Shown: positions 1 through 50,468 of the stretch, in pieces
How positions within the stretch are numbered: the first letter of the stretch is position 1
How the letters are laid out: each line of letters opens with the position of its first letter
Virus record (IMG/VR): IMGVR_UViG_3300025769_000183
Location: 1-50,468 of that record
Length of the DNA stretch: 50,468 bases
DNA from: a virus
Reading direction: 5' to 3' (one strand)
Notes under the pieces: generated by a model
The model's database searches: none
What the model was told of the DNA's origin: nothing
Seen by the model: only the letters and a program-made list of their open reading frames with translations
Program-made: the position numbers and the translations under genes

Positions 1-539
1 ATTCTAGTGGTAACTTGAGTGTAGATACAAGTACTTACTTAACTGGTATTGCGGCTAACTCTGTAGGTATTGGAGAGCTTAATGTATCTGACGGTTCAGC
101 AGGGCAAGTTCTTACTACAGATGGTAACGGCACTTTATCTTTTGCAACTGTAAGTAGTGGAAGTAGTTATACCCTACCAGCAGCTACGTCTTCAGCACTT
201 GGTGGTGTTAAAATTGGATACACTGCAAATGCTAAGAACTACCCAGTACAATTAGACGCTAGTAACAAAGCTTATGTAAATGTCCCTTGGACAGATGCTA
301 ATACGACTTATTCTGCTGGTAGCGGTCTAGACTTGAGCAGCAATTCGTTTAGTGTTGAGGCTGATCTTCGTGATGGTATTACACACGTTGGTAAAGATGC
401 TAACAACTACATACAGTTTGATTCAACCAACGGACGTATAGATTTTTATGCAGGTGGTAATTTTGTAGCTCGTATGGAGTCTGATGGTGATTTACATATT
501 AAAGGAGACGTTATTGCGTTCTCAAATATATTTGGGTAA
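1..539 (+). CDS. Tail fibre protein, C-terminal part (continuation from 50105)
   Basis: The frame is open from base 3 with no local ATG, which fits the middle of a gene. The sequence is Ser/Gly/Thr-rich, with fibre-shaft-like segments ('GQVLTTDGNGTLSFATV', 'SALGGVKIGYTAN') and a C-terminal 'YIQFDSTNGRIDFYAGG' stretch common in phage fibre tips. The TTG at 15 is very unlikely to be the true start. The stop TAA at 537-539 overlaps the ATG of the next gene (539), indicating translational coupling. Identification as a fibre is by composition and neighbourhood. Confidence 0.75.
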   Translation, partial: SSGNLSVDTSTYLTGIAANSVGIGELNVSDGSAGQVLTTDGNGTLSFATVSSGSSYTLPAATSSALGGVKIGYTANAKNYPVQLDASNKAYVNVPWTDANTTYSAGSGLDLSSNSFSVEADLRDGITHVGKDANNYIQFDSTNGRIDFYAGGNFVARMESDGDLHIKGDVIAFSNIFG

Positions 540-1510
540 TGGCTATATCAAGTAGTGGACAAATAAAAATATCAGAAATAGCTACTGAGGTTGGGGTTGG
601 TGGCGAACCAGACTTAAGTCTTAGAGGTTTGTCGATTGGTGATTTCGGAACAATAAACACAAATAGTGCGTCTTATCCAGACGGAGAGGCTCCTCATTCA
701 ATGTTAGAGTGGAGGGGATATGACCATAGTGCTGCACCAGCAGTTACTGATAGTGATTACTACTGGCTTGGTGATGGTGTTAATGATACATTAAGGTTTA
801 CTAACCACAGTAGCACATTGTTTGGAAGTAATGATGACTTTAGTTATAGCGGTTGGTTTCGTGTAGATGAAACCAGTAACCAAGCACAATGGTTAGGTTC
901 ATTTTCTGAGGCATCTCCAAGCGGGTCTAACCAGATTTTTATTCAGTATAATCCAACTAGCGCTAGAATGCAGTTGAGATTCAGATATGGCGGTGGGGGT
1001 AATTTTCATCAAAGGTTTTGGTCTATTTCTTCTACTAATAATACGTCTATTACGGGGGTAAATAGTAACGGATGGTATTCTACAAACAGAGGCAATGTAA
1101 ATAGTGAAGGATTTGTACACTTAGTATTCACACGTGATAATTCAGACACGACTTCTTCTGGTATGAATCTATACTGGAATGGAACAAAATTACCAGAAAG
1201 CATTCAGTTTAATTCTCGAAGCCTAACAACTTTTAATATACGAAGCGTAGCTATTGGGGATGCTGTTGGTAGTTCACCTAACAATGCTAATGTATTCAAA
1301 GGTGGTATAGACCAAGTAAGTGTGTATAACAAGACTTTAACGCAATCAGAAGTAACAGCTCTGTATAACAGTGGTACTCCAATGACATGCTCTGATGCTG
1401 GCGTAACCACCAATTTATTGGCTGAGTATAGATTAGAAAACAACACCACGAATACTAGCGGTACATTCCCTAGCTTAACAAATAGCGGTGGAACATTTAC
1501 AGCTTACTAA
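539..1510 (+). CDS. LamG/concanavalin A-like tail fibre or appendage protein
   Basis: This 323-residue protein has a short N-terminal module (about residues 1-65) with 'GQIKISEIATEVG', a motif seen at the N-terminus of many phage fibre-associated proteins. It is followed by a domain of about 220 residues resembling LamG/concanavalin A-like jelly rolls: 'FSYSGWFRVDE', 'FVHLVFTRDNS', 'NLYWNGTKL', 'GGIDQVSVYNKTLTQSEV' and 'ALYNSGTP' (residues ~100-280). The 'Y.k.Lt..EV..LYN.G' ending is typical of LamG_3. It overlaps the tail-fibre gene by one base. A carbohydrate-binding adhesin role is inferred. Confidence 0.75.
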   Translation: MAISSSGQIKISEIATEVGVGGEPDLSLRGLSIGDFGTINTNSASYPDGEAPHSMLEWRGYDHSAAPAVTDSDYYWLGDGVNDTLRFTNHSSTLFGSNDDFSYSGWFRVDETSNQAQWLGSFSEASPSGSNQIFIQYNPTSARMQLRFRYGGGGNFHQRFWSISSTNNTSITGVNSNGWYSTNRGNVNSEGFVHLVFTRDNSDTTSSGMNLYWNGTKLPESIQFNSRSLTTFNIRSVAIGDAVGSSPNNANVFKGGIDQVSVYNKTLTQSEVTALYNSGTPMTCSDAGVTTNLLAEYRLENNTTNTSGTFPSLTNSGGTFTAY

Positions 1511-1511
1511 T

Positions 1512-1727
1512 ATGAACACATACTATTTAATGACCACTGAGCAGAAAGATGCGGTGGAGGCAGAAGTTTTATTTCAAGAGCCTTATAGCAATATTGCTAC
1601 AGACAAATGGATAGTAGAGTGTACGACTGGGGGGCTAGACTGTGTAACTGAATACGCTAGTGCTGAAGAGTGTAGAGAGTATGTTATAGAAAATTTAAGC
1701 GTGTGGGACGATTTATACGGAGTGTAG
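1512..1727 (+). CDS. Small acidic hypothetical protein
   Basis: 71 residues starting at the ATG at 1512, one base after the LamG gene's stop. A start at 1488 is possible but would run back into the preceding coding region. The protein is acidic with three Cys residues (about 45-60) and no recognised domain. It lies in the fibre operon, so it could be a fibre chaperone or a minor component, but nothing in the sequence proves this. Confidence 0.6.
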   Translation: MNTYYLMTTEQKDAVEAEVLFQEPYSNIATDKWIVECTTGGLDCVTEYASAEECREYVIENLSVWDDLYGV

Positions 1728-1759
1728 TAGACAATTTGTCAGAATAGGCTTATTTGTAT

Positions 1760-1767
1760 TATATTTG
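1760..1767 (+). promoter_or_regulatory. Bacteroidota-type -7 promoter element
   Basis: TATATTTG exactly matches TAnnTTTG and lies 30 nt before the ATG of the 85-residue gene at 1798, in the gap after the fibre genes. Confidence 0.6.
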
Positions 1768-1797
1768 AAGTATTGAATTCAATTAATAATAAACATT

Positions 1798-2055
1798 ATG
1801 GCGAAGGCTAAAAAAATCACCAATGAAGAGTTGGCTGCTGTACAAGGTGCAGTAAACAGCATTAACAATCTTTACATGTCTGTAGGACGTACTATCGTTG
1901 AACTAATCAAAACCTCTGGGGGCATTGACGATCTTGATGCTGCTTTAAAGAGTCATCAAAAAGATCTCGAAGACAAGTATGGGTCGATAACAATAAACCT
2001 ACAGACCGGCGAATACGAAGAAGCCGTAGAAGAGGCTGAAGAAGTTGCAGAATAA
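1798..2055 (+). CDS. Small conserved-type hypothetical protein
   Basis: 85 residues with a Lys-rich start, a helical core (residues ~8-60, 'NSINNLYMSVGRTIVELI') and a very acidic C-terminus rich in Glu and Ala. No family is recognised. It has its own -7 element upstream (1760-1767) and an intrinsic terminator downstream (2116-2149), so it appears to be a one-gene transcription unit. The predicted all-helical acidic form would suit a small virion or regulatory protein; the function is unknown. Confidence 0.7.
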   Translation: MAKAKKITNEELAAVQGAVNSINNLYMSVGRTIVELIKTSGGIDDLDAALKSHQKDLEDKYGSITINLQTGEYEEAVEEAEEVAE

Positions 2056-2115
2056 AGATTTTTATACGTATCTTTGACTAGCTCATAAGGCAATACATGA
2101 GTTTGGTTTACTATT

Positions 2116-2149
2116 GAAAGGGGGGCTTTTTGCCCCTCTTTTATTTTTT
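2116..2149 (+). terminator. Intrinsic terminator
   Basis: A G-rich arm (AGGGGGGC) and its C-rich partner (GCCCCT) flank a T-rich loop, followed by a long T-rich tract. It ends the transcript of the 85-residue gene and lies directly against the next promoter. Confidence 0.75.
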
Positions 2150-2156
2150 ATCTTTG
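2149..2156 (+). promoter_or_regulatory. -7 promoter element immediately before a start codon
   Basis: TATCTTTG ends only 5 nt before the ATG at 2162. With the usual spacing of this class, transcription would start at or next to the ATG, which predicts a leaderless or nearly leaderless mRNA. It overlaps the T-tract of the preceding terminator. Confidence 0.55.
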
Positions 2157-2161
2157 TCCTT

Positions 2162-3061
2162 ATGAGTGATCCAGGAAAAAGAATCAAGAATCTCCTTAAA
2201 AAGCATGGGCTTAGTGGAGTGAATAAAGCTAAGCGTACACCTAGTCATCCGACAAAAAAAGGTGTTGTTCTTGCTAAGGTTGGCAATAAGATAAGGCTTA
2301 TTAGATTCGGTGACCAGAAGATGGGTCACAACTATTCTAAAGGAGCTCGTAAATCATTTAAAGCACGACACGCTTCTAACATTGCTAAGGGTAAAATGAG
2401 CGCTGCTTACTGGGCTAACAAGCTTTTCTGGGCAGGCTCTGGAGGGAGCAAGAAGTCACCACCAAAATCCCAGAAGAAAAGATTTGAAGACGGCGGAGTG
2501 GTAGATCCTCCAAAAAAAGAGCTTACATACAAAGACCTCGTCAACTACGTGGCAACCGCTAAGAACACAACACCGGAGCAAGTAGAGGAGGCTATGGCTC
2601 GTATCATATTCCATGAATCTAAGGGAGACCCTACCATCAAGCAAAAAGGCGGTGGTCCGGGTAGAGGTGCTTTTCAGTTTGAGGTAGGTGATGGTCACGG
2701 CGGAATTATTGCTGTCAACCGCGCATATAACCTTATCAGCGGTAAGGATAAGTCTCACCCCGATCTTATGAATTACGCCACTCCAGAATGGATAGAGACC
2801 GCATACCCGAGTAAATCATTTGATGCTTCTACAGTTTCACTTGAGCAGCAGAAATATTTATTCCTAATGAATCAGCTTGCCCACCCAAAGGCGGACTTAG
2901 GAAAGCTATTCAGTGGTGAAGTTCCGTTGGTAGATTACTGGGCTAATTATCATTGGGCAGGGACGGAAGAGAAACGTGCAGATAGAATAAAATCTTTTGA
3001 CCTAGACATGAAGGCATACGATCAATTAAACATTAAGAAAGATGAACAAGGGGCTGAGTAA
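2162..3061 (+). CDS. Transglycosylase-like muralytic virion protein
   Basis: 299 residues from the ATG at 2162. An upstream TTG start (2114) would have to read through the terminator and promoter. The first ~100 residues are very basic ('KSFKARHASNIAKGKMSAAYW'-type motif, known from several marine phage proteins). The C-terminal ~160 residues resemble lysozyme/lytic transglycosylase folds: 'FHESKGDP' with a candidate catalytic Glu at about residue 152, then 'GRGAFQFE' (~167-174), which matches the G-x-x-Q-F/I pattern of SLT domains. No signal peptide is visible, so it may act from the virion or be released through a holin. It overlaps the next gene by 20 bases. Confidence 0.7.
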   Translation: MSDPGKRIKNLLKKHGLSGVNKAKRTPSHPTKKGVVLAKVGNKIRLIRFGDQKMGHNYSKGARKSFKARHASNIAKGKMSAAYWANKLFWAGSGGSKKSPPKSQKKRFEDGGVVDPPKKELTYKDLVNYVATAKNTTPEQVEEAMARIIFHESKGDPTIKQKGGGPGRGAFQFEVGDGHGGIIAVNRAYNLISGKDKSHPDLMNYATPEWIETAYPSKSFDASTVSLEQQKYLFLMNQLAHPKADLGKLFSGEVPLVDYWANYHWAGTEEKRADRIKSFDLDMKAYDQLNIKKDEQGAE

Positions 3062-3419
3062 ATTAAAGAGCTTGTTTTGGTATTCAGATTCTGAGCCAAA
3101 CGAAATACTAATTGCATTTTGTCACTTGATTGCTCTCCCGGCTTCTTTAGCGGTAGAGTATTCTGAGCCTCACTACCTTCTTATGCTTGGCGGCATAGGT
3201 GCTGGTGCGTTTCAAATGTGGTCGGTTTTGTGGAACGGATCTCTTAAAATGCGTCTTTATGCAGTACAGATTGCGTCATTAATTGCCATCGCTACAATTA
3301 TCAATTTATCTAGTGCAGGACTCATGACGGGCTCAAGAACCGGCTGGGTAGTGATTGGTATCTTTGCTATATGGAACACTGTACGCGTGTTCAAAGAAAA
3401 GATAGATAGAGGTGTTTAA
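3042..3419 (+). CDS. Small multi-pass membrane protein (paralogue 1)
   Basis: 125 residues. The N-terminal 'FWYSDSEPNEI' is followed by three or four hydrophobic segments (about residues 24-38, 47-62, 72-95 and 100-115) and a basic tail. It is a paralogue of the next gene: both share the 'Y-S-D-S-x-P-x-E-I' opening and 'GWVV' before the last helix. It sits between a muralytic gene and a membrane-anchored coiled-coil gene, so a lysis (holin-like) or membrane-modifying role is plausible but unproven. It overlaps both neighbours. Confidence 0.7.
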   Translation: MNKGLSKLKSLFWYSDSEPNEILIAFCHLIALPASLAVEYSEPHYLLMLGGIGAGAFQMWSVLWNGSLKMRLYAVQIASLIAIATIINLSSAGLMTGSRTGWVVIGIFAIWNTVRVFKEKIDRGV

Positions 3420-3777
3420 ACGTTTACAGCAGGTTTGGAAGTACAGCGACAGTCAGCCGACAGAGATAACTCTCGGTGCGGCACTAATGATTTTGGCCCC
3501 GATAGCCACTTGTATGGAGCTGGGTTTTATGCCTTTCTTTCAGCTCGTTCTAGTAACAGCGGGAGGCTATCAAATTTATTGCGTATCAAAAGGAGATCTG
3601 GCTTGTAGAATAAGAGCTGCTTTCTTTACGTTTGGTCTTTATGCATCGAGCTTGGTAATGTTTTTGATGTCTATAGGCTTGCCTAGCCCCTCTCACTATG
3701 GATGGGTGGTTTTGGTAATATCGTCTTTTGGGAATTTGAGGAGGTTAAAAACAGAACAGCTGCATAGAAATGGATAA
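3412..3777 (+). CDS. Small multi-pass membrane protein (paralogue 2)
   Basis: 121 residues starting at a GTG that overlaps the previous gene's end by 8 bases; no ATG lies near the N-terminus in this frame. It has the same architecture as its neighbour: 'WKYSDSQPTEI' then hydrophobic helices and 'GWVVLVISSFGNLRRLK'. The two are diverged tandem duplicates. The function is unknown; location suggests lysis or membrane remodelling. Confidence 0.68.
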   Translation: MFKRLQQVWKYSDSQPTEITLGAALMILAPIATCMELGFMPFFQLVLVTAGGYQIYCVSKGDLACRIRAAFFTFGLYASSLVMFLMSIGLPSPSHYGWVVLVISSFGNLRRLKTEQLHRNG

Positions 3778-4081
3778 CATTACACAGATAATAATAACGA
3801 TAGCCACCGTTGCTGGGTCGGCTGGTATATGGAAGTTTTTCGAGTCTAGATTAAAGGTTAGAGCTCAAGAAAAAAAAGACGCTTTAGAAAACAACGATGG
3901 GGTGCAATATAGAGATGATCTAAAGAATAGAGTTCGTAACTTAGAGGCGTTGTTAGCGCAATCGTCTGATGAGAAAGATGAGCTGAGAAACCAGGTGCTA
4001 CAATTAACGCAAGAAGTTTCTGCACTTCGTGTAAAAGTTGAGTATCTTGAAAAAGAAAATGACCGATTAAAGAATAAGTAA
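3770..4081 (+). CDS. Membrane-anchored coiled-coil protein (i-spanin or holin-like)
   Basis: 103 residues. A single N-terminal transmembrane segment (about residues 5-24, 'IIITIATVAGSAGIWKFF') is followed by a long charged coiled coil (about 35-103) with a heptad-like leucine pattern. This one-anchor, periplasmic-coil form is typical of inner-membrane spanins (Rz-type). No lipoprotein partner with a lipobox was seen next to it. It overlaps the preceding gene by 8 bases and the next start by 1 base (TAATG). Confidence 0.65.
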   Translation: MDNITQIIITIATVAGSAGIWKFFESRLKVRAQEKKDALENNDGVQYRDDLKNRVRNLEALLAQSSDEKDELRNQVLQLTQEVSALRVKVEYLEKENDRLKNK

Positions 4082-4263
4082 TGAAGCACTTGAAAGTATT
4101 TTGTAGCTGGGTAAAGGAGACGGGGTCTCGCCTTTGGGCCTACTTATTAGGTCAAACTGAATTAGACGAAAAGATTACGGCAGCCGTAGATGAAACGCAG
4201 CGTAGAGTAGCTAACGTTGTGGAGGAAGCTAAGGATGTTGTAGACGCCGCTAAAGGCAAATAA
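4081..4263 (+). CDS. Small amphipathic helical protein
   Basis: 60 residues. The N-terminal ~25 residues are basic/aromatic and amphipathic ('VKETGSRLWAYLLGQ'); the remainder is an Ala/Val/Glu-rich helix. It is translationally coupled (TAATG) to the coiled-coil gene, so it probably belongs to the same functional unit. No family is recognised. Its form would suit peripheral membrane binding. Confidence 0.6.
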   Translation: MKHLKVFCSWVKETGSRLWAYLLGQTELDEKITAAVDETQRRVANVVEEAKDVVDAAKGK

Positions 4264-4302
4264 CTATCCATTTTTTTATTAACCATTTTAACTCATAACA
4301 CT

Positions 4303-4407
4303 ATGGGACAAGACTCTTTTGCTTCATGGGTAAACGATTTAGAAACCGCTGAACAGCCAACGTGCAACATTTCCAACCCAGAGGAGTGTGAAGCGTGTGG
4401 ATCGTAA
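4303..4407 (+). CDS. Small cysteine-containing protein (34 aa)
   Basis: ATG at 4303 to TAA at 4405-4407. The C-terminal half carries 'CNISNPEECEACGS', three cysteines in an acidic context. Directly after it, in the +1 frame, lies a second Cys-rich stretch (see 4388-4519) with a related 'EPKECECA' motif, so the two frames may be one protein made by frameshifting or two overlapping genes. No SD-like site was expected or seen. Confidence 0.45.
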   Translation: MGQDSFASWVNDLETAEQPTCNISNPEECEACGS

Positions 4408-4519
4408 GTGGTGCTCGGTAGAACCCAAGGAGTGCGAGTGTGCAAAAAGAAATATCTGTTGCGATGAAAGTTCAAAGAAAGCAAAACCCAAAAAAGGAAG
4501 TAAGCGTCAAAGCACCTAG
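4388..4519 (+). CDS. Possible Cys-rich small ORF in an overlapping frame
   Basis: In the frame +1 relative to the 34-residue ORF, GTG codons at 4388 and 4397 open a stretch ending at TAG 4517-4519. It has five cysteines ('KWCSVEPKECECAKRN', then 'ICCDE') and a Lys-rich tail. It overlaps the 3' end of the previous ORF and the 5' part of the next (4464). The repeated Cys-Glu motif links it to the 34-residue ORF. The start is uncertain and it may not be an independent gene. Confidence 0.3.
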   Translation: MKRVDRKWCSVEPKECECAKRNICCDESSKKAKPKKGSKRQST

Positions 4520-4637
4520 CGGTTATCACTGGATGACCAAAAAAGGACGTTATTACTTGATGCCTCATGAGGGAAAATTTAAGGAGCACGAAGGTGCTTC
4601 ACTAGAAGTTCCGTTTAAGGTAATCACACAGCACTAA
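4464..4637 (+). CDS. Small basic hypothetical protein
   Basis: 57 residues from the ATG at 4464; an upstream in-frame GTG at 4440 would add 8. It has a basic N-terminus ('MKVQRKQNPKKEVSVK') followed by 'GYHWMTKKGRYYLMPHEG', a compact aromatic/basic segment that could bind nucleic acid or a partner. It ends just before an intrinsic terminator. The function is unknown. Confidence 0.6.
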   Translation: MKVQRKQNPKKEVSVKAPSGYHWMTKKGRYYLMPHEGKFKEHEGASLEVPFKVITQH

Positions 4638-4640
4638 AAG

Positions 4641-4670
4641 AAGCCTCCCAGATTGGGGGGCTTTTCTTTT
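4641..4670 (+). terminator. Intrinsic terminator
   Basis: AAGCCTCCC pairs with GGGGGGCTT (one G-T pair) around a 5-nt loop and is followed by TTCTTTTTT. It ends the small-gene cluster that starts at 2162. Confidence 0.8.
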
Positions 4671-4671
4671 T

Positions 4672-4679
4672 TATCTTTG
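4672..4679 (+). promoter_or_regulatory. -7 promoter element with downstream palindrome
   Basis: TATCTTTG lies directly after the terminator and 27 nt before the ATG at 4707. The predicted leader contains the palindrome TGTTACGTAACA, a possible operator or short RNA stem. Confidence 0.6.
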
Positions 4680-4706
4680 TGATGTTACGTAACAAATGAC
4701 ATAATT

Positions 4707-5330
4707 ATGAAAATTGGAAAAAAAGAATACGGCGGTGGCGGTGCAATGAAAGAGATGTACGTTAGCGGCGGGATGCTAAAGGCTCTACTAAAAGACCCTA
4801 AGCAAGCAGAGATGGCTAGATCAATTCTAGCTGAGATGGGCGCGAAGATCCCGGAATACGAAGAAGGCGGCGCAACTGGTGACCCAGAAAAAGAAGGTAA
4901 GGGCAAAATGATAAAAGGTAACCCGGGAGAAATCCGTACCCAAGACCTTACCTCCCAAGAACAGAAATTTCTAGGCTTGCTTGATGATACAAACATGAGA
5001 GGCGGCAAGTACGAAAACTTCTACAATATGAACATGTATTCCGCTACCCCTGCAGAGGCTTATAAGTTCTACCAAGTAGATGCTGCGATTAAGCTTTTGA
5101 AAGACAAAGCCGGTATAACTGTTCACAGTAGCACAGACCCGGATAAGGTTTTGCAAATGGCTAAAACGAAAGACGTGCTGCAAGATGCTAATATATCAGC
5201 CAAGGAGATGTTTATGGATTGGTCTGACGATAGAAAGAAAAATCCTAAAAACTATCAAGCTAGTTATGCAGGTGTTGGTGGGGCGACACGAAAAAAGGAT
5301 GCAGATGGTAATCCAATAATGCTACAGTAA
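4707..5330 (+). CDS. Hypothetical structural-type protein
   Basis: 207 residues. A Gly-rich N-terminus ('YGGGGAMKEMYVSGGMLKAL') leads to a helical segment and 'PEYEEGG', a tag-like sequence frequent in virion-associated proteins of marine phages. The C-terminal half (about 85-190) is helical and charged. It is a single-gene unit with its own promoter (4672) and strong terminator (5336). No domain is recognised; a minor virion protein is a guess from context. Confidence 0.65.
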   Translation: MKIGKKEYGGGGAMKEMYVSGGMLKALLKDPKQAEMARSILAEMGAKIPEYEEGGATGDPEKEGKGKMIKGNPGEIRTQDLTSQEQKFLGLLDDTNMRGGKYENFYNMNMYSATPAEAYKFYQVDAAIKLLKDKAGITVHSSTDPDKVLQMAKTKDVLQDANISAKEMFMDWSDDRKKNPKNYQASYAGVGGATRKKDADGNPIMLQ

Positions 5331-5335
5331 TAAAG

Positions 5336-5363
5336 AAAGGGGGTCCGAATGGGCCCCCTTTTT
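5336..5363. terminator. Strong, probably bidirectional terminator
   Basis: AAAGGGGGTCC pairs with GGGCCCCCTTT (11 pairs including one G-T) around GAAT, followed by more T. On the minus strand the hairpin is followed by CTTTATT, so it can also end the convergent moron gene (5406-5729). Confidence 0.8.
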
Positions 5364-5405
5364 GATTGCAACAAACCAAAAAAACCTAACACCACAGTGC
5401 CGCAA

Positions 5406-5729
5406 TCAATTTTTGTATACCCGGATAAACGGATCTTTAATCTCATCGTCTTCGTCGGGTACTACTAGTCTAACCTTGAAAGGAGTACCTTCGATTCTGT
5501 AGACCACCGCATTCGTGAATCTGTTTACTCTGTGCTCAACAAACACCAGATTGTCAATCTTATCGATAGCATTAATCTGGTATGTGTATACACATGTATC
5601 ATTAGTTCCAAATAGTTCAGTGACTTCAATCTCTTGCTCTACGTCTGCAGGCAGGATGTCTAAGATTGATACTTGAGCTTGAGTTTGTGTTGCGAATAAA
5701 ACCGCTAACACCAGAATTACATTCTTCAT
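5406..5729 (-). CDS. Secreted/periplasmic moron protein
   Basis: 107 residues, the only minus-strand gene in the structural half. It begins with a clear signal peptide (residues 1-19; hydrophobic 'VILVLAVLFA', cleavage expected near 'TQAQ'). The mature part is an acidic beta-type domain of about 88 residues with no recognised family. It has its own promoter (5758-5788) and the GCCTTATG start context shared with the early genes at 35-38.7 kb, and it is insulated by the terminator at 5336-5363. This layout fits a moron, for example one altering the infected cell's envelope or blocking superinfection; that role is inference. Confidence 0.75.
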   Translation of the reverse strand: MKNVILVLAVLFATQTQAQVSILDILPADVEQEIEVTELFGTNDTCVYTYQINAIDKIDNLVFVEHRVNRFTNAVVYRIEGTPFKVRLVVPDEDDEIKDPFIRVYKN

Positions 5730-5757
5730 AAGGCATATGTTTTAAGTTTAACTGGTA

Positions 5758-5788
5758 ACAAGTTATTAACTTCTATTCACAATTGCAA
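5758..5788 (-). promoter_or_regulatory. Probable promoter of the moron gene
   Basis: On the minus strand, TTG (5786-5788) is followed after 20 nt by TAACTTGT (5758-5765), an imperfect TAnnTTTG. The sequence from this element into the leader (TACCAGTTAA) matches the one at the ardC promoter (38758-38765). Confidence 0.5.
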
Positions 5789-5817
5789 CCCCCCAGCAAA
5801 AAAAATGTTTTATTATC

Positions 5818-5825
5818 TATCTTTG
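5818..5825 (+). promoter_or_regulatory. -7 promoter element before the capsid operon
   Basis: TATCTTTG lies 27 nt before the ATG of the scaffold-like gene (5853). No clear TTG is visible at the expected -33 position. Confidence 0.6.
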
Positions 5826-5852
5826 TGTATAATTTATTGAAAATCAATTCAT

Positions 5853-6959
5853 ATGGCAAGTTCAGTTCAATCATCACTAGAAGCAGCGGCTTCTGCAATG
5901 GGTATCGAAATTAGCGATACTCCGGAATTTGAAAGCGATTCTTCACCAGCACCAGAGCAATCTACCGCTACTGAAGAACCACAACAACCAGTAAGCGAGC
6001 CAGTGGCTCAACCTGCTGAAGATATTACACCGGAAGCTGAACCGGTACAAATGCAGCAAAGTTCTTCGACAGAAGATGACGACATTGATATAGACGCTAC
6101 GTTCTTAGAGTATCTTAATGAAAAGATGGATACGAAGTTCGGCTCTTGGGATGACGTTAACTTCGGGAATGAAACTCAAGCTCAAGAAGAGATTCTTTTG
6201 CCAGAGAGTGTTAAGGTTATTGCAGACTTTGTTGAGAAAACGGGTCGTAGTCCAGAAGACTGGTTTCGCTACCAATCACTTAATCCGTCCGAAATGGACG
6301 ATATGTCGGTGGTGCGATTAGAATTGGCAAGTGATTTCCCTAACCTTTCTAATGATGAGATCAACCTCCTTCTAGAGAAGAAGTATAAGGTGGATGAGGA
6401 TATGTACGATGAACAAGATGTCTCATACTCTAAGCTTCAACTCAAGATAGATGCTGATAAGGCCAGAACCAAAATCAACGATGTCCGAAATGGATATATG
6501 TTGCCGGTAGAAAAGCCTGCCTCTTCAGAAGAGATTCAAAGTCCTATAGATGACCAGTGGGTAAATACCATGTCTGGCGTAGTTGACAACATGTCCTCTT
6601 TAGATTTCGATCTAGGAAAGGGCAATGAGTTTAAATACGCTATAGATGATAATTACCGCTCAGCTCTAAAGGATAAGAACGCTCGACTTGATGAGTTTTT
6701 TGATCAATACGTTGATGACTCTGGTCAGTGGGATCATGAGACATTAAGTGCACACCGTACTATCATTGATAATATTGACAGTATTGTTCAGTCTGCATAC
6801 CGACAAGGTTTGGGGGATGGACAAAAAAATATTGTTACGCGTGCAGCTAATGTTGATGCCTCTAACCCGGTTCAGCAAACTAAAGATCGCAACCCAGTTG
6901 AAGAGCAGATTGTTAACGCACTCTTAGGAGGTGGAGACAGTTTGATGAGATTTAAATAA
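5853..6959 (+). CDS. Capsid scaffold-like protein
   Basis: 368 residues, strongly acidic. The first ~75 residues are low-complexity Ser/Pro/Glu/Gln, followed by charged helical segments. It ends with a helix (residues ~340-368). Position immediately before the major capsid gene (20-nt gap), high acidity and predicted helical form match phage scaffolding proteins, which guide procapsid assembly. No protease motif was seen in it. The call rests on context rather than a recognised family. Confidence 0.7.
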   Translation: MASSVQSSLEAAASAMGIEISDTPEFESDSSPAPEQSTATEEPQQPVSEPVAQPAEDITPEAEPVQMQQSSSTEDDDIDIDATFLEYLNEKMDTKFGSWDDVNFGNETQAQEEILLPESVKVIADFVEKTGRSPEDWFRYQSLNPSEMDDMSVVRLELASDFPNLSNDEINLLLEKKYKVDEDMYDEQDVSYSKLQLKIDADKARTKINDVRNGYMLPVEKPASSEEIQSPIDDQWVNTMSGVVDNMSSLDFDLGKGNEFKYAIDDNYRSALKDKNARLDEFFDQYVDDSGQWDHETLSAHRTIIDNIDSIVQSAYRQGLGDGQKNIVTRAANVDASNPVQQTKDRNPVEEQIVNALLGGGDSLMRFK

Positions 6960-6979
6960 TAACGCCTAAATAAAGTATT

Positions 6980-8344
6980 ATGGCTTTTGGAATTACTGGG
7001 GCATATAGCGATGCTGATAGCCCATCACAAGGAGTAGTACGCCGCGCAACGATTGATAAATACAGCGCGCTAGGAGACTACATCGATGAAATCAACAAAC
7101 CGGATAACCGTGAGTTGTTGGTAAAGACATTCGGTGATCAAGGTATCACCGGTTTCTTGAAATTAACTGGAGCTGTTAAGGCTGCAGGTACTAACGATCA
7201 AGTACAATGGTGGGAAGAAACTCGTTTACACCCAATCCAGTCTTACACTGTTGCTGGTTCTGCAATCACTGCAGCAAAGTCTCAGACTGTAACACTAGGT
7301 TCTAACGACACTTATGTTCGTGTAGGAGATATCGTATTGTTGGCTGGTGGTGAGCGTGCTTACGTTTCTGCTGTAACAGCTGGTACGTCTTTCGTAATCA
7401 AGAACTTGTTAGACGCTAACTTACCACAAATCGCTATCGGTTCTGGTAAAATAGCTATCGTTGGTAACTTGTACGCACAAGGTACTGACCAGCCAGGTGA
7501 GTTCTTCGAGAGCAACGTTACTAAGCGTACAAACGACTACATGATCTTGAAAGAGACTTACAAAGTTTCTGGTTCTCAAGCAACCAACATTGGTTGGATT
7601 AACTTGGGTAACGGGGATTACCGTTGGTACTTGAAAAACGAAGGCGACACTCGTCAGCGTTTCATGGACAAGCGTGAAATGATGATGTTGTTGGGTCAGA
7701 AAGTAACTTCTACAGATTCTGCATTGAGCGGTATCTCTGGTTCTGAAGGTTACTTCGCTGCTATCGCTGACCGTGGTATCAACGTATCTGGTGGTGCTAT
7801 GACTGCATTGAGCGATTTCGATTCTTTGATTAAAGAATTCGACAAGCAAGGTGCTAACGCTGAGTACGCTCTATACGTAAACCGCGACCAAGACTTGGCT
7901 ATCGACGACATGTTGGCTGCTGCAGGTCACACTGCTGCTGGTGGTACTACTACTGGTTTGGCTGCTAACTTCGGTGCATTCAACAACGATTCAGACATGG
8001 CTGTACAGCTAGGTTTCAAATCATTCACTCGTGGTGGATACACTTTCCACAAGCACGACTGGAAATTGTTGAACGACCCACAGTTGTTAGGAGACGCAAA
8101 AGAGTTCGTTGGTGCTGCTATTCCACTATCTACAGTAGTAGATGCTAAGAGTGGTGATCGCAACCCATCGTTGGAATTGAACTACAAAGCTTCTAACGGT
8201 TACAGCCGTGAGATGGAGCACTGGATTACTGGTTCTGTGTTAGGTGCTAACACTGACGGTAATGACTTCGCTCAGTTCAACTACCGCTCTGAGGTATGTT
8301 TGGTAACGCGTGGTGCTAACCGTCACGCTTTGATTTCTAAGTAA
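6980..8344 (+). CDS. Major capsid protein
   Basis: 454 residues. It follows a scaffold-like gene, is followed by a strong terminator, and has the size of HK97-fold capsid proteins. Features are 'DKYSALGDYIDEINKPDNRELLVKTFG'-type N-terminal helices, 'VQWWEETRLHPI' (~residues 75-86) and a C-terminal 'HWITGSVLGANTDGNDFAQF' segment. Codon choice differs from its neighbours: AAC, TTC, GGT, CGT and TAC are strongly preferred, as expected for the most highly expressed virion protein. That bias also creates a long antisense open frame that is not a gene. Confidence 0.88.
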   Translation: MAFGITGAYSDADSPSQGVVRRATIDKYSALGDYIDEINKPDNRELLVKTFGDQGITGFLKLTGAVKAAGTNDQVQWWEETRLHPIQSYTVAGSAITAAKSQTVTLGSNDTYVRVGDIVLLAGGERAYVSAVTAGTSFVIKNLLDANLPQIAIGSGKIAIVGNLYAQGTDQPGEFFESNVTKRTNDYMILKETYKVSGSQATNIGWINLGNGDYRWYLKNEGDTRQRFMDKREMMMLLGQKVTSTDSALSGISGSEGYFAAIADRGINVSGGAMTALSDFDSLIKEFDKQGANAEYALYVNRDQDLAIDDMLAAAGHTAAGGTTTGLAANFGAFNNDSDMAVQLGFKSFTRGGYTFHKHDWKLLNDPQLLGDAKEFVGAAIPLSTVVDAKSGDRNPSLELNYKASNGYSREMEHWITGSVLGANTDGNDFAQFNYRSEVCLVTRGANRHALISK

Positions 8345-8353
8345 TCAATCTGA

Positions 8354-8385
8354 TATGGGGGGAGGCTTCGGTCTCCCCTTTATAT
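8354..8385 (+). terminator. Terminator after the capsid gene
   Basis: GGGGAG pairs with CTCCCC around an inner GC-TTCG-GT, so the hairpin has a stable TTCG tetraloop, followed by TTTATA. An ATA/T-rich stretch with a near-consensus TATCTTTT (8383-8390) follows and could restart transcription for the next gene. Confidence 0.8.
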
Positions 8386-8417
8386 CTTTTTTTTTAATTC
8401 AATTAAATACTACTAAA

Positions 8418-9200
8418 ATGGCATCAGCTACAGTAAAAAAGGCTGCACCTAAAGGCCGTAAGGCAGGCAGCGAAAAAGAATCCTTTGAGAAAAAGGATCG
8501 CATTTATACAGTCATCAGCGGAGGAGGGATTGTTTATTCTCTACCGCAAACCGGAGTAACGGTGTATGACGAATCTACCAACTCTGTTCGTGAGTTGCGT
8601 TATTGTCCAAACGAGCGTTCTGTCTGGAGAGACGAACAAAGTCAATTTGCAAAGAGAGAGCATATCATGTTTTATGATAGCCTTCTTTATGTGCCTTACA
8701 CAAAGCCCAATCTAATTCTATACCTTGATTTACACCCGGGTAATGTTGCAAATGGGGGTAACCGATTTGAGATGGTGGACAATGAGAAGACAGCAGAAGA
8801 GCAACTAAGCCAAGAATTCCAGGTGTTAGATGCAGTTAATGCTGTTCGTGATAAATCTATCGATGAGCTTGTGCCTATCGCTTTGTTCTACAACATTAAT
8901 GTAGACCGTCCTGCAAGTGAGATTCGTTTTGATTTGTTACAGCAGGCCAGATCTAATCCATCTGGATTCCTACAAAGTTTTGATAACCCAATGGTTACGG
9001 TACGCGCTACAGTGAAGAAAGCTGAGATGTATCAAATCATTAAGACTGACCCTACTGGTGCATACTGGTTTGATAGCAGTAAGCTCATCTTATCGACACC
9101 AGCTGGTCAAGATACGGTAGACGTGATGACTCGTTTCTGTATGACAGACAAAGGCGCATTGGTGCTTAGTGAGTTAGAGCAGAAGACTGGTAACTTATAA
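8418..9200 (+). CDS. Virion protein of unknown function (post-capsid)
   Basis: 260 residues from the ATG at 8418. An upstream start at 8355 would lie inside the terminator. The N-terminus is Lys/Ala-rich, then a beta-rich part (about 30-125) and a helical C-terminal half. No family is recognised. It is placed right after the major capsid protein and before connector-type proteins, so a head decoration or head-completion role is likely. It is flanked by terminators on both sides, so its dosage can be set separately. Confidence 0.7.
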   Translation: MASATVKKAAPKGRKAGSEKESFEKKDRIYTVISGGGIVYSLPQTGVTVYDESTNSVRELRYCPNERSVWRDEQSQFAKREHIMFYDSLLYVPYTKPNLILYLDLHPGNVANGGNRFEMVDNEKTAEEQLSQEFQVLDAVNAVRDKSIDELVPIALFYNINVDRPASEIRFDLLQQARSNPSGFLQSFDNPMVTVRATVKKAEMYQIIKTDPTGAYWFDSSKLILSTPAGQDTVDVMTRFCMTDKGALVLSELEQKTGNL

Positions 9201-9230
9201 GTTACTACTACCTAGAAAGTTAATGTAGTG

Positions 9231-9258
9231 AGGGGCGGGAAACCGCCCCTTTCTTTTT
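9231..9258 (+). terminator. Perfect intrinsic terminator
   Basis: AGGGGCGG and CCGCCCCT form an 8-bp perfect stem closed by a GAAA tetraloop and followed by TTCTTTTT. Confidence 0.9.
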
Positions 9259-9260
9259 GG

Positions 9261-9268
9261 TATATTTG
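9261..9268 (+). promoter_or_regulatory. -7 promoter element
   Basis: TATATTTG starts right after the terminator, 21 nt before the ATG at 9290. It probably drives the head-tail/tail operon. Confidence 0.6.
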
Positions 9269-9289
9269 TAGGTATCTAAAAGTAATAAA

Positions 9290-10027
9290 ATGGCTAGTGT
9301 TAATACGGTATATAACACCCTAAAAGACCTTGCTAATAAAGAGCAAAAGGGTTTTGTGACGCCATCTGTGTTCAACAACTTTGCTCAAATAGCGCAGGTG
9401 AACGTGTTCAAGGGAATGCTTGATAAGATTGTTGCGAGCAAAAGACTGCGTTTGCGTCAAGCAGACGGCAGCCGACATATGTCTGTTGAAAATCAAATCA
9501 AGGAAGATCTTTCTTCTTTATCAAAAACAACAACCTTGTCAAAATCTAATGGTGTGTTTACCAAGCCAGACGACTTTGCATATTTAATATCAATGACCTC
9601 CGGGGGAACAATCTTGTTAGGCCAGAGTACGCGTGTAAACGTTGAGGTGTTGTACGATGAATCTAAGATTGACTATATCTTAAAGAGCGACTTGTCTGCA
9701 CCCAGTGAATCACATCCTATTGGTTTGATATCTGACGACATCGAGGTTTTCCCTAGCAGCATAAGCCGACTAAGACTTACATACTACAAATACCCAGAAG
9801 GGCTTAGCCCCACAACTGGCGCAAGAACCGCTAGTCTTCCGTCATTCGGATACACTACATCAAACGGTGTACATGTTTATGACGCTAGCACTAGTGTAGA
9901 CTTTGAACTGCCGGACCACTATGTTCCCGAATTGGTAACTCAGATAGCAATGCTTATCGGTATTAATTTGAGAGACCAAGATGTGTTCACGTATGCTAGC
10001 CAGGAGGATATTAAAAACAAACAATAA
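9290..10027 (+). CDS. Head-tail connector-type virion protein
   Basis: 245 residues. The N-terminal 'ASVNTVYNTLKDLANKEQKGFVTPSVFNNFAQIAQ'-type helices are like those of small neck proteins in podoviruses of Bacteroidota. The middle is beta-rich and the C-terminal helix holds 'VPELVTQIAMLIGINLRDQDV'. Its stop overlaps the next ATG by one base (TAATGG). Genes between capsid and tail tube in podoviruses usually encode adaptor or ring proteins; the exact role cannot be read from sequence. Confidence 0.65.
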   Translation: MASVNTVYNTLKDLANKEQKGFVTPSVFNNFAQIAQVNVFKGMLDKIVASKRLRLRQADGSRHMSVENQIKEDLSSLSKTTTLSKSNGVFTKPDDFAYLISMTSGGTILLGQSTRVNVEVLYDESKIDYILKSDLSAPSESHPIGLISDDIEVFPSSISRLRLTYYKYPEGLSPTTGARTASLPSFGYTTSNGVHVYDASTSVDFELPDHYVPELVTQIAMLIGINLRDQDVFTYASQEDIKNKQ

Positions 10028-10854
10028 TGGCTAGAAATTACGTAAACTTAGAGCAGGTAGTTAACGACTTCATTATCACCCTAGATGGTGATGACTTTGT
10101 GGCCAATGCTACAGATACGCTGATCCGTACGTTTGCACTTCGTGGCATTCGTGAAATGGGTTTTGATTTATCTCAAAAGCTGCGTTCGTTAAAAATGAAA
10201 GTAAACACCGATAATAATACGGTAGAGCTACCAGACGATTACGTAGACTTGGTTAAGATTGGTGTGATTGGAGCAGATGGGCTGGTGTATGTTTTTGGTG
10301 AAAACCGAAATATGCATATTGCTCAAAAGTATAAGGTTACCTCCGGCAGCGACTTGCTTGCAGCCAATGCTATAGATTCTGACTCTGACGGGGTTTTTGA
10401 CAGAGTAGATGTAACAGAGAGCGGTCAAGAATATAACGCTCTTAGAGGATACGATTCTTATGTGTTCAGAAATTACTTGTACGAAAACAGTGCGGGTCAG
10501 TTGTATGGACTTGGCGGGGGACAGTATAGCGGTGAGTACCGTATCAATCTAGATCAGAGTCGTATTGAGCTTAGTATCAATGACCACGTAAACACAGTGG
10601 TTATGGAGTATGTATGTGATGAAGCTAGAAGCAGTAACCCTACCGTGCATGTTTTTATGGAAGAAGCGTTGCGTGCGTATATTTACTACAAGCTTATTCA
10701 GCACAAGGCAAGCGTGCCTATGAACGAGAAAATGCGTGCACGCACGGAATACTATAACGAACGCAGGCTAGCTAATTCTAGACTAAAAAGGTTTAACAAA
10801 GAAGAAGCACTCAAGGTTATTCGCAAGAATTCTAAGCAGTCTCCTAAATTATGA
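10027..10854 (+). CDS. Tail tubular A/adaptor-like protein
   Basis: 275 residues. The N-terminal half contains 'DTLIRTFALRGIREMGFDL' and 'VELPDDYVDLVKIGV', the L-P-x-D-Y-x-D/E pattern seen in podovirus adaptor (gp11-like) proteins. The C-terminal part is helical ('FMEEALRAYIYYKLI') and then very basic. Position directly before a very large tail protein matches the T7-like order adaptor then nozzle. The role at the portal-tail junction is inferred. Confidence 0.68.
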   Translation: MARNYVNLEQVVNDFIITLDGDDFVANATDTLIRTFALRGIREMGFDLSQKLRSLKMKVNTDNNTVELPDDYVDLVKIGVIGADGLVYVFGENRNMHIAQKYKVTSGSDLLAANAIDSDSDGVFDRVDVTESGQEYNALRGYDSYVFRNYLYENSAGQLYGLGGGQYSGEYRINLDQSRIELSINDHVNTVVMEYVCDEARSSNPTVHVFMEEALRAYIYYKLIQHKASVPMNEKMRARTEYYNERRLANSRLKRFNKEEALKVIRKNSKQSPKL

Positions 10855-13800
10855 TAATCAAGAACGTACCACAATACCTCAACAAAGCTTCGGACGAGAA
10901 ACTTCTCAAGCCGATAGAGATGTTGGATGCAGAGAACGTGCAGGTTTCATCTGACGATGACGGCAATGCTGGTATCGTTAAGACTATAAAGGGGAATGCT
11001 CATGTTGAGCAGAACTCTTCTGACGAAGTGTACTTTACTCCGGCAAGCCTTAAGGTTATCGGATCTGTCGCTATACCCAAGAAGCAGCAGGTAGTTTATT
11101 TTGCAAAAGCAGAGGCTAATCTTACAAACATAGACCACATTTATGTTTACGATGTAGACTTGAATAAGTATAAAATACTATACCGTGGTAACCAGCTAGG
11201 TTTTAACATTGACTCTTTTGTTGAGTCTAGTGTTGTGTTTAATGGTGACGACGAGGCGATCGTGTATTTTACAGACGGGGTGGGCGAACCCAAAAAGATG
11301 AATGTTGATCGTCTTCTAGCTAATCGTTCTGACATATGGAAGGATGCTGATGGTATTAACTACTACACTGACACAGATAGAGATGAGTTCTTTGCTGTCT
11401 GTAAAACCCCACCGCTAACCCCAATCACGTTTGAGTATACTACAGACACTGCTGTCCAAAGTAACAATGTCACAGACAAAACATTTCAGTTTGCATACCA
11501 ATACATCTATAAAGATGGAGAGGTAAGTGCTGTATCTACGTATTCTAAAATTGCAATTAATCCTAATACATTCGGCACTGGTGTTGTAGAGCCGGAGTTT
11601 GAGAGAGAGAATAACAAGATTGTACTGTCCTACCAGAACGGTGGATCGGAAGTTGAGTCTATTCGATTCCTTGCTCGTCTTGGTGGGACTACAGTCTTTT
11701 ATAAAATCGGAGAAGTAAACAATGGTACTGGGGCTAACCCCACCTTTGACTTTACTAATGATGGGATGTTCCCGGCTGTTTCGACAGCAGAGATAGATAA
11801 GGTGTATGATAATGTACCGCTAAAGGCAAACGCGCAGAGCATATCTGGAAATAGGCTAGTATATGGTGATTACACAGAGGGATACGACAATGTGGCAATT
11901 AACGTAGAGTCTTCTATCACATATAAAGACGTAGAGAATACCGGAACCATTAATGCTACACTACAATCCATCTCACTAGGAAACGGACCTGCTATCATTA
12001 TTGACGGTACAAACATGGCAGCTAGTTACGGTCAAGGTGCTATCATTAGATTGAAGGTTACATTATCCGGTTCTAGCGGCTCATTTAGAATCAGTAGAGA
12101 CTCCCCGTCATATTTATTTAGCGAGGATTATGTTGTCGGTTCGGACAACGGAAACTACGGATTAGGTCAGTACACTGGTAATCCATCAACCAATAACTAT
12201 GTAGACATTCCTTATAATACAGACAAGGTTCTCAGTGCTACTATCATAGCAGGTTCTGTTATGACGCGTGACGAGATCCTCGACGAGATAGAGACTCAGT
12301 TTGCGGCAACATCAAACGCTGTTTACGATTACACAAACAACGGTGTTAATTACAATGCCACTGGTGTTGTAACCTCTGTTGGTTCTGGTACACAGTCTTA
12401 TTCTGTAGGAGATCCAGTAGAGGTTGGATTAGACTTCCCGGAGATTGAGCTAGCCTTTACTGCTGATTCAGCATACACTGTTACAAACAAAAGAAAAATA
12501 GATATAGAGTTTGATGTACTTAAAGCAAAGGTTCATTATAACTCCGGTATATCAAAGCGCTTAGTGCAAATTGACGGTCATCCACTAAACGATACCAGAA
12601 CCACAGCTGCTAGTTACCTCGGGGTTGCTAACTTTAGATACATATCCACGACTAATGTGACTTTAGCCGTAGATGTCAAGCGTTCTCTAGAGGCAGGTCT
12701 TTCTTCGTTTAAGACAAGCGCAATGCATAATTTTGGTATTGTGTATTATGATGCTAAGGGCCGGGCTTCTTTTGTACAGAAAATTGACGGTGTTTTTGTT
12801 GGGGGCTACACCGATTCCAACCGAAGCACAAGCCTAGGCAGGGTTCAGATAAACTTAAAGATCAAACACAATCCACCTTCTTGGGCAAAGAAGTATCAGA
12901 TTGTATATGGGGGCAATGAAACTTATTCAAAGTTTCTCCAGTACGGGGTTGCCGGTGCTCACTACATTTCAGACCAAGACAGTATATACTTAGACTTGTT
13001 CCCTCTAGAAGGAAAGAATAATTCTTACTCGAAAGACAAAGGTGCAAACCTAGATTATACCTATCAAGACGGAGACATGCTTCGCATTATTTCGTTCCAT
13101 GATTCCTCACAGAATCGTGTATATGTTGATGACCAGATATACAACGTCCTTGGCAAAGAGTTGGTGACCGACGCTAGCGAGGTAACTCCAAGTCGTGCGT
13201 CTACATATGTTGTGATTAGAGATGAAGATTATTCCTCTAAAACGTACAGCAACTTTAACCTAACAAAAGTTAAGGCGGGTAGTGACGACTGGGGTCAGCG
13301 TGTTATGGTAGAGATAGTATCGCCTAACACCGTCAACAACGACACAGTATATTATGAGATAGGTGAAGTATACGATATTACTAGTGGCGCTCATGTTGGA
13401 GATATAACTGACGGCGGATATCCAGTAGTGCAGCTTACTGATGGCGATATTTACTTTAAGCCTCGCGAAGTGCTGGTTGCTCCTTTTGATTCTAGCAGTT
13501 CTGAATATGACGAAGATGATTATTCTAACTATGAATACGAAACTTTCTACGTGGAGTCTTCTAGTGTCAGCGACTACTTCGACTCAGAGGTTACTTCTCG
13601 AGGGCGTCCTCACGCTATCAATGAAGATGCAAAGCAGGTTCGTAGACGATCTTCTGTTACGTACTCAGATCCGTACATAGCGGACAGTGCTGTTTTAAGC
13701 CTCTCCAGCTTTAACCCAGCTACTGCTAACTTTAGCGACTTTGAGATTCGTCACGGAAAGATTGACAAGCTTGTTGACCAGACCGATAGACTTTATGTTT

Positions 13801-14945
13801 TCCAGGAGCACAAGGTAGGTATTGTAGGTGTAAACAGAAATATACTAGAGACCCTTACAGACCAGAACGTTGTGGTTTCTAATGTAGTATTTAGTACTCC
13901 AAATTATTATGCTGGAGACTTTGGCTCTAGCGGTTATCCTGCTGCTGTGGTAGAGCGGTTTGGTATGATGTATTTCGTGGATGTAAAAGCGCAGCGAGTG
14001 CTTCGCATCTCTCGTGACGGCATCACGCCTATTAGCGACCCGAATATGGATTCGTTCTTTGATAAGAAGTTTTCTTCATATTTAACTGAAAGCGGTAAGA
14101 CAGAGCTTGATATAGTTGCTGGTTATGATCCAGACAACTCAGAGTATGTGTTAACTAGTAAAGACCGTGGAAGCTACACTGGATTCACCATTGGGTACAG
14201 TCACAACAAGAGAGTGTTCACTTCTTTCTATTCTTTTAAACCAGACTTTTACACCCACATAAATGACAGATTCTTTTCTTTCAAAGTCGTTAGCGTTAGC
14301 GGTACGCAACAGTACATGTGGGAACATGGTGCTGGCTCAACATACGGCAATTTCTATGGCACAGACTACGACGCAAAGATTTCAATCATTGCAAACGCCA
14401 ATCCGTCCATGGTTAAAGCTTTCCAAGCATTATCACTAGAGGGTGATTCCGTGTGGTCTGCTGTGGTGTCTACCTCTAATCAAACCACCAGTATTGCTAC
14501 TGGGGATTTTGATGAAAGAGAGCGAGGTTACTACGCTGCTATACCTAGAGATACTAGCGCCTCTACTGCTAATTACATAACGATAGGTATTGTAGACGAC
14601 GTTACCGGAACAGCGGTAACCTTTGACAACAAGATTAATAGAATGCCTATACCTTTAGGTGCGGCATTGTATAAGGTTGACGGTAGCTCACTGACTAATC
14701 TTAATGCTACGGTGTCTAGTATTGATAGCTCTAAAAAGCTAACCACCAGTACTGCGCTTACTTCTTCTGAAGAGGGTAAGACTATTGTGGCTAAGCTTTC
14801 GGCTAAAGACGAAGGAGATGTCCTTAGAGATTACTACGCTAAGATTGAACTTACTAACTCTGTACATAACAAGAAGTCTGAGCTGTACGCTGTAAACACA
14901 GTGTTTGTAGATAGCCCTATGCACTCGGCGCTTAGTCAGAGATAA
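10851..14945 (+). CDS. Large tail nozzle/tubular B-like protein
   Basis: 1364 residues, almost entirely beta-rich, overlapping the preceding gene by 4 bases. The N-terminus ('LLKPIEMLDAENVQVSSDDDG' region, about 18-40) and the C-terminal third ('VDQTDRLYVFQEHKVGIV', 'VERFGMMYFVDVKAQRVLRISRDG', about residues 975-1060) resemble propeller-type segments of podovirus tail nozzle proteins. It is about twice the length of T7 gp12, suggesting extra fibre-dock or depolymerase-like insertions. No enzymatic motif was identified. Confidence 0.7.
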   Translation: MIIKNVPQYLNKASDEKLLKPIEMLDAENVQVSSDDDGNAGIVKTIKGNAHVEQNSSDEVYFTPASLKVIGSVAIPKKQQVVYFAKAEANLTNIDHIYVYDVDLNKYKILYRGNQLGFNIDSFVESSVVFNGDDEAIVYFTDGVGEPKKMNVDRLLANRSDIWKDADGINYYTDTDRDEFFAVCKTPPLTPITFEYTTDTAVQSNNVTDKTFQFAYQYIYKDGEVSAVSTYSKIAINPNTFGTGVVEPEFERENNKIVLSYQNGGSEVESIRFLARLGGTTVFYKIGEVNNGTGANPTFDFTNDGMFPAVSTAEIDKVYDNVPLKANAQSISGNRLVYGDYTEGYDNVAINVESSITYKDVENTGTINATLQSISLGNGPAIIIDGTNMAASYGQGAIIRLKVTLSGSSGSFRISRDSPSYLFSEDYVVGSDNGNYGLGQYTGNPSTNNYVDIPYNTDKVLSATIIAGSVMTRDEILDEIETQFAATSNAVYDYTNNGVNYNATGVVTSVGSGTQSYSVGDPVEVGLDFPEIELAFTADSAYTVTNKRKIDIEFDVLKAKVHYNSGISKRLVQIDGHPLNDTRTTAASYLGVANFRYISTTNVTLAVDVKRSLEAGLSSFKTSAMHNFGIVYYDAKGRASFVQKIDGVFVGGYTDSNRSTSLGRVQINLKIKHNPPSWAKKYQIVYGGNETYSKFLQYGVAGAHYISDQDSIYLDLFPLEGKNNSYSKDKGANLDYTYQDGDMLRIISFHDSSQNRVYVDDQIYNVLGKELVTDASEVTPSRASTYVVIRDEDYSSKTYSNFNLTKVKAGSDDWGQRVMVEIVSPNTVNNDTVYYEIGEVYDITSGAHVGDITDGGYPVVQLTDGDIYFKPREVLVAPFDSSSSEYDEDDYSNYEYETFYVESSSVSDYFDSEVTSRGRPHAINEDAKQVRRRSSVTYSDPYIADSAVLSLSSFNPATANFSDFEIRHGKIDKLVDQTDRLYVFQEHKVGIVGVNRNILETLTDQNVVVSNVVFSTPNYYAGDFGSSGYPAAVVERFGMMYFVDVKAQRVLRISRDGITPISDPNMDSFFDKKFSSYLTESGKTELDIVAGYDPDNSEYVLTSKDRGSYTGFTIGYSHNKRVFTSFYSFKPDFYTHINDRFFSFKVVSVSGTQQYMWEHGAGSTYGNFYGTDYDAKISIIANANPSMVKAFQALSLEGDSVWSAVVSTSNQTTSIATGDFDERERGYYAAIPRDTSASTANYITIGIVDDVTGTAVTFDNKINRMPIPLGAALYKVDGSSLTNLNATVSSIDSSKKLTTSTALTSSEEGKTIVAKLSAKDEGDVLRDYYAKIELTNSVHNKKSELYAVNTVFVDSPMHSALSQR

Positions 14946-14949
14946 TTAT

Positions 14950-14957
14950 TAAATTTG
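14950..14957 (+). promoter_or_regulatory. -7 promoter element
   Basis: TAAATTTG lies 17 nt before the ATG at 14975 and may give the internal-protein genes their own start. Confidence 0.5.
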
Positions 14958-14974
14958 TAAAATAGTATACTATT

Positions 14975-15781
14975 ATGATAGATCCAGTAACGGGAATGCT
15001 TATAGTCCAAGGGGTTACAGCCGGAGCGCAATATCTCTCTGGACGTAAGGAGGCTAAAAAAGCAGAGGCAAGAGAAGAGGAGATTCGTTCTGCGGGTATT
15101 CCTAAAATGGAAACCCCACAAGAATACTTTGATCTCTACATGAAGGCCAAAGAAAACAAAGGGGCTCAGCTTGCTACAGCGCAGGCTCAGCAAGGTATGG
15201 CTGATACCGCTGCTGCTTTGCAGGCCGGTGGTTCGCGTGCGTTAATCGGTGGTCTATCAGCGGCTCAGCGTAGAACAGACACAACAATTGCAGGTATTGG
15301 AGCACAATCTCAGCAACAAGAACTGTCTGCCCTTGAAGGTTTGGCTGGCGCTCAGATGCGCACCGGCATGATGAACACTCAGATGGCTGGCCAGGAATAC
15401 TTTAATGATTTGCAGGGAGCTCAGATGGCTTATCAGTCTGGAAGACAGATGCAGGCTAGCGCTATTAATAACTTCGCGCAGGCAGGGACTGCGGCTATGG
15501 GTGCTTACAGTGATGCTGATTACATGAAGAAATACGGGGATAGTGGCGTACTTAAGTTCTTCGGGAAACAAGGGATGAAGACTCCGGGTGAGTTTAGTCA
15601 CGATGAGAATCCTATCGATCTTGTACGCGATGGTCAGAAAATTGGAGAGGCTACCGGTGGAGAATATATATTTAATCCAGAGCAGTCTAAGAAAATGAAA
15701 GCACTTGCTGGTAAAGAGAAGTCTCCACTAGCAAAATACGTTGTAGGGTTACTTAATAAATTTGATAAGAAAGCAGGATGA
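14975..15781 (+). CDS. Internal virion/ejection-type protein, gp14-like
   Basis: 268 residues. The first ~170 are Ala/Gln/Gly-rich helices ('QYLSGRKEAKKAEAREEEIR', 'GGLSAAQRRTDTTIAG'), the composition of T7 gp14-like internal proteins. The C-terminal part has 'GEATGGEYIFNPEQ' (about residues 224-237), a motif found in many tail- or ejection-associated phage proteins. It is the first of three consecutive genes occupying the T7 gp14-gp15-gp16 position. Its stop overlaps the next start (ATGAG). Confidence 0.65.
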   Translation: MIDPVTGMLIVQGVTAGAQYLSGRKEAKKAEAREEEIRSAGIPKMETPQEYFDLYMKAKENKGAQLATAQAQQGMADTAAALQAGGSRALIGGLSAAQRRTDTTIAGIGAQSQQQELSALEGLAGAQMRTGMMNTQMAGQEYFNDLQGAQMAYQSGRQMQASAINNFAQAGTAAMGAYSDADYMKKYGDSGVLKFFGKQGMKTPGEFSHDENPIDLVRDGQKIGEATGGEYIFNPEQSKKMKALAGKEKSPLAKYVVGLLNKFDKKAG

Positions 15782-17157
15782 GTTTAATTTCAAAACCACT
15801 AGACTACAGTTCTGGAGCTACTCAAGCTGCTATCCAAGGCATTAGAGGTCAGCTTCAGATGGCGGCAATGGGCGCTGAAGAAGATCGTAGAGAGCGTAAG
15901 CGCGCTGAAGCGCAAGCAGCCTCCTTTGAGAAAAGCATGTCTGCTGCTGAAGGGTCGGTAAATTTCTTACCACCAAAAGCTCAGCAAGTATTCTCCGCCT
16001 ACCATGACGGTTACAAGCAAGCCTTGGATGCTTATGAAGAAAACCCATCTCAAGAAAACCTAAACAGTATCAACAGAATTGTTGGTGCTGCAAACACATA
16101 CTTGAGTCAATACGAGGGATTGCATAACGCAGACAAAAGCACTTTGCTAACCGGCATGTCCCAGCCAAACAAGTTTGGTATATCAACAGAGACAATGATG
16201 GGTGAGTTCGCTATGCGGCATGGTAACGATTCTGCATATAGCGAGGTTCGTTATGACCCTACTGTTGGTGATGTAGTTGTTAGCGGTGGCGGCATGGTTG
16301 GTCTTCGTGCTTCACAAGACCCTATGTTCAATCCGGACAATGCAATGATATTCCCTTCTAAGGCATCCATACCTAGAATAACCTCTGCTGAAGATTACGG
16401 TGGTAGATATGAGTCTTTATATTACAATCGACCAAGAGGGGAATTTGATAAAACCCTTCGCAATAGAATTGCTACGCAAGAAGAACTTCAGTTCTCAGCG
16501 GCAGCGTCATTAGCTGCTATGGATTACGGTAGCGATCCTCAAGACTTGAGTATAGGTATTGAGAACATCATGTCTGACCCAGAAGAAATGAAGCGAGCTA
16601 CAGATTTATATGTAGATAATGCGTGGAGGCAAGCAAACATTGCTCATCAAAGAAGAAGAGAGCAAGAAAGCACTGGTCTAGACTACAATGGATCGGATGC
16701 AGTGACCTTTACTACAGAGGACTACGACTATACCGCAGGTCAGATGACCACAACAAAAATGTCAGCAGATATTCCTACCTTTGATAAACCAATAAAGGTG
16801 TTGATTGAGGCTGATCCGGGTAACGAAAATACCCCTACTTATCAAAGAGTTGTGCTAGGCGCAGCACAGCTCCCAGATGACGAGGGGATCGTTATAAAAG
16901 AAAATGTCGGAACTACATATTATCAAGATCCTAACTCTGGAGAGGTAAGTAATACCCCTCAGCCAGGCTGGGCAGAGATGACTCGTTATGAGAATAGAAG
17001 TAGAGTAATCAAACCTATTGGTATAGATGGGCGTAAAGAATACGCCGCCTATATGAATGCACTTGAAAAACAAAATGCGTTAAACCAAGAGGCTTCTTTA
17101 CGGGTGATTAGCACAGAGCAAAGTGCGCTACCCGGACCACCGATGCCTCCACAATAA
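15778..17157 (+). CDS. Internal virion/ejection-type protein, gp15-like
   Basis: 459 residues. It has a helical, charged N-terminus (about 1-110), a mixed middle, and a Pro-rich C-terminus ('ALPGPPMPPQ'). No enzymatic domain was seen. Position between a gp14-like and a giant gp16-like gene suggests it forms part of the ejectosome that crosses the envelope ahead of the DNA. That role is inferred from order and from its 4-base overlap with the upstream gene. Confidence 0.6.
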   Translation: MSLISKPLDYSSGATQAAIQGIRGQLQMAAMGAEEDRRERKRAEAQAASFEKSMSAAEGSVNFLPPKAQQVFSAYHDGYKQALDAYEENPSQENLNSINRIVGAANTYLSQYEGLHNADKSTLLTGMSQPNKFGISTETMMGEFAMRHGNDSAYSEVRYDPTVGDVVVSGGGMVGLRASQDPMFNPDNAMIFPSKASIPRITSAEDYGGRYESLYYNRPRGEFDKTLRNRIATQEELQFSAAASLAAMDYGSDPQDLSIGIENIMSDPEEMKRATDLYVDNAWRQANIAHQRRREQESTGLDYNGSDAVTFTTEDYDYTAGQMTTTKMSADIPTFDKPIKVLIEADPGNENTPTYQRVVLGAAQLPDDEGIVIKENVGTTYYQDPNSGEVSNTPQPGWAEMTRYENRSRVIKPIGIDGRKEYAAYMNALEKQNALNQEASLRVISTEQSALPGPPMPPQ

Positions 17158-17165
17158 CATACTAG

Positions 17166-20100
17166 ATGAACGACGAGTTACTGCAATTATTGCAGAGTGG
17201 GTTTGATAGTGGATACAGCGAGGACCGCGTATTTGCTATGGCTATTAAGAATGGGTTTTCCTACAACGAAGTGACGTTGGCCCTAGAGTCTATTAGTAAA
17301 AAAAAAGACCAAACTCAACCTCCTCCCCAGGTTACAGACACTATGGTTTCTGGCTTGGAAGACTCTGGGTTGGATTTATCATACGAGACAAAGGCTGACG
17401 GAACGCAGTTTCCAGACGACTTATTAACTCAGCGATTTACTCAAAGCTCTGCTCCAAATAATAAACCGCAGGAAACTAACGATAGAGAATACCGTCATGC
17501 ACTAATCGCTGATGATTGGTTCGCTGATAGAGATGATTGGTTCGGTCGTACCGCTAGATGGTACAATAACTTTATGGCTATGGCTCTTGCGACCGGGGCT
17601 CAAGAAGATCTCCTAGACGAAAGCCCAGAGAACAATGTTGATGCTGCAGAGCGACTGGCTTATTACAACGAAATACAAAACAAATACAGAGACGAGCGAG
17701 GGTATCCCGGATGGGGAGATCTTGGTTCTGCTAGCGGATGGTGGAAGATGGTTTTACCGGAAGTAGCAGGTAACGTTTTTTCATCTATTGCTGGTGGTTT
17801 TGCAAGCGGTAGTGCGCAAGAAACTGTATTAAAAACTATTGCAGAGGGTCAAGCTATAGGAACTAGCGCTGGTCTTGCTGGTGGTCCTCTTGCTGAGTTT
17901 ACGGTTCCAATAGGTTACGTAGCTGGTACAGCATACGGTGCTGCTACCGGTACTTCTTTTGCTGGTTCATACGCCCTTGAAATGTCAGAGGCTATCGCCA
18001 AGGCTCTTGAAGACCTGCATATAGATACAGAAGACCCGGAAGAAATTGCACAGACCTTTGAGTCTGAGGAGGGTTTGAAAAAGATTAGAGAAGCAATGGA
18101 GCGCCGTAAGGTACGCGCTGCTACTATTGCATCTGTAGATGCTCTTCTCGCTGGAGGTGGTGGTAAAACCGCGCAGGCTATTAGAAAAGCTGGAGGTAGT
18201 AAAACAAAAGCAGTGGTCGCTGAGATATTAGTGGATGCCGCTGGAGGTGGTGCTGGTGAAACTGCAGGTCAGATCGTTGAAGAGGGTAAAGTTACCTCGG
18301 GTCTTGATATTGTTATGGAGGCTCTTGGCGGCCCAGTAATGGCCACGCCTGCTGCTGTAACCCGTGGCGCTAGCGCTAGGTATACAGAGCTGATGACTCC
18401 TACTGCAGAGAGAAACTATATCCAATGGGCTCAGCAGAACAAAGAAAACGGCAGTAGTATTACTACCGCGGCTTCACTTATGGGTGACGGCCAGGTTCAG
18501 ATAGTAGAGAAAAAGATACAAGAAACAAAAGAGCAGCTTAAGAATGCTAAGGGCAAAGAGGCAAAGCAAACTTTGCGTGATGACCTTAAGCAACTTAGAG
18601 AGAAGAAATACGAGATGCTCAATGCAAACATTAGAGCATTCGAGGAACTCAATCAAGACCAACAAGTAGAGTTACTCGAGAAGAGTCAAAAGATATTTGC
18701 ACTCCAGCAGGAGATGCAGGAGACAACAGACACAAAGCTTAAGTCAAGATTGGGTGCAGAGATCCTCACTATGATGACGGGCTTTAATACGTTTGAAGTA
18801 GAGGCTGTAGCCCCAGCGGTAGAAACTACTACCATGGATCAAATGCAGGCTCCGGTTATGCCAACAACAGATGCTAAGCCTATCGTCGAAGGGCGCTCTG
18901 AGGTTGACGCCTTAACTATCAACACACTAGAAGATGGAACTGAGGTTATTGCTCAGCGTCCTATCGATGGAACAGAGGTGCAAGGCGCTCTCCGCTTGGA
19001 GGGTAACCCAGAAAACCCTACACTGGTAGTTGAGACTGAAACAGAAAAAGTAGAACTCGGGCAGCGTAGTGAGGTAGACCCGTCTACAATCAGAATGTTT
19101 GAGCCGGCTATTGCTGAGCGTGAGACACTAGCGGTGCAGGAAGATGGATCGTTTGTTTATCAACGTGATGACAACCCTAACGTACCGCAAGGAACAAAGC
19201 TTACTATTGATGAAGAGGCTGGCGTTAGCGCTATCTCTGTATTTGGCGAAGGCCAATTCAATCCACTACAAACACCAGAGGCAATTGCTGGTGACGCAGA
19301 CAGAGGTGTCCGTGTACAAATGAAAAACGAAAGCGGTGAGGTTGTTGAGCTCTACGGCCAAGACGCATTGGATGCTGCATATCAAATACTGCTGGCAGCC
19401 AAAGAGAACCCTGCAGATAGAGCAAAAGTTAACCAAGTAATTGAGAACAATGAAGCAGCAAGACAAGCCCTTGAACAAGCCGAACGTGAGTTCGCAGAAG
19501 AAGGATCTGTACCAGAGACTGATGGACCTACCACAGAGCAAGCGCAACCAAGTGTTGGCCCAGCTCCTCGCCCAGCCGAAAGAGTAGCCCCGGGTGCTGC
19601 TGAAGAGGCAGCGTCAGAAACGGAGAAGACTAGAGAGGCCGTTAACGAACTAGACGATTCCGTTGAGGTTCGTGGTGGCGCAGTAAATCCAAGACGCCAC
19701 GGTGTAACCCCACGTATTGCAAGCATGCTTAACAGCGCGTATAATGCATTCGTTGGTTTATATACAGAAGCTCCTCGTGTTATTATCCATAAAACAAAAG
19801 AGTCGTTGCAGCGTGCTACCGGAGGCCCGTACGAAGCTTTCTATGAACATGAAAGAGAGGGTGGCCCAGCTATACACGTTATGTATAATGCGACTACCGC
19901 TGCTATACGTGAAGAGTTTGCGCACGCAGGACTTCGTCACGTCATGGTACTCCAGCCTGCTGTTCGTACAAAATTGTTTAACGACCTGCAAGGCATTAAC
20001 AATGAAACACTTCGCAATAAAATCAATGAGCGCTTCCGTAAGTACGTAGCGTTCTATATGGAGCGTGGTGCTTCTGAGGCAAAGGCTGTTGCCATCGCTG

Positions 20101-23100
20101 AAGAGGAGGCTATTGTCGGTATCATTGCAGACATCAACGACAACCTTAATCAGATTGACGCTAGTGCTAAGGCTAAGACTAGACGTGTTATCAACAAGAT
20201 GCTCGGCACTAAGCTTGGCAAGTTCCACCTAAAGAGCAACAACGATTTAGTCAATATGATCGAGCGTGTTACGCAGGGATACAGAACTGGTAATAAGATA
20301 TACATATTAGACATTGTTAGAAACGCACAGCCAAATCCAAATCCGAACCCGGCAGAGGCAATGCGTACTGAGTCTGACCCTACATCAGATGACCGTGCTC
20401 GATTGATTGACTTTGCGTTTGACCGTGACCTCGATTTGTCCGACATGAAGAAGTTGGGTAGCGGTGCTTTTGGTTATGCCTTCATGGTTAAAGATAAGGA
20501 TGGGCGAGACGTTGTCCTTAAGCAGGCACAGAGCGTTGACGAGATGTACATTGCTTCAAACTACTTTGATAGATTTGGTGGTAAGCTACCGGGCCTTGCT
20601 CAGTACTACGATGTAGCAATTGCTTCCGATGTAGATGGAGTGCCGTTTATATACCAACTCAAAGAGTATTTACCGACATCAATGACAGACGTTGTTGGTA
20701 GAGATGGCGTCACTTCTCAGCTTAACATTGGCGCTGTAATCGGAGACCTTGAGAACATTGCTGAATCATTAAACAGAAACTTCCCTTACTCCGGTGCTTT
20801 AGGTCCTAGTAGAGGGATTAGTAAAATCCAGCATCAAGCCATGATCGAAAACATGACCGTGGCGAAACAACTTTACCAAGCTCTTAAGGCTGCTAGACTT
20901 GAGTCAATCAATGATTCAGAGAGAACTGCTGGTTCTGGTTTTGTAGAGTTGAGACTGTCTAATCTAAAGGCAGTGTTTAGTCCTATACTAAATTCAAGAG
21001 AGCTTAACATAGAAATGAACACATACAAATACTTGTATGAACATTTGTTTGGTTTAGACTACTACGCTGACGACCGTTTGGTTTTAAAGCCGGATGTCAC
21101 TAGAGCTGAGTTATCTGCCTCACTTTTGCGTAAGCATGTAGTAAAGAGTTTAGTTACTGATATCGCTGACGGTTTGTTTAATTGGGCGTCTGTTGGTACT
21201 GCTACTTTAGAGTCGCTTCAAACAAAGGCTAGGCTCTTGGGTGAGGCCAGTCCTAGCAGCTTAGAGCGTTACGAGATAAGACAAGAATCTTTAGAAGATC
21301 TAGAGCAAAACCACCCCGGTTCGCTAGAGAAGATATCTAAATTGTACGACAACAATGAAATGATATTCACTCTAATAGACAACGCTATCCGTGCTGCTTT
21401 TGACGTCGAAGGCTTTACCGCTGAAGAAGTGATAGATGTTTCGATGGCTTATCTCGATAACCAGGTGGCAATGAGTAAGAGTCTTGGGCAGTTGGGCTTG
21501 AGATCAGCAGACCTTCACCCTGGCAACGTAGGGTTCGCAGCTATCAACTCCGAGAATAAGATTGAAAGATTCTCTTCTGTCAAGTTCTTTGATATCATGG
21601 GCCCGATATATGAGGGCGTAGAGCGAGGAGGGAATTTCCCGGTTACAGAGATTGATGCGTTTATAGCCAGGGATTTCAAGGAGTTTGTTAATGAAGGTAA
21701 CAGAAGACTTAAAGATGCTGCCGCTGATATGGATTACTACACCAGTTTCGGTGAGGAAGACTTTGCGGCACGCACATATTACAATCACATAGGTGTTGGT
21801 GTTATACCTCCTATCACCATCAAGGCTATACTAGATGCAGAACCGGAAATGTCTATAGGCGAAAGCAACCTGGGGTATGATGGTACTGCACATCCTAAAT
21901 CTAGAGAAGCTCTTAAGCACATAGCAAAGACCATTGGTCTTGTTAAACTGATGCATAAGAATCCAGACTACAAGTTAATGAGGGTTCTGCAAAACGAGTT
22001 GTTTAAAGTAGATGGTGCTCTGGGTGTTACCAAAGTAGACACTCAACAGCGTGACGACATATACTTCTTTAACGAGCAGGTACAGACAGCTTTCCATGAT
22101 GTGCTCCAAGAGTATCAGCGTGAGGCTATGCTTGATCCTAGTGAGCGTTCAACTGTAGACAGTGGCAACCGTGCTCGTATTGAAGAGTACCTTCTTGCCG
22201 AGAGTATTGAATTTAAGGCGATCGAAGAGATTGGCTCTGGTGCTTTTGGCAAAGCATTTATTGTTAACACCCCAGACGGAAACGTCGTTGTTAAAAGAAC
22301 CGCAAGCAAGAGAGAGACCTACATTAGTTCAAGATATATCAAGCGCCATAACGGTAAGCTTCCTGGGCTTGTTAAGTATCACGCGATGAGGGCGATGTTC
22401 CTGGACGCCGCAAACGATTGGATGGGCAGCGGTGTGATATTTGTCACAAAAGATTTATCAAACACAACTGTTGACAAGTACGGTTCTAGTTATGATATTT
22501 CGGTAGGCGATGTCTTCGGACAGATTACACTGGCTGTTAATAGTGTATACGATAAGTCAACAGAGCTGCTAGGTAATGTAGATCCTGGACCAGGTGTGCG
22601 TAACGGTATAGATTTACATACCGCGCAAAATACCGCGCTGGCTTTAATGCAGGTCTATCAAGACCCATACAAGGTTGCAGAGATTAATAAGTATATTGAA
22701 GATGAGCTTCCGGGAATCATGCTTCGTGGAGACAATTCCCCTAACACTGTAACTCAAGAAGTTATTGACGGGTCTATGACCCTTGAAGATATCATTGGTT
22801 ATGCTGTTAACTTCTGGCAGATGGCAGGGTCGTTTACTTTATTAGGCGCCGCCAATCCAGATATACACAGCGCTAATCTAGGTTTCTCAAAAGAAGAGAA
22901 AACATTAAATGGATACCCCTTACTTGAAGCATTTGATGTTGACGGGTTTGAGAACAACATGATGCTCAACAGCCGCCAGGCACAAGAGGACCATCAAACT
23001 TTCATGAATGAGATAACAGACGAGACAAAAGCTGCATTCATTCCTGGGTATCAAGACAAGCAATACTTCTTCTTTGGGCAACCGTTTTCTCAGTTGAATC

Positions 23101-26100
23101 CAGTGGGGCTTGTTGGTGAGGAGGCTGCTAAGTTTAGAGAAGAGAACAAAGATGAGATAGTAATGGAGACCGCTATCCCAGCTCAAGTTCCAATCACCAC
23201 CATGCAGGACGTCATGTACGATCAAGAAGAGGCTGAGTACACAGCAGGAGACATCATTGAAGAACTTCGATTGCCTCGAGACGACGAATCTCCTTACAGT
23301 AATAAGGACCCGTATTCAGATATACTTAGACAGTACGATTACGGATACACAATCCCATACCTTGACGGTACAGAATTGTTTAGAGATTTCCGTAGACAAG
23401 AAGACGGAAGCACGGCAGACTTTAGAGCTGGAGAGATAGCGGAACTGCTTACCAAGAACATAGATCAGTATGCTCTTAGTGATATGATTGAAAGGATGAA
23501 TGAGCCTATGTTCCAAGCAACCTATTCAAGTCGATTCAAGGATATCTTTGAGACCAGAGAAAAACAAAGAGCAAGCTTGGTTTCTGCCTTGAAGTCTAAG
23601 CTCGACTACATGGAGAATGGAAACCGCGCTCGACTAGATGACGAGACCGTTGAGTTAGCGGTATCTAAAATCAGCGGCGGCAAGCGCGTGTCTCCTGCTC
23701 GTGCTACATCTGCTGGTTCAGATGTCAAGCTTAACTATGACGGGTCGAGACAAATCTCTATGGACTACACCAGAGAGAACGCTCCAGCTGTATATGTTCG
23801 TGGCGCTTTCGTATTGGGTACACACACAATGATGTCTGACATCAAGGGTACTAAAGCTTTAGATACTAAGAACCCTACAGAGGCTCAACTGAAAAAGGCT
23901 GACGAGATCTACGAGATATTCGTTGAGCGCGCAACCAAGAACCTTATTAGACTTCACGATTCTTTCAGTGAAGATGTGAGAAAATATTCTAAGCTCTGGT
24001 ATGTTGGTGCTAACCTTACCGCTCAAGACATGGGCGCAAGATATGGGTACTCTCAAGAGCAAGCCGCCGGTATCCTAGCGGCTCTGTCTCCGCAGAAAGA
24101 TTGGTATCAGAACATGGCGCTAGCTGAAGCGGTGATGCGCGTGATGCGCAATCAGAAAGATACAGAGTTTTCTAAGGCTATGTATAACAAAGCCCTTGGT
24201 AATACACGTAAGGTAAACAACAAGGTGCTTAGCCAGCAAGACTTTAAGAAAGCGGTAAACGAAAAAGCATACCAAGCTTACCTCAAGAGAAAGGCTGTGT
24301 TGCAGAGCATGATAGGCAAGACTTTAGGCGAGATGAGTCTCGAGGAAAACGGAGCTATGAACGCTGCTATGTTTGTCCGTACATACAACGAGATGTTTGA
24401 GGATCGCAACTACCACGTGGTAAGTCCTATTGGTGAGCGTATTGGTTATGCTAAGAAAGCAGATGGGTCTATGTCCACTATGGCATGGGGTTCTTATGCT
24501 GAGATTTCTTCAGCAACATCTATTGTGTTGAACGGTACTATGTCAAACATCGACAAGCAGGTTGGTGACCAACACAAGGTGCGTTCATTCTTCAACAATA
24601 TCAATAACCCTAACTCTTTGGAGGGTGATGTTACGATTGACACTCACGCTGTTGCGGCTGCAGAGCTACTACCTTTAGCAGGGTCTAGCTCAGAGGTGTT
24701 CCACAACTTCGGCGGTGGTACTGCTGCTATGAAAGTCAAAGCTGGTAGTTCAAACCTCGGCATCAAGGGTGTGTACTTTGCGTATGCAGAGGCATACCGT
24801 AGAGCAGCAGACGAGAAAGGTATACTTGCAAGAGAGATGCAGTCTATCACATGGGAAGCTGTACGTACTTTGTTTACCGCAGGCTTCAAGGCTCAGAAGA
24901 AAAACAAGCAAGAGGTTCGTGCCATCTGGCAAGAGTATAGCAAGGGTAACATTAGCTTTGAAGAAGCTCAAGACCAGGTGTTTGAAAGAGCCGGCGGTGT
25001 GTTCAACCCGGACTGGTATGTAGACAGCGGCGATCGCGCAAGGCTAGATGAAACTAGAGAGAGACGTCACGCTCGCAAGATGTTCCAGAACCTACGACCA
25101 GATGTTCCTTTCGAGGCAGCCGTTCGTGAAGAACTTAAGAGAGACCCTTCTAGATTCTATGAACCTCAAAAGTTTAGCGAGATCAAAGAGCGTCTAGAAG
25201 AGATGAGTATTGAGGAGCTCCTTGCTGAGATGAAAGACGTTGCTATGTTTGACGGAGATAACCCCTCTGTTATCAATGACGCAATGGGTTCTTTAGCCGG
25301 AGGAGACTTCCGTGTTCTAGCAACACTTGAGTACCTCAAGAGACTGCAGCAGCAGGGGCGTACTTCTGAGTACCGTGCTGTTCTGAAAAGGTTCTTTGAA
25401 ACTGGTACAGCTGTCGGTCAATTGTTACGACAGTTCGGTGAAATAAAAGGCCAGACTCCAGAGGGAATGAAAGACCTGGTTGACAGTGTGTACGAAGCAA
25501 ACGGCACTACTCTCTCTGATACAGAGTACGAAGAGATGGGTGCTATTGTTGATGATTTGTTTGATGGTCAGCAAGATGTTCAAGCATTGATCAAAGAGCT
25601 TTCGGAAACCACAGACATGGACCGTGTTGGAGAGATTGAGGGAAGATTAGAGGACGCTAAACGCAGAGTGTCTGAGGCTAACAAACGATTGAATGAATTC
25701 AATAGCAAGTATGCTATGACATGGGGTAAACTAATTGGTTTACTTATCCAAGGTAACCTTCTTACTCCGGTGTCGCAGATGGTCAACGTTACCGCCAACC
25801 TTTCTACGCTACCTATCCTAATGCTAGACAAGACTCTTGGGTATGGCGCTGAGGTTTTGATTAACGGTATCCGCAAGAGCATGGGGAAAGATGTTGACCC
25901 TAGTATAGCATCATTACCACCTTCTATAACTGCAGCAATCTACGCTGGTAAACAGTTTGGTGTTGGTATTAAAGACGCATACAAGAGTGCTATTGGAGAG
26001 ACTGTACCTAACGATAAGTTTGAGTACAACATGCAGCTTCAGCTGGCGCCCATCAAAGCATTCGGTTTGATAATGGCGAACAGCGACAAGCTTCCGGACG

Positions 26101-27794
26101 CTGTGAAGAACGGTACTAAATTAGATCAGATTGATTACCGTGCTAAGAAATTCCTAGAGGCAGTTGGTGGTACACCAGCAAACCTTATGTTCAGACTGCT
26201 GGCGTTTGGTGATGTGCCGTTCTTTAAATTCATGGAGGGATACGAACTATACAGAGTCGGTAAGTCTTTAGGGCTTAGTGGTGATGAGTTAAATAGATTC
26301 TTGAAGTATCCAAATGAAGAGTACAGAAACAAGGCAACACAAGCAGGTCTAAAGGTTACGTTCCAAGAGGATAACCAGTTTGCTACATGGTTGAATAAGG
26401 CTATAACAAGAACCGCTGATTTAATCGGGGAGCGCAGTCGTGTATTAGAGAATGCTTTCCGTGTTGTGGTGCGTATGCACATGCCGTACGTTAAGACTCC
26501 GGCTAACATCCTCGCTCAAAGTATTCAGCTAGCACACCCTGCTATACCTATTGCTACCATTGCTATCAAGAAAGCAGCAAGAGGGAGAGTATCTCAGCGC
26601 GAGCTTGCCGAGTTGTTGTCGAAAGCATTCATGAGCTGGCTGATGTATAAAGCCACACAGCGATTGATGGAAAGCGGATTGATTACTACTCCGGTAGATG
26701 CTGACGTTGCAAGAGAAAGAGATTTGAAATACTCGGTCGCTCCACCCAACTCGATCAACATCACCGGTATCAATAGACTATTGAAAGGTGAAGACCCTAC
26801 ACTTCAAGCGAATGATGTATGGTTTAACTATCAGAAGCTTGGTCTTGGTGGTGCGGTAATGGCAGCCCAGGCAGTAGGCTTGAAGTCCACAATGCGTGAT
26901 GCGCAGATGGAGTCTAGAGTACTTAACCGCTCGGACAACTTCATGGATTACCTTGCAGATTTAACGGGTGTTGTTCCTGGGGTGTTAGGTTCTATGATGA
27001 ACCAGTCTTTCCTTACTGGTATTGACGGTATCATTAAGCTTCTTGCTGACCCAAGCGAGCGCCAGCTCACTAAGTACCTTGAGAACATTTCGCGTTCTGG
27101 TTTCTCTGTGATTCTCCCGAACTCACTCAGCGCATTCTACCGCTCTGGTCGTGAGTATCTTCCGGACTACAGACATCCTAACGCAGACTTCTTCAACGTG
27201 CTTGACAACATCTTGCGTGATAAGACATTCAACTACCTGGGTACTGGCGAGCAGGTCATACCTCGTGTGAATATTTGGGGTGAGTCAATCACGCAAACTC
27301 CAGAGGGTGGTGGCTCATTGATGATCGGTGATGGAGATGAGTACCCTTGGTTGTACAATACCTTCGGTGTATTCAAATCTAGAATCAGTTCTACTGACCC
27401 GGTAAAGGTTGAGATATACAACTTGTTCAAAGAGACCGGTGACACTGATGTGATCCCTGGATATCCTATGCCGGTGGGTAAGTTAAAGATTCAACTCACC
27501 AAGAGTGAATCAGCTTACTATGGATTGAATGTAAACGAACCGCACTACATTGACGTGATGCCTAAAGATGCGCATGCTATGATGAAGATGTTCGGTACAT
27601 ACAGATACAATGAGATTAAGAAGTTTGTTTCAAGCGACTCTTACGAGCGAATGACAAACGCACAAAAGATTAGTGCTTTGAAATCTATTTACAATAGAAA
27701 TTCTAGAGGCACATACGATGGCGGTATCTATCCATGGAAAGCATACCGTGATGGAATGGTTAGAAATTATTTTTTAGATTTAGGAGATGAGTAA
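17166..27794 (+). CDS. Giant polyvalent internal virion protein with two kinase-like domains
   Basis: 3542 residues in one frame, over a fifth of the genome. Layout read from sequence: Gly/Ala-rich, membrane-prone segment (~197-280); coiled coil (~444-519); Pro/Glu linker (~784-825); region with EEFAH at 916-920, like a zincin HExxH with its first His replaced; kinase-fold domain 1 (Gly loop 'LGSGAFG' at 1097, Lys 1119, 'DLHPGN' at 1449, 'FDIMG' at ~1475); kinase-fold domain 2 ('IGSGAFG' at 1689, Lys 1710, 'DIHSAN' at 1899, 'FDVDG' at ~1923); a domain with 'ALSPQKDW' (2306) and 'IDTHA' (2491) resembling HhH-GPD glycosylases; and a C-terminal part (~2850-3540) like the LPD38-type domain of large polyvalent proteins. 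[GD][ND]RAR[LI] motifs sit at about 1075, 1667, 2152 and 2622. It is probably ejected into the host with the DNA. Both kinase cores look intact, but their targets cannot be predicted. Confidence 0.8.
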   Translation: MNDELLQLLQSGFDSGYSEDRVFAMAIKNGFSYNEVTLALESISKKKDQTQPPPQVTDTMVSGLEDSGLDLSYETKADGTQFPDDLLTQRFTQSSAPNNKPQETNDREYRHALIADDWFADRDDWFGRTARWYNNFMAMALATGAQEDLLDESPENNVDAAERLAYYNEIQNKYRDERGYPGWGDLGSASGWWKMVLPEVAGNVFSSIAGGFASGSAQETVLKTIAEGQAIGTSAGLAGGPLAEFTVPIGYVAGTAYGAATGTSFAGSYALEMSEAIAKALEDLHIDTEDPEEIAQTFESEEGLKKIREAMERRKVRAATIASVDALLAGGGGKTAQAIRKAGGSKTKAVVAEILVDAAGGGAGETAGQIVEEGKVTSGLDIVMEALGGPVMATPAAVTRGASARYTELMTPTAERNYIQWAQQNKENGSSITTAASLMGDGQVQIVEKKIQETKEQLKNAKGKEAKQTLRDDLKQLREKKYEMLNANIRAFEELNQDQQVELLEKSQKIFALQQEMQETTDTKLKSRLGAEILTMMTGFNTFEVEAVAPAVETTTMDQMQAPVMPTTDAKPIVEGRSEVDALTINTLEDGTEVIAQRPIDGTEVQGALRLEGNPENPTLVVETETEKVELGQRSEVDPSTIRMFEPAIAERETLAVQEDGSFVYQRDDNPNVPQGTKLTIDEEAGVSAISVFGEGQFNPLQTPEAIAGDADRGVRVQMKNESGEVVELYGQDALDAAYQILLAAKENPADRAKVNQVIENNEAARQALEQAEREFAEEGSVPETDGPTTEQAQPSVGPAPRPAERVAPGAAEEAASETEKTREAVNELDDSVEVRGGAVNPRRHGVTPRIASMLNSAYNAFVGLYTEAPRVIIHKTKESLQRATGGPYEAFYEHEREGGPAIHVMYNATTAAIREEFAHAGLRHVMVLQPAVRTKLFNDLQGINNETLRNKINERFRKYVAFYMERGASEAKAVAIAEEEAIVGIIADINDNLNQIDASAKAKTRRVINKMLGTKLGKFHLKSNNDLVNMIERVTQGYRTGNKIYILDIVRNAQPNPNPNPAEAMRTESDPTSDDRARLIDFAFDRDLDLSDMKKLGSGAFGYAFMVKDKDGRDVVLKQAQSVDEMYIASNYFDRFGGKLPGLAQYYDVAIASDVDGVPFIYQLKEYLPTSMTDVVGRDGVTSQLNIGAVIGDLENIAESLNRNFPYSGALGPSRGISKIQHQAMIENMTVAKQLYQALKAARLESINDSERTAGSGFVELRLSNLKAVFSPILNSRELNIEMNTYKYLYEHLFGLDYYADDRLVLKPDVTRAELSASLLRKHVVKSLVTDIADGLFNWASVGTATLESLQTKARLLGEASPSSLERYEIRQESLEDLEQNHPGSLEKISKLYDNNEMIFTLIDNAIRAAFDVEGFTAEEVIDVSMAYLDNQVAMSKSLGQLGLRSADLHPGNVGFAAINSENKIERFSSVKFFDIMGPIYEGVERGGNFPVTEIDAFIARDFKEFVNEGNRRLKDAAADMDYYTSFGEEDFAARTYYNHIGVGVIPPITIKAILDAEPEMSIGESNLGYDGTAHPKSREALKHIAKTIGLVKLMHKNPDYKLMRVLQNELFKVDGALGVTKVDTQQRDDIYFFNEQVQTAFHDVLQEYQREAMLDPSERSTVDSGNRARIEEYLLAESIEFKAIEEIGSGAFGKAFIVNTPDGNVVVKRTASKRETYISSRYIKRHNGKLPGLVKYHAMRAMFLDAANDWMGSGVIFVTKDLSNTTVDKYGSSYDISVGDVFGQITLAVNSVYDKSTELLGNVDPGPGVRNGIDLHTAQNTALALMQVYQDPYKVAEINKYIEDELPGIMLRGDNSPNTVTQEVIDGSMTLEDIIGYAVNFWQMAGSFTLLGAANPDIHSANLGFSKEEKTLNGYPLLEAFDVDGFENNMMLNSRQAQEDHQTFMNEITDETKAAFIPGYQDKQYFFFGQPFSQLNPVGLVGEEAAKFREENKDEIVMETAIPAQVPITTMQDVMYDQEEAEYTAGDIIEELRLPRDDESPYSNKDPYSDILRQYDYGYTIPYLDGTELFRDFRRQEDGSTADFRAGEIAELLTKNIDQYALSDMIERMNEPMFQATYSSRFKDIFETREKQRASLVSALKSKLDYMENGNRARLDDETVELAVSKISGGKRVSPARATSAGSDVKLNYDGSRQISMDYTRENAPAVYVRGAFVLGTHTMMSDIKGTKALDTKNPTEAQLKKADEIYEIFVERATKNLIRLHDSFSEDVRKYSKLWYVGANLTAQDMGARYGYSQEQAAGILAALSPQKDWYQNMALAEAVMRVMRNQKDTEFSKAMYNKALGNTRKVNNKVLSQQDFKKAVNEKAYQAYLKRKAVLQSMIGKTLGEMSLEENGAMNAAMFVRTYNEMFEDRNYHVVSPIGERIGYAKKADGSMSTMAWGSYAEISSATSIVLNGTMSNIDKQVGDQHKVRSFFNNINNPNSLEGDVTIDTHAVAAAELLPLAGSSSEVFHNFGGGTAAMKVKAGSSNLGIKGVYFAYAEAYRRAADEKGILAREMQSITWEAVRTLFTAGFKAQKKNKQEVRAIWQEYSKGNISFEEAQDQVFERAGGVFNPDWYVDSGDRARLDETRERRHARKMFQNLRPDVPFEAAVREELKRDPSRFYEPQKFSEIKERLEEMSIEELLAEMKDVAMFDGDNPSVINDAMGSLAGGDFRVLATLEYLKRLQQQGRTSEYRAVLKRFFETGTAVGQLLRQFGEIKGQTPEGMKDLVDSVYEANGTTLSDTEYEEMGAIVDDLFDGQQDVQALIKELSETTDMDRVGEIEGRLEDAKRRVSEANKRLNEFNSKYAMTWGKLIGLLIQGNLLTPVSQMVNVTANLSTLPILMLDKTLGYGAEVLINGIRKSMGKDVDPSIASLPPSITAAIYAGKQFGVGIKDAYKSAIGETVPNDKFEYNMQLQLAPIKAFGLIMANSDKLPDAVKNGTKLDQIDYRAKKFLEAVGGTPANLMFRLLAFGDVPFFKFMEGYELYRVGKSLGLSGDELNRFLKYPNEEYRNKATQAGLKVTFQEDNQFATWLNKAITRTADLIGERSRVLENAFRVVVRMHMPYVKTPANILAQSIQLAHPAIPIATIAIKKAARGRVSQRELAELLSKAFMSWLMYKATQRLMESGLITTPVDADVARERDLKYSVAPPNSINITGINRLLKGEDPTLQANDVWFNYQKLGLGGAVMAAQAVGLKSTMRDAQMESRVLNRSDNFMDYLADLTGVVPGVLGSMMNQSFLTGIDGIIKLLADPSERQLTKYLENISRSGFSVILPNSLSAFYRSGREYLPDYRHPNADFFNVLDNILRDKTFNYLGTGEQVIPRVNIWGESITQTPEGGGSLMIGDGDEYPWLYNTFGVFKSRISSTDPVKVEIYNLFKETGDTDVIPGYPMPVGKLKIQLTKSESAYYGLNVNEPHYIDVMPKDAHAMMKMFGTYRYNEIKKFVSSDSYERMTNAQKISALKSIYNRNSRGTYDGGIYPWKAYRDGMVRNYFLDLGDE

Positions 27795-28152
27795 TATTAT
27801 TAAAAAGATTCTAGGGGGTGGTGCAAAAGAAACTGTAGATGCGGTAGGTAATATCGTGGATAAGTTTGTTGCTACTCCAGAAGAAAAGGCCGCAGCGAAA
27901 GCTCAGATTGAACAAGAGATTAGTAAGCGTTGGCAGTCAGACATGGCATCTACATCTTGGCTGTCTAAGAATGTACGCCCACTTACACTCATGGTGGTTG
28001 TGGTTTTCCTAGTATTGATGACGTTCTTTGATGGCTTCGGATTGGTAGATGTTAACGGGGCGTGGATCAATCTATGGAACATGCTTAGCGTTACCGTTGT
28101 TGGCGGTTACTTTGCAGTAAGAACAATTGATAAAAGAGGAAACACAAAATGA
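27787..28152 (+). CDS. Holin of the three-transmembrane type
   Basis: 121 residues. The N-terminal ~55 residues are a charged amphipathic helix ('VATPEEKAAAKAQIEQEISK'); then come 'SWLSKNVRPLTLMVVVVFLVLM', a short turn, 'AWINLWNMLSVTVVGGYFAVR' and a basic tail. The 'W-L-S-K-N-V-R-P' before the first helix is the hallmark of the 3TM holin family (GTA_holin_3TM-like). It overlaps the giant protein gene by 8 bases and precedes a DUF5675 gene, forming a lysis cassette. It permeabilises the inner membrane at the end of infection. Confidence 0.8.
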   Translation: MSNIIKKILGGGAKETVDAVGNIVDKFVATPEEKAAAKAQIEQEISKRWQSDMASTSWLSKNVRPLTLMVVVVFLVLMTFFDGFGLVDVNGAWINLWNMLSVTVVGGYFAVRTIDKRGNTK

Positions 28153-28622
28153 AACTACAAGTATTAAGATTCTCTTCGCAAGAAGACAGTACACTAGGGT
28201 TGTTGTTCGATGTAACAGACGGCAACAGAGAGTTCTTAGCATTCACATTAGAAGATGAGCACAGAGAAGAAAAAGTATATGGAGAAACACGAGTCCCTGC
28301 AGGAGAGTATAAAGTCACGCTTAGAACCACCGGTGGATTTCACTCCCGCTATACTAGAAAGTATGGTGGGTTTCATCGTGGCATGCTTTGGGTACGCGAC
28401 GTCCCAAACTTTGAGTACATACTTATTCATACTGGGAATACTGATGACCATACTGCTGGTTGCCTATTAGTAGGCGATCACTCGCAGCAGAATATAACTA
28501 AGGAGGGATTCATTGGTTCATCGGTTGACGCTTACCGGAGAATATATCCGGACCTAGCCGATGCTGCAGAGGATGGTGACTTGACTATCGAGTACGTAGA
28601 CTTCGATATCCCTAATATCTAA
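28149..28622 (+). CDS. DUF5675 family lysis-associated protein
   Basis: 157 residues, matching DUF5675 features: 'FTLEDEHREEKVYGETRVPAG' near residues 36-56, 'RDVPNFEYILIHTGNTDDHT' near 84-103, and 'AGCLLVGD' with a Cys after a His-rich strand, similar in layout to L,D-transpeptidase-like H...GC sites. These proteins sit next to phage holins and are thought to act on peptidoglycan, though activity is not established. It overlaps the holin gene by 4 bases and the convergent GIY-YIG gene by 11. A second hydrophobic frame lies inside it (28255-28470). Confidence 0.78.
   Translation: MKLQVLRFSSQEDSTLGLLFDVTDGNREFLAFTLEDEHREEKVYGETRVPAGEYKVTLRTTGGFHSRYTRKYGGFHRGMLWVRDVPNFEYILIHTGNTDDHTAGCLLVGDHSQQNITKEGFIGSSVDAYRRIYPDLADAAEDGDLTIEYVDFDIPNI
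28255..28470 (+). CDS. Possible embedded membrane ORF inside the DUF5675 gene
   Basis: 71 residues in the +1 frame relative to the DUF5675 gene, starting with ATG and ending with TAG. It has a very charged N-terminus ('MSTEKKKYMEKHESLQES'), then two hydrophobic segments (about residues 31-50 and 52-71) running to the C-terminus. This form resembles small lysis proteins embedded in other lysis genes. It could also be a by-product of the beta-rich host frame; conservation is needed to decide. Confidence 0.25.
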   Translation: MSTEKKKYMEKHESLQESIKSRLEPPVDFTPAILESMVGFIVACFGYATSQTLSTYLFILGILMTILLVAY

Positions 28623-28977
28623 ACCCATTAAAGCCGACCATGTGAAGCAGTGTTTCTAGTAGATGCGCTAGCTTCATGTGTCTGGTTTTGACTACAATAA
28701 AAGCCCACTCTACATTCTTTCCGTTTTCTTTGTGGCGCTTTATCCTTCTAGAAAAGTTCTTCGTCATACCTATGTACCGCTCCTTTGGTAGGTAGTAGAT
28801 TATAAACTTTCCGTCGAGCTTTTTCTTTCCGTGTACATCAGCTCGCTTCTTGCAAGGTATGCAATACCTTTGCACACCAGTGCGTCTGCTTCTGTCCTTA
28901 TGAAAGTGTTCTCTGGTCTTGTGCTTTTTGCACTTCGCGCATCTAAACTTCTCTGCCATCTGTTTCGTGATGTTCAA
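28612..28977 (-). CDS. Zinc-ribbon GIY-YIG endonuclease
   Basis: 121 residues. An N-terminal zinc-binding module (Cys 13, 16, 39, 42: 'CAKCKKHK...YCIPCKK') is followed by a GIY-YIG nuclease domain with 'IIYYLPKERYIGMTKNFSRR' (about 59-78) and a candidate metal-binding Glu at 108 ('LLETLLH'). Free-standing proteins of this form are usually homing-type or repair nucleases. The start could be the Met at residue 7. It converges on the DUF5675 gene (11-base overlap), with no visible terminator, and overlaps its upstream neighbour by 35 bases. Confidence 0.8.
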   Translation of the reverse strand: MNITKQMAEKFRCAKCKKHKTREHFHKDRSRRTGVQRYCIPCKKRADVHGKKKLDGKFIIYYLPKERYIGMTKNFSRRIKRHKENGKNVEWAFIVVKTRHMKLAHLLETLLHMVGFNGFRY

Positions 28978-29170
28978 TGACGGCAGTCTTAATTAAGTCA
29001 AGCTCTATCCTTACCCTTTGATTCACTCGTTGCAGGATGTAGATGATTTTCTCAGTGTCACACACCGGGTCACCATTGGATTCATGGCACGATTCATAGA
29101 GCTCAACGATCTCCTTGTGAGCATTCTCACAAGCGTCGTGATAGAGTCTAGATAATTCGTGTTTAGTCAT
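28943..29170 (-). CDS. Small helical hypothetical protein
   Basis: 75 residues, mostly charged helix, with three Cys and four His ('YHDACENAHKEIVELYESCH'), which could bind metal but form no known finger. It lies last but one in the early block. No family is recognised. Confidence 0.6.
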   Translation of the reverse strand: MTKHELSRLYHDACENAHKEIVELYESCHESNGDPVCDTEKIIYILQRVNQRVRIELDLIKTAVIEHHETDGREV

Positions 29171-29226
29171 GGCCGTTTGTTTGTATATAATTTACAGCAA
29201 ACTACAGACCATTAGCAACTAATGTA

Positions 29227-29670
29227 TCACACGTTATTAACAATATGTTCTACCACCTGGTCAACCTCCTTCTGGTTTCTGGGTATGTAAACATCATAGT
29301 CCCCCATGTCGTTGTTCTTTAGCCACATGAGAAACATTTTGAAACGCAATGGGAAGCTGTGCTGTGATGGCACAAATCCTTTTGTCTCGATCACGAACTT
29401 ATGTTTGTGACTCACAAAGTCTGGGGTGTAAGTGACAGCCCGTATCAACTTGTTTTGTTTCAAGCTGAATCCACGAGCTGCCTTCTTACCATAGAACCCT
29501 TCGTGTCTAAAGGATTCTAGTACCTCGAACCTATGACCTTCATAGTCAAAAGATAAATCACTAGACTTTAGTTTTTTGTAGCAGTACAACTCAAGGCTTG
29601 ACTGGAACTCTATACCATCATGCTTTGATTTCTTATGTCTTACCGCTCCGGTCTTCTTCTTTCTTCTCAT
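29227..29670 (-). CDS. PD-(D/E)XK endonuclease, DUF1064/resolvase-like
   Basis: 147 residues with a very basic N-terminus, then a PD-(D/E)XK core: Glu 27 ('SSLELYCYKKL'), 'YTPDFV' at 81-86 (Asp 84) and 'IETKG' at 94-98 (Glu 95, Lys 97). This matches DUF1064 and T7 endonuclease I-like phage nucleases that cut branched DNA, useful for resolving recombination intermediates before packaging. It overlaps the primase-helicase gene by 4 bases (ATGA type), so it is translationally coupled to the replication gene. Confidence 0.78.
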   Translation of the reverse strand: MRRKKKTGAVRHKKSKHDGIEFQSSLELYCYKKLKSSDLSFDYEGHRFEVLESFRHEGFYGKKAARGFSLKQNKLIRAVTYTPDFVSHKHKFVIETKGFVPSQHSFPLRFKMFLMWLKNNDMGDYDVYIPRNQKEVDQVVEHIVNNV

Positions 29671-31505
29671 ATTACATTAGTCATATCAAACGCGTCCTCA
29701 GCTGAGCTCGGTGGAATGTAGCTTTCAAACTGCTCACTGATAGGAGTGAAGAACCTCTTGCCTCTATCGTTTGCGCAGTAGAACCCAGTGTTAGTGATGT
29801 TCATTTGGAACTCTATTGGATCATACAATGGCGTCGGCGTACCACCAGTTTCAACCACACGCACCTTACGAACATGGAACTCAGTGGTCTTTCTTACCAT
29901 AGGGTCGTGGTGCTGGACCTTCCTATGTATTGTGAGGAAGCAGGAGCAGCGGTTGACCCACTTGCCACCGTGCTCACTGTCCTCAGCGTAAGGCGCAACT
30001 GGATATCCTTCACCATCCTTGCGTCGCTGCGCCTCAGTTACAGCATGAGTGTTTAACCAAATTGCGAGTTCATTGTTGACGCTGTAATTTAAAAGTTCCG
30101 ATGCAGCTTCGTAGTGATACTCATGTATCCCAATCTTAGAGTGCTGCCCCATGTCAATCTTAAGTGAGTTATACGGGTCTATGAATAGTGCATCTATCTT
30201 TTGACTCTCTCTAACTTTATCGGTGAAAGCCAGGATATCGTGGAAAGAATACATGTCTTTGTTACTAAAGAACACGAAGTGTTTGTTTACCCAGTTGTAC
30301 GCACTAGCCAACTCACTGCGAGACATGCGGTCTACCTTTCGGTCGGTAGCGAATTCCATCAGCCTCATCTTCGTGCTGGCAGTAGCATTCTCGGATGAAT
30401 ACACACACCACTTCCACCCGTGCTTGATGCTTGAGTTCACCATGAGGTACAACACAAAGGTAGTCTTACCCACATTGCTATGCCCGTTGAGTATAGTAAA
30501 CTCTCTTTTGTATCTAAAGTGTTTATCTAGGGTATCGCTTCCGGTGGTCAACCCCATCTCAATCTTACCTTGAGCAAAGTCTTCAATCCATTTAAAGTCA
30601 TCGTCAGTGGGCGCAATGAAACTCATGTCGCCACTCTTCACGCGCTGCTTACGTTGCTCAGTTTTTTCAAAGGTTAATACCTCGTGGATAGGCATTCCCT
30701 TTCCTTCGTTCAGCGCGTCTCTAATGGTCCTCTTAGCATGATCGAAATCCTTGATGTCTCTCAATGATATCTCATACTCTAACACCCGGATAGCTTCTTC
30801 CTCAATCATCTTACCTCCGGCAATGTATCCGCCACACAATCGAGCTGCGTTATACAAGGCGTGATGCTTCTCTCCGTCCACCGCATTCCGTATCATAGAC
30901 GCTGCTATGTTCAGCTTGTTGTAGTCGGTGTACTCTTGAGGTTTAATAAGCTCCTGCTTAGGCTTAGATTCTTTCTTCTCTTCACTCACATAAGCGGTAA
31001 AGGTTTCACTGTCTTCATTTAGATACAGCTCACTATCGTAACTTTCGTAGCAGGCTCTCGATACATTCTTGCCGGTAGGGTCAACTACAATATTATAATG
31101 ATTGTCGAAATAGTTTTCGATAGCGAAGAAATGTTCTCGGTGTCTGGTGCTGTCATTGATCTTGACCAAGGCCTTCACACCCTTACCGCTAGGCGATAGC
31201 CAACACGAGTAAACATAAGAGTCCAGGGATAGAGTTTGCTTTACTTCGTTAGGATTGCTGAGGTCATCAATATCAAGTACAATAAATCCGCTATGCTGCT
31301 TTAACCCAGCGTCCTTACGCTCCTCAAAAACCCCGCTAAACAATACAGCAGGTAATGATATCTTAAGGTCTTTCTCTCCAGTGTCTCGTATCTTCTCGAC
31401 TATGTCCTTACTCTTTCCGGACTTGATTCGTTGTAGTGCTGTACCAAGTGGAATGTGAAAGGGATTCTTGGTATCCGTTATTGATTGGTAGATGGTTACT
31501 TTCAT
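29667..31505 (-). CDS. Primase-helicase fusion (BT4734/VirE-N + RecA-like helicase)
   Basis: 612 residues. The N-terminal half has 'FIVLDIDDL' (about 74-82) and a downstream 'SCWLSPSGKGVKALVKI' segment, as in BT4734-like/VirE-N domains of the archaeo-eukaryotic primase superfamily. The C-terminal half is a RecA-type ATPase: Walker A 'GHSNVGKTT' (Lys 347), Walker B 'IDALFIDPYN' (Asp 443), then 'IWLNTHAVTE' and an R-rich sensor region. It should prime and unwind DNA at the fork. No DNA polymerase gene is visible, so it presumably recruits the host replisome. It overlaps the DUF3310 gene by 98 bases as called; an internal start is possible, but this Met gives the full N-terminus. Confidence 0.85.
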   Translation of the reverse strand: MKVTIYQSITDTKNPFHIPLGTALQRIKSGKSKDIVEKIRDTGEKDLKISLPAVLFSGVFEERKDAGLKQHSGFIVLDIDDLSNPNEVKQTLSLDSYVYSCWLSPSGKGVKALVKINDSTRHREHFFAIENYFDNHYNIVVDPTGKNVSRACYESYDSELYLNEDSETFTAYVSEEKKESKPKQELIKPQEYTDYNKLNIAASMIRNAVDGEKHHALYNAARLCGGYIAGGKMIEEEAIRVLEYEISLRDIKDFDHAKRTIRDALNEGKGMPIHEVLTFEKTEQRKQRVKSGDMSFIAPTDDDFKWIEDFAQGKIEMGLTTGSDTLDKHFRYKREFTILNGHSNVGKTTFVLYLMVNSSIKHGWKWCVYSSENATASTKMRLMEFATDRKVDRMSRSELASAYNWVNKHFVFFSNKDMYSFHDILAFTDKVRESQKIDALFIDPYNSLKIDMGQHSKIGIHEYHYEAASELLNYSVNNELAIWLNTHAVTEAQRRKDGEGYPVAPYAEDSEHGGKWVNRCSCFLTIHRKVQHHDPMVRKTTEFHVRKVRVVETGGTPTPLYDPIEFQMNITNTGFYCANDRGKRFFTPISEQFESYIPPSSAEDAFDMTNVI

Positions 31506-31722
31506 AGTCGATAAGGTCGAGTTCTCTTTTAAGGTGTACTATTGCTTTAATGATGTCTTGTTTCATTGGATTGCCTGGTTTCTTCCCGGCCCTCATAAGA
31601 TAGGTAAGCGCTGTGCCTACATTGTAATTACTCCTCTGAAAATCCAACACAACATCCATAGCTTCAATAGCCTTATGCTCTCCTATGTAGTAGTGGGGTA
31701 CGTCTTCTAAATTATATTCCAT
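31408..31722 (-). CDS. DUF3310 family protein
   Basis: 104 residues. 'HYYIGEHKAIEAMDVVLDF' (about 10-28), 'VGTALTYLMRAGKKPGNP' and 'KAIVHLKRELDLI' give the DUF3310 pattern found in many phage nucleotide-metabolism or replication regions. Biochemistry is not established. The C-terminal ~30 residues overlap the start of the primase-helicase gene in another frame, a long overlap for this genome; overlap with the upstream gene is 11 bases. Confidence 0.78.
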   Translation of the reverse strand: MEYNLEDVPHYYIGEHKAIEAMDVVLDFQRSNYNVGTALTYLMRAGKKPGNPMKQDIIKAIVHLKRELDLIDYESNHLPINNGYQESLSHSTWYSTTTNQVRKE

Positions 31723-32050
31723 TTTTGTATTCGATTCGCTCTTTATACTTAATCAGTTTCGCTATCTCCTCAAAGGTCATGGTCTCCCGACCCCAAACAT
31801 CTTTACCTTCTAGTAAGATTAGGTTGTCTCCAACTTTGTTTGGTATGATAACTATCTTGTAGTCACTCTCTCCTTTGTTAGGCAAGCACAGTGTTTTGTC
31901 TTTGTGTTTAACCACATCTATCGTAAACGATATTTCTTTGCCACCTCTCTTGGCTCGGTATGTTGGGGGAACAGAACCAACACGCTCCATTCCCCACGCA
32001 AAACATACCATTAGATATAAGGTGTCCTCGATCTTAGAACGGCAGACCAT
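31712..32050 (-). CDS. Hypothetical early protein
   Basis: 112 residues, beta-rich and basic in the middle ('AKRGGKEISFTIDVVKHKDK'), helical at the end. Its ATG overlaps the last codons of the SSB-like gene, so the two are coupled. No family is recognised. It lies between single-strand binding and DUF3310 proteins, so a replication-associated role is likely. Confidence 0.6.
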   Translation of the reverse strand: MVCRSKIEDTLYLMVCFAWGMERVGSVPPTYRAKRGGKEISFTIDVVKHKDKTLCLPNKGESDYKIVIIPNKVGDNLILLEGKDVWGRETMTFEEIAKLIKYKERIEYKNGI

Positions 32051-32339
32051 CGCTATCCTCTTGGGTCGCTGGCTGCTTATCTTCTTTCTTTCCCCAGGTA
32101 CTAGGGTCTTTTACGATTGCGTAAGGACGCCCAGTCTTGCGAGACATCTTGAGTTCAAAGTAAACTCGCGGTGTCTTTGCATTATGGGTTGCAAACTTCT
32201 TCACATCCTCGAGTTCATCGAGGGTGAAACTAAACTCTCCGCTTACACCAGTTGTAAACGGCACGAACTTGCTGTCCGTGTCACTCCAGACCTTCATCTC
32301 ATTGAAGTATCCGGCTAAAACATTCTCGTTTTGGCTCAT
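32034..32339 (-). CDS. ssb: Single-stranded DNA-binding protein-like
   Basis: 101 residues. The C-terminus is acidic and ends in 'DSDGLPF', the tail type (D-D-x-[IL]-P-F) by which SSB proteins contact replication and repair partners. The upstream ~75 residues are compatible with a small OB-like fold ('GVSGEFSFTLDEL', 'PRVYFELKMSRKTGRPYAIV') but are not a standard SSB sequence. Location next to RecE-like and ERF genes supports the call. OB-fold identity is inferred. Confidence 0.65.
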   Translation of the reverse strand: MSQNENVLAGYFNEMKVWSDTDSKFVPFTTGVSGEFSFTLDELEDVKKFATHNAKTPRVYFELKMSRKTGRPYAIVKDPSTWGKKEDKQPATQEDSDGLPF

Positions 32340-32354
32340 GATATAGATATTAAA

Positions 32355-33122
32355 TTAAACATAGAATTCTTTGTAAAAAGTAGTGGCAGGTCGGTCGAGT
32401 TGGAAGTGCTCTTTGATAGCATCAACAGCTTTCCAAAACTTAAACTCTCCACTACGAAGTGTTTCATCACTTGCGTGTATCAACGCAGGTAAGTAGGGGT
32501 ACGCTTTCTCCTGCGCTACCCAAGCAAACTCATTGCCGGGATAAACTGATGTGTAGATGTAGGCTTGAATGTCATAGCCAAAAGAAAACACATCCCGTTT
32601 AAAACCTCCGATACTACGGGTGCTCTTGCTGTCTATGATAATACCAGGCACTTTACAATCCAAGAACCCTCGAACCGGAATGTCTTCAATCCAAGTATTA
32701 AATTCCACCTGGACTTCACCAGTGAGATGGCTGTCGAGCAGTCCACAATCATCTAATCTTGAGATCATGTCTATAGCCATGATGTAGTCCTCTTCCGACA
32801 CCACATCCTTGCCCAATGCTTTAGCATCGACATACAATTCTTCTTTCCATTCCTTGTACCTTTTCGTAGCACGAGGATTCTTGCCGCCAATCTCAGCGCA
32901 AATCTCTTTGTCATCAAAAGTGTGAAAGCGGTTTTGGTATTCGTTAGGTTCAAACAAGAGCGTATCGTACACGCTCCCAAAGCTCAGCGCTTGAGATTCT
33001 TTTCTCAGCTGACCAGCCATGTACATTTCCCATAGCCTTATGTCATTGAGAGCATGTTTGATACTGCTATAGGAAAGATATCCCTTTCCGGTAGCATCTT
33101 GTAGTTGCTTAGCAAATTCCAT
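32355..33122 (-). CDS. RecE/exodeoxyribonuclease VIII-like exonuclease
   Basis: 255 residues of the PDDEXK_12 type: 'YLSYSSIKHAL' (15-25), 'LSFGSVYDTLLFEP' (46-59), then core motifs 'RGFLDCK' (Asp 155), 'IIIDSKST' (Asp 164, Lys 166) and 'YDIQAYIY' (183-190). It resects dsDNA ends 5'-3' to give single strands for the ERF annealing protein just upstream. Its ATG overlaps the ERF stop by one base (TAATG), the usual pairing of exonuclease and annealase. Confidence 0.85.
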   Translation of the reverse strand: MEFAKQLQDATGKGYLSYSSIKHALNDIRLWEMYMAGQLRKESQALSFGSVYDTLLFEPNEYQNRFHTFDDKEICAEIGGKNPRATKRYKEWKEELYVDAKALGKDVVSEEDYIMAIDMISRLDDCGLLDSHLTGEVQVEFNTWIEDIPVRGFLDCKVPGIIIDSKSTRSIGGFKRDVFSFGYDIQAYIYTSVYPGNEFAWVAQEKAYPYLPALIHASDETLRSGEFKFWKAVDAIKEHFQLDRPATTFYKEFYV

Positions 33123-33682
33123 TATCGCACAAACTTTTGCAGTGCTTCTACTTGCTTGGTACTCGCAGAGTCTTTGTACTTGCTGAGCACCATGTCGAAT
33201 GCTTGCTTTTTGTCTTTGCTATTCTTGATATAGTCTATCGCTTTAGTAAACCACTCTCCGTCTTTCACTGGTGCAGAAGCCGTCTTCTTGCCGTGGGTAT
33301 TGGTAGCGTCAGCGTCTTTAGTATCATCAATCAAGAACATACCATTGAGTGCGTACTTCCGTGCGTATGAGCTCGAAGCCCCGAAGCACTGAGCGATGTC
33401 CATACCCTTGCGGTTAGGGTCTATCCCTGCCTGGGCTCTCACCTCTGCTGCGGACTCGCCATCAGTAACCTGGACTGTAGATTCAATGAATAAAATTCCG
33501 GCCATCTCTTTGACCTCGTCGGAAATGGTCATAGATAAACCATTAGTACTAAGCAGCGGCTTCACTGCTTCTAAGATGTCTTCGGCGCTACGATAGTTGT
33601 AATTACCGAACTTGTTGAACTGACCTTTGGGCGCTTTCAAATCGCCCTGCACTTTTACAAGTGCTGCATTTAATTTGCTCAT
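33122..33682 (-). CDS. erf: ERF-family single-strand annealing protein
   Basis: 186 residues. 'GNYNYRSAEDILEAVKPLL' (about 27-45) and 'FGASSSYARKYALNGMFLID' (about 99-118), followed by 'DTKDADATN', are diagnostic of the ERF superfamily. It pairs complementary strands during recombination and concatemer formation. The C-terminal ~50 residues are a Lys-rich helical tail. It is coupled to the exonuclease gene downstream. Confidence 0.9.
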   Translation of the reverse strand: MSKLNAALVKVQGDLKAPKGQFNKFGNYNYRSAEDILEAVKPLLSTNGLSMTISDEVKEMAGILFIESTVQVTDGESAAEVRAQAGIDPNRKGMDIAQCFGASSSYARKYALNGMFLIDDTKDADATNTHGKKTASAPVKDGEWFTKAIDYIKNSKDKKQAFDMVLSKYKDSASTKQVEALQKFVR

Positions 33683-33708
33683 AATGAATTGAATTTAGTG
33701 TTGCTAAT

Positions 33709-34020
33709 TTAATTATTTTCTACTGGTATTCCAAGTGCGATTTTAATCTGAGCCTGGATGTGCAAGGTGCGGCGTAAATCATATTCAGTTAGATCATATT
33801 CCCCCTCATATCTTTGGTGTATAACTTTAAGCACATCATCCATGCGGTCGCATAGGTAGTAAACCCTCTCCATGTCGGGTTTGTATGTCTTGTTTACCAG
33901 TTGCTCTAGACGAGCTTCACACTGGCCTCTTGAACTCGATGAGAAAATTGTTTTGCACAGCTCCTTATCTCGCAGGTCGAACCTCTCGCTGTCCGGGTTG
34001 TATGTTATATAATATTTCAT
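33709..34020 (-). CDS. Hypothetical early protein
   Basis: 103 residues, mixed N-terminal strand ('MKYYITYNPDSERFDLRDKE') then helical. It has two Cys and several Arg. It lies two bases before the winged-helix-like gene in transcription order, within the recombination operon. No family is recognised. Confidence 0.65.
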   Translation of the reverse strand: MKYYITYNPDSERFDLRDKELCKTIFSSSSRGQCEARLEQLVNKTYKPDMERVYYLCDRMDDVLKVIHQRYEGEYDLTEYDLRRTLHIQAQIKIALGIPVENN

Positions 34021-34022
34021 GA

Positions 34023-34403
34023 CTAAACTTTTATGGTGATTACATCTCCTTCTTCGTACTCTCCATCAATGAGCTGTTGCTTGATTTGCTCTAGCAATTC
34101 TATCGCATCTTTGATTTTGATTTTGTGGTGCTCCTGGATTATAATCCTATTGGCAGCCATTCGGTCTTCGATATATAAATCCCCGAGTTCAGTCACTATG
34201 TATTTACCAGTGTGAATCCGATGGATTAATCCTCGGTCTAGCAACCTCTTAAGATTACTTGAATAGAACCCCTCGTTGGTGTCACTCTTAGCGTTGCTTA
34301 CCGCTCTCACAAACGATTGGATTTGGTGCAGGTGCTCGGGCTTTTCTCTTTTGATAAACCCGAGAACCTTTTGTGTGATATTAAGCCTTTTCTCCTGCTG
34401 CAT
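34023..34403 (-). CDS. Winged-helix-like regulatory protein
   Basis: 126 residues from the ATG whose first base is 34403. A longer frame exists, but this start overlaps the upstream stop by only 23 bases. Residues ~1-75 look like a helix-turn-helix/wing unit ('NITQKVLGFIKREKPEHLHQ', 'SSNLKRLLDRGLIHRIHTGK', 'YIVTELG'); the rest is a helical, Gln/Ile-rich tail that may dimerise. The likely role is a phage transcription regulator; DNA binding is inferred. Confidence 0.6.
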   Translation of the reverse strand: MQQEKRLNITQKVLGFIKREKPEHLHQIQSFVRAVSNAKSDTNEGFYSSNLKRLLDRGLIHRIHTGKYIVTELGDLYIEDRMAANRIIIQEHHKIKIKDAIELLEQIKQQLIDGEYEEGDVITIKV

Positions 34404-35172
34404 AAACCTTTGCTTTAGTTCTTTTAAAATCAATAAACAAATCCCCAGTGTTGTCGCACACGAAACCTCTTTGATTTCCAGTGATTTCATCCGGGTTTAA
34501 TCCGAGTGCTCTCAGCTCCTCATCTTCGATATCATTGGTAATCTTAATGATGTTTCCATCCTTGTCTTCTAGGTAGTAGAAAGGCTCACCAATATTTACC
34601 TCGTAGTAGTTTGGCTTGATTGTAGTAAGGCAGTCAAAGAAACTACCCTCCTCCTCACTTTGAATCTCAACCTGCACTTTCAATGCCTTGCATATTTGAG
34701 CCATAGAGTTTATGATTCCTTCCGGCATAGTCCATGCTGTCTTGAAGTGAAAGATGAATGTGGTTATCCCATTGGACTCCTCATCTGAGACAAAGGTTGG
34801 GTCCACGGCGTTCCACTTGGTCCCCCAGTTTGCGATTGACCAGTCGTACCAGTTATCGTAGCCATACTTGTCTCTAAGCTCAGCCTCATGCTCTAGAAGT
34901 TGAGCCAACTTTGCTCCCTTGATATCCCCGAGGTGTACACCATTGGACAAATCAAACTTAGGGTCACGCTCCTTAGCCTCTTCAACTCGTGTTGTTGCCG
35001 ACGGCGATGTTGTATCTAACAAAGCCTCCGGCATCTTGATGAAGCGGTTGAAGTCTATGATTCCACTATCGTCTTGGATGTTAGAATCTTTCTCTCTAAT
35101 CGCAGTCTTGAACTGCTCTACACTTGCGGACTGGCCGCTCACCTTTACCAGGTGTGATACATAATTCGGCAT
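34381..35172 (-). CDS. Api92-like ferredoxin-fold protein
   Basis: 263 residues. 'MPNYVSHLVKVSG' at the N-terminus, 'YDWSIANWGTKWNAVDP' (about 108-124) and 'FHFKTAWTMPEGII' match the Api92/DUF1281-like family, whose members are common on phages and conjugative elements. In polyvalent-protein studies this family appears among factors carried by mobile DNA, but its biochemistry is unknown. The C-terminal ~90 residues are an acidic extension. Confidence 0.75.
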   Translation of the reverse strand: MPNYVSHLVKVSGQSASVEQFKTAIREKDSNIQDDSGIIDFNRFIKMPEALLDTTSPSATTRVEEAKERDPKFDLSNGVHLGDIKGAKLAQLLEHEAELRDKYGYDNWYDWSIANWGTKWNAVDPTFVSDEESNGITTFIFHFKTAWTMPEGIINSMAQICKALKVQVEIQSEEEGSFFDCLTTIKPNYYEVNIGEPFYYLEDKDGNIIKITNDIEDEELRALGLNPDEITGNQRGFVCDNTGDLFIDFKRTKAKVYAAGEKA

Positions 35173-35173
35173 A

Positions 35174-35314
35174 CTATTTATTATTTAATTGAACTTCTAA
35201 CTTTGCGATGTATTCCTCCACCGCCTCGAGGTAGTGTACTCCCAGTACATTCTCTCTTAATCGCAGCATAAACTTTACGCTATCGATCTTTTCGTGTATC
35301 TCTTTAGACTTCAT
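35174..35314 (-). CDS. Very small helical protein (46 aa)
   Basis: A 46-residue frame with ATG whose first base is 35314 and stop at 35174-35176. It overlaps the end of the upstream 60-residue gene (TATGAAGTCTAA overlap) and ends 1 nt before the Api92-like gene, so it fills the gap exactly as an operon member. The sequence is a charged helix ('IHEKIDSVKFMLRLRENVLG'). The function is unknown. Confidence 0.5.
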   Translation of the reverse strand: MKSKEIHEKIDSVKFMLRLRENVLGVHYLEAVEEYIAKLEVQLNNK

Positions 35315-35486
35315 AGTTCTCGACGATATATTTCCTTACTTGATACTGCTCATCCTCATTGCAACGAGGCCACTTCTTGTTTAGTACCAGGGCTGCACAA
35401 AACTGCAGCCTAGGTAACCAAATATGCTTCTTCATAATCTCATCCCGAGACATCGTTGTTACGATTGGTTTGCTTCTCTTACTCAT
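35304..35486 (-). CDS. Small basic hypothetical protein
   Basis: 60 residues, basic at the N-terminus ('MSKRSKPIVTTMSRDEIMKK') then aromatic/helical. The start uses the GCCTTATG context even though those bases also encode the last codons of the upstream gene (GCC TTA TGA), suggesting the context is selected. No family is recognised. Confidence 0.6.
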   Translation of the reverse strand: MSKRSKPIVTTMSRDEIMKKHIWLPRLQFCAALVLNKKWPRCNEDEQYQVRKYIVENYEV

Positions 35487-36028
35487 AAGGCAGCCTCCGC
35501 TTTTTCTAACAACTCTACAATTTCCTCATCTTCTACGCTCAGACAGATTTCGTAGGTGCAGTTTCCTTTACCATCATCTTCAAGGATTGCGTACTGGACT
35601 GTGTAGATATCTTCGTACTCAAAGTCAACATGGCGTAGTCCAATGTAGTCATCCTCGCAGTAGTGGTACAAGTAGTACTTCTCGTTGAGTTTAATCTCCT
35701 CCCCGTAATCCATACTAGCAATCATCTTCATAGTGATTTTGCTGTAGGCGTCATCGTAGGTGTTCCCCTTGAGGGAAGCAGCCGCAGCTGCCTCCTCGAT
35801 TGTCAAGTGAGTGGGGGATTTTGTTTCTTCGGTCTGCAGAGATATTGCAAGTTTCGCTTCTTGCATCTTCATTAGAGTTTCGTTTGGGGACGCCATCTCT
35901 ACAAATCGCAGTGATTGAAATACTGACTTCAAATCTAACTGCTGAGCTAAATGCATTGCTGCGTTTAGATTTCCGCTCTCCATTAGAGAGACCAAGGCTT
36001 CTTGGATTTGTGGATTGATTCTTTTCAT
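35483..36028 (-). CDS. Hypothetical early protein
   Basis: 181 residues from the ATG at 36028, chosen because it carries the GCCTTATG context and lies 24 nt after a -7 promoter element. The N-terminal ~100 residues are helical, and the C-terminal part is acidic with many Tyr ('YYLYHYCEDDYIGLRHVDFE'), like small acidic phage inhibitors. The stop overlaps the next start (TTATGAG). No family is recognised. Confidence 0.65.
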   Translation of the reverse strand: MKRINPQIQEALVSLMESGNLNAAMHLAQQLDLKSVFQSLRFVEMASPNETLMKMQEAKLAISLQTEETKSPTHLTIEEAAAAASLKGNTYDDAYSKITMKMIASMDYGEEIKLNEKYYLYHYCEDDYIGLRHVDFEYEDIYTVQYAILEDDGKGNCTYEICLSVEDEEIVELLEKAEAAL

Positions 36029-36052
36029 AAGGCTTGTTTGTTTTACTGATAT

Positions 36053-36083
36053 CAAAGTTAATACAATCTTGGATAAGTTCCAA
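36053..36083 (-). promoter_or_regulatory. Early promoter (TTG-N20-TAACTTTG)
   Basis: On the minus strand, TTG at 36081-36083 and TAACTTTG at 36053-36060 are 20 nt apart, an exact match to the flavobacterial promoter form. It would drive the 35483-36028 gene and the recombination/replication genes downstream. Confidence 0.65.
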
Positions 36084-36085
36084 AT

Positions 36086-36340
36086 TTATTTTAGTCGGGC
36101 TTTGTTCACCTCGTGGATTATGTTCTCCAACTGGTAGACCTCTTCCATTATGATGTCACGCTTGTGCTCGAATTCTTGGGCTCTTTCCTTCCAGTAATCC
36201 GATTCCATCTCCTGCAATATTCCTCTGCATTCATTTAGTCCTGCCTTGATTCGGACAAGGCGTTGATTTACCCTAGCGAGTCTATCCTCCAGTGATGTCT
36301 TAACAATCAACATCTCGAATTCATTTAGTTGTAAGTTCAT
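36086..36340 (-). CDS. Coiled-coil hypothetical protein
   Basis: 84 residues from the ATG at 36340 with the GCCTTATG context; a longer frame to 36379 would overlap the upstream gene. Almost the whole protein is a charged coiled coil ('EMLIVKTSLEDRLARVNQRL', 'MEEVYQLENIIHEV'). It ends just before an early promoter. The function is unknown. Confidence 0.65.
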   Translation of the reverse strand: MNLQLNEFEMLIVKTSLEDRLARVNQRLVRIKAGLNECRGILQEMESDYWKERAQEFEHKRDIIMEEVYQLENIIHEVNKARLK

Positions 36341-36356
36341 AAGGCTATTGTTTTTA

Positions 36357-36953
36357 TTATTCATCATTCTTGTTTCCAATCAACTCGGCACGAGAGAAGT
36401 CTCTCACCAACTCTACCGGCACTTTGTACTGGTCACCAGTCTCTGCGTCAAAGTACACCTCGAAGTCCTCATTCATAGTGTCATCAAACACCAGTGTATC
36501 CTCGAGTTTTACCGCTTTCAATCGATCTTTTTCTTCCTGCTCCATTTGCTCGATTTCTGACTTGGTGAATACGTGGTCATCTTTGAGGTTTTTAAGTCCC
36601 TCAAGGGCACGACGGAAGTTTGTGAAGCTGGTTTCTCTTTTGCTCTTGATAATCTCAAAGACAACCTCGGTGAACCGGTCAAACGCAGGGGTGTAGTCAT
36701 CCCCAACTTCTGCGAGTTGGTACACCAAACCATTGGCTTCGTTTTGTAGTAATTCAAGTACCATAATGGCTGCTATGATTGCACCGCCCTCATCCGTTCC
36801 CCACATACTGGCTTGGCTGCTGCCCTTGTGCATCAGTGTGGCTTTCTTGTAGGCTCTTAAAGCCTCTTGCTTACGCACAAAGGCTTCTCCTCTCTGCATC
36901 TCTCTTTGTGCTAATTCTTGCACACGCTTTCTTGGTGAATTTAAAATACTCAT
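36357..36953 (-). CDS. Hypothetical early protein downstream of the radC-like gene
   Basis: 198 residues from the ATG at 36953 (GCCTTATG context). An upstream frame would run into the structured element at 36954-37069. The N-terminus is Arg/Lys-rich helical, then 'GSSQASMWGTDEGGAIIAAI', a helical middle and an acidic end ('TLVFDDTMNEDFEVYFDAE'). No family is recognised. It is preceded by the first copy of the covarying RNA-like element. Confidence 0.65.
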   Translation of the reverse strand: MSILNSPRKRVQELAQREMQRGEAFVRKQEALRAYKKATLMHKGSSQASMWGTDEGGAIIAAIMVLELLQNEANGLVYQLAEVGDDYTPAFDRFTEVVFEIIKSKRETSFTNFRRALEGLKNLKDDHVFTKSEIEQMEQEEKDRLKAVKLEDTLVFDDTMNEDFEVYFDAETGDQYKVPVELVRDFSRAELIGNKNDE

Positions 36954-36964
36954 AAGGCTAATTG

Positions 36965-37069
36965 CACCCGCAGGTGACTGACTTTGGTTAGTGCCCAGTC
37001 CTACCACGATGTAGGGTCGATGCCTTGAAGCATCCACCGGGCTGCGTTACACTAGGTCTTAGGCTAGTG
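36965..37069. ncRNA. Structured intergenic element, copy A
   Basis: Plus-strand positions: short hairpin CACC/GGTG (36965-36976); the conserved GACTTTGGTTA; P1 GCCC (36993-36996) with GGGC (37039-37042); P2 CCTAC (37000-37004)/GTAGG (37011-37015), loop CACGAT; P3 GATGC (37019-37023)/GCATC (37030-37034), loop CTTGAA; final stem CACTAG (37050-37055)/CTAGTG (37064-37069) around the radC-like stop codon. A second copy at 37720-37827 has different stems but the same loops. The relevant transcript is probably minus strand, but the stems form equally on either strand. Confidence 0.6.
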
Positions 37070-37706
37070 AGCGCTCTCCGTTATCGGCAAACGAGTACTT
37101 GGTTTTATCAGTCAAGATGATGTTGTCAAGCAACGAAATATCGAGAGTCTTGAGAGCATTATTTAGTTTTTCCGTTGAGCGCCGGTCGGCTTCGCTCGGG
37201 CGCTCGTTACCGCTTGGGTGGTTGTGGCCGATAATGACCGCTGTAGCACCCACAGCAAGGGCTTGTTTTACTATCATTCTATTATCCATTAACACCTGGG
37301 TGTAAGTGCCGATTGTCAACACGTCGGCGCACATAACCTTGTTGGCTTTGTTGAGGTACAAGGCCACCAGTTTTTGGCGTACCTGCATATCGTCACCAAC
37401 GATTTCTCGCAGCACTTTCTCAGCGTCAATGGACGAGCGAACTGCGAACTCTCTAGGATTCTTAGCAGGGATGAACTTAGTCTCTACCACCCCCAAAAAA
37501 TCCTGCTTCGATGGTTTCTTTTCTTCCAGTTCAGCGAGTATTTCTTTCGCTTCAAAATCATTGAGCACATCAACTACAATATCTTGTGCTTCAAACTCGG
37601 TCTCGTCGTTCGTATCCGTGCAGTCTTTGATGATACCGGCGGTCACCAGTTCGTCCACTATTCGGATTGCTTTGTCGGTTTGGTTGTTGTTGTCATTGAT
37701 ATTCAT
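37059..37706 (-). CDS. radC: RadC-like JAB-domain protein
   Basis: 215 residues. The C-terminal two-thirds is the RadC/JAB fold: 'LVALYLNKANKVM' (~113-125), 'AVIIGHNHPSGNERPSEAD' with HNHPSG at 161-166 and Asp 174 as metal ligands, then 'NIILTDKTKYSFADNG'. Residues 1-70 are an acidic, N-rich extension without the usual HhH domain. RadC-like proteins are frequent on mobile elements as polyvalent/antirestriction-associated factors; their reaction is unresolved. The gene lies between the two copies of the structured element and starts in the GCCTTATG context. Confidence 0.85.
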   Translation of the reverse strand: MNINDNNNQTDKAIRIVDELVTAGIIKDCTDTNDETEFEAQDIVVDVLNDFEAKEILAELEEKKPSKQDFLGVVETKFIPAKNPREFAVRSSIDAEKVLREIVGDDMQVRQKLVALYLNKANKVMCADVLTIGTYTQVLMDNRMIVKQALAVGATAVIIGHNHPSGNERPSEADRRSTEKLNNALKTLDISLLDNIILTDKTKYSFADNGERSLA

Positions 37707-37719
37707 AAGGCATTCAATG

Positions 37720-37827
37720 CACCCTCGGGTGACTAACTTTGGTTAAACTAGAGCCCTAGCCCGAGCACGACCTCGGCAGCGCCTTGAGCGCTCACTGGGC
37801 AGGACGCCCTAGGGTTATTCCCCTAGG
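37720..37827. ncRNA. Structured intergenic element, copy B
   Basis: Plus-strand positions: CACCC/GGGTG (37720-37731); TAACTTTGGTTA (37734-37745); P1 GCCC (37753-37756)/GGGC (37797-37800); P2 CCGAG (37761-37765)/CTCGG (37772-37776), loop CACGAC; P3 AGCGC (37778-37782)/GCGCT (37788-37792), loop CTTGA; final stem CCTAGGG (37808-37814)/CCCTAGG (37821-37827) whose loop holds the ardC stop codon. Compared with copy A, two pairs in P2 and three in P3 have changed on both sides while the loops are kept. Confidence 0.6.
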
Positions 37828-38732
37828 ATGTGCGCCACTGCTTTGCTGCTGCGTACCAGTGCGGTAACCACTGCAGTCTCTTTGGCCTCTTGAACCGCCT
37901 TAACCCATCCGTTGATGTAGGCTTGGCTGTTCTCTTCGTGAGTGTCCGGTAGACCGGCGTGTCCAGTCAGCATCATTGCACCGCTCTCAGCAACCAGTTC
38001 CTCAAAGGCGTAGTCGGCTCTGGTCTTGTTGAGCACATCAGTTGTAGCAACCTCTTTGCGGTTCAGTCTAGACTCGTGGCCAGTGCTGTGTACCAACTCG
38101 TGGAACAAGGTCTTGTAGTAGGCTGTAGCATCAACGAACTGGTCAATCACTGGGCAAACTACTAGGTCTCTAGAGGGCATGTAGTAGGCCTCGTCCGAGC
38201 CGCTCACCAAGTTGATTTTTGGTGCACCCTTGTAGCCTTTCACGATATCCTCAGCAGACTCTACTGGGTCGTTGGATTTGTCCAGTTCAGTAGCCACTCG
38301 CTTCGGTGTAGCCTCGTCCAGTTGAGCGATGTTGAACACCTTGTACTCTTTCAAGGCAAACACCTTGCGCAACTTATCAGCGTCAGCACCTGCGTCCAGT
38401 GCCGCTTGTACACTCTTGTAGAACTTGCCGTTCTCAATGTCCAGTATCGATACATTGAAGAAGTACACCGGCGTAGACTTGCTGCCCTTGGTCACACGCA
38501 ACCCTGCTTTCTTGGCTGCGTTGAATGTCAACCACTCGTTGTGCTCGTATCCACAAATGCGCATCTCGCTATTCAAGAAGAACACATTGAGACCAGTGTA
38601 AGCACGGCCAGTGATGTGGTTGATTGGGTTATTACCCAAGCCACCTTTCCAAGGCTTGAACCATTTCAACCCGTCTTTCTTAAGCCCCTCAAGGAGCGCC
38701 TCTTTTACCTTTTGTTGTACGTTCGATTTCAT
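37815..38732 (-). CDS. ardC: ArdC-like antirestriction protein with metallopeptidase domain
   Basis: 305 residues. The N-terminal ArdC/DUF1738 domain shows 'KWFKPW' (23-28), 'NPINHITGRAYTGLNVFFL' (35-53) and 'KGSKSTPVYFF' (~82-92). The C-terminal zincin-like domain has HELVHSTGH (211-219) and a downstream 'FEELVAE' (243-249) as third-ligand region. ArdC proteins bind single-stranded DNA and protect entering DNA from restriction; they are typical polyvalent proteins. It is the first gene of the minus-strand block, with a well-formed promoter (38758-38789), so it is probably expressed first. The stop codon is inside a stem of the structured element. Confidence 0.9.
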   Translation of the reverse strand: MKSNVQQKVKEALLEGLKKDGLKWFKPWKGGLGNNPINHITGRAYTGLNVFFLNSEMRICGYEHNEWLTFNAAKKAGLRVTKGSKSTPVYFFNVSILDIENGKFYKSVQAALDAGADADKLRKVFALKEYKVFNIAQLDEATPKRVATELDKSNDPVESAEDIVKGYKGAPKINLVSGSDEAYYMPSRDLVVCPVIDQFVDATAYYKTLFHELVHSTGHESRLNRKEVATTDVLNKTRADYAFEELVAESGAMMLTGHAGLPDTHEENSQAYINGWVKAVQEAKETAVVTALVRSSKAVAHILGE

Positions 38733-38757
38733 AAGACTAATGTTTGATTAACTGGTA

Positions 38758-38789
38758 CAAATCTATGCATAAGATTGGATACGAGTCAA
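38758..38789 (-). promoter_or_regulatory. Early promoter of the ardC block (TTG-N21-TAGATTTG)
   Basis: On the minus strand, TTG (38787-38789) and TAGATTTG (38758-38765) are 21 nt apart, matching the flavobacterial consensus. The 25-nt leader begins TACCAGTTAA like that of the moron and ends with GTCTTATG. Probably the main start of the early transcript. Confidence 0.7.
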
Positions 38790-39290
38790 GAGGCAAAGAG
38801 AGATTGAGTAATTATACTTAATGCGGCATATCAACCCGAATCCAAGCCTAGCGAGGGATAGAATACAATGTGGTAGTTTGTGTCCTAATGTGGAATTGAG
38901 TGGTAAGTACTAAAGGGGGGTGGGGGATTGTCAAAGGTAACTGGGGATCAGCATGCTTGCTCAGTAATTGCCTCAGTCTGTGCAGGTTAGCCGGGTTTAG
39001 TTCAAGTGCCGGTGGAGATACCGCTATGTAGTTGTCTGATTTCCAGATTGTTAGTAGGTAAAACGCTGGATGTTTTTGCGTTTCCGTTTTGGGTATCGAC
39101 GCCCTGGGTTTGCACAATCGATTTCCGTTTTCGTTCGCCGGCCACACGTATGACGTATAATCCCCACGATCTGAATGACTCAAAAATTTTTCGGGGTATT
39201 TTAACGGGCTGAAGTTGAAGTAAAGGTTTAAGTGCGTGGTGTATATTCGGTAATCAAAAAATGCCGCAGGGGGTTGATTTTATGAAATAA
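38790..39290. other. Mostly non-coding region, candidate origin/regulatory zone
   Basis: This stretch between the ardC promoter and the structured region at 39.3 kb has no convincing ATG-started gene. It holds a G-rich tract GGGGGGTGGGGG (38915-38926) and AT-rich flanks. The only long frame is the weak minus-strand ORF 38848-39183. Its place between divergent transcription blocks and near a DnaA-like gene makes it a candidate replication origin, but no DnaA boxes or iterons were recognised. Confidence 0.35.
38848..39183 (-). CDS. Doubtful ORF with TTG start
   Basis: 111 residues, with no ATG in the frame; the only early starts are TTG (39183) and a GTG. The middle ('FYLLTIWKSDNYIAVSPPAL', 'NLHRLRQLLSKH') looks protein-like, but the ends are Thr/Pro-rich low complexity. 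If real, it would be transcribed ahead of ardC. Kept at low confidence so the region is not left blank. Confidence 0.25.
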   Translation of the reverse strand: MSHSDRGDYTSYVWPANENGNRLCKPRASIPKTETQKHPAFYLLTIWKSDNYIAVSPPALELNPANLHRLRQLLSKHADPQLPLTIPHPPLVLTTQFHIRTQTTTLYSIPR

Positions 39291-39303
39291 AATGTGTAAC
39301 TTC
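39271..39303 (+). promoter_or_regulatory. Possible promoter upstream of the structured RNA region
   Basis: A TTG in GGTTGATTTT is followed about 20 nt later by TAACTTCG, one mismatch from TAnnTTTG. It would start transcripts at or inside the hairpin region 39300-39374. Confidence 0.35.
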
Positions 39304-39374
39304 GCACTAAGCTTGCGAGAGTAAATGACTCGGGGTTCTGACGACCCCGGTCTTTAACCGCTAAAAACCCGAGT
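39300..39374 (+). ncRNA. Candidate structured RNA
   Basis: Hairpin 1: CTTCGCA (39300-39306) with TGCGAG (39314-39319; one G-T pair). Hairpin 2: CGGGG (39331-39335)/CCCCG (39345-39349). An alternative long-range stem, ACTCGGG (39328-39334)/CCCGAGT (39368-39374), is mutually exclusive with hairpin 2, a layout typical of RNA switches or attenuators. It does not fit a tRNA. No known family was recognised. Confidence 0.35.
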
Positions 39375-39432
39375 TGCTAACTTAGGAGTGTAATAAGGGT
39401 GTGCTGTGTCTAATTATTAATGGGGGGAGATC

Positions 39433-39510
39433 ATGTGTGAATGTGACGAATACTGTATCTGTGAGTTCTACGATGATGTAGAGTCTGGGGATTTGATTTT
39501 GTTTGTTTAG
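39433..39510 (+). CDS. Tiny cysteine-rich ORF (25 aa)
   Basis: The ATG at 39433 gives a 25-residue peptide starting 'MCECDEYCICEFYDD', with four Cys in two C-x-C pairs, ending at TAG 39508-39510 right before a promoter. A GGGGGGAGA purine run precedes it. Its chance probability is not small for so short an ORF; the CxC pairs are the only support. Confidence 0.3.
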   Translation: MCECDEYCICEFYDDVESGDLILFV

Positions 39511-39518
39511 TATCTTTG
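39511..39518 (+). promoter_or_regulatory. -7 promoter element with overlapping inverted repeat
   Basis: TATCTTTG precedes the ATG at 39558 by 39 nt. CTTTG (39514-39518) of this box is repeated inverted as CAAAG (39530-39534) after 11 nt, so a dyad spans the predicted transcription start and could be an operator. Confidence 0.6.
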
Positions 39519-39557
39519 TGGTACTATTGCAAAGAAGACCGCTAAATACAGAGCGTG

Positions 39558-39950
39558 ATGCCGGATAAAAAGCCCATATCAATCCCAGACCACAATAAGA
39601 AGTATAAGTATATACCTCCTAGTCTTCGATCTAGAATGCCGGAGTATGTACACAATATGGGAGTAGCTCCGGAAACTACGGTAACTGCTAAAGCTCCTAT
39701 GTTTCCAGCTTCAGCGTACGACCGATATAGATATGATGTAGCCACTGGGGGATCTGGTGCTGTGCATGCTCTTAAACCAACCTACCCCGTTGTTGATGTA
39801 CTCGCCGGTAGAGGGGGGTTGAAAGCTGCGGAAAAAGGTTTTACCTTAATGAAGAGTAATCCTGGGTGGTTATCAAAAAATTCAAATAAAGTATTAAAAG
39901 CTATAATGCTACTTAATCAAGCGAAAGAAGTAAGAGATTTAGAAAAATGA
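39558..39950 (+). CDS. Hypothetical protein
   Basis: 130 residues from the ATG at 39558 (a GTG at 39555 precedes it). The first ~60 residues are basic and Pro-rich ('MPDKKPISIPDHNKKYKYIP'), the middle is Gly/Ala-rich, and the last ~40 are helical. No family is recognised. It overlaps the next gene by 4 bases (ATGA). These two genes form a plus-strand island between minus-strand blocks. Confidence 0.65.
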   Translation: MPDKKPISIPDHNKKYKYIPPSLRSRMPEYVHNMGVAPETTVTAKAPMFPASAYDRYRYDVATGGSGAVHALKPTYPVVDVLAGRGGLKAAEKGFTLMKSNPGWLSKNSNKVLKAIMLLNQAKEVRDLEK

Positions 39951-40372
39951 GAGTATCAAAAAAACCAGTAGACCCACCAAAGCCAGTACCTTCTGGAGAG
40001 GGAAAACGATTCACCTACAATGGTGCAGACGGCAAAACAACGACATGGGAAGGGGAAGAAGCAAACCGCTTAATAGCATTTGAATCATTCTTAAAAGAAA
40101 CCTACCCGGACCTCGATCTTTTTCAGCGAGAGGAACAAACCAAGAAGTTCATAGACAGCGGTGCTTGGCGCAGCGATGACGACATGCGAGCTTACCAGGT
40201 AGCTCCAGAGGTAGCAGACCAGAAAGCTTCTTCTATATCAGACATGTTTGGTGAGGAGTTTGGATCTTCTTTCGGTGGGGGTGACCCGTTTGAAGACGAT
40301 CCGGATATCCAGCGCATGAAGCAGGAAGCTGCTGCACGGGAGATGAAGAAGAAAAAACGCGGTAGACGCTAG
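39947..40372 (+). CDS. Hypothetical virion-type protein
   Basis: 141 residues: a basic start, 'GKRFTYNGADGKTTTWEGEE' (about 19-38), a helical acidic middle, 'GSSFGGGDPFEDDPD', and a highly basic tail ('EMKKKKRGRR'). Similar Gly/Asp loops plus a basic tail occur in tail- or internal-protein companions of marine phages. It converges on the winged-helix gene with a 4-base overlap. The function is unknown. Confidence 0.6.
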   Translation: MRVSKKPVDPPKPVPSGEGKRFTYNGADGKTTTWEGEEANRLIAFESFLKETYPDLDLFQREEQTKKFIDSGAWRSDDDMRAYQVAPEVADQKASSISDMFGEEFGSSFGGGDPFEDDPDIQRMKQEAAAREMKKKKRGRR

Positions 40373-40800
40373 ATAATACTATTGGGGCTTTCTAGCTTCC
40401 GGTAGAATCTTTGGACATTTAAACGTCCCTTCTGGGACAATGCATAACGGACTCGATAGTTGTACTTGTTTTCATGGAACATCTGATCGAGTTCTGTTTT
40501 TGGAGAGAGCTTGTCGAAGTGTTTGTACAAATACCCTCTTTTGAGTAGCGGGTATACAACACGGGGGGCTAGTTTCTTTCTAGACAACGACATCTCATCA
40601 GCTACCCAGTCCAGCGTAAAGAACTCCAGGTCGTATACAAAAAGCATAAATTCCATTTCGGCGCGCGCGATCTCGTACTTGTCCGTCATGATACGGAAAG
40701 CATCCTTTATGTATTTAGCATAGTTGTTGTTTATATACCGCTCTGGTTGTTTCGAGAACTCACGAAACATTTTCCCCTTACCTACTTGACTCTTTGGCAT
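40369..40800 (-). CDS. Winged-helix-like regulator
   Basis: 143 residues from the ATG at 40800, which overlaps the upstream stop (TGATG). The central part looks like a winged HTH: 'FFTLDWVADEMSLSRKKLAP' (helix-turn-helix), 'VYPLLKRGYLYKH' and a C-terminal 'YALSQKGRLNVQRFYRKL', as in MarR/replication-type phage proteins. Co-transcribed with the DnaA-like gene, it may regulate early/late switching or replication. Function inferred from form. Confidence 0.6.
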   Translation of the reverse strand: MPKSQVGKGKMFREFSKQPERYINNNYAKYIKDAFRIMTDKYEIARAEMEFMLFVYDLEFFTLDWVADEMSLSRKKLAPRVVYPLLKRGYLYKHFDKLSPKTELDQMFHENKYNYRVRYALSQKGRLNVQRFYRKLESPNSII

Positions 40801-41330
40801 CACGCAAGGTTTTTAAGTCTTGCATAAAGATCATGAAGCCTTTCGTTTCGCTTCGTCAATTCTATTACCTGCTTTTTTAAAGAAGTGTTCTCGGCAACCA
40901 TGTGCTCTAGCTTGCGCTTGTATTTCTTTTCGATAGCCACAAAATAGTTCTCGACATTTTTTTCCGAGAAATAGTATTTGCGGTTAAGTATCGCTCGGGT
41001 TTCATCACTACCAGCGATAATCATATCGTAAATCTTTTTACACATCAAGTCATATATCTCCGGGTAGTGGGGGTCGTAAAGCATGTTTGATTCATGGTTT
41101 CTCCTGCAATGTATAATCGTCGCGTGATTTTTATTCATTACGCCGCCAATAGCGGAGTAAGTCAGTCCAGTCTCATTTGTTAGTGCCACGGCAAAAGCTT
41201 GACGTATGCGAACATTCTGTCTCTCACGGTTTTCTTTTATGTCGTAATCCTTCTTTAGCTCTTCCCAAAGATGATGGGCTGCTAGGTGTTGCGAGTTGAT
41301 AACCGGTGGTATTGAAACAGATCCTTTCAT
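40800..41330 (-). CDS. DnaA domain IV-like protein with coiled coil
   Basis: 176 residues. Residues ~38-80 match the DnaA C-terminal DNA-binding domain: 'NVRIRQAFAVALTNETGLTY', 'SAIGGVMNKNHATIIHCRRN', equivalent to the DnaA signature 'G..R.H.TV.H'. There is no AAA+ domain. Residues ~125-176 form a coiled coil. It could bind DnaA-box-like sites to recruit or block initiation. It is divergently placed from the 41384 gene across a 53-nt gap. Confidence 0.75.
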   Translation of the reverse strand: MKGSVSIPPVINSQHLAAHHLWEELKKDYDIKENRERQNVRIRQAFAVALTNETGLTYSAIGGVMNKNHATIIHCRRNHESNMLYDPHYPEIYDLMCKKIYDMIIAGSDETRAILNRKYYFSEKNVENYFVAIEKKYKRKLEHMVAENTSLKKQVIELTKRNERLHDLYARLKNLA

Positions 41331-41350
41331 GAGCGCCTTGGTATTTGAAT

Positions 41351-41358
41351 TATATTTG
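41351..41358 (+). promoter_or_regulatory. -7 promoter element in the divergent gap
   Basis: TATATTTG lies 25 nt before the ATG at 41384, in the short gap shared with the divergent DnaA-like gene, so that protein could regulate this promoter. Confidence 0.6.
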
Positions 41359-41383
41359 TTAGAGCAACTAAATTAAAAATAAT

Positions 41384-41668
41384 ATGTCTACCGACCAAGA
41401 GTTTCTAGATACCATCGCAACTGTTCTTACGACCATTAAAGAAATGGCCCACGAGATAGGTGTAGATGATCGCCTGGTGCTCTCGTGCTTCGTAGGTTTG
41501 ATTGATCAAGATGAAGATGAAAACAAACTAAACGCAGTATACGACCACGTGTTTGACAGCGACGATGAGTTTGAGGAAATCATGGACTTTATGTTGCAGG
41601 CGTGGGAGCAGGACAAGAAAGATCCACCCGAAGGAACTGTTGATTGGTGGCTAGACAGACTTAATTAA
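41384..41668 (+). CDS. Small acidic hypothetical protein
   Basis: 94 residues, very acidic ('LIDQDEDENKLNAVYDHVFD', 'DSDDEFEEIMDF') with a Trp-rich C-terminus. First gene of the rightward operon leading to packaging genes. High acidity could mimic DNA, but no family is recognised. Confidence 0.65.
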   Translation: MSTDQEFLDTIATVLTTIKEMAHEIGVDDRLVLSCFVGLIDQDEDENKLNAVYDHVFDSDDEFEEIMDFMLQAWEQDKKDPPEGTVDWWLDRLN

Positions 41669-41669
41669 T

Positions 41670-41903
41670 ATGAATCTAATTAGAAAGATCGTCATTGGGC
41701 AAAATCCCAAGGACGCCATGGCTTATTACGTAGGTATGCGTGTGGGTCAGATGAAAGTAGACTCCATCGTTCTAGATGAAAAACATCTCGTAAAATACTC
41801 AATCAAAAGATATTTAGTATATTTGAAGGGGGAGGAAGGTTTAATGCTGTGGAAAACAGTAGAGAACGTCCCCTGCTTAATTGAATATGACTTAAATTTC
41901 TAG
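41670..41903 (+). CDS. Small hypothetical protein
   Basis: 77 residues starting 1 nt after the previous stop. It contains 'NPKDAMAYYVGMRVGQMKVD' and a basic/aromatic middle. No domain is recognised. It is followed 3 nt later by the GroES-like gene. Confidence 0.65.
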   Translation: MNLIRKIVIGQNPKDAMAYYVGMRVGQMKVDSIVLDEKHLVKYSIKRYLVYLKGEEGLMLWKTVENVPCLIEYDLNF

Positions 41904-41906
41904 CTT

Positions 41907-42503
41907 ATGAAAATGCTCGAGAATTTCTTAGTGCGCATGCCTAAGAGATTTAAAAACACCATCCAGGTGAACGGGCAGGAGCTTTACCTAGATCCAAAGT
42001 TTGATGAGTTTCAGCATCGGGTAATGGAAGGTGAAATAGTTTCTGTTCCTATGCGTTACGAGAAAGTTGCCGAGCCGGGCGACACACTCTACTTCCACCA
42101 CCACGTAGTAATGGATAAAGGCCAGGGGATCAGATATAACGATGAAGATATATTCATTGTAAGGTATCACCCAGATACCCCATACGCCTCTCAAGCATTT
42201 GCAGTAAAAGATGAAAATGGGATTCGAGCACTATCCGAATGGGTACTGCTTCATCCAATCGTAGAAGAAGAAACGATCAAGAGCGACGTCATTCAAATCA
42301 TAAGTTTTGAGGAAAAGCAAAATAAACGTGGTAAGATAGCGTTTATGAATAAAACCATGGAGGAGGCCAACCTTCGTGTTGGAGATATCGTAGGGTTCTC
42401 GAAAAACTCAGATTACGAGATTGAGATTGAAGGTGAGAAGTATTGGAGAATGAGGTTTGATGATCTGCTTTATGTCGAAATCGAAGAAGTTCACAACGCT
42501 TGA
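41907..42503 (+). CDS. Phage GroES-like co-chaperonin
   Basis: 198 residues, about twice GroES length. 'EGEIVSVP' (41-48) and 'PGDTLYFHHHVVMDKGQ' (57-73) match the phage co-chaperonin pattern, and the C-terminal 'VGDIVGFSKNSDYEIEIEGE' plus 'KYWRMRFDDLLYVE' (158-191) match the GroES core 'GD.V.f.k..g.e..i.g..y.i...ddi..v'. It is a fused or expanded 10-kDa fold with an insert at 105-140. It would cap host GroEL to fold a large virion protein, as T4 gp31 does. The mobile loop was not clearly located. Confidence 0.75.
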   Translation: MKMLENFLVRMPKRFKNTIQVNGQELYLDPKFDEFQHRVMEGEIVSVPMRYEKVAEPGDTLYFHHHVVMDKGQGIRYNDEDIFIVRYHPDTPYASQAFAVKDENGIRALSEWVLLHPIVEEETIKSDVIQIISFEEKQNKRGKIAFMNKTMEEANLRVGDIVGFSKNSDYEIEIEGEKYWRMRFDDLLYVEIEEVHNA

Positions 42504-42765
42504 TGCAGCTGAAAGGCTGATGTCATCCATGGAGGTGGCCATCAATAATATGATTGACGAGATACGTAAGCCCGTCGATCCAGACGCTGGTGGCTCGCAG
42601 CGTAAGGCTGAGCTCCAAGCAATAAAGATTACAGCTACTGACGCCAGAGAGCTGCTGCAGGAAAGACAGCGGTTAGAGCAGATGGTTAAAGAGCTTAGAC
42701 AAACGGGAGGTATAACAGAACAGTCGGATTTCTCCGGCGGTTTCGCAGAGAAGTTTTCAAAATGA
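42472..42765 (+). CDS. Helical hypothetical protein (possible small terminase)
   Basis: 97 residues from the ATG at 42472; earlier TTG/ATG starts exist at 42457/42460. It is an all-helical, Arg/Gln-rich protein ('TATDARELLQERQRLEQMVK') overlapping the GroES-like gene by 32 bases. Size, helical form and location upstream of terL make it one candidate for the otherwise unidentified small terminase subunit, but no HTH is clear. Confidence 0.6.
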   Translation: MSKSKKFTTLDAAERLMSSMEVAINNMIDEIRKPVDPDAGGSQRKAELQAIKITATDARELLQERQRLEQMVKELRQTGGITEQSDFSGGFAEKFSK

Positions 42766-43187
42766 TAGAATCAAATCTTTTTAAGACACTGGTAAAAACC
42801 ACTGTTCTCCTGCAGTCTACGCTGGAGATGATGGATGATATTAAGGGTACAAGTCTTTATCGCCAGGGGATGAAAAACAAAATAAAGAACTTGGAGAAAA
42901 CTATAGAGTACGTGATTAACGATAAGGTTAAAGCTCTTGATATGACAGATTCTAATTTGTTCGACGAGATAAAATCCAAGGTAGATATTATACTAGATAT
43001 GACGCTTGAAGAGATCGGAGGACTTAAAGTAGTACTTGAAGAAACAAGAGCTAACGAGCTGAAAGACTGGCAAGAAGAGATACTTGATAAGGAAATTAAT
43101 AAAGATCCTTTTGGCGAGCACTTTGATGTTCACCCCAACTCTGCTGAACCAAACAAAGATGCGTACCAAAATGGTACACATTCGTGA
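42762..43187 (+). CDS. Helical hypothetical protein
   Basis: 141 residues, helical and coiled-coil-like ('MKNKIKNLEKTIEYVINDKV') with an acidic C-terminus, overlapping the preceding gene by 4 bases. Its TGA stop is the left arm of a 19-bp perfect palindrome (43186-43204). No family is recognised; it may act with the 97-residue protein. Confidence 0.6.
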   Translation: MIESNLFKTLVKTTVLLQSTLEMMDDIKGTSLYRQGMKNKIKNLEKTIEYVINDKVKALDMTDSNLFDEIKSKVDIILDMTLEEIGGLKVVLEETRANELKDWQEEILDKEINKDPFGEHFDVHPNSAEPNKDAYQNGTHS

Positions 43188-43204
43188 TTTGCGAATCGCA
43201 AATC
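43186..43204. repeat. Perfect 19-bp palindrome at a gene end
   Basis: GATTTGCGA, one central A, TCGCAAATC. It starts inside the stop codon of the 141-residue gene. There is no T-tract after it, so it is more likely a protein-binding dyad or RNA-processing hairpin than an intrinsic terminator. Confidence 0.6.
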
Positions 43205-43236
43205 CTCACAACGATGAGCCTTAAATTGTCACAGAA

Positions 43237-43378
43237 TAAGGGTAAAATTGTTACGCTCTGATGTACAAAGTAAGGGTAAAACCTTACGAGATTTGATTTC
43301 GGTAAGGCTATAACCTTACAAATGCCAAAGCATATAAAAATGGGTGTTACGCATCAATTCATGTGCAAAAGCATATAA
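43237..43378. repeat. Cluster of short repeats and hairpins
   Basis: GTAAGG-N6-CCTTAC occurs twice (43270-43287 and 43302-43319), 32 bp apart, preceded by a degenerate copy (43237-43255). AAAGCATATAA occurs twice (43327-43337, 43368-43378), 41 bp apart. The 254-nt gap 43188-43441 holds nothing else coding. The 32-bp phase, about three helix turns, suits cooperative protein binding. Confidence 0.6.
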
Positions 43379-43441
43379 CCAATAATGATACAGAACGATA
43401 GGGTTTTGTGTCTTTAATAGAACCTTTAACACCAAAGAGAG

Positions 43442-43537
43442 ATGAAAAGGATAAAACAATTCTTTAAACACCTTGCTTGGTTAGAGCAAGAAAGAGTAAA
43501 GGCAATGATTCATTGTGGTAGACCAACATCAATTTAA
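43442..43537 (+). CDS. Small basic ORF (31 aa)
   Basis: The ATG at 43442 follows the repeat cluster; the peptide starts 'MKRIKQFFKHLAWLEQERVK', an amphipathic basic helix. Codon use is unremarkable. It may be a real small protein or a leader peptide. Confidence 0.35.
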   Translation: MKRIKQFFKHLAWLEQERVKAMIHCGRPTSI

Positions 43538-43586
43538 CACCAAATGGAAGACATGATAGCATTATGCAATCAAGATAAAGAAGAGT

Positions 43587-43697
43587 ATGGAATCGAACGT
43601 GATTGATACCATAATCGGTATTGTGATTGTGGTTTCTTGGAATTCTTTCTTGATATACCGCTGGTGGAAACAACCAAACAACAATCAGAGTGATTGA
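43587..43697 (+). CDS. Single-pass membrane microprotein (36 aa)
   Basis: The ATG at 43587 gives one hydrophobic segment ('TIIGIVIVVSWNSFLIY', about residues 8-24) and a basic/polar tail. The stop overlaps the GTG start of the nuclease-like gene by 8 bases, the coupling expected of a genuine operon member. The function is unknown. Confidence 0.45.
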   Translation: MESNVIDTIIGIVIVVSWNSFLIYRWWKQPNNNQSD

Positions 43698-44187
43698 GAT
43701 AGATGTAACCGAAGAGCAACTGAAAAGAGCTGAAACTCGTTTTGAGTTTAAAGAGCTCCGGGGCTCTATCACCAAAGGTGATGGAAACCTTGCTGGCGCC
43801 CTAGGTGAGATCATCGTCTTGGATGTTTTAGAAGATAGAGGCAATGACGTTGTGGATGTAAGCACATACGATTATGACCTCAAGGCTAACGGTTTAACGA
43901 TTGATGTAAAAAGTAAAAGGACCAATTATGCTCCCCGAGAAGGATTCCGGGTTACAGTGTCAGCATGGAATACAAAGCAGCGGTGCGACTACTACATGTT
44001 CACCTATGTAACAAACGACATGAGCAAGGTTTATATAGCAGGGTACATGCCTAAAGATGAGTTTTTTGAAAAAGCGACATTTCACAAAAAGGGAGATCTC
44101 GATCCTGGTGAACTCGCTAATAGAGACTGGAGATTTGCTTACGATTGCTACTTAATGAATTTAGAACAATTAAATAAACTGTCATGA
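43690..44187 (+). CDS. PD-(D/E)XK nuclease-like protein
   Basis: 165 residues starting with GTG. Motifs: 'GALGEIIVLDVL' (Glu 40), 'TYDYDLKANGLTIDVKSKRT' with Asp 63 or 61 and a D-V-K-S-K core (72-76). This is the E...D...(D/E)xK layout of restriction-endonuclease-fold proteins often carried by phages. Substrate unknown. It overlaps the microprotein before it and the next gene after it (4 bases). Confidence 0.7.
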   Translation: MIEIDVTEEQLKRAETRFEFKELRGSITKGDGNLAGALGEIIVLDVLEDRGNDVVDVSTYDYDLKANGLTIDVKSKRTNYAPREGFRVTVSAWNTKQRCDYYMFTYVTNDMSKVYIAGYMPKDEFFEKATFHKKGDLDPGELANRDWRFAYDCYLMNLEQLNKLS

Positions 44188-44558
44188 ACAAAAAGGAAAC
44201 CATTATTGAGCTTTATGCTGACACAGACGAAATTTTATTTGCCGACGGATACGACGATTGTATCATAGGTTTTGATCCGGTAGGCTGGAAAGTCATCTAC
44301 TCAAGAAGCCAGTGCATAGATAAGCTTTGTCTGTTAGACGAGATGAGTAGCGAAGATGCCATCGACTGGCTAGAGTACAATACCTTCAATGCATACGTTG
44401 GTGAAAAGACACCTATCTTTGCAGAAGATTTAGAATGGGATATTATGTTTGAAGAGCCAGAAGACTTTTTTAATACCGACGAGTTCCTAGCAATGGGTTG
44501 GTTTAAACGACTATGGTACAGAATTAAAATAGCTTTTATTACCTTTATATCATTATGA
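44184..44558 (+). CDS. Hypothetical acidic protein with C-terminal hydrophobic segment
   Basis: 124 residues. The main body is acidic ('EDAIDWLEYNTFNAYVGEKT' around 53-72), ending in 'WFKRLWYRIKIAFITFISL', a basic-hydrophobic tail that may anchor to membrane. The 'E-Y-N...Y-V-G-E.TP' motif is frequent in phage proteins of unknown role. It overlaps both neighbours by 4 bases. Confidence 0.65.
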   Translation: MNKKETIIELYADTDEILFADGYDDCIIGFDPVGWKVIYSRSQCIDKLCLLDEMSSEDAIDWLEYNTFNAYVGEKTPIFAEDLEWDIMFEEPEDFFNTDEFLAMGWFKRLWYRIKIAFITFISL

Positions 44559-44749
44559 GTTATAGAGAAGACCCTAATGCTAAGATGGTGATTGACTGTG
44601 TTTTGCGCAGGAACGCTAAGATGTTTACTGATCTGGGAGTAGATAGCAGTCCGGAAGAATATGCTAGAGCTAGAAAGACAGAGAACGAGCGTCTGCGGAA
44701 AATACGCAAGTTTGATCCAGAGAAAATAGACCGTCTACTAACAGAATGA
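44555..44749 (+). CDS. Small helical basic protein
   Basis: 64 residues, charged helices ('EYARARKTENERLRKIRKFD'). It immediately precedes the terminase gene (46-nt gap). It could be a packaging accessory protein, but the sequence offers no proof. Confidence 0.6.
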   Translation: MSYREDPNAKMVIDCVLRRNAKMFTDLGVDSSPEEYARARKTENERLRKIRKFDPEKIDRLLTE

Positions 44750-44795
44750 GCCGATAAACTACTGACGAAAAACGTTAGTATTAAAAGTATTTTAA

Positions 44796-46919
44796 ATGGC
44801 TGGACTTGTAGAAATAGAAGGTTACGACGAGAAGGTTATCAATATATGCCCAAACGGAACTTCGGGTGAGGTTATTGAGGTCGCAGAACTGCTCATACAG
44901 CTCCCCAAGAAACCAGCTAAGAAAGATATTCTCTTTAGCGGTTACAGTAAGGAAGATCAGTATTGGCGACGCACAGAAATGCCTGGAGACCTCAAGCGTA
45001 TCCGCTCCATGGATGAGTGGCTTGAAGCACCAAAAGAATTCAGAGACAAGCACATCGATTTTATACAGAAAGAGTTTACCCGTCGTAATGAAGGGGTTTG
45101 GTTTATGAACAACGGTGTCGCTACCTACCTTACCGGTCGTCATTACATGATGCTCCAATGGTCCAAGCTCGATATTGGATATCCTTACTACTTAGAGTTT
45201 CAGCACCGATTGTTTCTTCACCAACGAGCATGTGAGTGTGACCCGAGAAGCATGGGTCAGATATACACCAAGTGTAGACGTTCTGGATATACGAACATGT
45301 CTTCAGCTGTGTTGCTCGATGAGGCAACCCAAGTGAAAGACAAGCTATTAGGACTACAGTCTAAGACGGGTAAGGACGCGCAGGAAAATATCTTCATGAA
45401 GAAGGTGGTCTACATGTTTAAGACCTACCCATTCTTTTTCAAGCCTATACAAGATGGTACAACAAACCCGCGTATGGAGCTCGCTTTTCGTGAACCCAGT
45501 AAGCGGATTACCAAGAACAATAAAACCACTAGTAAAGGTGAAGCTCTTAATAGTATTATTAACTGGAAAAATACTACTAATAATGCCTACGATGGAGAGA
45601 AGCTCCATATGCTGTACTTGGATGAGGCTGGTAAATGGGAAAAGCCTACTGACATACGAGAAGCATGGAGAATACAAAAGACTTGTCTCATTGTAGGACG
45701 CAAGATTATTGGAACCGCTATTGTTGGATCTACAGTTAATCCAATGGATAAGGGTGGAAAAGAGTATAAAGACCTATGGGCAGACTCTGACCCCAACAAT
45801 CGCAACGATAACGGCAGGACAAGATCTGGACTATACAGAATATTCATACCAGCCTATGAAGCTCTAGAGGGATTCTTTGATAGATACGGGAATCCAATAG
45901 TTGAAAATCCAGAAAAACCGGTGATGGGTATTGACGATGAAGAGGTGACTATAGGCGCAAAGACGTTCTTGAAAAATGAACGGAGGTCTCTAAAGGATGA
46001 TCACTCAGAACTTAACGAGGTGATACGACAGTTCCCCTTCACAGAGGATGAAGCTTTCCGGGATAGTATCCAGGGTTCGCTGTTCAACCTCACAAAGATA
46101 TACGAGCAGGTTCAGCACAACGACGGGCTGTATCCTAATCCGGTTGTCATAGGTAATTTCGTTTGGGAAAACGGCGTTCAAGATTCTAAGGTTATATTTG
46201 CCCCAGACATGAACGGCAGGTTTAGAGTTGCTTGGCAGCCTCCAGCTGAAGACCGGAATAAGATTGTGAACGAACGCGGCAAGCGATTGCCCGGGAACGC
46301 TCATATTGGTGTTGGTGGAGTCGATAGTTACGACCTTGATGCTACACTTGATGGACGTGGTTCAAAGGGTGCAATGCACCTTTACAACAAGTTTAATATG
46401 ACAGCGCCATCTAACATGTTTGTAGTAGAATATGCTTCTCGACCTCCCCTCGCTAAAATATTCTATGAAGATGTGTTGATGGCTGCTGTTTATTATGGGT
46501 ATCCTATACTCATAGAAAACAACAAGTACGGCATTGCTAGATACTTCGAGCAGCGTGGATACGACGGGTATCTCATGGACCGACCTCAGCACTTAGCTTC
46601 TGCTTCTAGCAAAGTTAATGTCAAAACAAAAGGTATTCCATCCAACTCTGCAGATGTTATACAGTCCCATGCGCAGGCCATAGAAGACTACATCCACAAC
46701 CATGTAGGCATGAGCGGTGAGACCATGCAGTTTGGGAACATGTATTTCAACAGAACGCTAGAGGATTGGATTGGATTTAAGATCGACAATCGAACAAAAT
46801 ACGATTTAACAATTTCGAGCGGCCTTGCTTTATTAGCGGCACAAAAAGTTAAGCAAGAAAAAAAGCAATCAGACTTTTCCGAAAAGAAGTTCTTCCGTAA
46901 GTATAAGTTCAATGCCTAG
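44796..46919 (+). CDS. terL: Terminase large subunit
   Basis: 707 residues. The N-terminal ATPase shows an adenine-binding 'LEFQHRLFLHQRACECD' region, a P-loop-like 'KCRRSGYTNMSS' (about 159-170, a variant Walker A), Walker B 'MLYLDEAG' (~272-279) and a coupling motif 'IVGSTVNP' (~308-315). The C-terminal RNase H-type nuclease has 'GGVDSYDLDAT' (Asp ~510) and 'ILIENNKYGI'. It cuts concatemers and pumps DNA through the portal encoded next. The small subunit was not identified with confidence. Confidence 0.88.
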   Translation: MAGLVEIEGYDEKVINICPNGTSGEVIEVAELLIQLPKKPAKKDILFSGYSKEDQYWRRTEMPGDLKRIRSMDEWLEAPKEFRDKHIDFIQKEFTRRNEGVWFMNNGVATYLTGRHYMMLQWSKLDIGYPYYLEFQHRLFLHQRACECDPRSMGQIYTKCRRSGYTNMSSAVLLDEATQVKDKLLGLQSKTGKDAQENIFMKKVVYMFKTYPFFFKPIQDGTTNPRMELAFREPSKRITKNNKTTSKGEALNSIINWKNTTNNAYDGEKLHMLYLDEAGKWEKPTDIREAWRIQKTCLIVGRKIIGTAIVGSTVNPMDKGGKEYKDLWADSDPNNRNDNGRTRSGLYRIFIPAYEALEGFFDRYGNPIVENPEKPVMGIDDEEVTIGAKTFLKNERRSLKDDHSELNEVIRQFPFTEDEAFRDSIQGSLFNLTKIYEQVQHNDGLYPNPVVIGNFVWENGVQDSKVIFAPDMNGRFRVAWQPPAEDRNKIVNERGKRLPGNAHIGVGGVDSYDLDATLDGRGSKGAMHLYNKFNMTAPSNMFVVEYASRPPLAKIFYEDVLMAAVYYGYPILIENNKYGIARYFEQRGYDGYLMDRPQHLASASSKVNVKTKGIPSNSADVIQSHAQAIEDYIHNHVGMSGETMQFGNMYFNRTLEDWIGFKIDNRTKYDLTISSGLALLAAQKVKQEKKQSDFSEKKFFRKYKFNA

Positions 46920-46942
46920 GAATATTGCGTGTAGTGATTTAG

Positions 46943-46950
46943 TATATTTG
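46943..46950 (+). promoter_or_regulatory. -7 promoter element before the portal gene
   Basis: TATATTTG lies 23 nt before the ATG at 46974, between terL and portal. Confidence 0.6.
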
Positions 46951-46973
46951 CAAGGAATACTTTATCTCACGAA

Positions 46974-49415
46974 ATGTTTGATAGTAATAAAAAATCCGAT
47001 AGATACGGGAACTTCCCCGACCCACTAGCTTCCCCGGAAGTTAAATTGTCTCCAGCTTTTGGCCTTAAATACGCCATGGCTATAGAGTCACAGTGGGGTA
47101 ATGCGGCAGACGAGGGTTCTCTCTATTACCGCAGAAAGAAAGAATTTGAGAATTGCCGTGACTACGCAAACGGAACTCAAGACACTTCTAAGTATAAGCA
47201 GATTCTAAACTCCTTAGATCCGAATAACGGTGACGGGACGCTACTGAATCTTGACTGGACGCCAGTACCAATTGTACCTAAGTTCATTAAGATTGTGGTG
47301 AATAAGATTCTATCTGCCGACCCATATCCAAACGTAGAGGCTATTGACCCATTATCACGTACGGAGAAGGACAAGAAGAAAAACAGACTAAAGGCACAAA
47401 TCCTAACCAAAGATTTTTTGGCCAAGGCAAAGGGTGCTGGATTAGAAACAGAAGTTGACCCGGAAGCTTTACCAGAAAACATGGAGGAAGCAGAGATATT
47501 CATGGATACCGGTGTGAAGACACAAGCAGAGATTGCTAGTCAGATCGCCACTAAGATGACTCTCGACTGGAACAACTTTAACGATTCGACATACCGTCGT
47601 GGAATCCATGACCTAGCCAGTATTGGTATAGCAGTCATTAAGCGCGACAATGACCCGAACTACGGGATTACAGAAAACTACGTAGACCCATCCCACTTCA
47701 TCCACAGCTACACTGAGGACCCGAATTTTGATGACCTAGTTTACGCAGGACACATTAAGCGTATTACTATCCAAGAACTTAAGCGTCTCGCAGGAGAACA
47801 GTTTACGGAAGAGCAGTACTACGAAATTGGCAATACGGTGCGTAACCGTTTCCAGAACGATCCTTCTCGTCTTACGCATTCTTACTACGACAAGAGCCTT
47901 CAACGCGCGTCTTACGGGTATGATGAGTATTTCGTAGAGGTGATGGACTTTGAGTTCTTGTCGGTAGATAAAATTTACTACGAAGAGAAAGAGTCTCGTC
48001 ATGGTAATAAGAACTTCTTCTACAAGGGTTCTGAGTATAAAGCTCCTCAAGAATCTGTGTACGAGCGTGTGGGCCACTGCCTTCACAACACTACAGTGTA
48101 CGGTGGTAGTTTTATACTAGGTACAAAACACCTATTCAACTACGGGATTAAGAAGAACATCCCTAAGAATATTCACGATATTACAAAGGCTCGTCTATCG
48201 TACAGCGTGGTTGCTACAAACCTACGCCGCATGATGCCTAAGTCTATTGTCTCTTCTATCATTGGGTTCGCAGATCAACTTCAGCTTACTCACTTGAAGA
48301 TTCAGCAGGCTATTGCTAAGGCCAAGCCAGACGGTATTATCATTGACATCGAAGGTCTGGAGAATGTCCAGCTTGGTGCAGGAGGAGAGCTACAGCCACT
48401 GGAGCTGCAAGACATCTACGAGCAAACGGGCGTGTTCTATTACCGCTCTAAGAACCCGGACGGTGGATTCCAAAACCCTCCTATCCGACCTTTAGATAAC
48501 AGCATAAGAAACATTAACGAGCTTGTCGCTCTGTATAACCACTATCTCCGCATGATTCGTGACGCCACGGGTATTAACGAGGTGATGGACGGAACGTCTC
48601 CTAAAGGAGACCAGCTTGTTGGTGTACGCCAGCAGCAGCTTGCAGCAGGTAATAATGCTATTTACGACGTAACTCATTCCGCTAAAGTTCTATACAAGCG
48701 TGTGTGTGAAGACATTATTCGTTGTTTACAAGTCATTCCGCAGGGAAGTACGCTTCATCAGATTTACATGAACGCTATTGGCGAGACAAACATGAACGTC
48801 ATCACCAGCTTCAATGAACTACCAATGTACAACTTTGGGGTTCAGATAGTAGGAAACATGGACGACAAAGACGCGGCATACCTAGAGCAAAACATTCAAG
48901 TGGCTTTGGCTAACGGAGAGATTGATCTAGAGGATGCTATCGCGGTACGCAACCTTCGTGATGTGGACCAGGCTGAGCGTCTGCTTATCGTTCGTCGTAA
49001 GAAGCGCATGAAGTCTAAGCAGGAGATGAACATTCAAAACATCCAAGCGCAGCAGCAGGCAAATGCTCAGAATCAGCAGTTAGCTATGCAGACAGAGGCA
49101 CAGAAGATGCAGATGAAGGCAGAGCTAGAGATGCAGAAGATCCAGATGGAAAGCAAGATCAAGGCTCAACTCATGGAGCTCGAGCATATGTATGAGAAAG
49201 AAATCCAGGCGATGAAGGCTCAGATTGTTGCGCAGCAGACCATGGCAGGTAATCAGACTAAAGCTGGGTTAGACATCATGAAAGAGGATAGAAAGGACAG
49301 CCGGGTACAGAAGCAAGCGGTGGAGCAATCGAAGCTTATCGCTCAGCGAAAGGACCAGCGCCCACCTTTAAGTGATGCTCCAAATAGCATAGCCGACTTA
49401 ATTGATAACCAGTAA
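46974..49415 (+). CDS. Portal protein
   Basis: 813 residues. The body (about 1-680) has portal hallmarks: 'PVPIVPKFIKIVVNKILS' (~96-114), 'IASQIATKMTLDWNNFNDST', 'DPSHFIHSYTEDPNFDDLVY', 'MIRDATGINEVMDG' (~527-540) and 'VGVRQQQLAAGNN', an RDATGINE helix seen in podovirus portals. Residues ~680-780 are a Gln/Met-rich coiled coil that would form the barrel or crown. It forms the dodecameric ring through which DNA is packaged and ejected. Confidence 0.88.
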   Translation: MFDSNKKSDRYGNFPDPLASPEVKLSPAFGLKYAMAIESQWGNAADEGSLYYRRKKEFENCRDYANGTQDTSKYKQILNSLDPNNGDGTLLNLDWTPVPIVPKFIKIVVNKILSADPYPNVEAIDPLSRTEKDKKKNRLKAQILTKDFLAKAKGAGLETEVDPEALPENMEEAEIFMDTGVKTQAEIASQIATKMTLDWNNFNDSTYRRGIHDLASIGIAVIKRDNDPNYGITENYVDPSHFIHSYTEDPNFDDLVYAGHIKRITIQELKRLAGEQFTEEQYYEIGNTVRNRFQNDPSRLTHSYYDKSLQRASYGYDEYFVEVMDFEFLSVDKIYYEEKESRHGNKNFFYKGSEYKAPQESVYERVGHCLHNTTVYGGSFILGTKHLFNYGIKKNIPKNIHDITKARLSYSVVATNLRRMMPKSIVSSIIGFADQLQLTHLKIQQAIAKAKPDGIIIDIEGLENVQLGAGGELQPLELQDIYEQTGVFYYRSKNPDGGFQNPPIRPLDNSIRNINELVALYNHYLRMIRDATGINEVMDGTSPKGDQLVGVRQQQLAAGNNAIYDVTHSAKVLYKRVCEDIIRCLQVIPQGSTLHQIYMNAIGETNMNVITSFNELPMYNFGVQIVGNMDDKDAAYLEQNIQVALANGEIDLEDAIAVRNLRDVDQAERLLIVRRKKRMKSKQEMNIQNIQAQQQANAQNQQLAMQTEAQKMQMKAELEMQKIQMESKIKAQLMELEHMYEKEIQAMKAQIVAQQTMAGNQTKAGLDIMKEDRKDSRVQKQAVEQSKLIAQRKDQRPPLSDAPNSIADLIDNQ

Positions 49416-49420
49416 GTTAC

Positions 49421-49428
49421 TATCTTTG
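49421..49428 (+). promoter_or_regulatory. -7 promoter element 4 nt before a start codon
   Basis: TATCTTTG ends 4 nt before the ATG at 49433, predicting a leaderless or nearly leaderless mRNA, as at 2149-2156. Confidence 0.55.
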
Positions 49429-49432
49429 CAAT

Positions 49433-49792
49433 ATGGCAACAATAATAAACCTAGATAACGCTACCAGAGTGGACATTACTTGTCGCAAAGGAGATACTTT
49501 TAAATTAGAGTTTACCTTTACAGACGACAGTGGTGATCCGCTTGATTTAAGCTCATACTCTTGGAAGATGGACGTCAAGGAAACCGACACCACTTCTGGA
49601 GACATTATCGCTGACAGCGACTTTGGATACACGGGTACTGTTGCAGGAAAGCTTACAATTGATGCGACGGCAACTACTATGTCAAGCGTTTCTGGAGGCA
49701 CATATGTATACGACCTTCAGTCCACTAGTGGAGCAGTTGTTAAAACATGGGTATACGGATTGTTTAAAATTAACGAAGACGTAAGTGAGTAA
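49433..49792 (+). CDS. Fibre/baseplate-associated beta protein
   Basis: 119 residues, beta-rich: 'VDITCRKGDTFKLEFTFTDD' and 'LDLSSYSWKMDVKE' give the BppU-like N-terminal pattern common in phage structural proteins next to fibre genes. It overlaps the next gene by 8 bases. The likely role is a fibre-docking or assembly protein. Confidence 0.65.
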   Translation: MATIINLDNATRVDITCRKGDTFKLEFTFTDDSGDPLDLSSYSWKMDVKETDTTSGDIIADSDFGYTGTVAGKLTIDATATTMSSVSGGTYVYDLQSTSGAVVKTWVYGLFKINEDVSE

Positions 49793-50102
49793 CGTAGAAA
49801 TAAAAGCAGGAGCTAACGTAAGCCTTGGCGGTGTTTCCGTAACCACAAAATCTGTGGCTATTGAGCAGCCGGCGGTAAACGTAAGCATATCTCGTGGAGG
49901 CACTAGCGACGCTCACTTTGTATTTGCCCAGGAGCAGAGTGTTGAGGAGTGGGCAGTAGAACATAACATGAATAAAAAACCCTCTGTGATGATCGTGGAC
50001 TCTGGTGAGAACGTGGTCTTTGCGGAGATTGAATACATAGACTTAAACAACTTAATAATTCGCTTTAACGGTGGCACTTCTGGTAAAGCATATCTCAACT
50101 AA
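49785..50102 (+). CDS. Small tail fibre-network protein
   Basis: 105 residues from a GTG. The C-terminal half has 'FAQEQSVEEWAVEHNMNKKP' and 'MIVDSGENVVFAEIEYID', the pattern 'F.q......W.v.Hn....P.v.v.Ds.g', widespread in fibre-shaft modules of phages. The N-terminal half is a short Gly/Val beta stretch. It directly precedes the tail fibre gene (2-nt gap). Confidence 0.7.
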   Translation: MSNVEIKAGANVSLGGVSVTTKSVAIEQPAVNVSISRGGTSDAHFVFAQEQSVEEWAVEHNMNKKPSVMIVDSGENVVFAEIEYIDLNNLIIRFNGGTSGKAYLN

Positions 50103-50104
50103 AT

Positions 50105-50468
50105 ATGGCTATAGATTTTAAAAGCAACATTAATCTTGGGAAAAATCAGCTACAGAATGCGCTGTTACACCCCACAAGTACTGCTCCTGGTACTCCAGCG
50201 GAGGGTCAAGTTTACTTCAACACCACGTCTGGAGACAAGAAGCTGTACGTTTATGACGGCTCTGTATGGATTGACGTAACCGGTGATATCCGTACTATTA
50301 CTGCAGGCACTGGTATTGGTGTAACTAATGGATCGGGTGGAGATGCTGAGGTATCTTTTTCACACTTAGGTCTTGAAAGTCTAACGGCTATTTCTTCTGA
50401 GAGTAACGATGAAATATTTATGTATGACACCAGTTTGGGTGGAGCCGCTTATTTATCGGTTAACACCT
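50105..50468 (+). CDS. Tail fibre protein, N-terminal part (continues at base 1)
   Basis: The ATG at 50105 opens a frame that is still open at the window end, with 121 full codons plus one base. The last base joins bases 1-2 to make a Tyr codon, and the frame then continues to the stop at 539, giving a 300-residue protein. The N-terminus has a short linker followed by the common fibre motif 'GQVYFNTTSGDKKLYVYDG' and then Gly/Thr-rich beta-type sequence, as in phage fibre shafts. It follows the small fibre-type gene at 49785 with a 2-nt gap. The role, host-receptor contact at the virion tail, is inferred from composition and context. Confidence 0.75.
   Translation, partial: MAIDFKSNINLGKNQLQNALLHPTSTAPGTPAEGQVYFNTTSGDKKLYVYDGSVWIDVTGDIRTITAGTGIGVTNGSGGDAEVSFSHLGLESLTAISSESNDEIFMYDTSLGGAAYLSVNT

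Follow-up and report, generated by a model that had tools for sequence, protein, structure and literature searches.

Described systems and the giant gene

Iyer et al (2017; PMC5512222) predicted particle-borne kinases as part of polyvalent virion proteins in phages of Bacteroidetes and Verrucomicrobia. The family concerned, Kinase-PolyVal (PF18762), consists of protein-kinase-like domains within multidomain giants encoded next to virion genes, with a conserved histidine in the phosphotransfer site. The N4 virion RNA polymerase is an ejected protein of about 3500 residues (PMC12633501), and T7 gp16 is encoded by the last large gene after gp14 and gp15. The kinase T7 gp0.7 (Autographiviridae) is the product of a separate early gene, made post-infection, and has a Gly-rich loop, VIK, PGIP after the helix, a DMHSGN loop and, as the DFG equivalent, ITDPVS. 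In zth2-2, LS06-2018-MD07 and CRP-738, the domain DUF7178 is found in large proteins that are encoded beside structural genes or that contain polyvalent domains, and the accompanying effector in zth2-2 and LS06 is an ADP-ribosyltransferase and/or a methyltransferase, not a kinase.

The window, i.e., the whole 50,468-nt stretch of viral DNA analyzed here, contains an uninterrupted ORF encoding a giant protein of 3542 aa (Table 1). Like Kinase-PolyVal proteins, it is a multidomain giant encoded by a gene of the structural module, with protein-kinase-like domains and a conserved histidine in the phosphotransfer site; unlike them, it has two kinase domains in tandem. The hallmark Glu before strand 2 of Kinase-PolyVal (PMC5512222) was absent, the Gly loop being followed by YAF/KAF, and the hallmark Gln in the final strand of the N-lobe (PMC5512222) was found in domain 1 only (IYQLKEY; IFVTKDL in domain 2). 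PF18762 gave no matches to the window or to ten copies of the kinase domains. Virion-carried kinases have been proposed already for polyvalent proteins (PMC5512222); by sequence comparison, the kinases of the window are unrelated to those. The size of the giant protein resembles that of the N4 enzyme and its gene is placed like that of T7 gp16; in contrast to both, its central cargo consists of two kinases and DUF7178, and no lysozyme or polymerase domain was found in it.

Full-length versions of the giant protein were present in three related viral contigs (L002, L003 and L004), with 96-100% identity to the window in the kinase region, and a more distant relative of 3324 aa was found in L011/L013. 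Comparison with L003 gave dN/dS values of 0.15 for domain 1 and 0.24 for domain 2, indicating that purifying selection acts on the gene. In the same comparison, the last 912 codons (25053-27791) were identical with zero synonymous changes, whereas 17% of synonymous sites differed in the N-terminal 840 codons; this mosaic pattern suggests recombination within the giant gene. In another contig, L005, the 5' part of the gene consisted of two overlapping frames, 7597-9609 (670 aa) and 9368-17503 (2711 aa), which may represent a real split or a sequencing error. The stretch with both kinase domains was open in L005.

Table 1 Features of the giant gene and its surroundings in the window.
Feature	Residues	Position	Strand	Basis
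Giant protein, encoded at the end of the structural module (T7 gp16 position)	1-3542	17166-27794	+	Intact ORF, relatives, synteny
Gly/Ala-rich helical scaffold domain	161-434	17646-18467	+	phmmer
Metallopeptidase-like segment	830-1070	19653-20375	+	Motif scan
Junction motif DDRARL, ahead of kinase 1	1075-1080	20388-20405	+	Motif scan
Kinase-fold domain 1	1071-1560	20376-21845	+	Homology to domain 2, invariant residues, profile search
Insert of ~180 residues in domain 1	about 1221-1400	20826-21365	+	Alignments
Junction motif GNRARI, ahead of kinase 2	1667-1672	22164-22181	+	Motif scan
Kinase-fold domain 2	1660-2010	22143-23195	+	AlphaFold model, fold searches
Junction motif GNRARL, kinase 2 / DUF7178 part	2152-2157	23619-23636	+	Motif scan
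DUF7178 / phrog_3842 domain	about 2230-2620	23853-25025	+	Pfam, PHROGs
Junction motif GDRARL, after DUF7178	2622-2627	25029-25046	+	Motif scan
C-terminal scaffold	2630-3542	25053-27791	+	76% identical in L011
Upstream structural genes (1364-aa, 268-aa and 459-aa proteins)		10851-17157	+	phmmer matches to phi38:1 gp97, gp99

Two kinase-fold domains in tandem

A sequence-only reading of the window had claimed two domains with a complete set of kinase-fold motifs that arose by duplication, and both parts of this claim held. The motifs were located at exact positions in domains 1 and 2, respectively: the Gly loop (GSGAFG in both, residues 1098-1103 and 1690-1695), the ATP-site lysine (Lys1119, Lys1710), the helix glutamate (Glu1126, Glu1717), the catalytic loop (DLHPGN at 1449-1454, with D1449 and N1454; DIHSAN at 1899-1904, with D1899 and N1904) and the DFG-like motif (FDIMG at 1475-1479, with D1476; FDVDG at 1923-1927, with D1924). 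GKLPGL was also common to both domains (1139-1144 and 1730-1735). Aligned with each other, the domains were 30% identical over 172 aa with an E-value of 3e-17 by BLASTP and 7e-20 by phmmer, and from these alignments they are homologous and the product of a duplication. An alignment was built from ten copies, covering both domains in several lineages with identities down to 24%. The columns invariant in all copies included G31, G33, G36, K51, E58, D240, H242, N245, D265 and G268, and the fixed positions of the blocks D-x-H-x-x-N-x-G-F and F-D-x-x-G. Because the catalytic residues are invariant across copies this divergent, the motif set goes beyond chance. The insert in domain 1 of the window was absent from L011.

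The kinase fold, also put forward in the sequence-only reading, gained support from profile search, structure prediction and fold searches. Single-sequence searches of Pfam and the PDB returned no kinases at a useful E-value, and only the multi-copy profile succeeded: run against all PDB sequences, it matched almost exclusively protein kinases (NEK1, E 0.016; PKR, E 0.019), in register on the Gly loop and the lysine. The AlphaFold model of residues 1660-1990 (domain 2) had a pLDDT of 72.9 and a pTM of 0.78, and its topology was strand-strand-strand-helix-strand-strand, with helices and the strands of the catalytic loop coming next. The model stopped 63 residues past the DFG-like motif and its end was below pLDDT 50, in the stretch that would show whether the C-terminal kinase subdomain is lost, as in Kinase-PolyVal. 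With Foldseek, the solved structures at E < 0.001 were kinases or kinase-fold enzymes such as PKR and PknB, with Bacillus subtilis YtaA at rank 1, at low TM-scores of 0.2-0.3 for solved structures and up to 0.58 for one viral model. The nearest viral models included T7-like phage protein kinases and uncharacterized phage proteins. VIA-align placed PKR first (Z 8.9 over 153 residues) and also returned APH(4) and LicA (Z about 8), with Z values of only 8-9. Given the low TM-scores and moderate Z values, no single score decided the assignment; profile, residues and model agreed, and this agreement supports a predicted protein-kinase-like fold for domain 2. The model of the whole tandem had a pLDDT of 40 and was set aside, so that domain 1 is assigned to the same superfamily through its homology to domain 2 only, an assignment that the alignments support.

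Pfam kinase families gave no matches to the ten copies at E-values up to 10. Classification as eukaryotic-type Ser/Thr/Tyr kinases (PF00069/PF07714) failed, with no Pfam match and with the HRD histidine absent from the catalytic-loop contexts RSADLHPGN (domain 1) and ANPDIHSAN (domain 2). Comparisons with Escherichia coli SrkA, HipA and UbiB gave no significant matches. The parallel drawn earlier with T7 gp0.7 stood at the level of motifs (DxHxGN, with the Gly-rich loop, VIK and post-helix PGIP of gp0.7 as further resemblances) and not at that of profiles: the alignment was in register, but its E-value of 0.015 did not stand above controls of 0.021 and 0.15, a DUF7178 control scoring about as well, and homology to gp0.7 is not claimed. 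No relatives of the kinase region were found by tblastn in phage and plasmid records or in a bacterial genome scan, and the profile found no kinases in eight related or DUF7178-bearing phage records. Among the records tested, only this clade carried the kinases.

Structural position, cargo and junctions of the giant protein

The closest matches to the terminase and portal came from Flavobacterium elemoviruses, Cellulophaga phages and a spring-water podovirus, and the virus is probably a podovirus of a Bacteroidota host. Upstream of the giant gene, proteins of 368, 454, 281, 245, 275, 1364 and 268 aa corresponded to gp92, 93, 94, 95, 96, 97 and 99 of the Cellulophaga phage phi38:1 in the same order, and nearly all of these structural genes were also matched in the elemovirus and ctfjg026. 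The 459-aa protein occupied the position of phi38:1 gp100 and T7 gp15. The overall order of tubular proteins, gp14-like protein, gp15-like protein and giant protein resembles T7 gp12-gp14-gp15-gp16, and T7 gp14, gp15 and gp16 gave no direct sequence match. In all compared structural modules the last gene encoded a giant, of 1691-3859 residues. In phi40:1, which is nearly identical to phi38:1 in the structural module, gp97-gp101 were annotated as structural from MS/MS data; the giant last gene, gp101, is the counterpart of the window giant by position, and the two proteins had no detectable sequence similarity. The gp16-type position read from the sequence was thus borne out by one-to-one upstream matches and by a counterpart detected by MS/MS, and the giant protein is predicted, with good positional support, to be present in the virion. 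Sequence similarity among the giants was limited to the helical N-terminal segment (residues 161-434), common to the ctfjg026 giant with a phmmer conditional E-value of 5e-6 under composition bias. No C-terminal homology to the elemovirus and ctfjg026 giants was detected, and no family scored above the Pfam cut-off in the C-terminal scaffold. Directly 3' of the giant gene (27787-28622, +) a holin-like protein (phrog_3427) was encoded, followed by a DUF5675 protein.

DUF7178 was detected at E-values of 1e-22 (Pfam) and 1e-24 (PHROGs), with 32-40% identity to the zth2-2, CRP-738 and LS06 proteins. Its partners elsewhere are LPD22 and ART-PolyVal (zth2-2) or ART-PolyVal and a methyltransferase (LS06), and in CRP-738 the DUF7178 protein is encoded directly after the portal. 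A DNA-glycosylase-like fold was considered for DUF7178 and not borne out, the profile finding no credible solved relatives. As in polyvalent proteins, several putative effectors (two kinases and DUF7178) are combined in one large protein among virion genes; no curated polyvalent domains were found in the 3542-aa chain, in which only DUF7178 passed the Pfam cut-off. Since the counterpart proteins of related phages are without kinases and DUF7178 is found beside ART-PolyVal or methyltransferase domains elsewhere, the scaffold most likely carries exchangeable effectors, here two kinases and DUF7178. In place of kinases, the elemovirus giant (L039:719-11803, 3694 aa) carried DUF3293 (residues 1323-1392). 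In Maribacter phage Panino, the protein in the corresponding position (L042:28228-33717, -) is annotated as a tRNA methyltransferase, and one of its segments, near residue 765, looks by eye like an ART-PolyVal end.

Between the window and L011, the kinase part was 42% identical, compared to about 75-77% for the scaffold and DUF7178 flanks, with catalytic residues unchanged despite this divergence. The pattern fits effectors under host-driven change; alternatively, replacement by a related allele would account for the 42% identity. We also considered whether modules had been swapped exactly at the RAR motifs and did not retain this reading, as identity between the window and L011 drops gradually over the first boundary; faster divergence would explain the pattern at least as well.

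The motif [GD][ND]RAR[LI] occurred four times in the giant protein compared to 0.003 expected in shuffled sequences, with one site ahead of each kinase and one on either side of the DUF7178 part. All four sites were kept in L011 as DRAR/NRAR. The codons differ among them, hence the motif is conserved at the protein level. Our guess is that it serves as a processing site or hinge. The metallopeptidase-like segment of the giant protein has EEFAH at residues 916-920, where zincins have HExxH, and is probably degenerate; EEFAH was kept in L011 and L003, and the segment resembles by eye the IHEFTH segment of LS06. Elsewhere in the window, a stand-alone ArdC-like anti-restriction gene (37815-38732, -) encodes ArdcN (E 2e-23) and MPTase-PolyVal zincin (E 4e-28) domains, adjoined by the gene for a stand-alone RadC-like JAB protein (37059-37706, -; E 1e-32). 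Peptidases of the MPTase-PolyVal type have been proposed as processors of polyvalent proteins (PMC5512222), and the ArdC-like protein might do the same, in trans, to the giant protein. A tentative and rather doubtful extension is that the motif-bounded modules are cut after ejection, perhaps by this separate MPTase-PolyVal protein, freeing two different kinases that would act before phage gene expression and diversify quickly under host pressure.

Competing interpretations and biological meaning

We interpret the giant protein, with a probability of roughly 0.6, as a virion-packaged ejection protein that delivers two kinases to a host probably belonging to the Bacteroidota. A T7 gp16-type job would fall to the scaffold (residues 1-~1070 and ~2630-3542), and the protein would be packed in the head and exit along with the DNA, carrying as its middle cargo the two tandem kinase-fold domains followed by DUF7178. 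We infer that the kinases would reach the cytoplasm, bind host-cell ATP and be catalytically active, phosphorylating host proteins or defense factors before phage gene expression in the service of counter-defense or takeover.

The two domains could instead be pseudokinases, in which the fold is kept as a structural or binding module without phosphotransfer. Their embedding in a giant structural protein, the sizeable and variable insert within domain 1 and the lack of a match to any catalytic kinase family would agree with this, but all catalytic residues are invariant in ten copies in which most other positions have changed, and we consider loss of catalysis unlikely. A further question is the substrate, which could be a nucleotide, sugar, antibiotic or signaling nucleotide and not a protein. 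The DxHxxN catalytic loop, typical of aminoglycoside-type kinases, points in this direction, as do YtaA at Foldseek rank 1 and APH(4) and LicA among the VIA matches. However, the N-lobe sequence aligns best with eukaryotic-type protein kinases, PKR tops the VIA list, and D-x-H-x-G-N is found in T7 gp0.7 as well, which is known to be a protein kinase; small-molecule substrates thus appear improbable.

It is also conceivable, at a still lower probability, that the kinases act in the producing cell, controlling assembly through phage structural or host proteins, with delivery being incidental. In favor of this, the gene belongs to the structural module, so that its protein is presumably produced late and abundantly. 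Yet the relatives with the same assembly genes have no kinases, so assembly does not need them, and a target on the host side would fit the rapid divergence of the kinase part. Delivery of two kinases by an ejected virion protein remains our preferred interpretation.

Since T7 gp0.7 and comparable phage kinases are synthesized only once early transcription has occurred, they come too late to counter defenses that act on the entering DNA. If our interpretation is true, particle-borne kinases could alter host proteins at time zero. A host-driven arms race would fit the combination of rapidly diverging kinases, unchanging catalytic residues and a conserved surrounding scaffold. The recurrence of the junction motif suggests a rule for the division of giant ejected proteins into functional units.

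Follow-up and report, generated by a model that had tools for sequence, protein, structure and literature searches.

A repeated peptide tag at module borders of a giant phage protein: a probable protein-level recognition site and possible cleavage site

In a giant phage protein, each of the last four modules has the peptide tag [GD][ND]RAR[LI] at its N-terminal edge. Our tentative reading, to which we give slightly less than an even chance, is that the tags are recognition sites at the protein level and that their likeliest use is proteolytic separation of the modules. The protein is encoded in a window of 50,468 nucleotides (the whole stretch of DNA analysed) from an uncultured phage.

17166-27794, + strand: giant ORF, 3542 aa, last gene of a virion-protein cluster and followed by a holin gene (neighbours identified by PHROGs)
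20388-20405, + strand: tag M1, DDRARL, residues 1075-1080 (pattern, relatives, codon test)
22164-22181, + strand: tag M2, GNRARI, residues 1667-1672 (pattern, relatives, codon test)
23619-23636, + strand: tag M3, GNRARL, residues 2152-2157 (pattern, relatives, codon test)
25029-25046, + strand: tag M4, GDRARL, residues 2622-2627 (pattern, relatives, codon test, ends of DUF7178 alignments)

Results

Occurrence of the tag

The pattern is found exactly four times in the giant ORF, at the places where the earlier note had located it (about 1075, 1667, 2152 and 2622), and nowhere else in the six frames of the window. The N-terminal 1074 residues have no tag. Each copy is preceded by a polar or acidic run (SDPTS, STVDS, YMEN and YVDS), also as described before. 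The protein composition gives an expectation of 0.0022 copies, a figure that is post hoc, and RAR alone is weak evidence by count, with 4 observed against 1.0 expected, all 4 being the tags. A scan for recurring 8-mers ranked the tag set first among the families both in the window (sum 87 versus 51-75 in six shuffles) and in the relative L021 (105 versus 66-89 in six shuffles). When seeds were limited to the sequence downstream of the peptidase-like motif, the tag again ranked first in L021 (0/40 shuffles); in the window DDRARL ranked third, and 7/40 shuffles attained the top score.

Conservation and selection in relatives

Recurrence in relatives had been set as a test of the tag. Nine related viral contigs cover 31 sites between them, and the tag is kept at all 31, including those in relatives with two kinase-like modules that are just 40-44% identical. 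The count excludes L019, L022 and L023, which start after M4 and cover no site, and each contig is counted once. Codon differences between lineages in the RAR core are 37 synonymous and 0 non-synonymous, compared with 368 synonymous and 399 non-synonymous in the flanks (30 residues on each side). This comparison includes the window, L017, L018 and L021 (M1 without L018), with the near copies L002, L003 and L020 omitted. Random nearby residue triples were invariant at all four places in 45 of 100,000 draws. The codon pattern indicates that selection acts on the tag at the peptide level, and a function of the protein rather than of the DNA is likely.

Chance similarity picked from a long protein is very improbable, although the RAR count is only four times the expectation and looser searches for recurring peptides yield many chance families. 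The tag passes tests that are not post hoc, namely the conserved sites and the codon differences, and equal local conservation is as rare as the draws above indicate. The tag codons differ between copies and between lineages, and a DNA recombination site was ruled out for that reason.

The tag is lineage-specific and confined to the family of the window protein; viral contigs were covered by two peptide searches. NGNRARLD with CGN arginines, a search that overlooks AGR-coded copies, gave 6 matching stretches, all from contigs of this family. VDSG[ND]RAR gave 10 matches, 5 of them from the family; among the other 5, the peptide was present solely in ORFs of 74-111 aa in 3 and in no ORF of at least 40 aa in 2.

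Modules and their borders

20406-22163, + strand: kinase-like module 1 (GSGAFG, K, DLHPGN, FD; seven-module alignment, weak Foldseek matches)
22182-23618, + strand: kinase-like module 2 (GSGAFG, K, DIHSAN, FDVDG; seven-module alignment, weak Foldseek matches)
23679-25016, + strand: DUF7178 module (PF23802), residues about 2172-2617, whole-protein E 1.2e-22
25047-27791, + strand: C-terminal segment with hydrophobic stretches, 76-92% identity in relatives

Homology to independent domains places the tags at module borders, which upholds the earlier claim that each stands at the start of a module. When seven kinase modules are aligned (22-68% identity to the first), RAR is invariant, like the catalytic residues. 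The glycine-rich loop G-x-G-A-F/Y-G begins 23 residues past the tag in both kinase-like modules of the window, within the 22-25 residues given previously for the start of the kinase domains. The polyvalent-type kinase of Iyer et al. 2017 lacks the C-terminal subdomain; in the window protein N-lobe and catalytic motifs are present in the alignment, and the fold model is poor. Foldseek searches with the module models gave weak matches to kinases and aminoglycoside phosphotransferases, with kinases at the top and none at E<=0.001. When solved structures were searched with a profile of the kinase alignment, most matches were short, covered the glycine loop and fell on kinases (best E 0.0014).

DUF7178 relatives, stand-alone or within other giant proteins, align across the DUF7178 module, and for L007, L067, L068 and L008 the alignment stops close to M4, at the earliest 5 residues before it and at the latest 3 residues into it. 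These relatives have no tags, though DUF7178 in the window protein is bracketed by them, and the tag as a property of DUF7178 was thereby ruled out.

The tag could instead be a structural helix start, in which N or D caps a module-packing helix and the arginines form conserved salt bridges. N and D cap helices well, and M1 and M2 each open a predicted helix (model residues 215-227 and 807-819), an observation that counts against cleavage in so far as it also fits a helix cap. However, both models, built on shallow alignments, are poor (mean pLDDT 38 and 33). The helix dipole disfavours arginines in the first turn of a helix, and DUF7178 relatives manage without the tag. The modules behind M2, M3 and M4 have no mutual similarity, so that a shared RAR for packing is hard to expect. 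Overall, a helix start is unlikely.

The peptidase-like domain and other candidate proteases

19767-20315, + strand: metallopeptidase-like domain, about residues 868-1050, with the degenerate zinc motif E916-E-F-A-H920 (weak match to L077)
37815-38732, - strand: ArdC-like gene with an intact HELVH MPTase-PolyVal domain (PF18818 E 4.1e-28, PF08401 E 1.8e-23)

The metallopeptidase-like domain ahead of M1 is the obvious candidate for a protease acting in cis, but it looks degenerate. EEFAH stands in place of HExxH in both the window and L021, with the first zinc histidine lost; in the window M1 starts 159 residues after it. The profile match to the HETLH domain of L077 is weak (hhalign E 0.022, probability 2%), the register of the zinc motif was fixed by eye, and no MPTase match was obtained for the giant protein in Pfam. 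Given the altered motif, a host peptidase may cut, or the tag may now serve solely for docking.

The ArdC-like protein was considered as a protease acting in trans. Six further records, which may be incomplete, were searched (five of the window-protein family and L077), and only the L018 contig gave a match. The two longest relatives, of 55.5 and 58.5 kb, keep all tags and lack ArdC in their possibly incomplete records, and ArdC is therefore not favoured. EEFAH, the weak MPTase homology and the lack of an ArdC match in these two records all count against cleavage.

Tags in other giant phage proteins

The expectation that the tag marks domain borders in other large phage polyvalent proteins did not hold. 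None of the syntenic giants (those of phi38:1, Panino, MW202828 and the elemo phages) has such a motif, and [GD][ND]RAR[LI] is absent from the unrelated giant phage proteins; other giants have other tags. In elemo gp18 a C-terminal GNRAN and internal GNRAI and SNRAT were seen, which are not at defined borders and were set aside. Tags repeated within single giants, picked partly by eye, include RAAEQ[RK] (four copies, L077), RA[AS]VGR (four, L134), LFGG (five, L142), [QE]ASS[LI] (four, L122), P[VS]FSR (three, L097), [LM]FQ (six, L009) and also [KR][FY]SL. Most of these patterns are missing from the remaining proteins compared, and their codons vary between copies where printed. Nine giants have an intact HExxH, and in these the first tag follows that motif at a distance of 128-183 residues. 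The tags that flank DUF7178 vary from protein to protein, which would be expected if every tag pairs with one partner of its own protein.

Module exchange at such tags is seen in L066 and L077, which are unrelated to the window giant: their homology extends as far as a RAAEQRV tag that both carry, and they diverge soon after it. The pair also speaks for a linker reused in the copying or swapping of modules, with no present function, as do the DNA-identical tag copies of L066 and the point at residue 2142, 10 residues ahead of M3, where identity between the window and L021 changes. The other change point, residue 1125, however, lies 50 residues past M1, the codons differ between copies of the window tag, and a passive linker leaves the survival of RAR under purifying selection unexplained. 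The reused linker is thus quite improbable; of the two readings offered in the earlier note, a processing site or a shuffled linker, the passive linker is the less likely and cleavage is a good candidate.

A general rule that border segments carry recurring peptides was unsupported by blind aggregate tests, which counts against the cleavage reading, as does the lack of the motif in the syntenic giants. The test of border segments took a single sequence from each 70% cluster (20 clusters, drawn from the 41 of 80 ORFs that reached 1200 aa; the other 39 fell short of it). In DUF7178 giants such segments were richer in recurring peptides at p<=0.05 in 0/20 upstream and 1/20 downstream. For the zone after HExxH the figure was 2/18, against 3/19, 0/18 and 1/18 for controls. 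Among the top three recurring families in 22 proteins (the 20 representatives plus L077 and L009), a family that flanked DUF7178 on both sides and beat all six shuffles was found in two, L081 of the window-protein family and L134. It is possible, though doubtful, that giant phage proteins of the polyvalent kind are polyproteins whose cleavage code is specific to the lineage, with a metallopeptidase domain just ahead of the first tag and each later effector module bearing the tag of the protein in which it sits. Site and reader would then change together, and an imported module would have to acquire the local tag.

Discussion

The giant protein appears to be of the polyvalent type, with several effector or modifying domains (two kinase-like modules and DUF7178) in one phage polypeptide, and may be delivered with the genome, as synteny with proteins annotated as structural suggests. 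The similar gene order is seen in four records, those of phi38:1, Panino, MW202828 and the elemo phages, and in this conserved order of homologous virion genes the phage matches the phi38:1-like (Pervagoviridae-like) podoviruses. The structural protein at 6980-8344 has matches in 85 phage records, with 32-34% identity among the matches listed.

In the proposed mechanism the tag peptides, written [GDA][ND]RAR[LI], would be recognised at the protein level, one for each of the last four modules. The giant protein would be made, packaged and delivered as a single chain, and a cut at or beside the tags would free an N-terminal piece of about 1074 aa, two kinase-like effectors of 592 and 485 aa, the DUF7178 module of 470 aa and a C-terminal piece of 921 aa. 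The cutter may be the metallopeptidase-like domain before M1 or a host peptidase; alternatively, the tag may by now be used for docking alone.

As a docking or threading signal the tag would be bound but left uncut, with an internal virion protein as one conceivable binder at the packaging stage, or would be the start point for unfolding and refolding of a module during tail passage. One tag per C-terminal module and selection at the protein level agree with this, as does the view that giant ejected proteins unfold through the narrow tail, put forward in the available part of a preprint on the N4 virion RNA polymerase (PMC12633501). An active protease is not needed, which fits EEFAH. On the other hand, such a signal leaves unexplained the tagless N-terminal part and why several unrelated giants have their first tag behind a peptidase motif; it is rather unlikely.

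Proteolytic separation has a precedent in Iyer et al. 2017 (PMC5512222), where autoproteolytic release of domains by the MPTase was proposed for polyvalent proteins. The accessible portion of that paper names no sites and mentions no repeated peptide at domain borders; neither 'linker' nor 'interdomain' occurs in its text. The window giant resembles the polyvalent proteins treated there in being a multidomain phage protein with kinase-like and metallopeptidase-like domains, and differs from them in carrying EEFAH in place of the canonical HExxH of the zincin-like MPTase. According to the same excerpts, DdrB and DarA of phage P1, also large, are phage-head proteins that are proteolytically processed, with an MPTase in DdrB, whose processing is described as preceding packaging. 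The N4 virion RNA polymerase is likewise very large (about 3,500 residues) and ejected, with an MPTase domain according to PMC5512222, but in the parts available of PMC5512222 and PMC12633501 it is described as packaged unprocessed, and it is a polymerase and not a row of effectors.

Phi38:1 gp101 and Flavobacterium elemo gp18 occupy the same place in a related virion cluster, are annotated as structural and have no [ND]RAR[LI]; elemo gp18 has an intact HEIFH peptidase domain.

Polyproteins of eukaryotic RNA viruses have many near-identical short cleavage sites per chain, which match their protease and differ between lineages. The window giant has short conserved repeated sites between its modules as processed polyproteins do, and differs in that the active site of its cis protease candidate is not intact (EEFAH); the likeness is an analogy alone, with no homology, and cleavage in the window protein is putative. 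If the tags are cleavage sites, the module borders of giant phage proteins could be read from sequence, effectors could be expressed as natural fragments with N-termini predicted at named residues, and the exchange of effector modules between phages would have a readout in sequence.

Results

The giant protein carries the motif [GD][ND]RAR[LI] at residues 1075 (DDRARL), 1667 (GNRARI), 2152 (GNRARL) and 2622 (GDRARL), here called M1 to M4, exactly where the earlier note had placed it.

17166-27794, giant open reading frame, 3542 aa

When all six frames of the window are scanned for a wider pattern, [GDNSE][DNE]RAR[LIVM], the same four sites alone turn up, and every RAR tripeptide of the protein belongs to one of them. 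The 22-25 residues claimed between tag and kinase domains are also correct, the tag standing 23 residues ahead of the glycine loop. This fixed gap supports the tags as domain borders, as do the ends of the DUF7178 alignments described below. In structure models of poor quality, M1 and M2 begin helices while M3 and M4 lie in coil.

As the earlier note expected, the motif recurs in relatives. Nine other viral contigs cover tag sites and keep the tag in 31 of 31 cases (all four sites in L001, L005, L002, L004/L017, L020 and L021, three in L003 and L018, one in L016), though several contigs are near copies and the independent lineages number about five (the window, L002, L017, L018, L021). The residue ahead of [ND] (G, D or A) and the final L/I vary, and [ND]RAR is invariant. 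Identity between the window and L021 is 75% ahead of M1, drops to 40% and 44% in modules 1 and 2, and stands at 77% in module 3 and 76% in the C-terminal part. In seven aligned kinase modules, four copies being from module 2 and three from module 1, all three RAR residues stay unchanged, and so do the lysine, the glycine loop and the motifs D-x-H-x-x-N and F-D.

The RAR codons of the four sites in the window, L017, L018 and L021 (M1 without L018) show 37 pairwise differences, all 37 synonymous, compared with 368 synonymous and 399 non-synonymous differences in the 30 codons on each side of the tags; these counts are given without P because the sequence pairs are non-independent. With one random triple taken no more than about 60 residues from each tag, all four were invariant in 45 of 100,000 draws. 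Codons differ also between tag copies. It is the tag peptide that is constrained.

Most of the approximately 175 residues that separate the kinase halves in the window and L017 are missing from module 1 of L021, which points to an insertion within the kinase-like module (window residues ~1200-1395, nucleotides 20763-21350). In the L004 contig (IMGVR_UViG_3300046167_000506) the giant gene lies in two frames (7663-9882 and 9620-17776) split before the first tag, either an assembly error or a real break.

DUF7178 (PF23802) is flanked by M3 and M4. The module can be aligned with proteins from a Proteobacteria MAG (L066), Jannaschia (L067) and a Planctomycetaceae MAG (L068), and from the phages zth2-2 (L007), CRP-738 (L008) and OP947163 (L009). 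Relative to M4, the alignment stops 33 residues before in L009, 5 before in L007, at the first residue in L067 and at the third in L068 and L008. The L066 alignment begins 20 residues past M3 and runs to 16 residues beyond the start of M4, yet the motif is absent there. Judged from these alignments, the tag is therefore no part of the DUF7178 module.

DUF7178 (23679-25016) has a conserved lysine within SPQKDW and a [TV][IMV]DTH motif, features that we take to be reminiscent of helix-hairpin-helix DNA glycosylases such as EndoIII. In OL791268 (marked UNVERIFIED) the giant gene's frame breaks at the record start (end of L007, start of L011), possibly through a sequence error at the joint.

The earlier note proposed a search for the motif in other large phage polyvalent proteins. 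In some of these, [ND]RAR[LI] gives way to different repeated tags, some of which flank modules. L066 and its relative L077 (80% identity over 546 residues) bear [AT]EQ[RK] tags. RAAEQ[RK] in L077 precedes two modules that look like ADP-ribosyltransferases, without a Pfam match, and stands ahead of and after DUF7178. The two proteins match as far as the shared tag after DUF7178 and seem unrelated beyond it, which indicates that modules were exchanged there. L009 has [LM]FQ six times, with copies ahead of ART-PolyVal and of methyltransferase and on both sides of DUF7178 among them.

The L066 fragment (L066:1-6522, on the MAG contig) has the tag copies KPKGTEQRV and EPKGTEQRVDV with identical DNA over CCC AAG GGT ACT GAG CAG CGG GTC, which points to recent copying of a border linker.

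In the best 80 of 584 DUF7178 loci, repeated tags were found in L134 (RA[AS]VGR, four), L142 (LFGG, five), L122 ([QE]ASS[LI], four), L097 (P[VS]FSR, three), L116 ([KR][FY]SL, four) and L100 ([KR]RSQ, three). Composition predicts 0.0015 to 0.12 occurrences of the other giants' tags (0.59 for [LM]FQ), these tags having been picked after inspection. Most of the patterns are absent from the remaining proteins compared. The first tag follows HExxH, the canonical zinc motif, by 149 residues in L077, 183 in L134, 169 in L122 and L097, 144 in L116, 151 in L100, 128 in L009, 150 in L104 (KRKQ) and 160 in L089 (TLQE); L100 and L104 look related, and L142 has no HExxH. In the window the first tag lies 159 residues after EEFAH. 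Blind tests gave no excess, neither in border segments of DUF7178 giants (0/20 and 1/20 at p<=0.05) nor in the zone after HExxH (2/18 against controls of 3/19, 0/18 and 1/18). Repeated border tags as a general rule are a lead, not a result.

Discussion

The giant is the final gene of the virion-gene cluster. The structural protein at 6980-8344 matched 85 phage records, with 32-34% identity among the matches listed; these belong to phages of Cellulophaga, Flavobacterium and Maribacter, apart from one unassigned record. Counterparts at the giant's place are phi38:1 gp101, a Panino protein (1829 aa), an MW202828 protein (3859 aa) and elemo gp18 (3694 aa). Because gp101 and gp18 hold the same place and are annotated as structural, delivery of the giant with the genome is plausible. 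A GroES-like co-chaperonin gene (41907-42503) lies upstream of the terminase gene, likewise in phi38:1 and the elemo phages.

The tag has the features expected of a recognition site for one partner. This reading draws on the peptide-level constraint, the repeat at each module start in one chain, the absence of the tag from the same module elsewhere and the other repeated peptides in some other giants. Cutting would be the simplest use, since a peptidase motif stands ahead of the first tag in several lineages. Residues 868-1050 match the L077 peptidase domain (HETLH) weakly (hhalign E 0.022, probability 2%); that domain is 40% identical to the one in elemo gp18 (HEIFH). With the register set by eye, E916-E-F-A-H920 stands opposite H-E-T-L-H, and the downstream glutamate conserved in L077 and elemo has, by eye, no clear window counterpart; this is evidence against an active zinc peptidase of the standard kind in cis. 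The likely protease of this phage thus looks dead or altered, and for this reason cleavage at the tags is considered possible, a little short of probable, with docking a rather unlikely alternative use. Another zincin-like domain is encoded elsewhere:

37815-38732, ArdC-like antirestriction gene, ArdcN and MPTase-PolyVal domains, intact HELVH

Among six further records searched, its MPTase domain had a match only in the L018 contig; the two longest relatives gave none. A RadC-like gene (37059-37706) adjoins the ArdC-like gene.

No earlier report of repeated border tags was found in the open-licence literature searched. The consulted parts of PMC11980606 contain nothing on such tags, and those of a preprint on N4 vRNAP (PMC12633501) discuss unfolding during ejection. 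Polyvalent proteins were defined, and their MPTases and kinases described, by Iyer et al. 2017 (PMC5512222), where the sections consulted name no border peptide but propose that these proteins undergo autoproteolysis ahead of packaging, inside the head or once injected.
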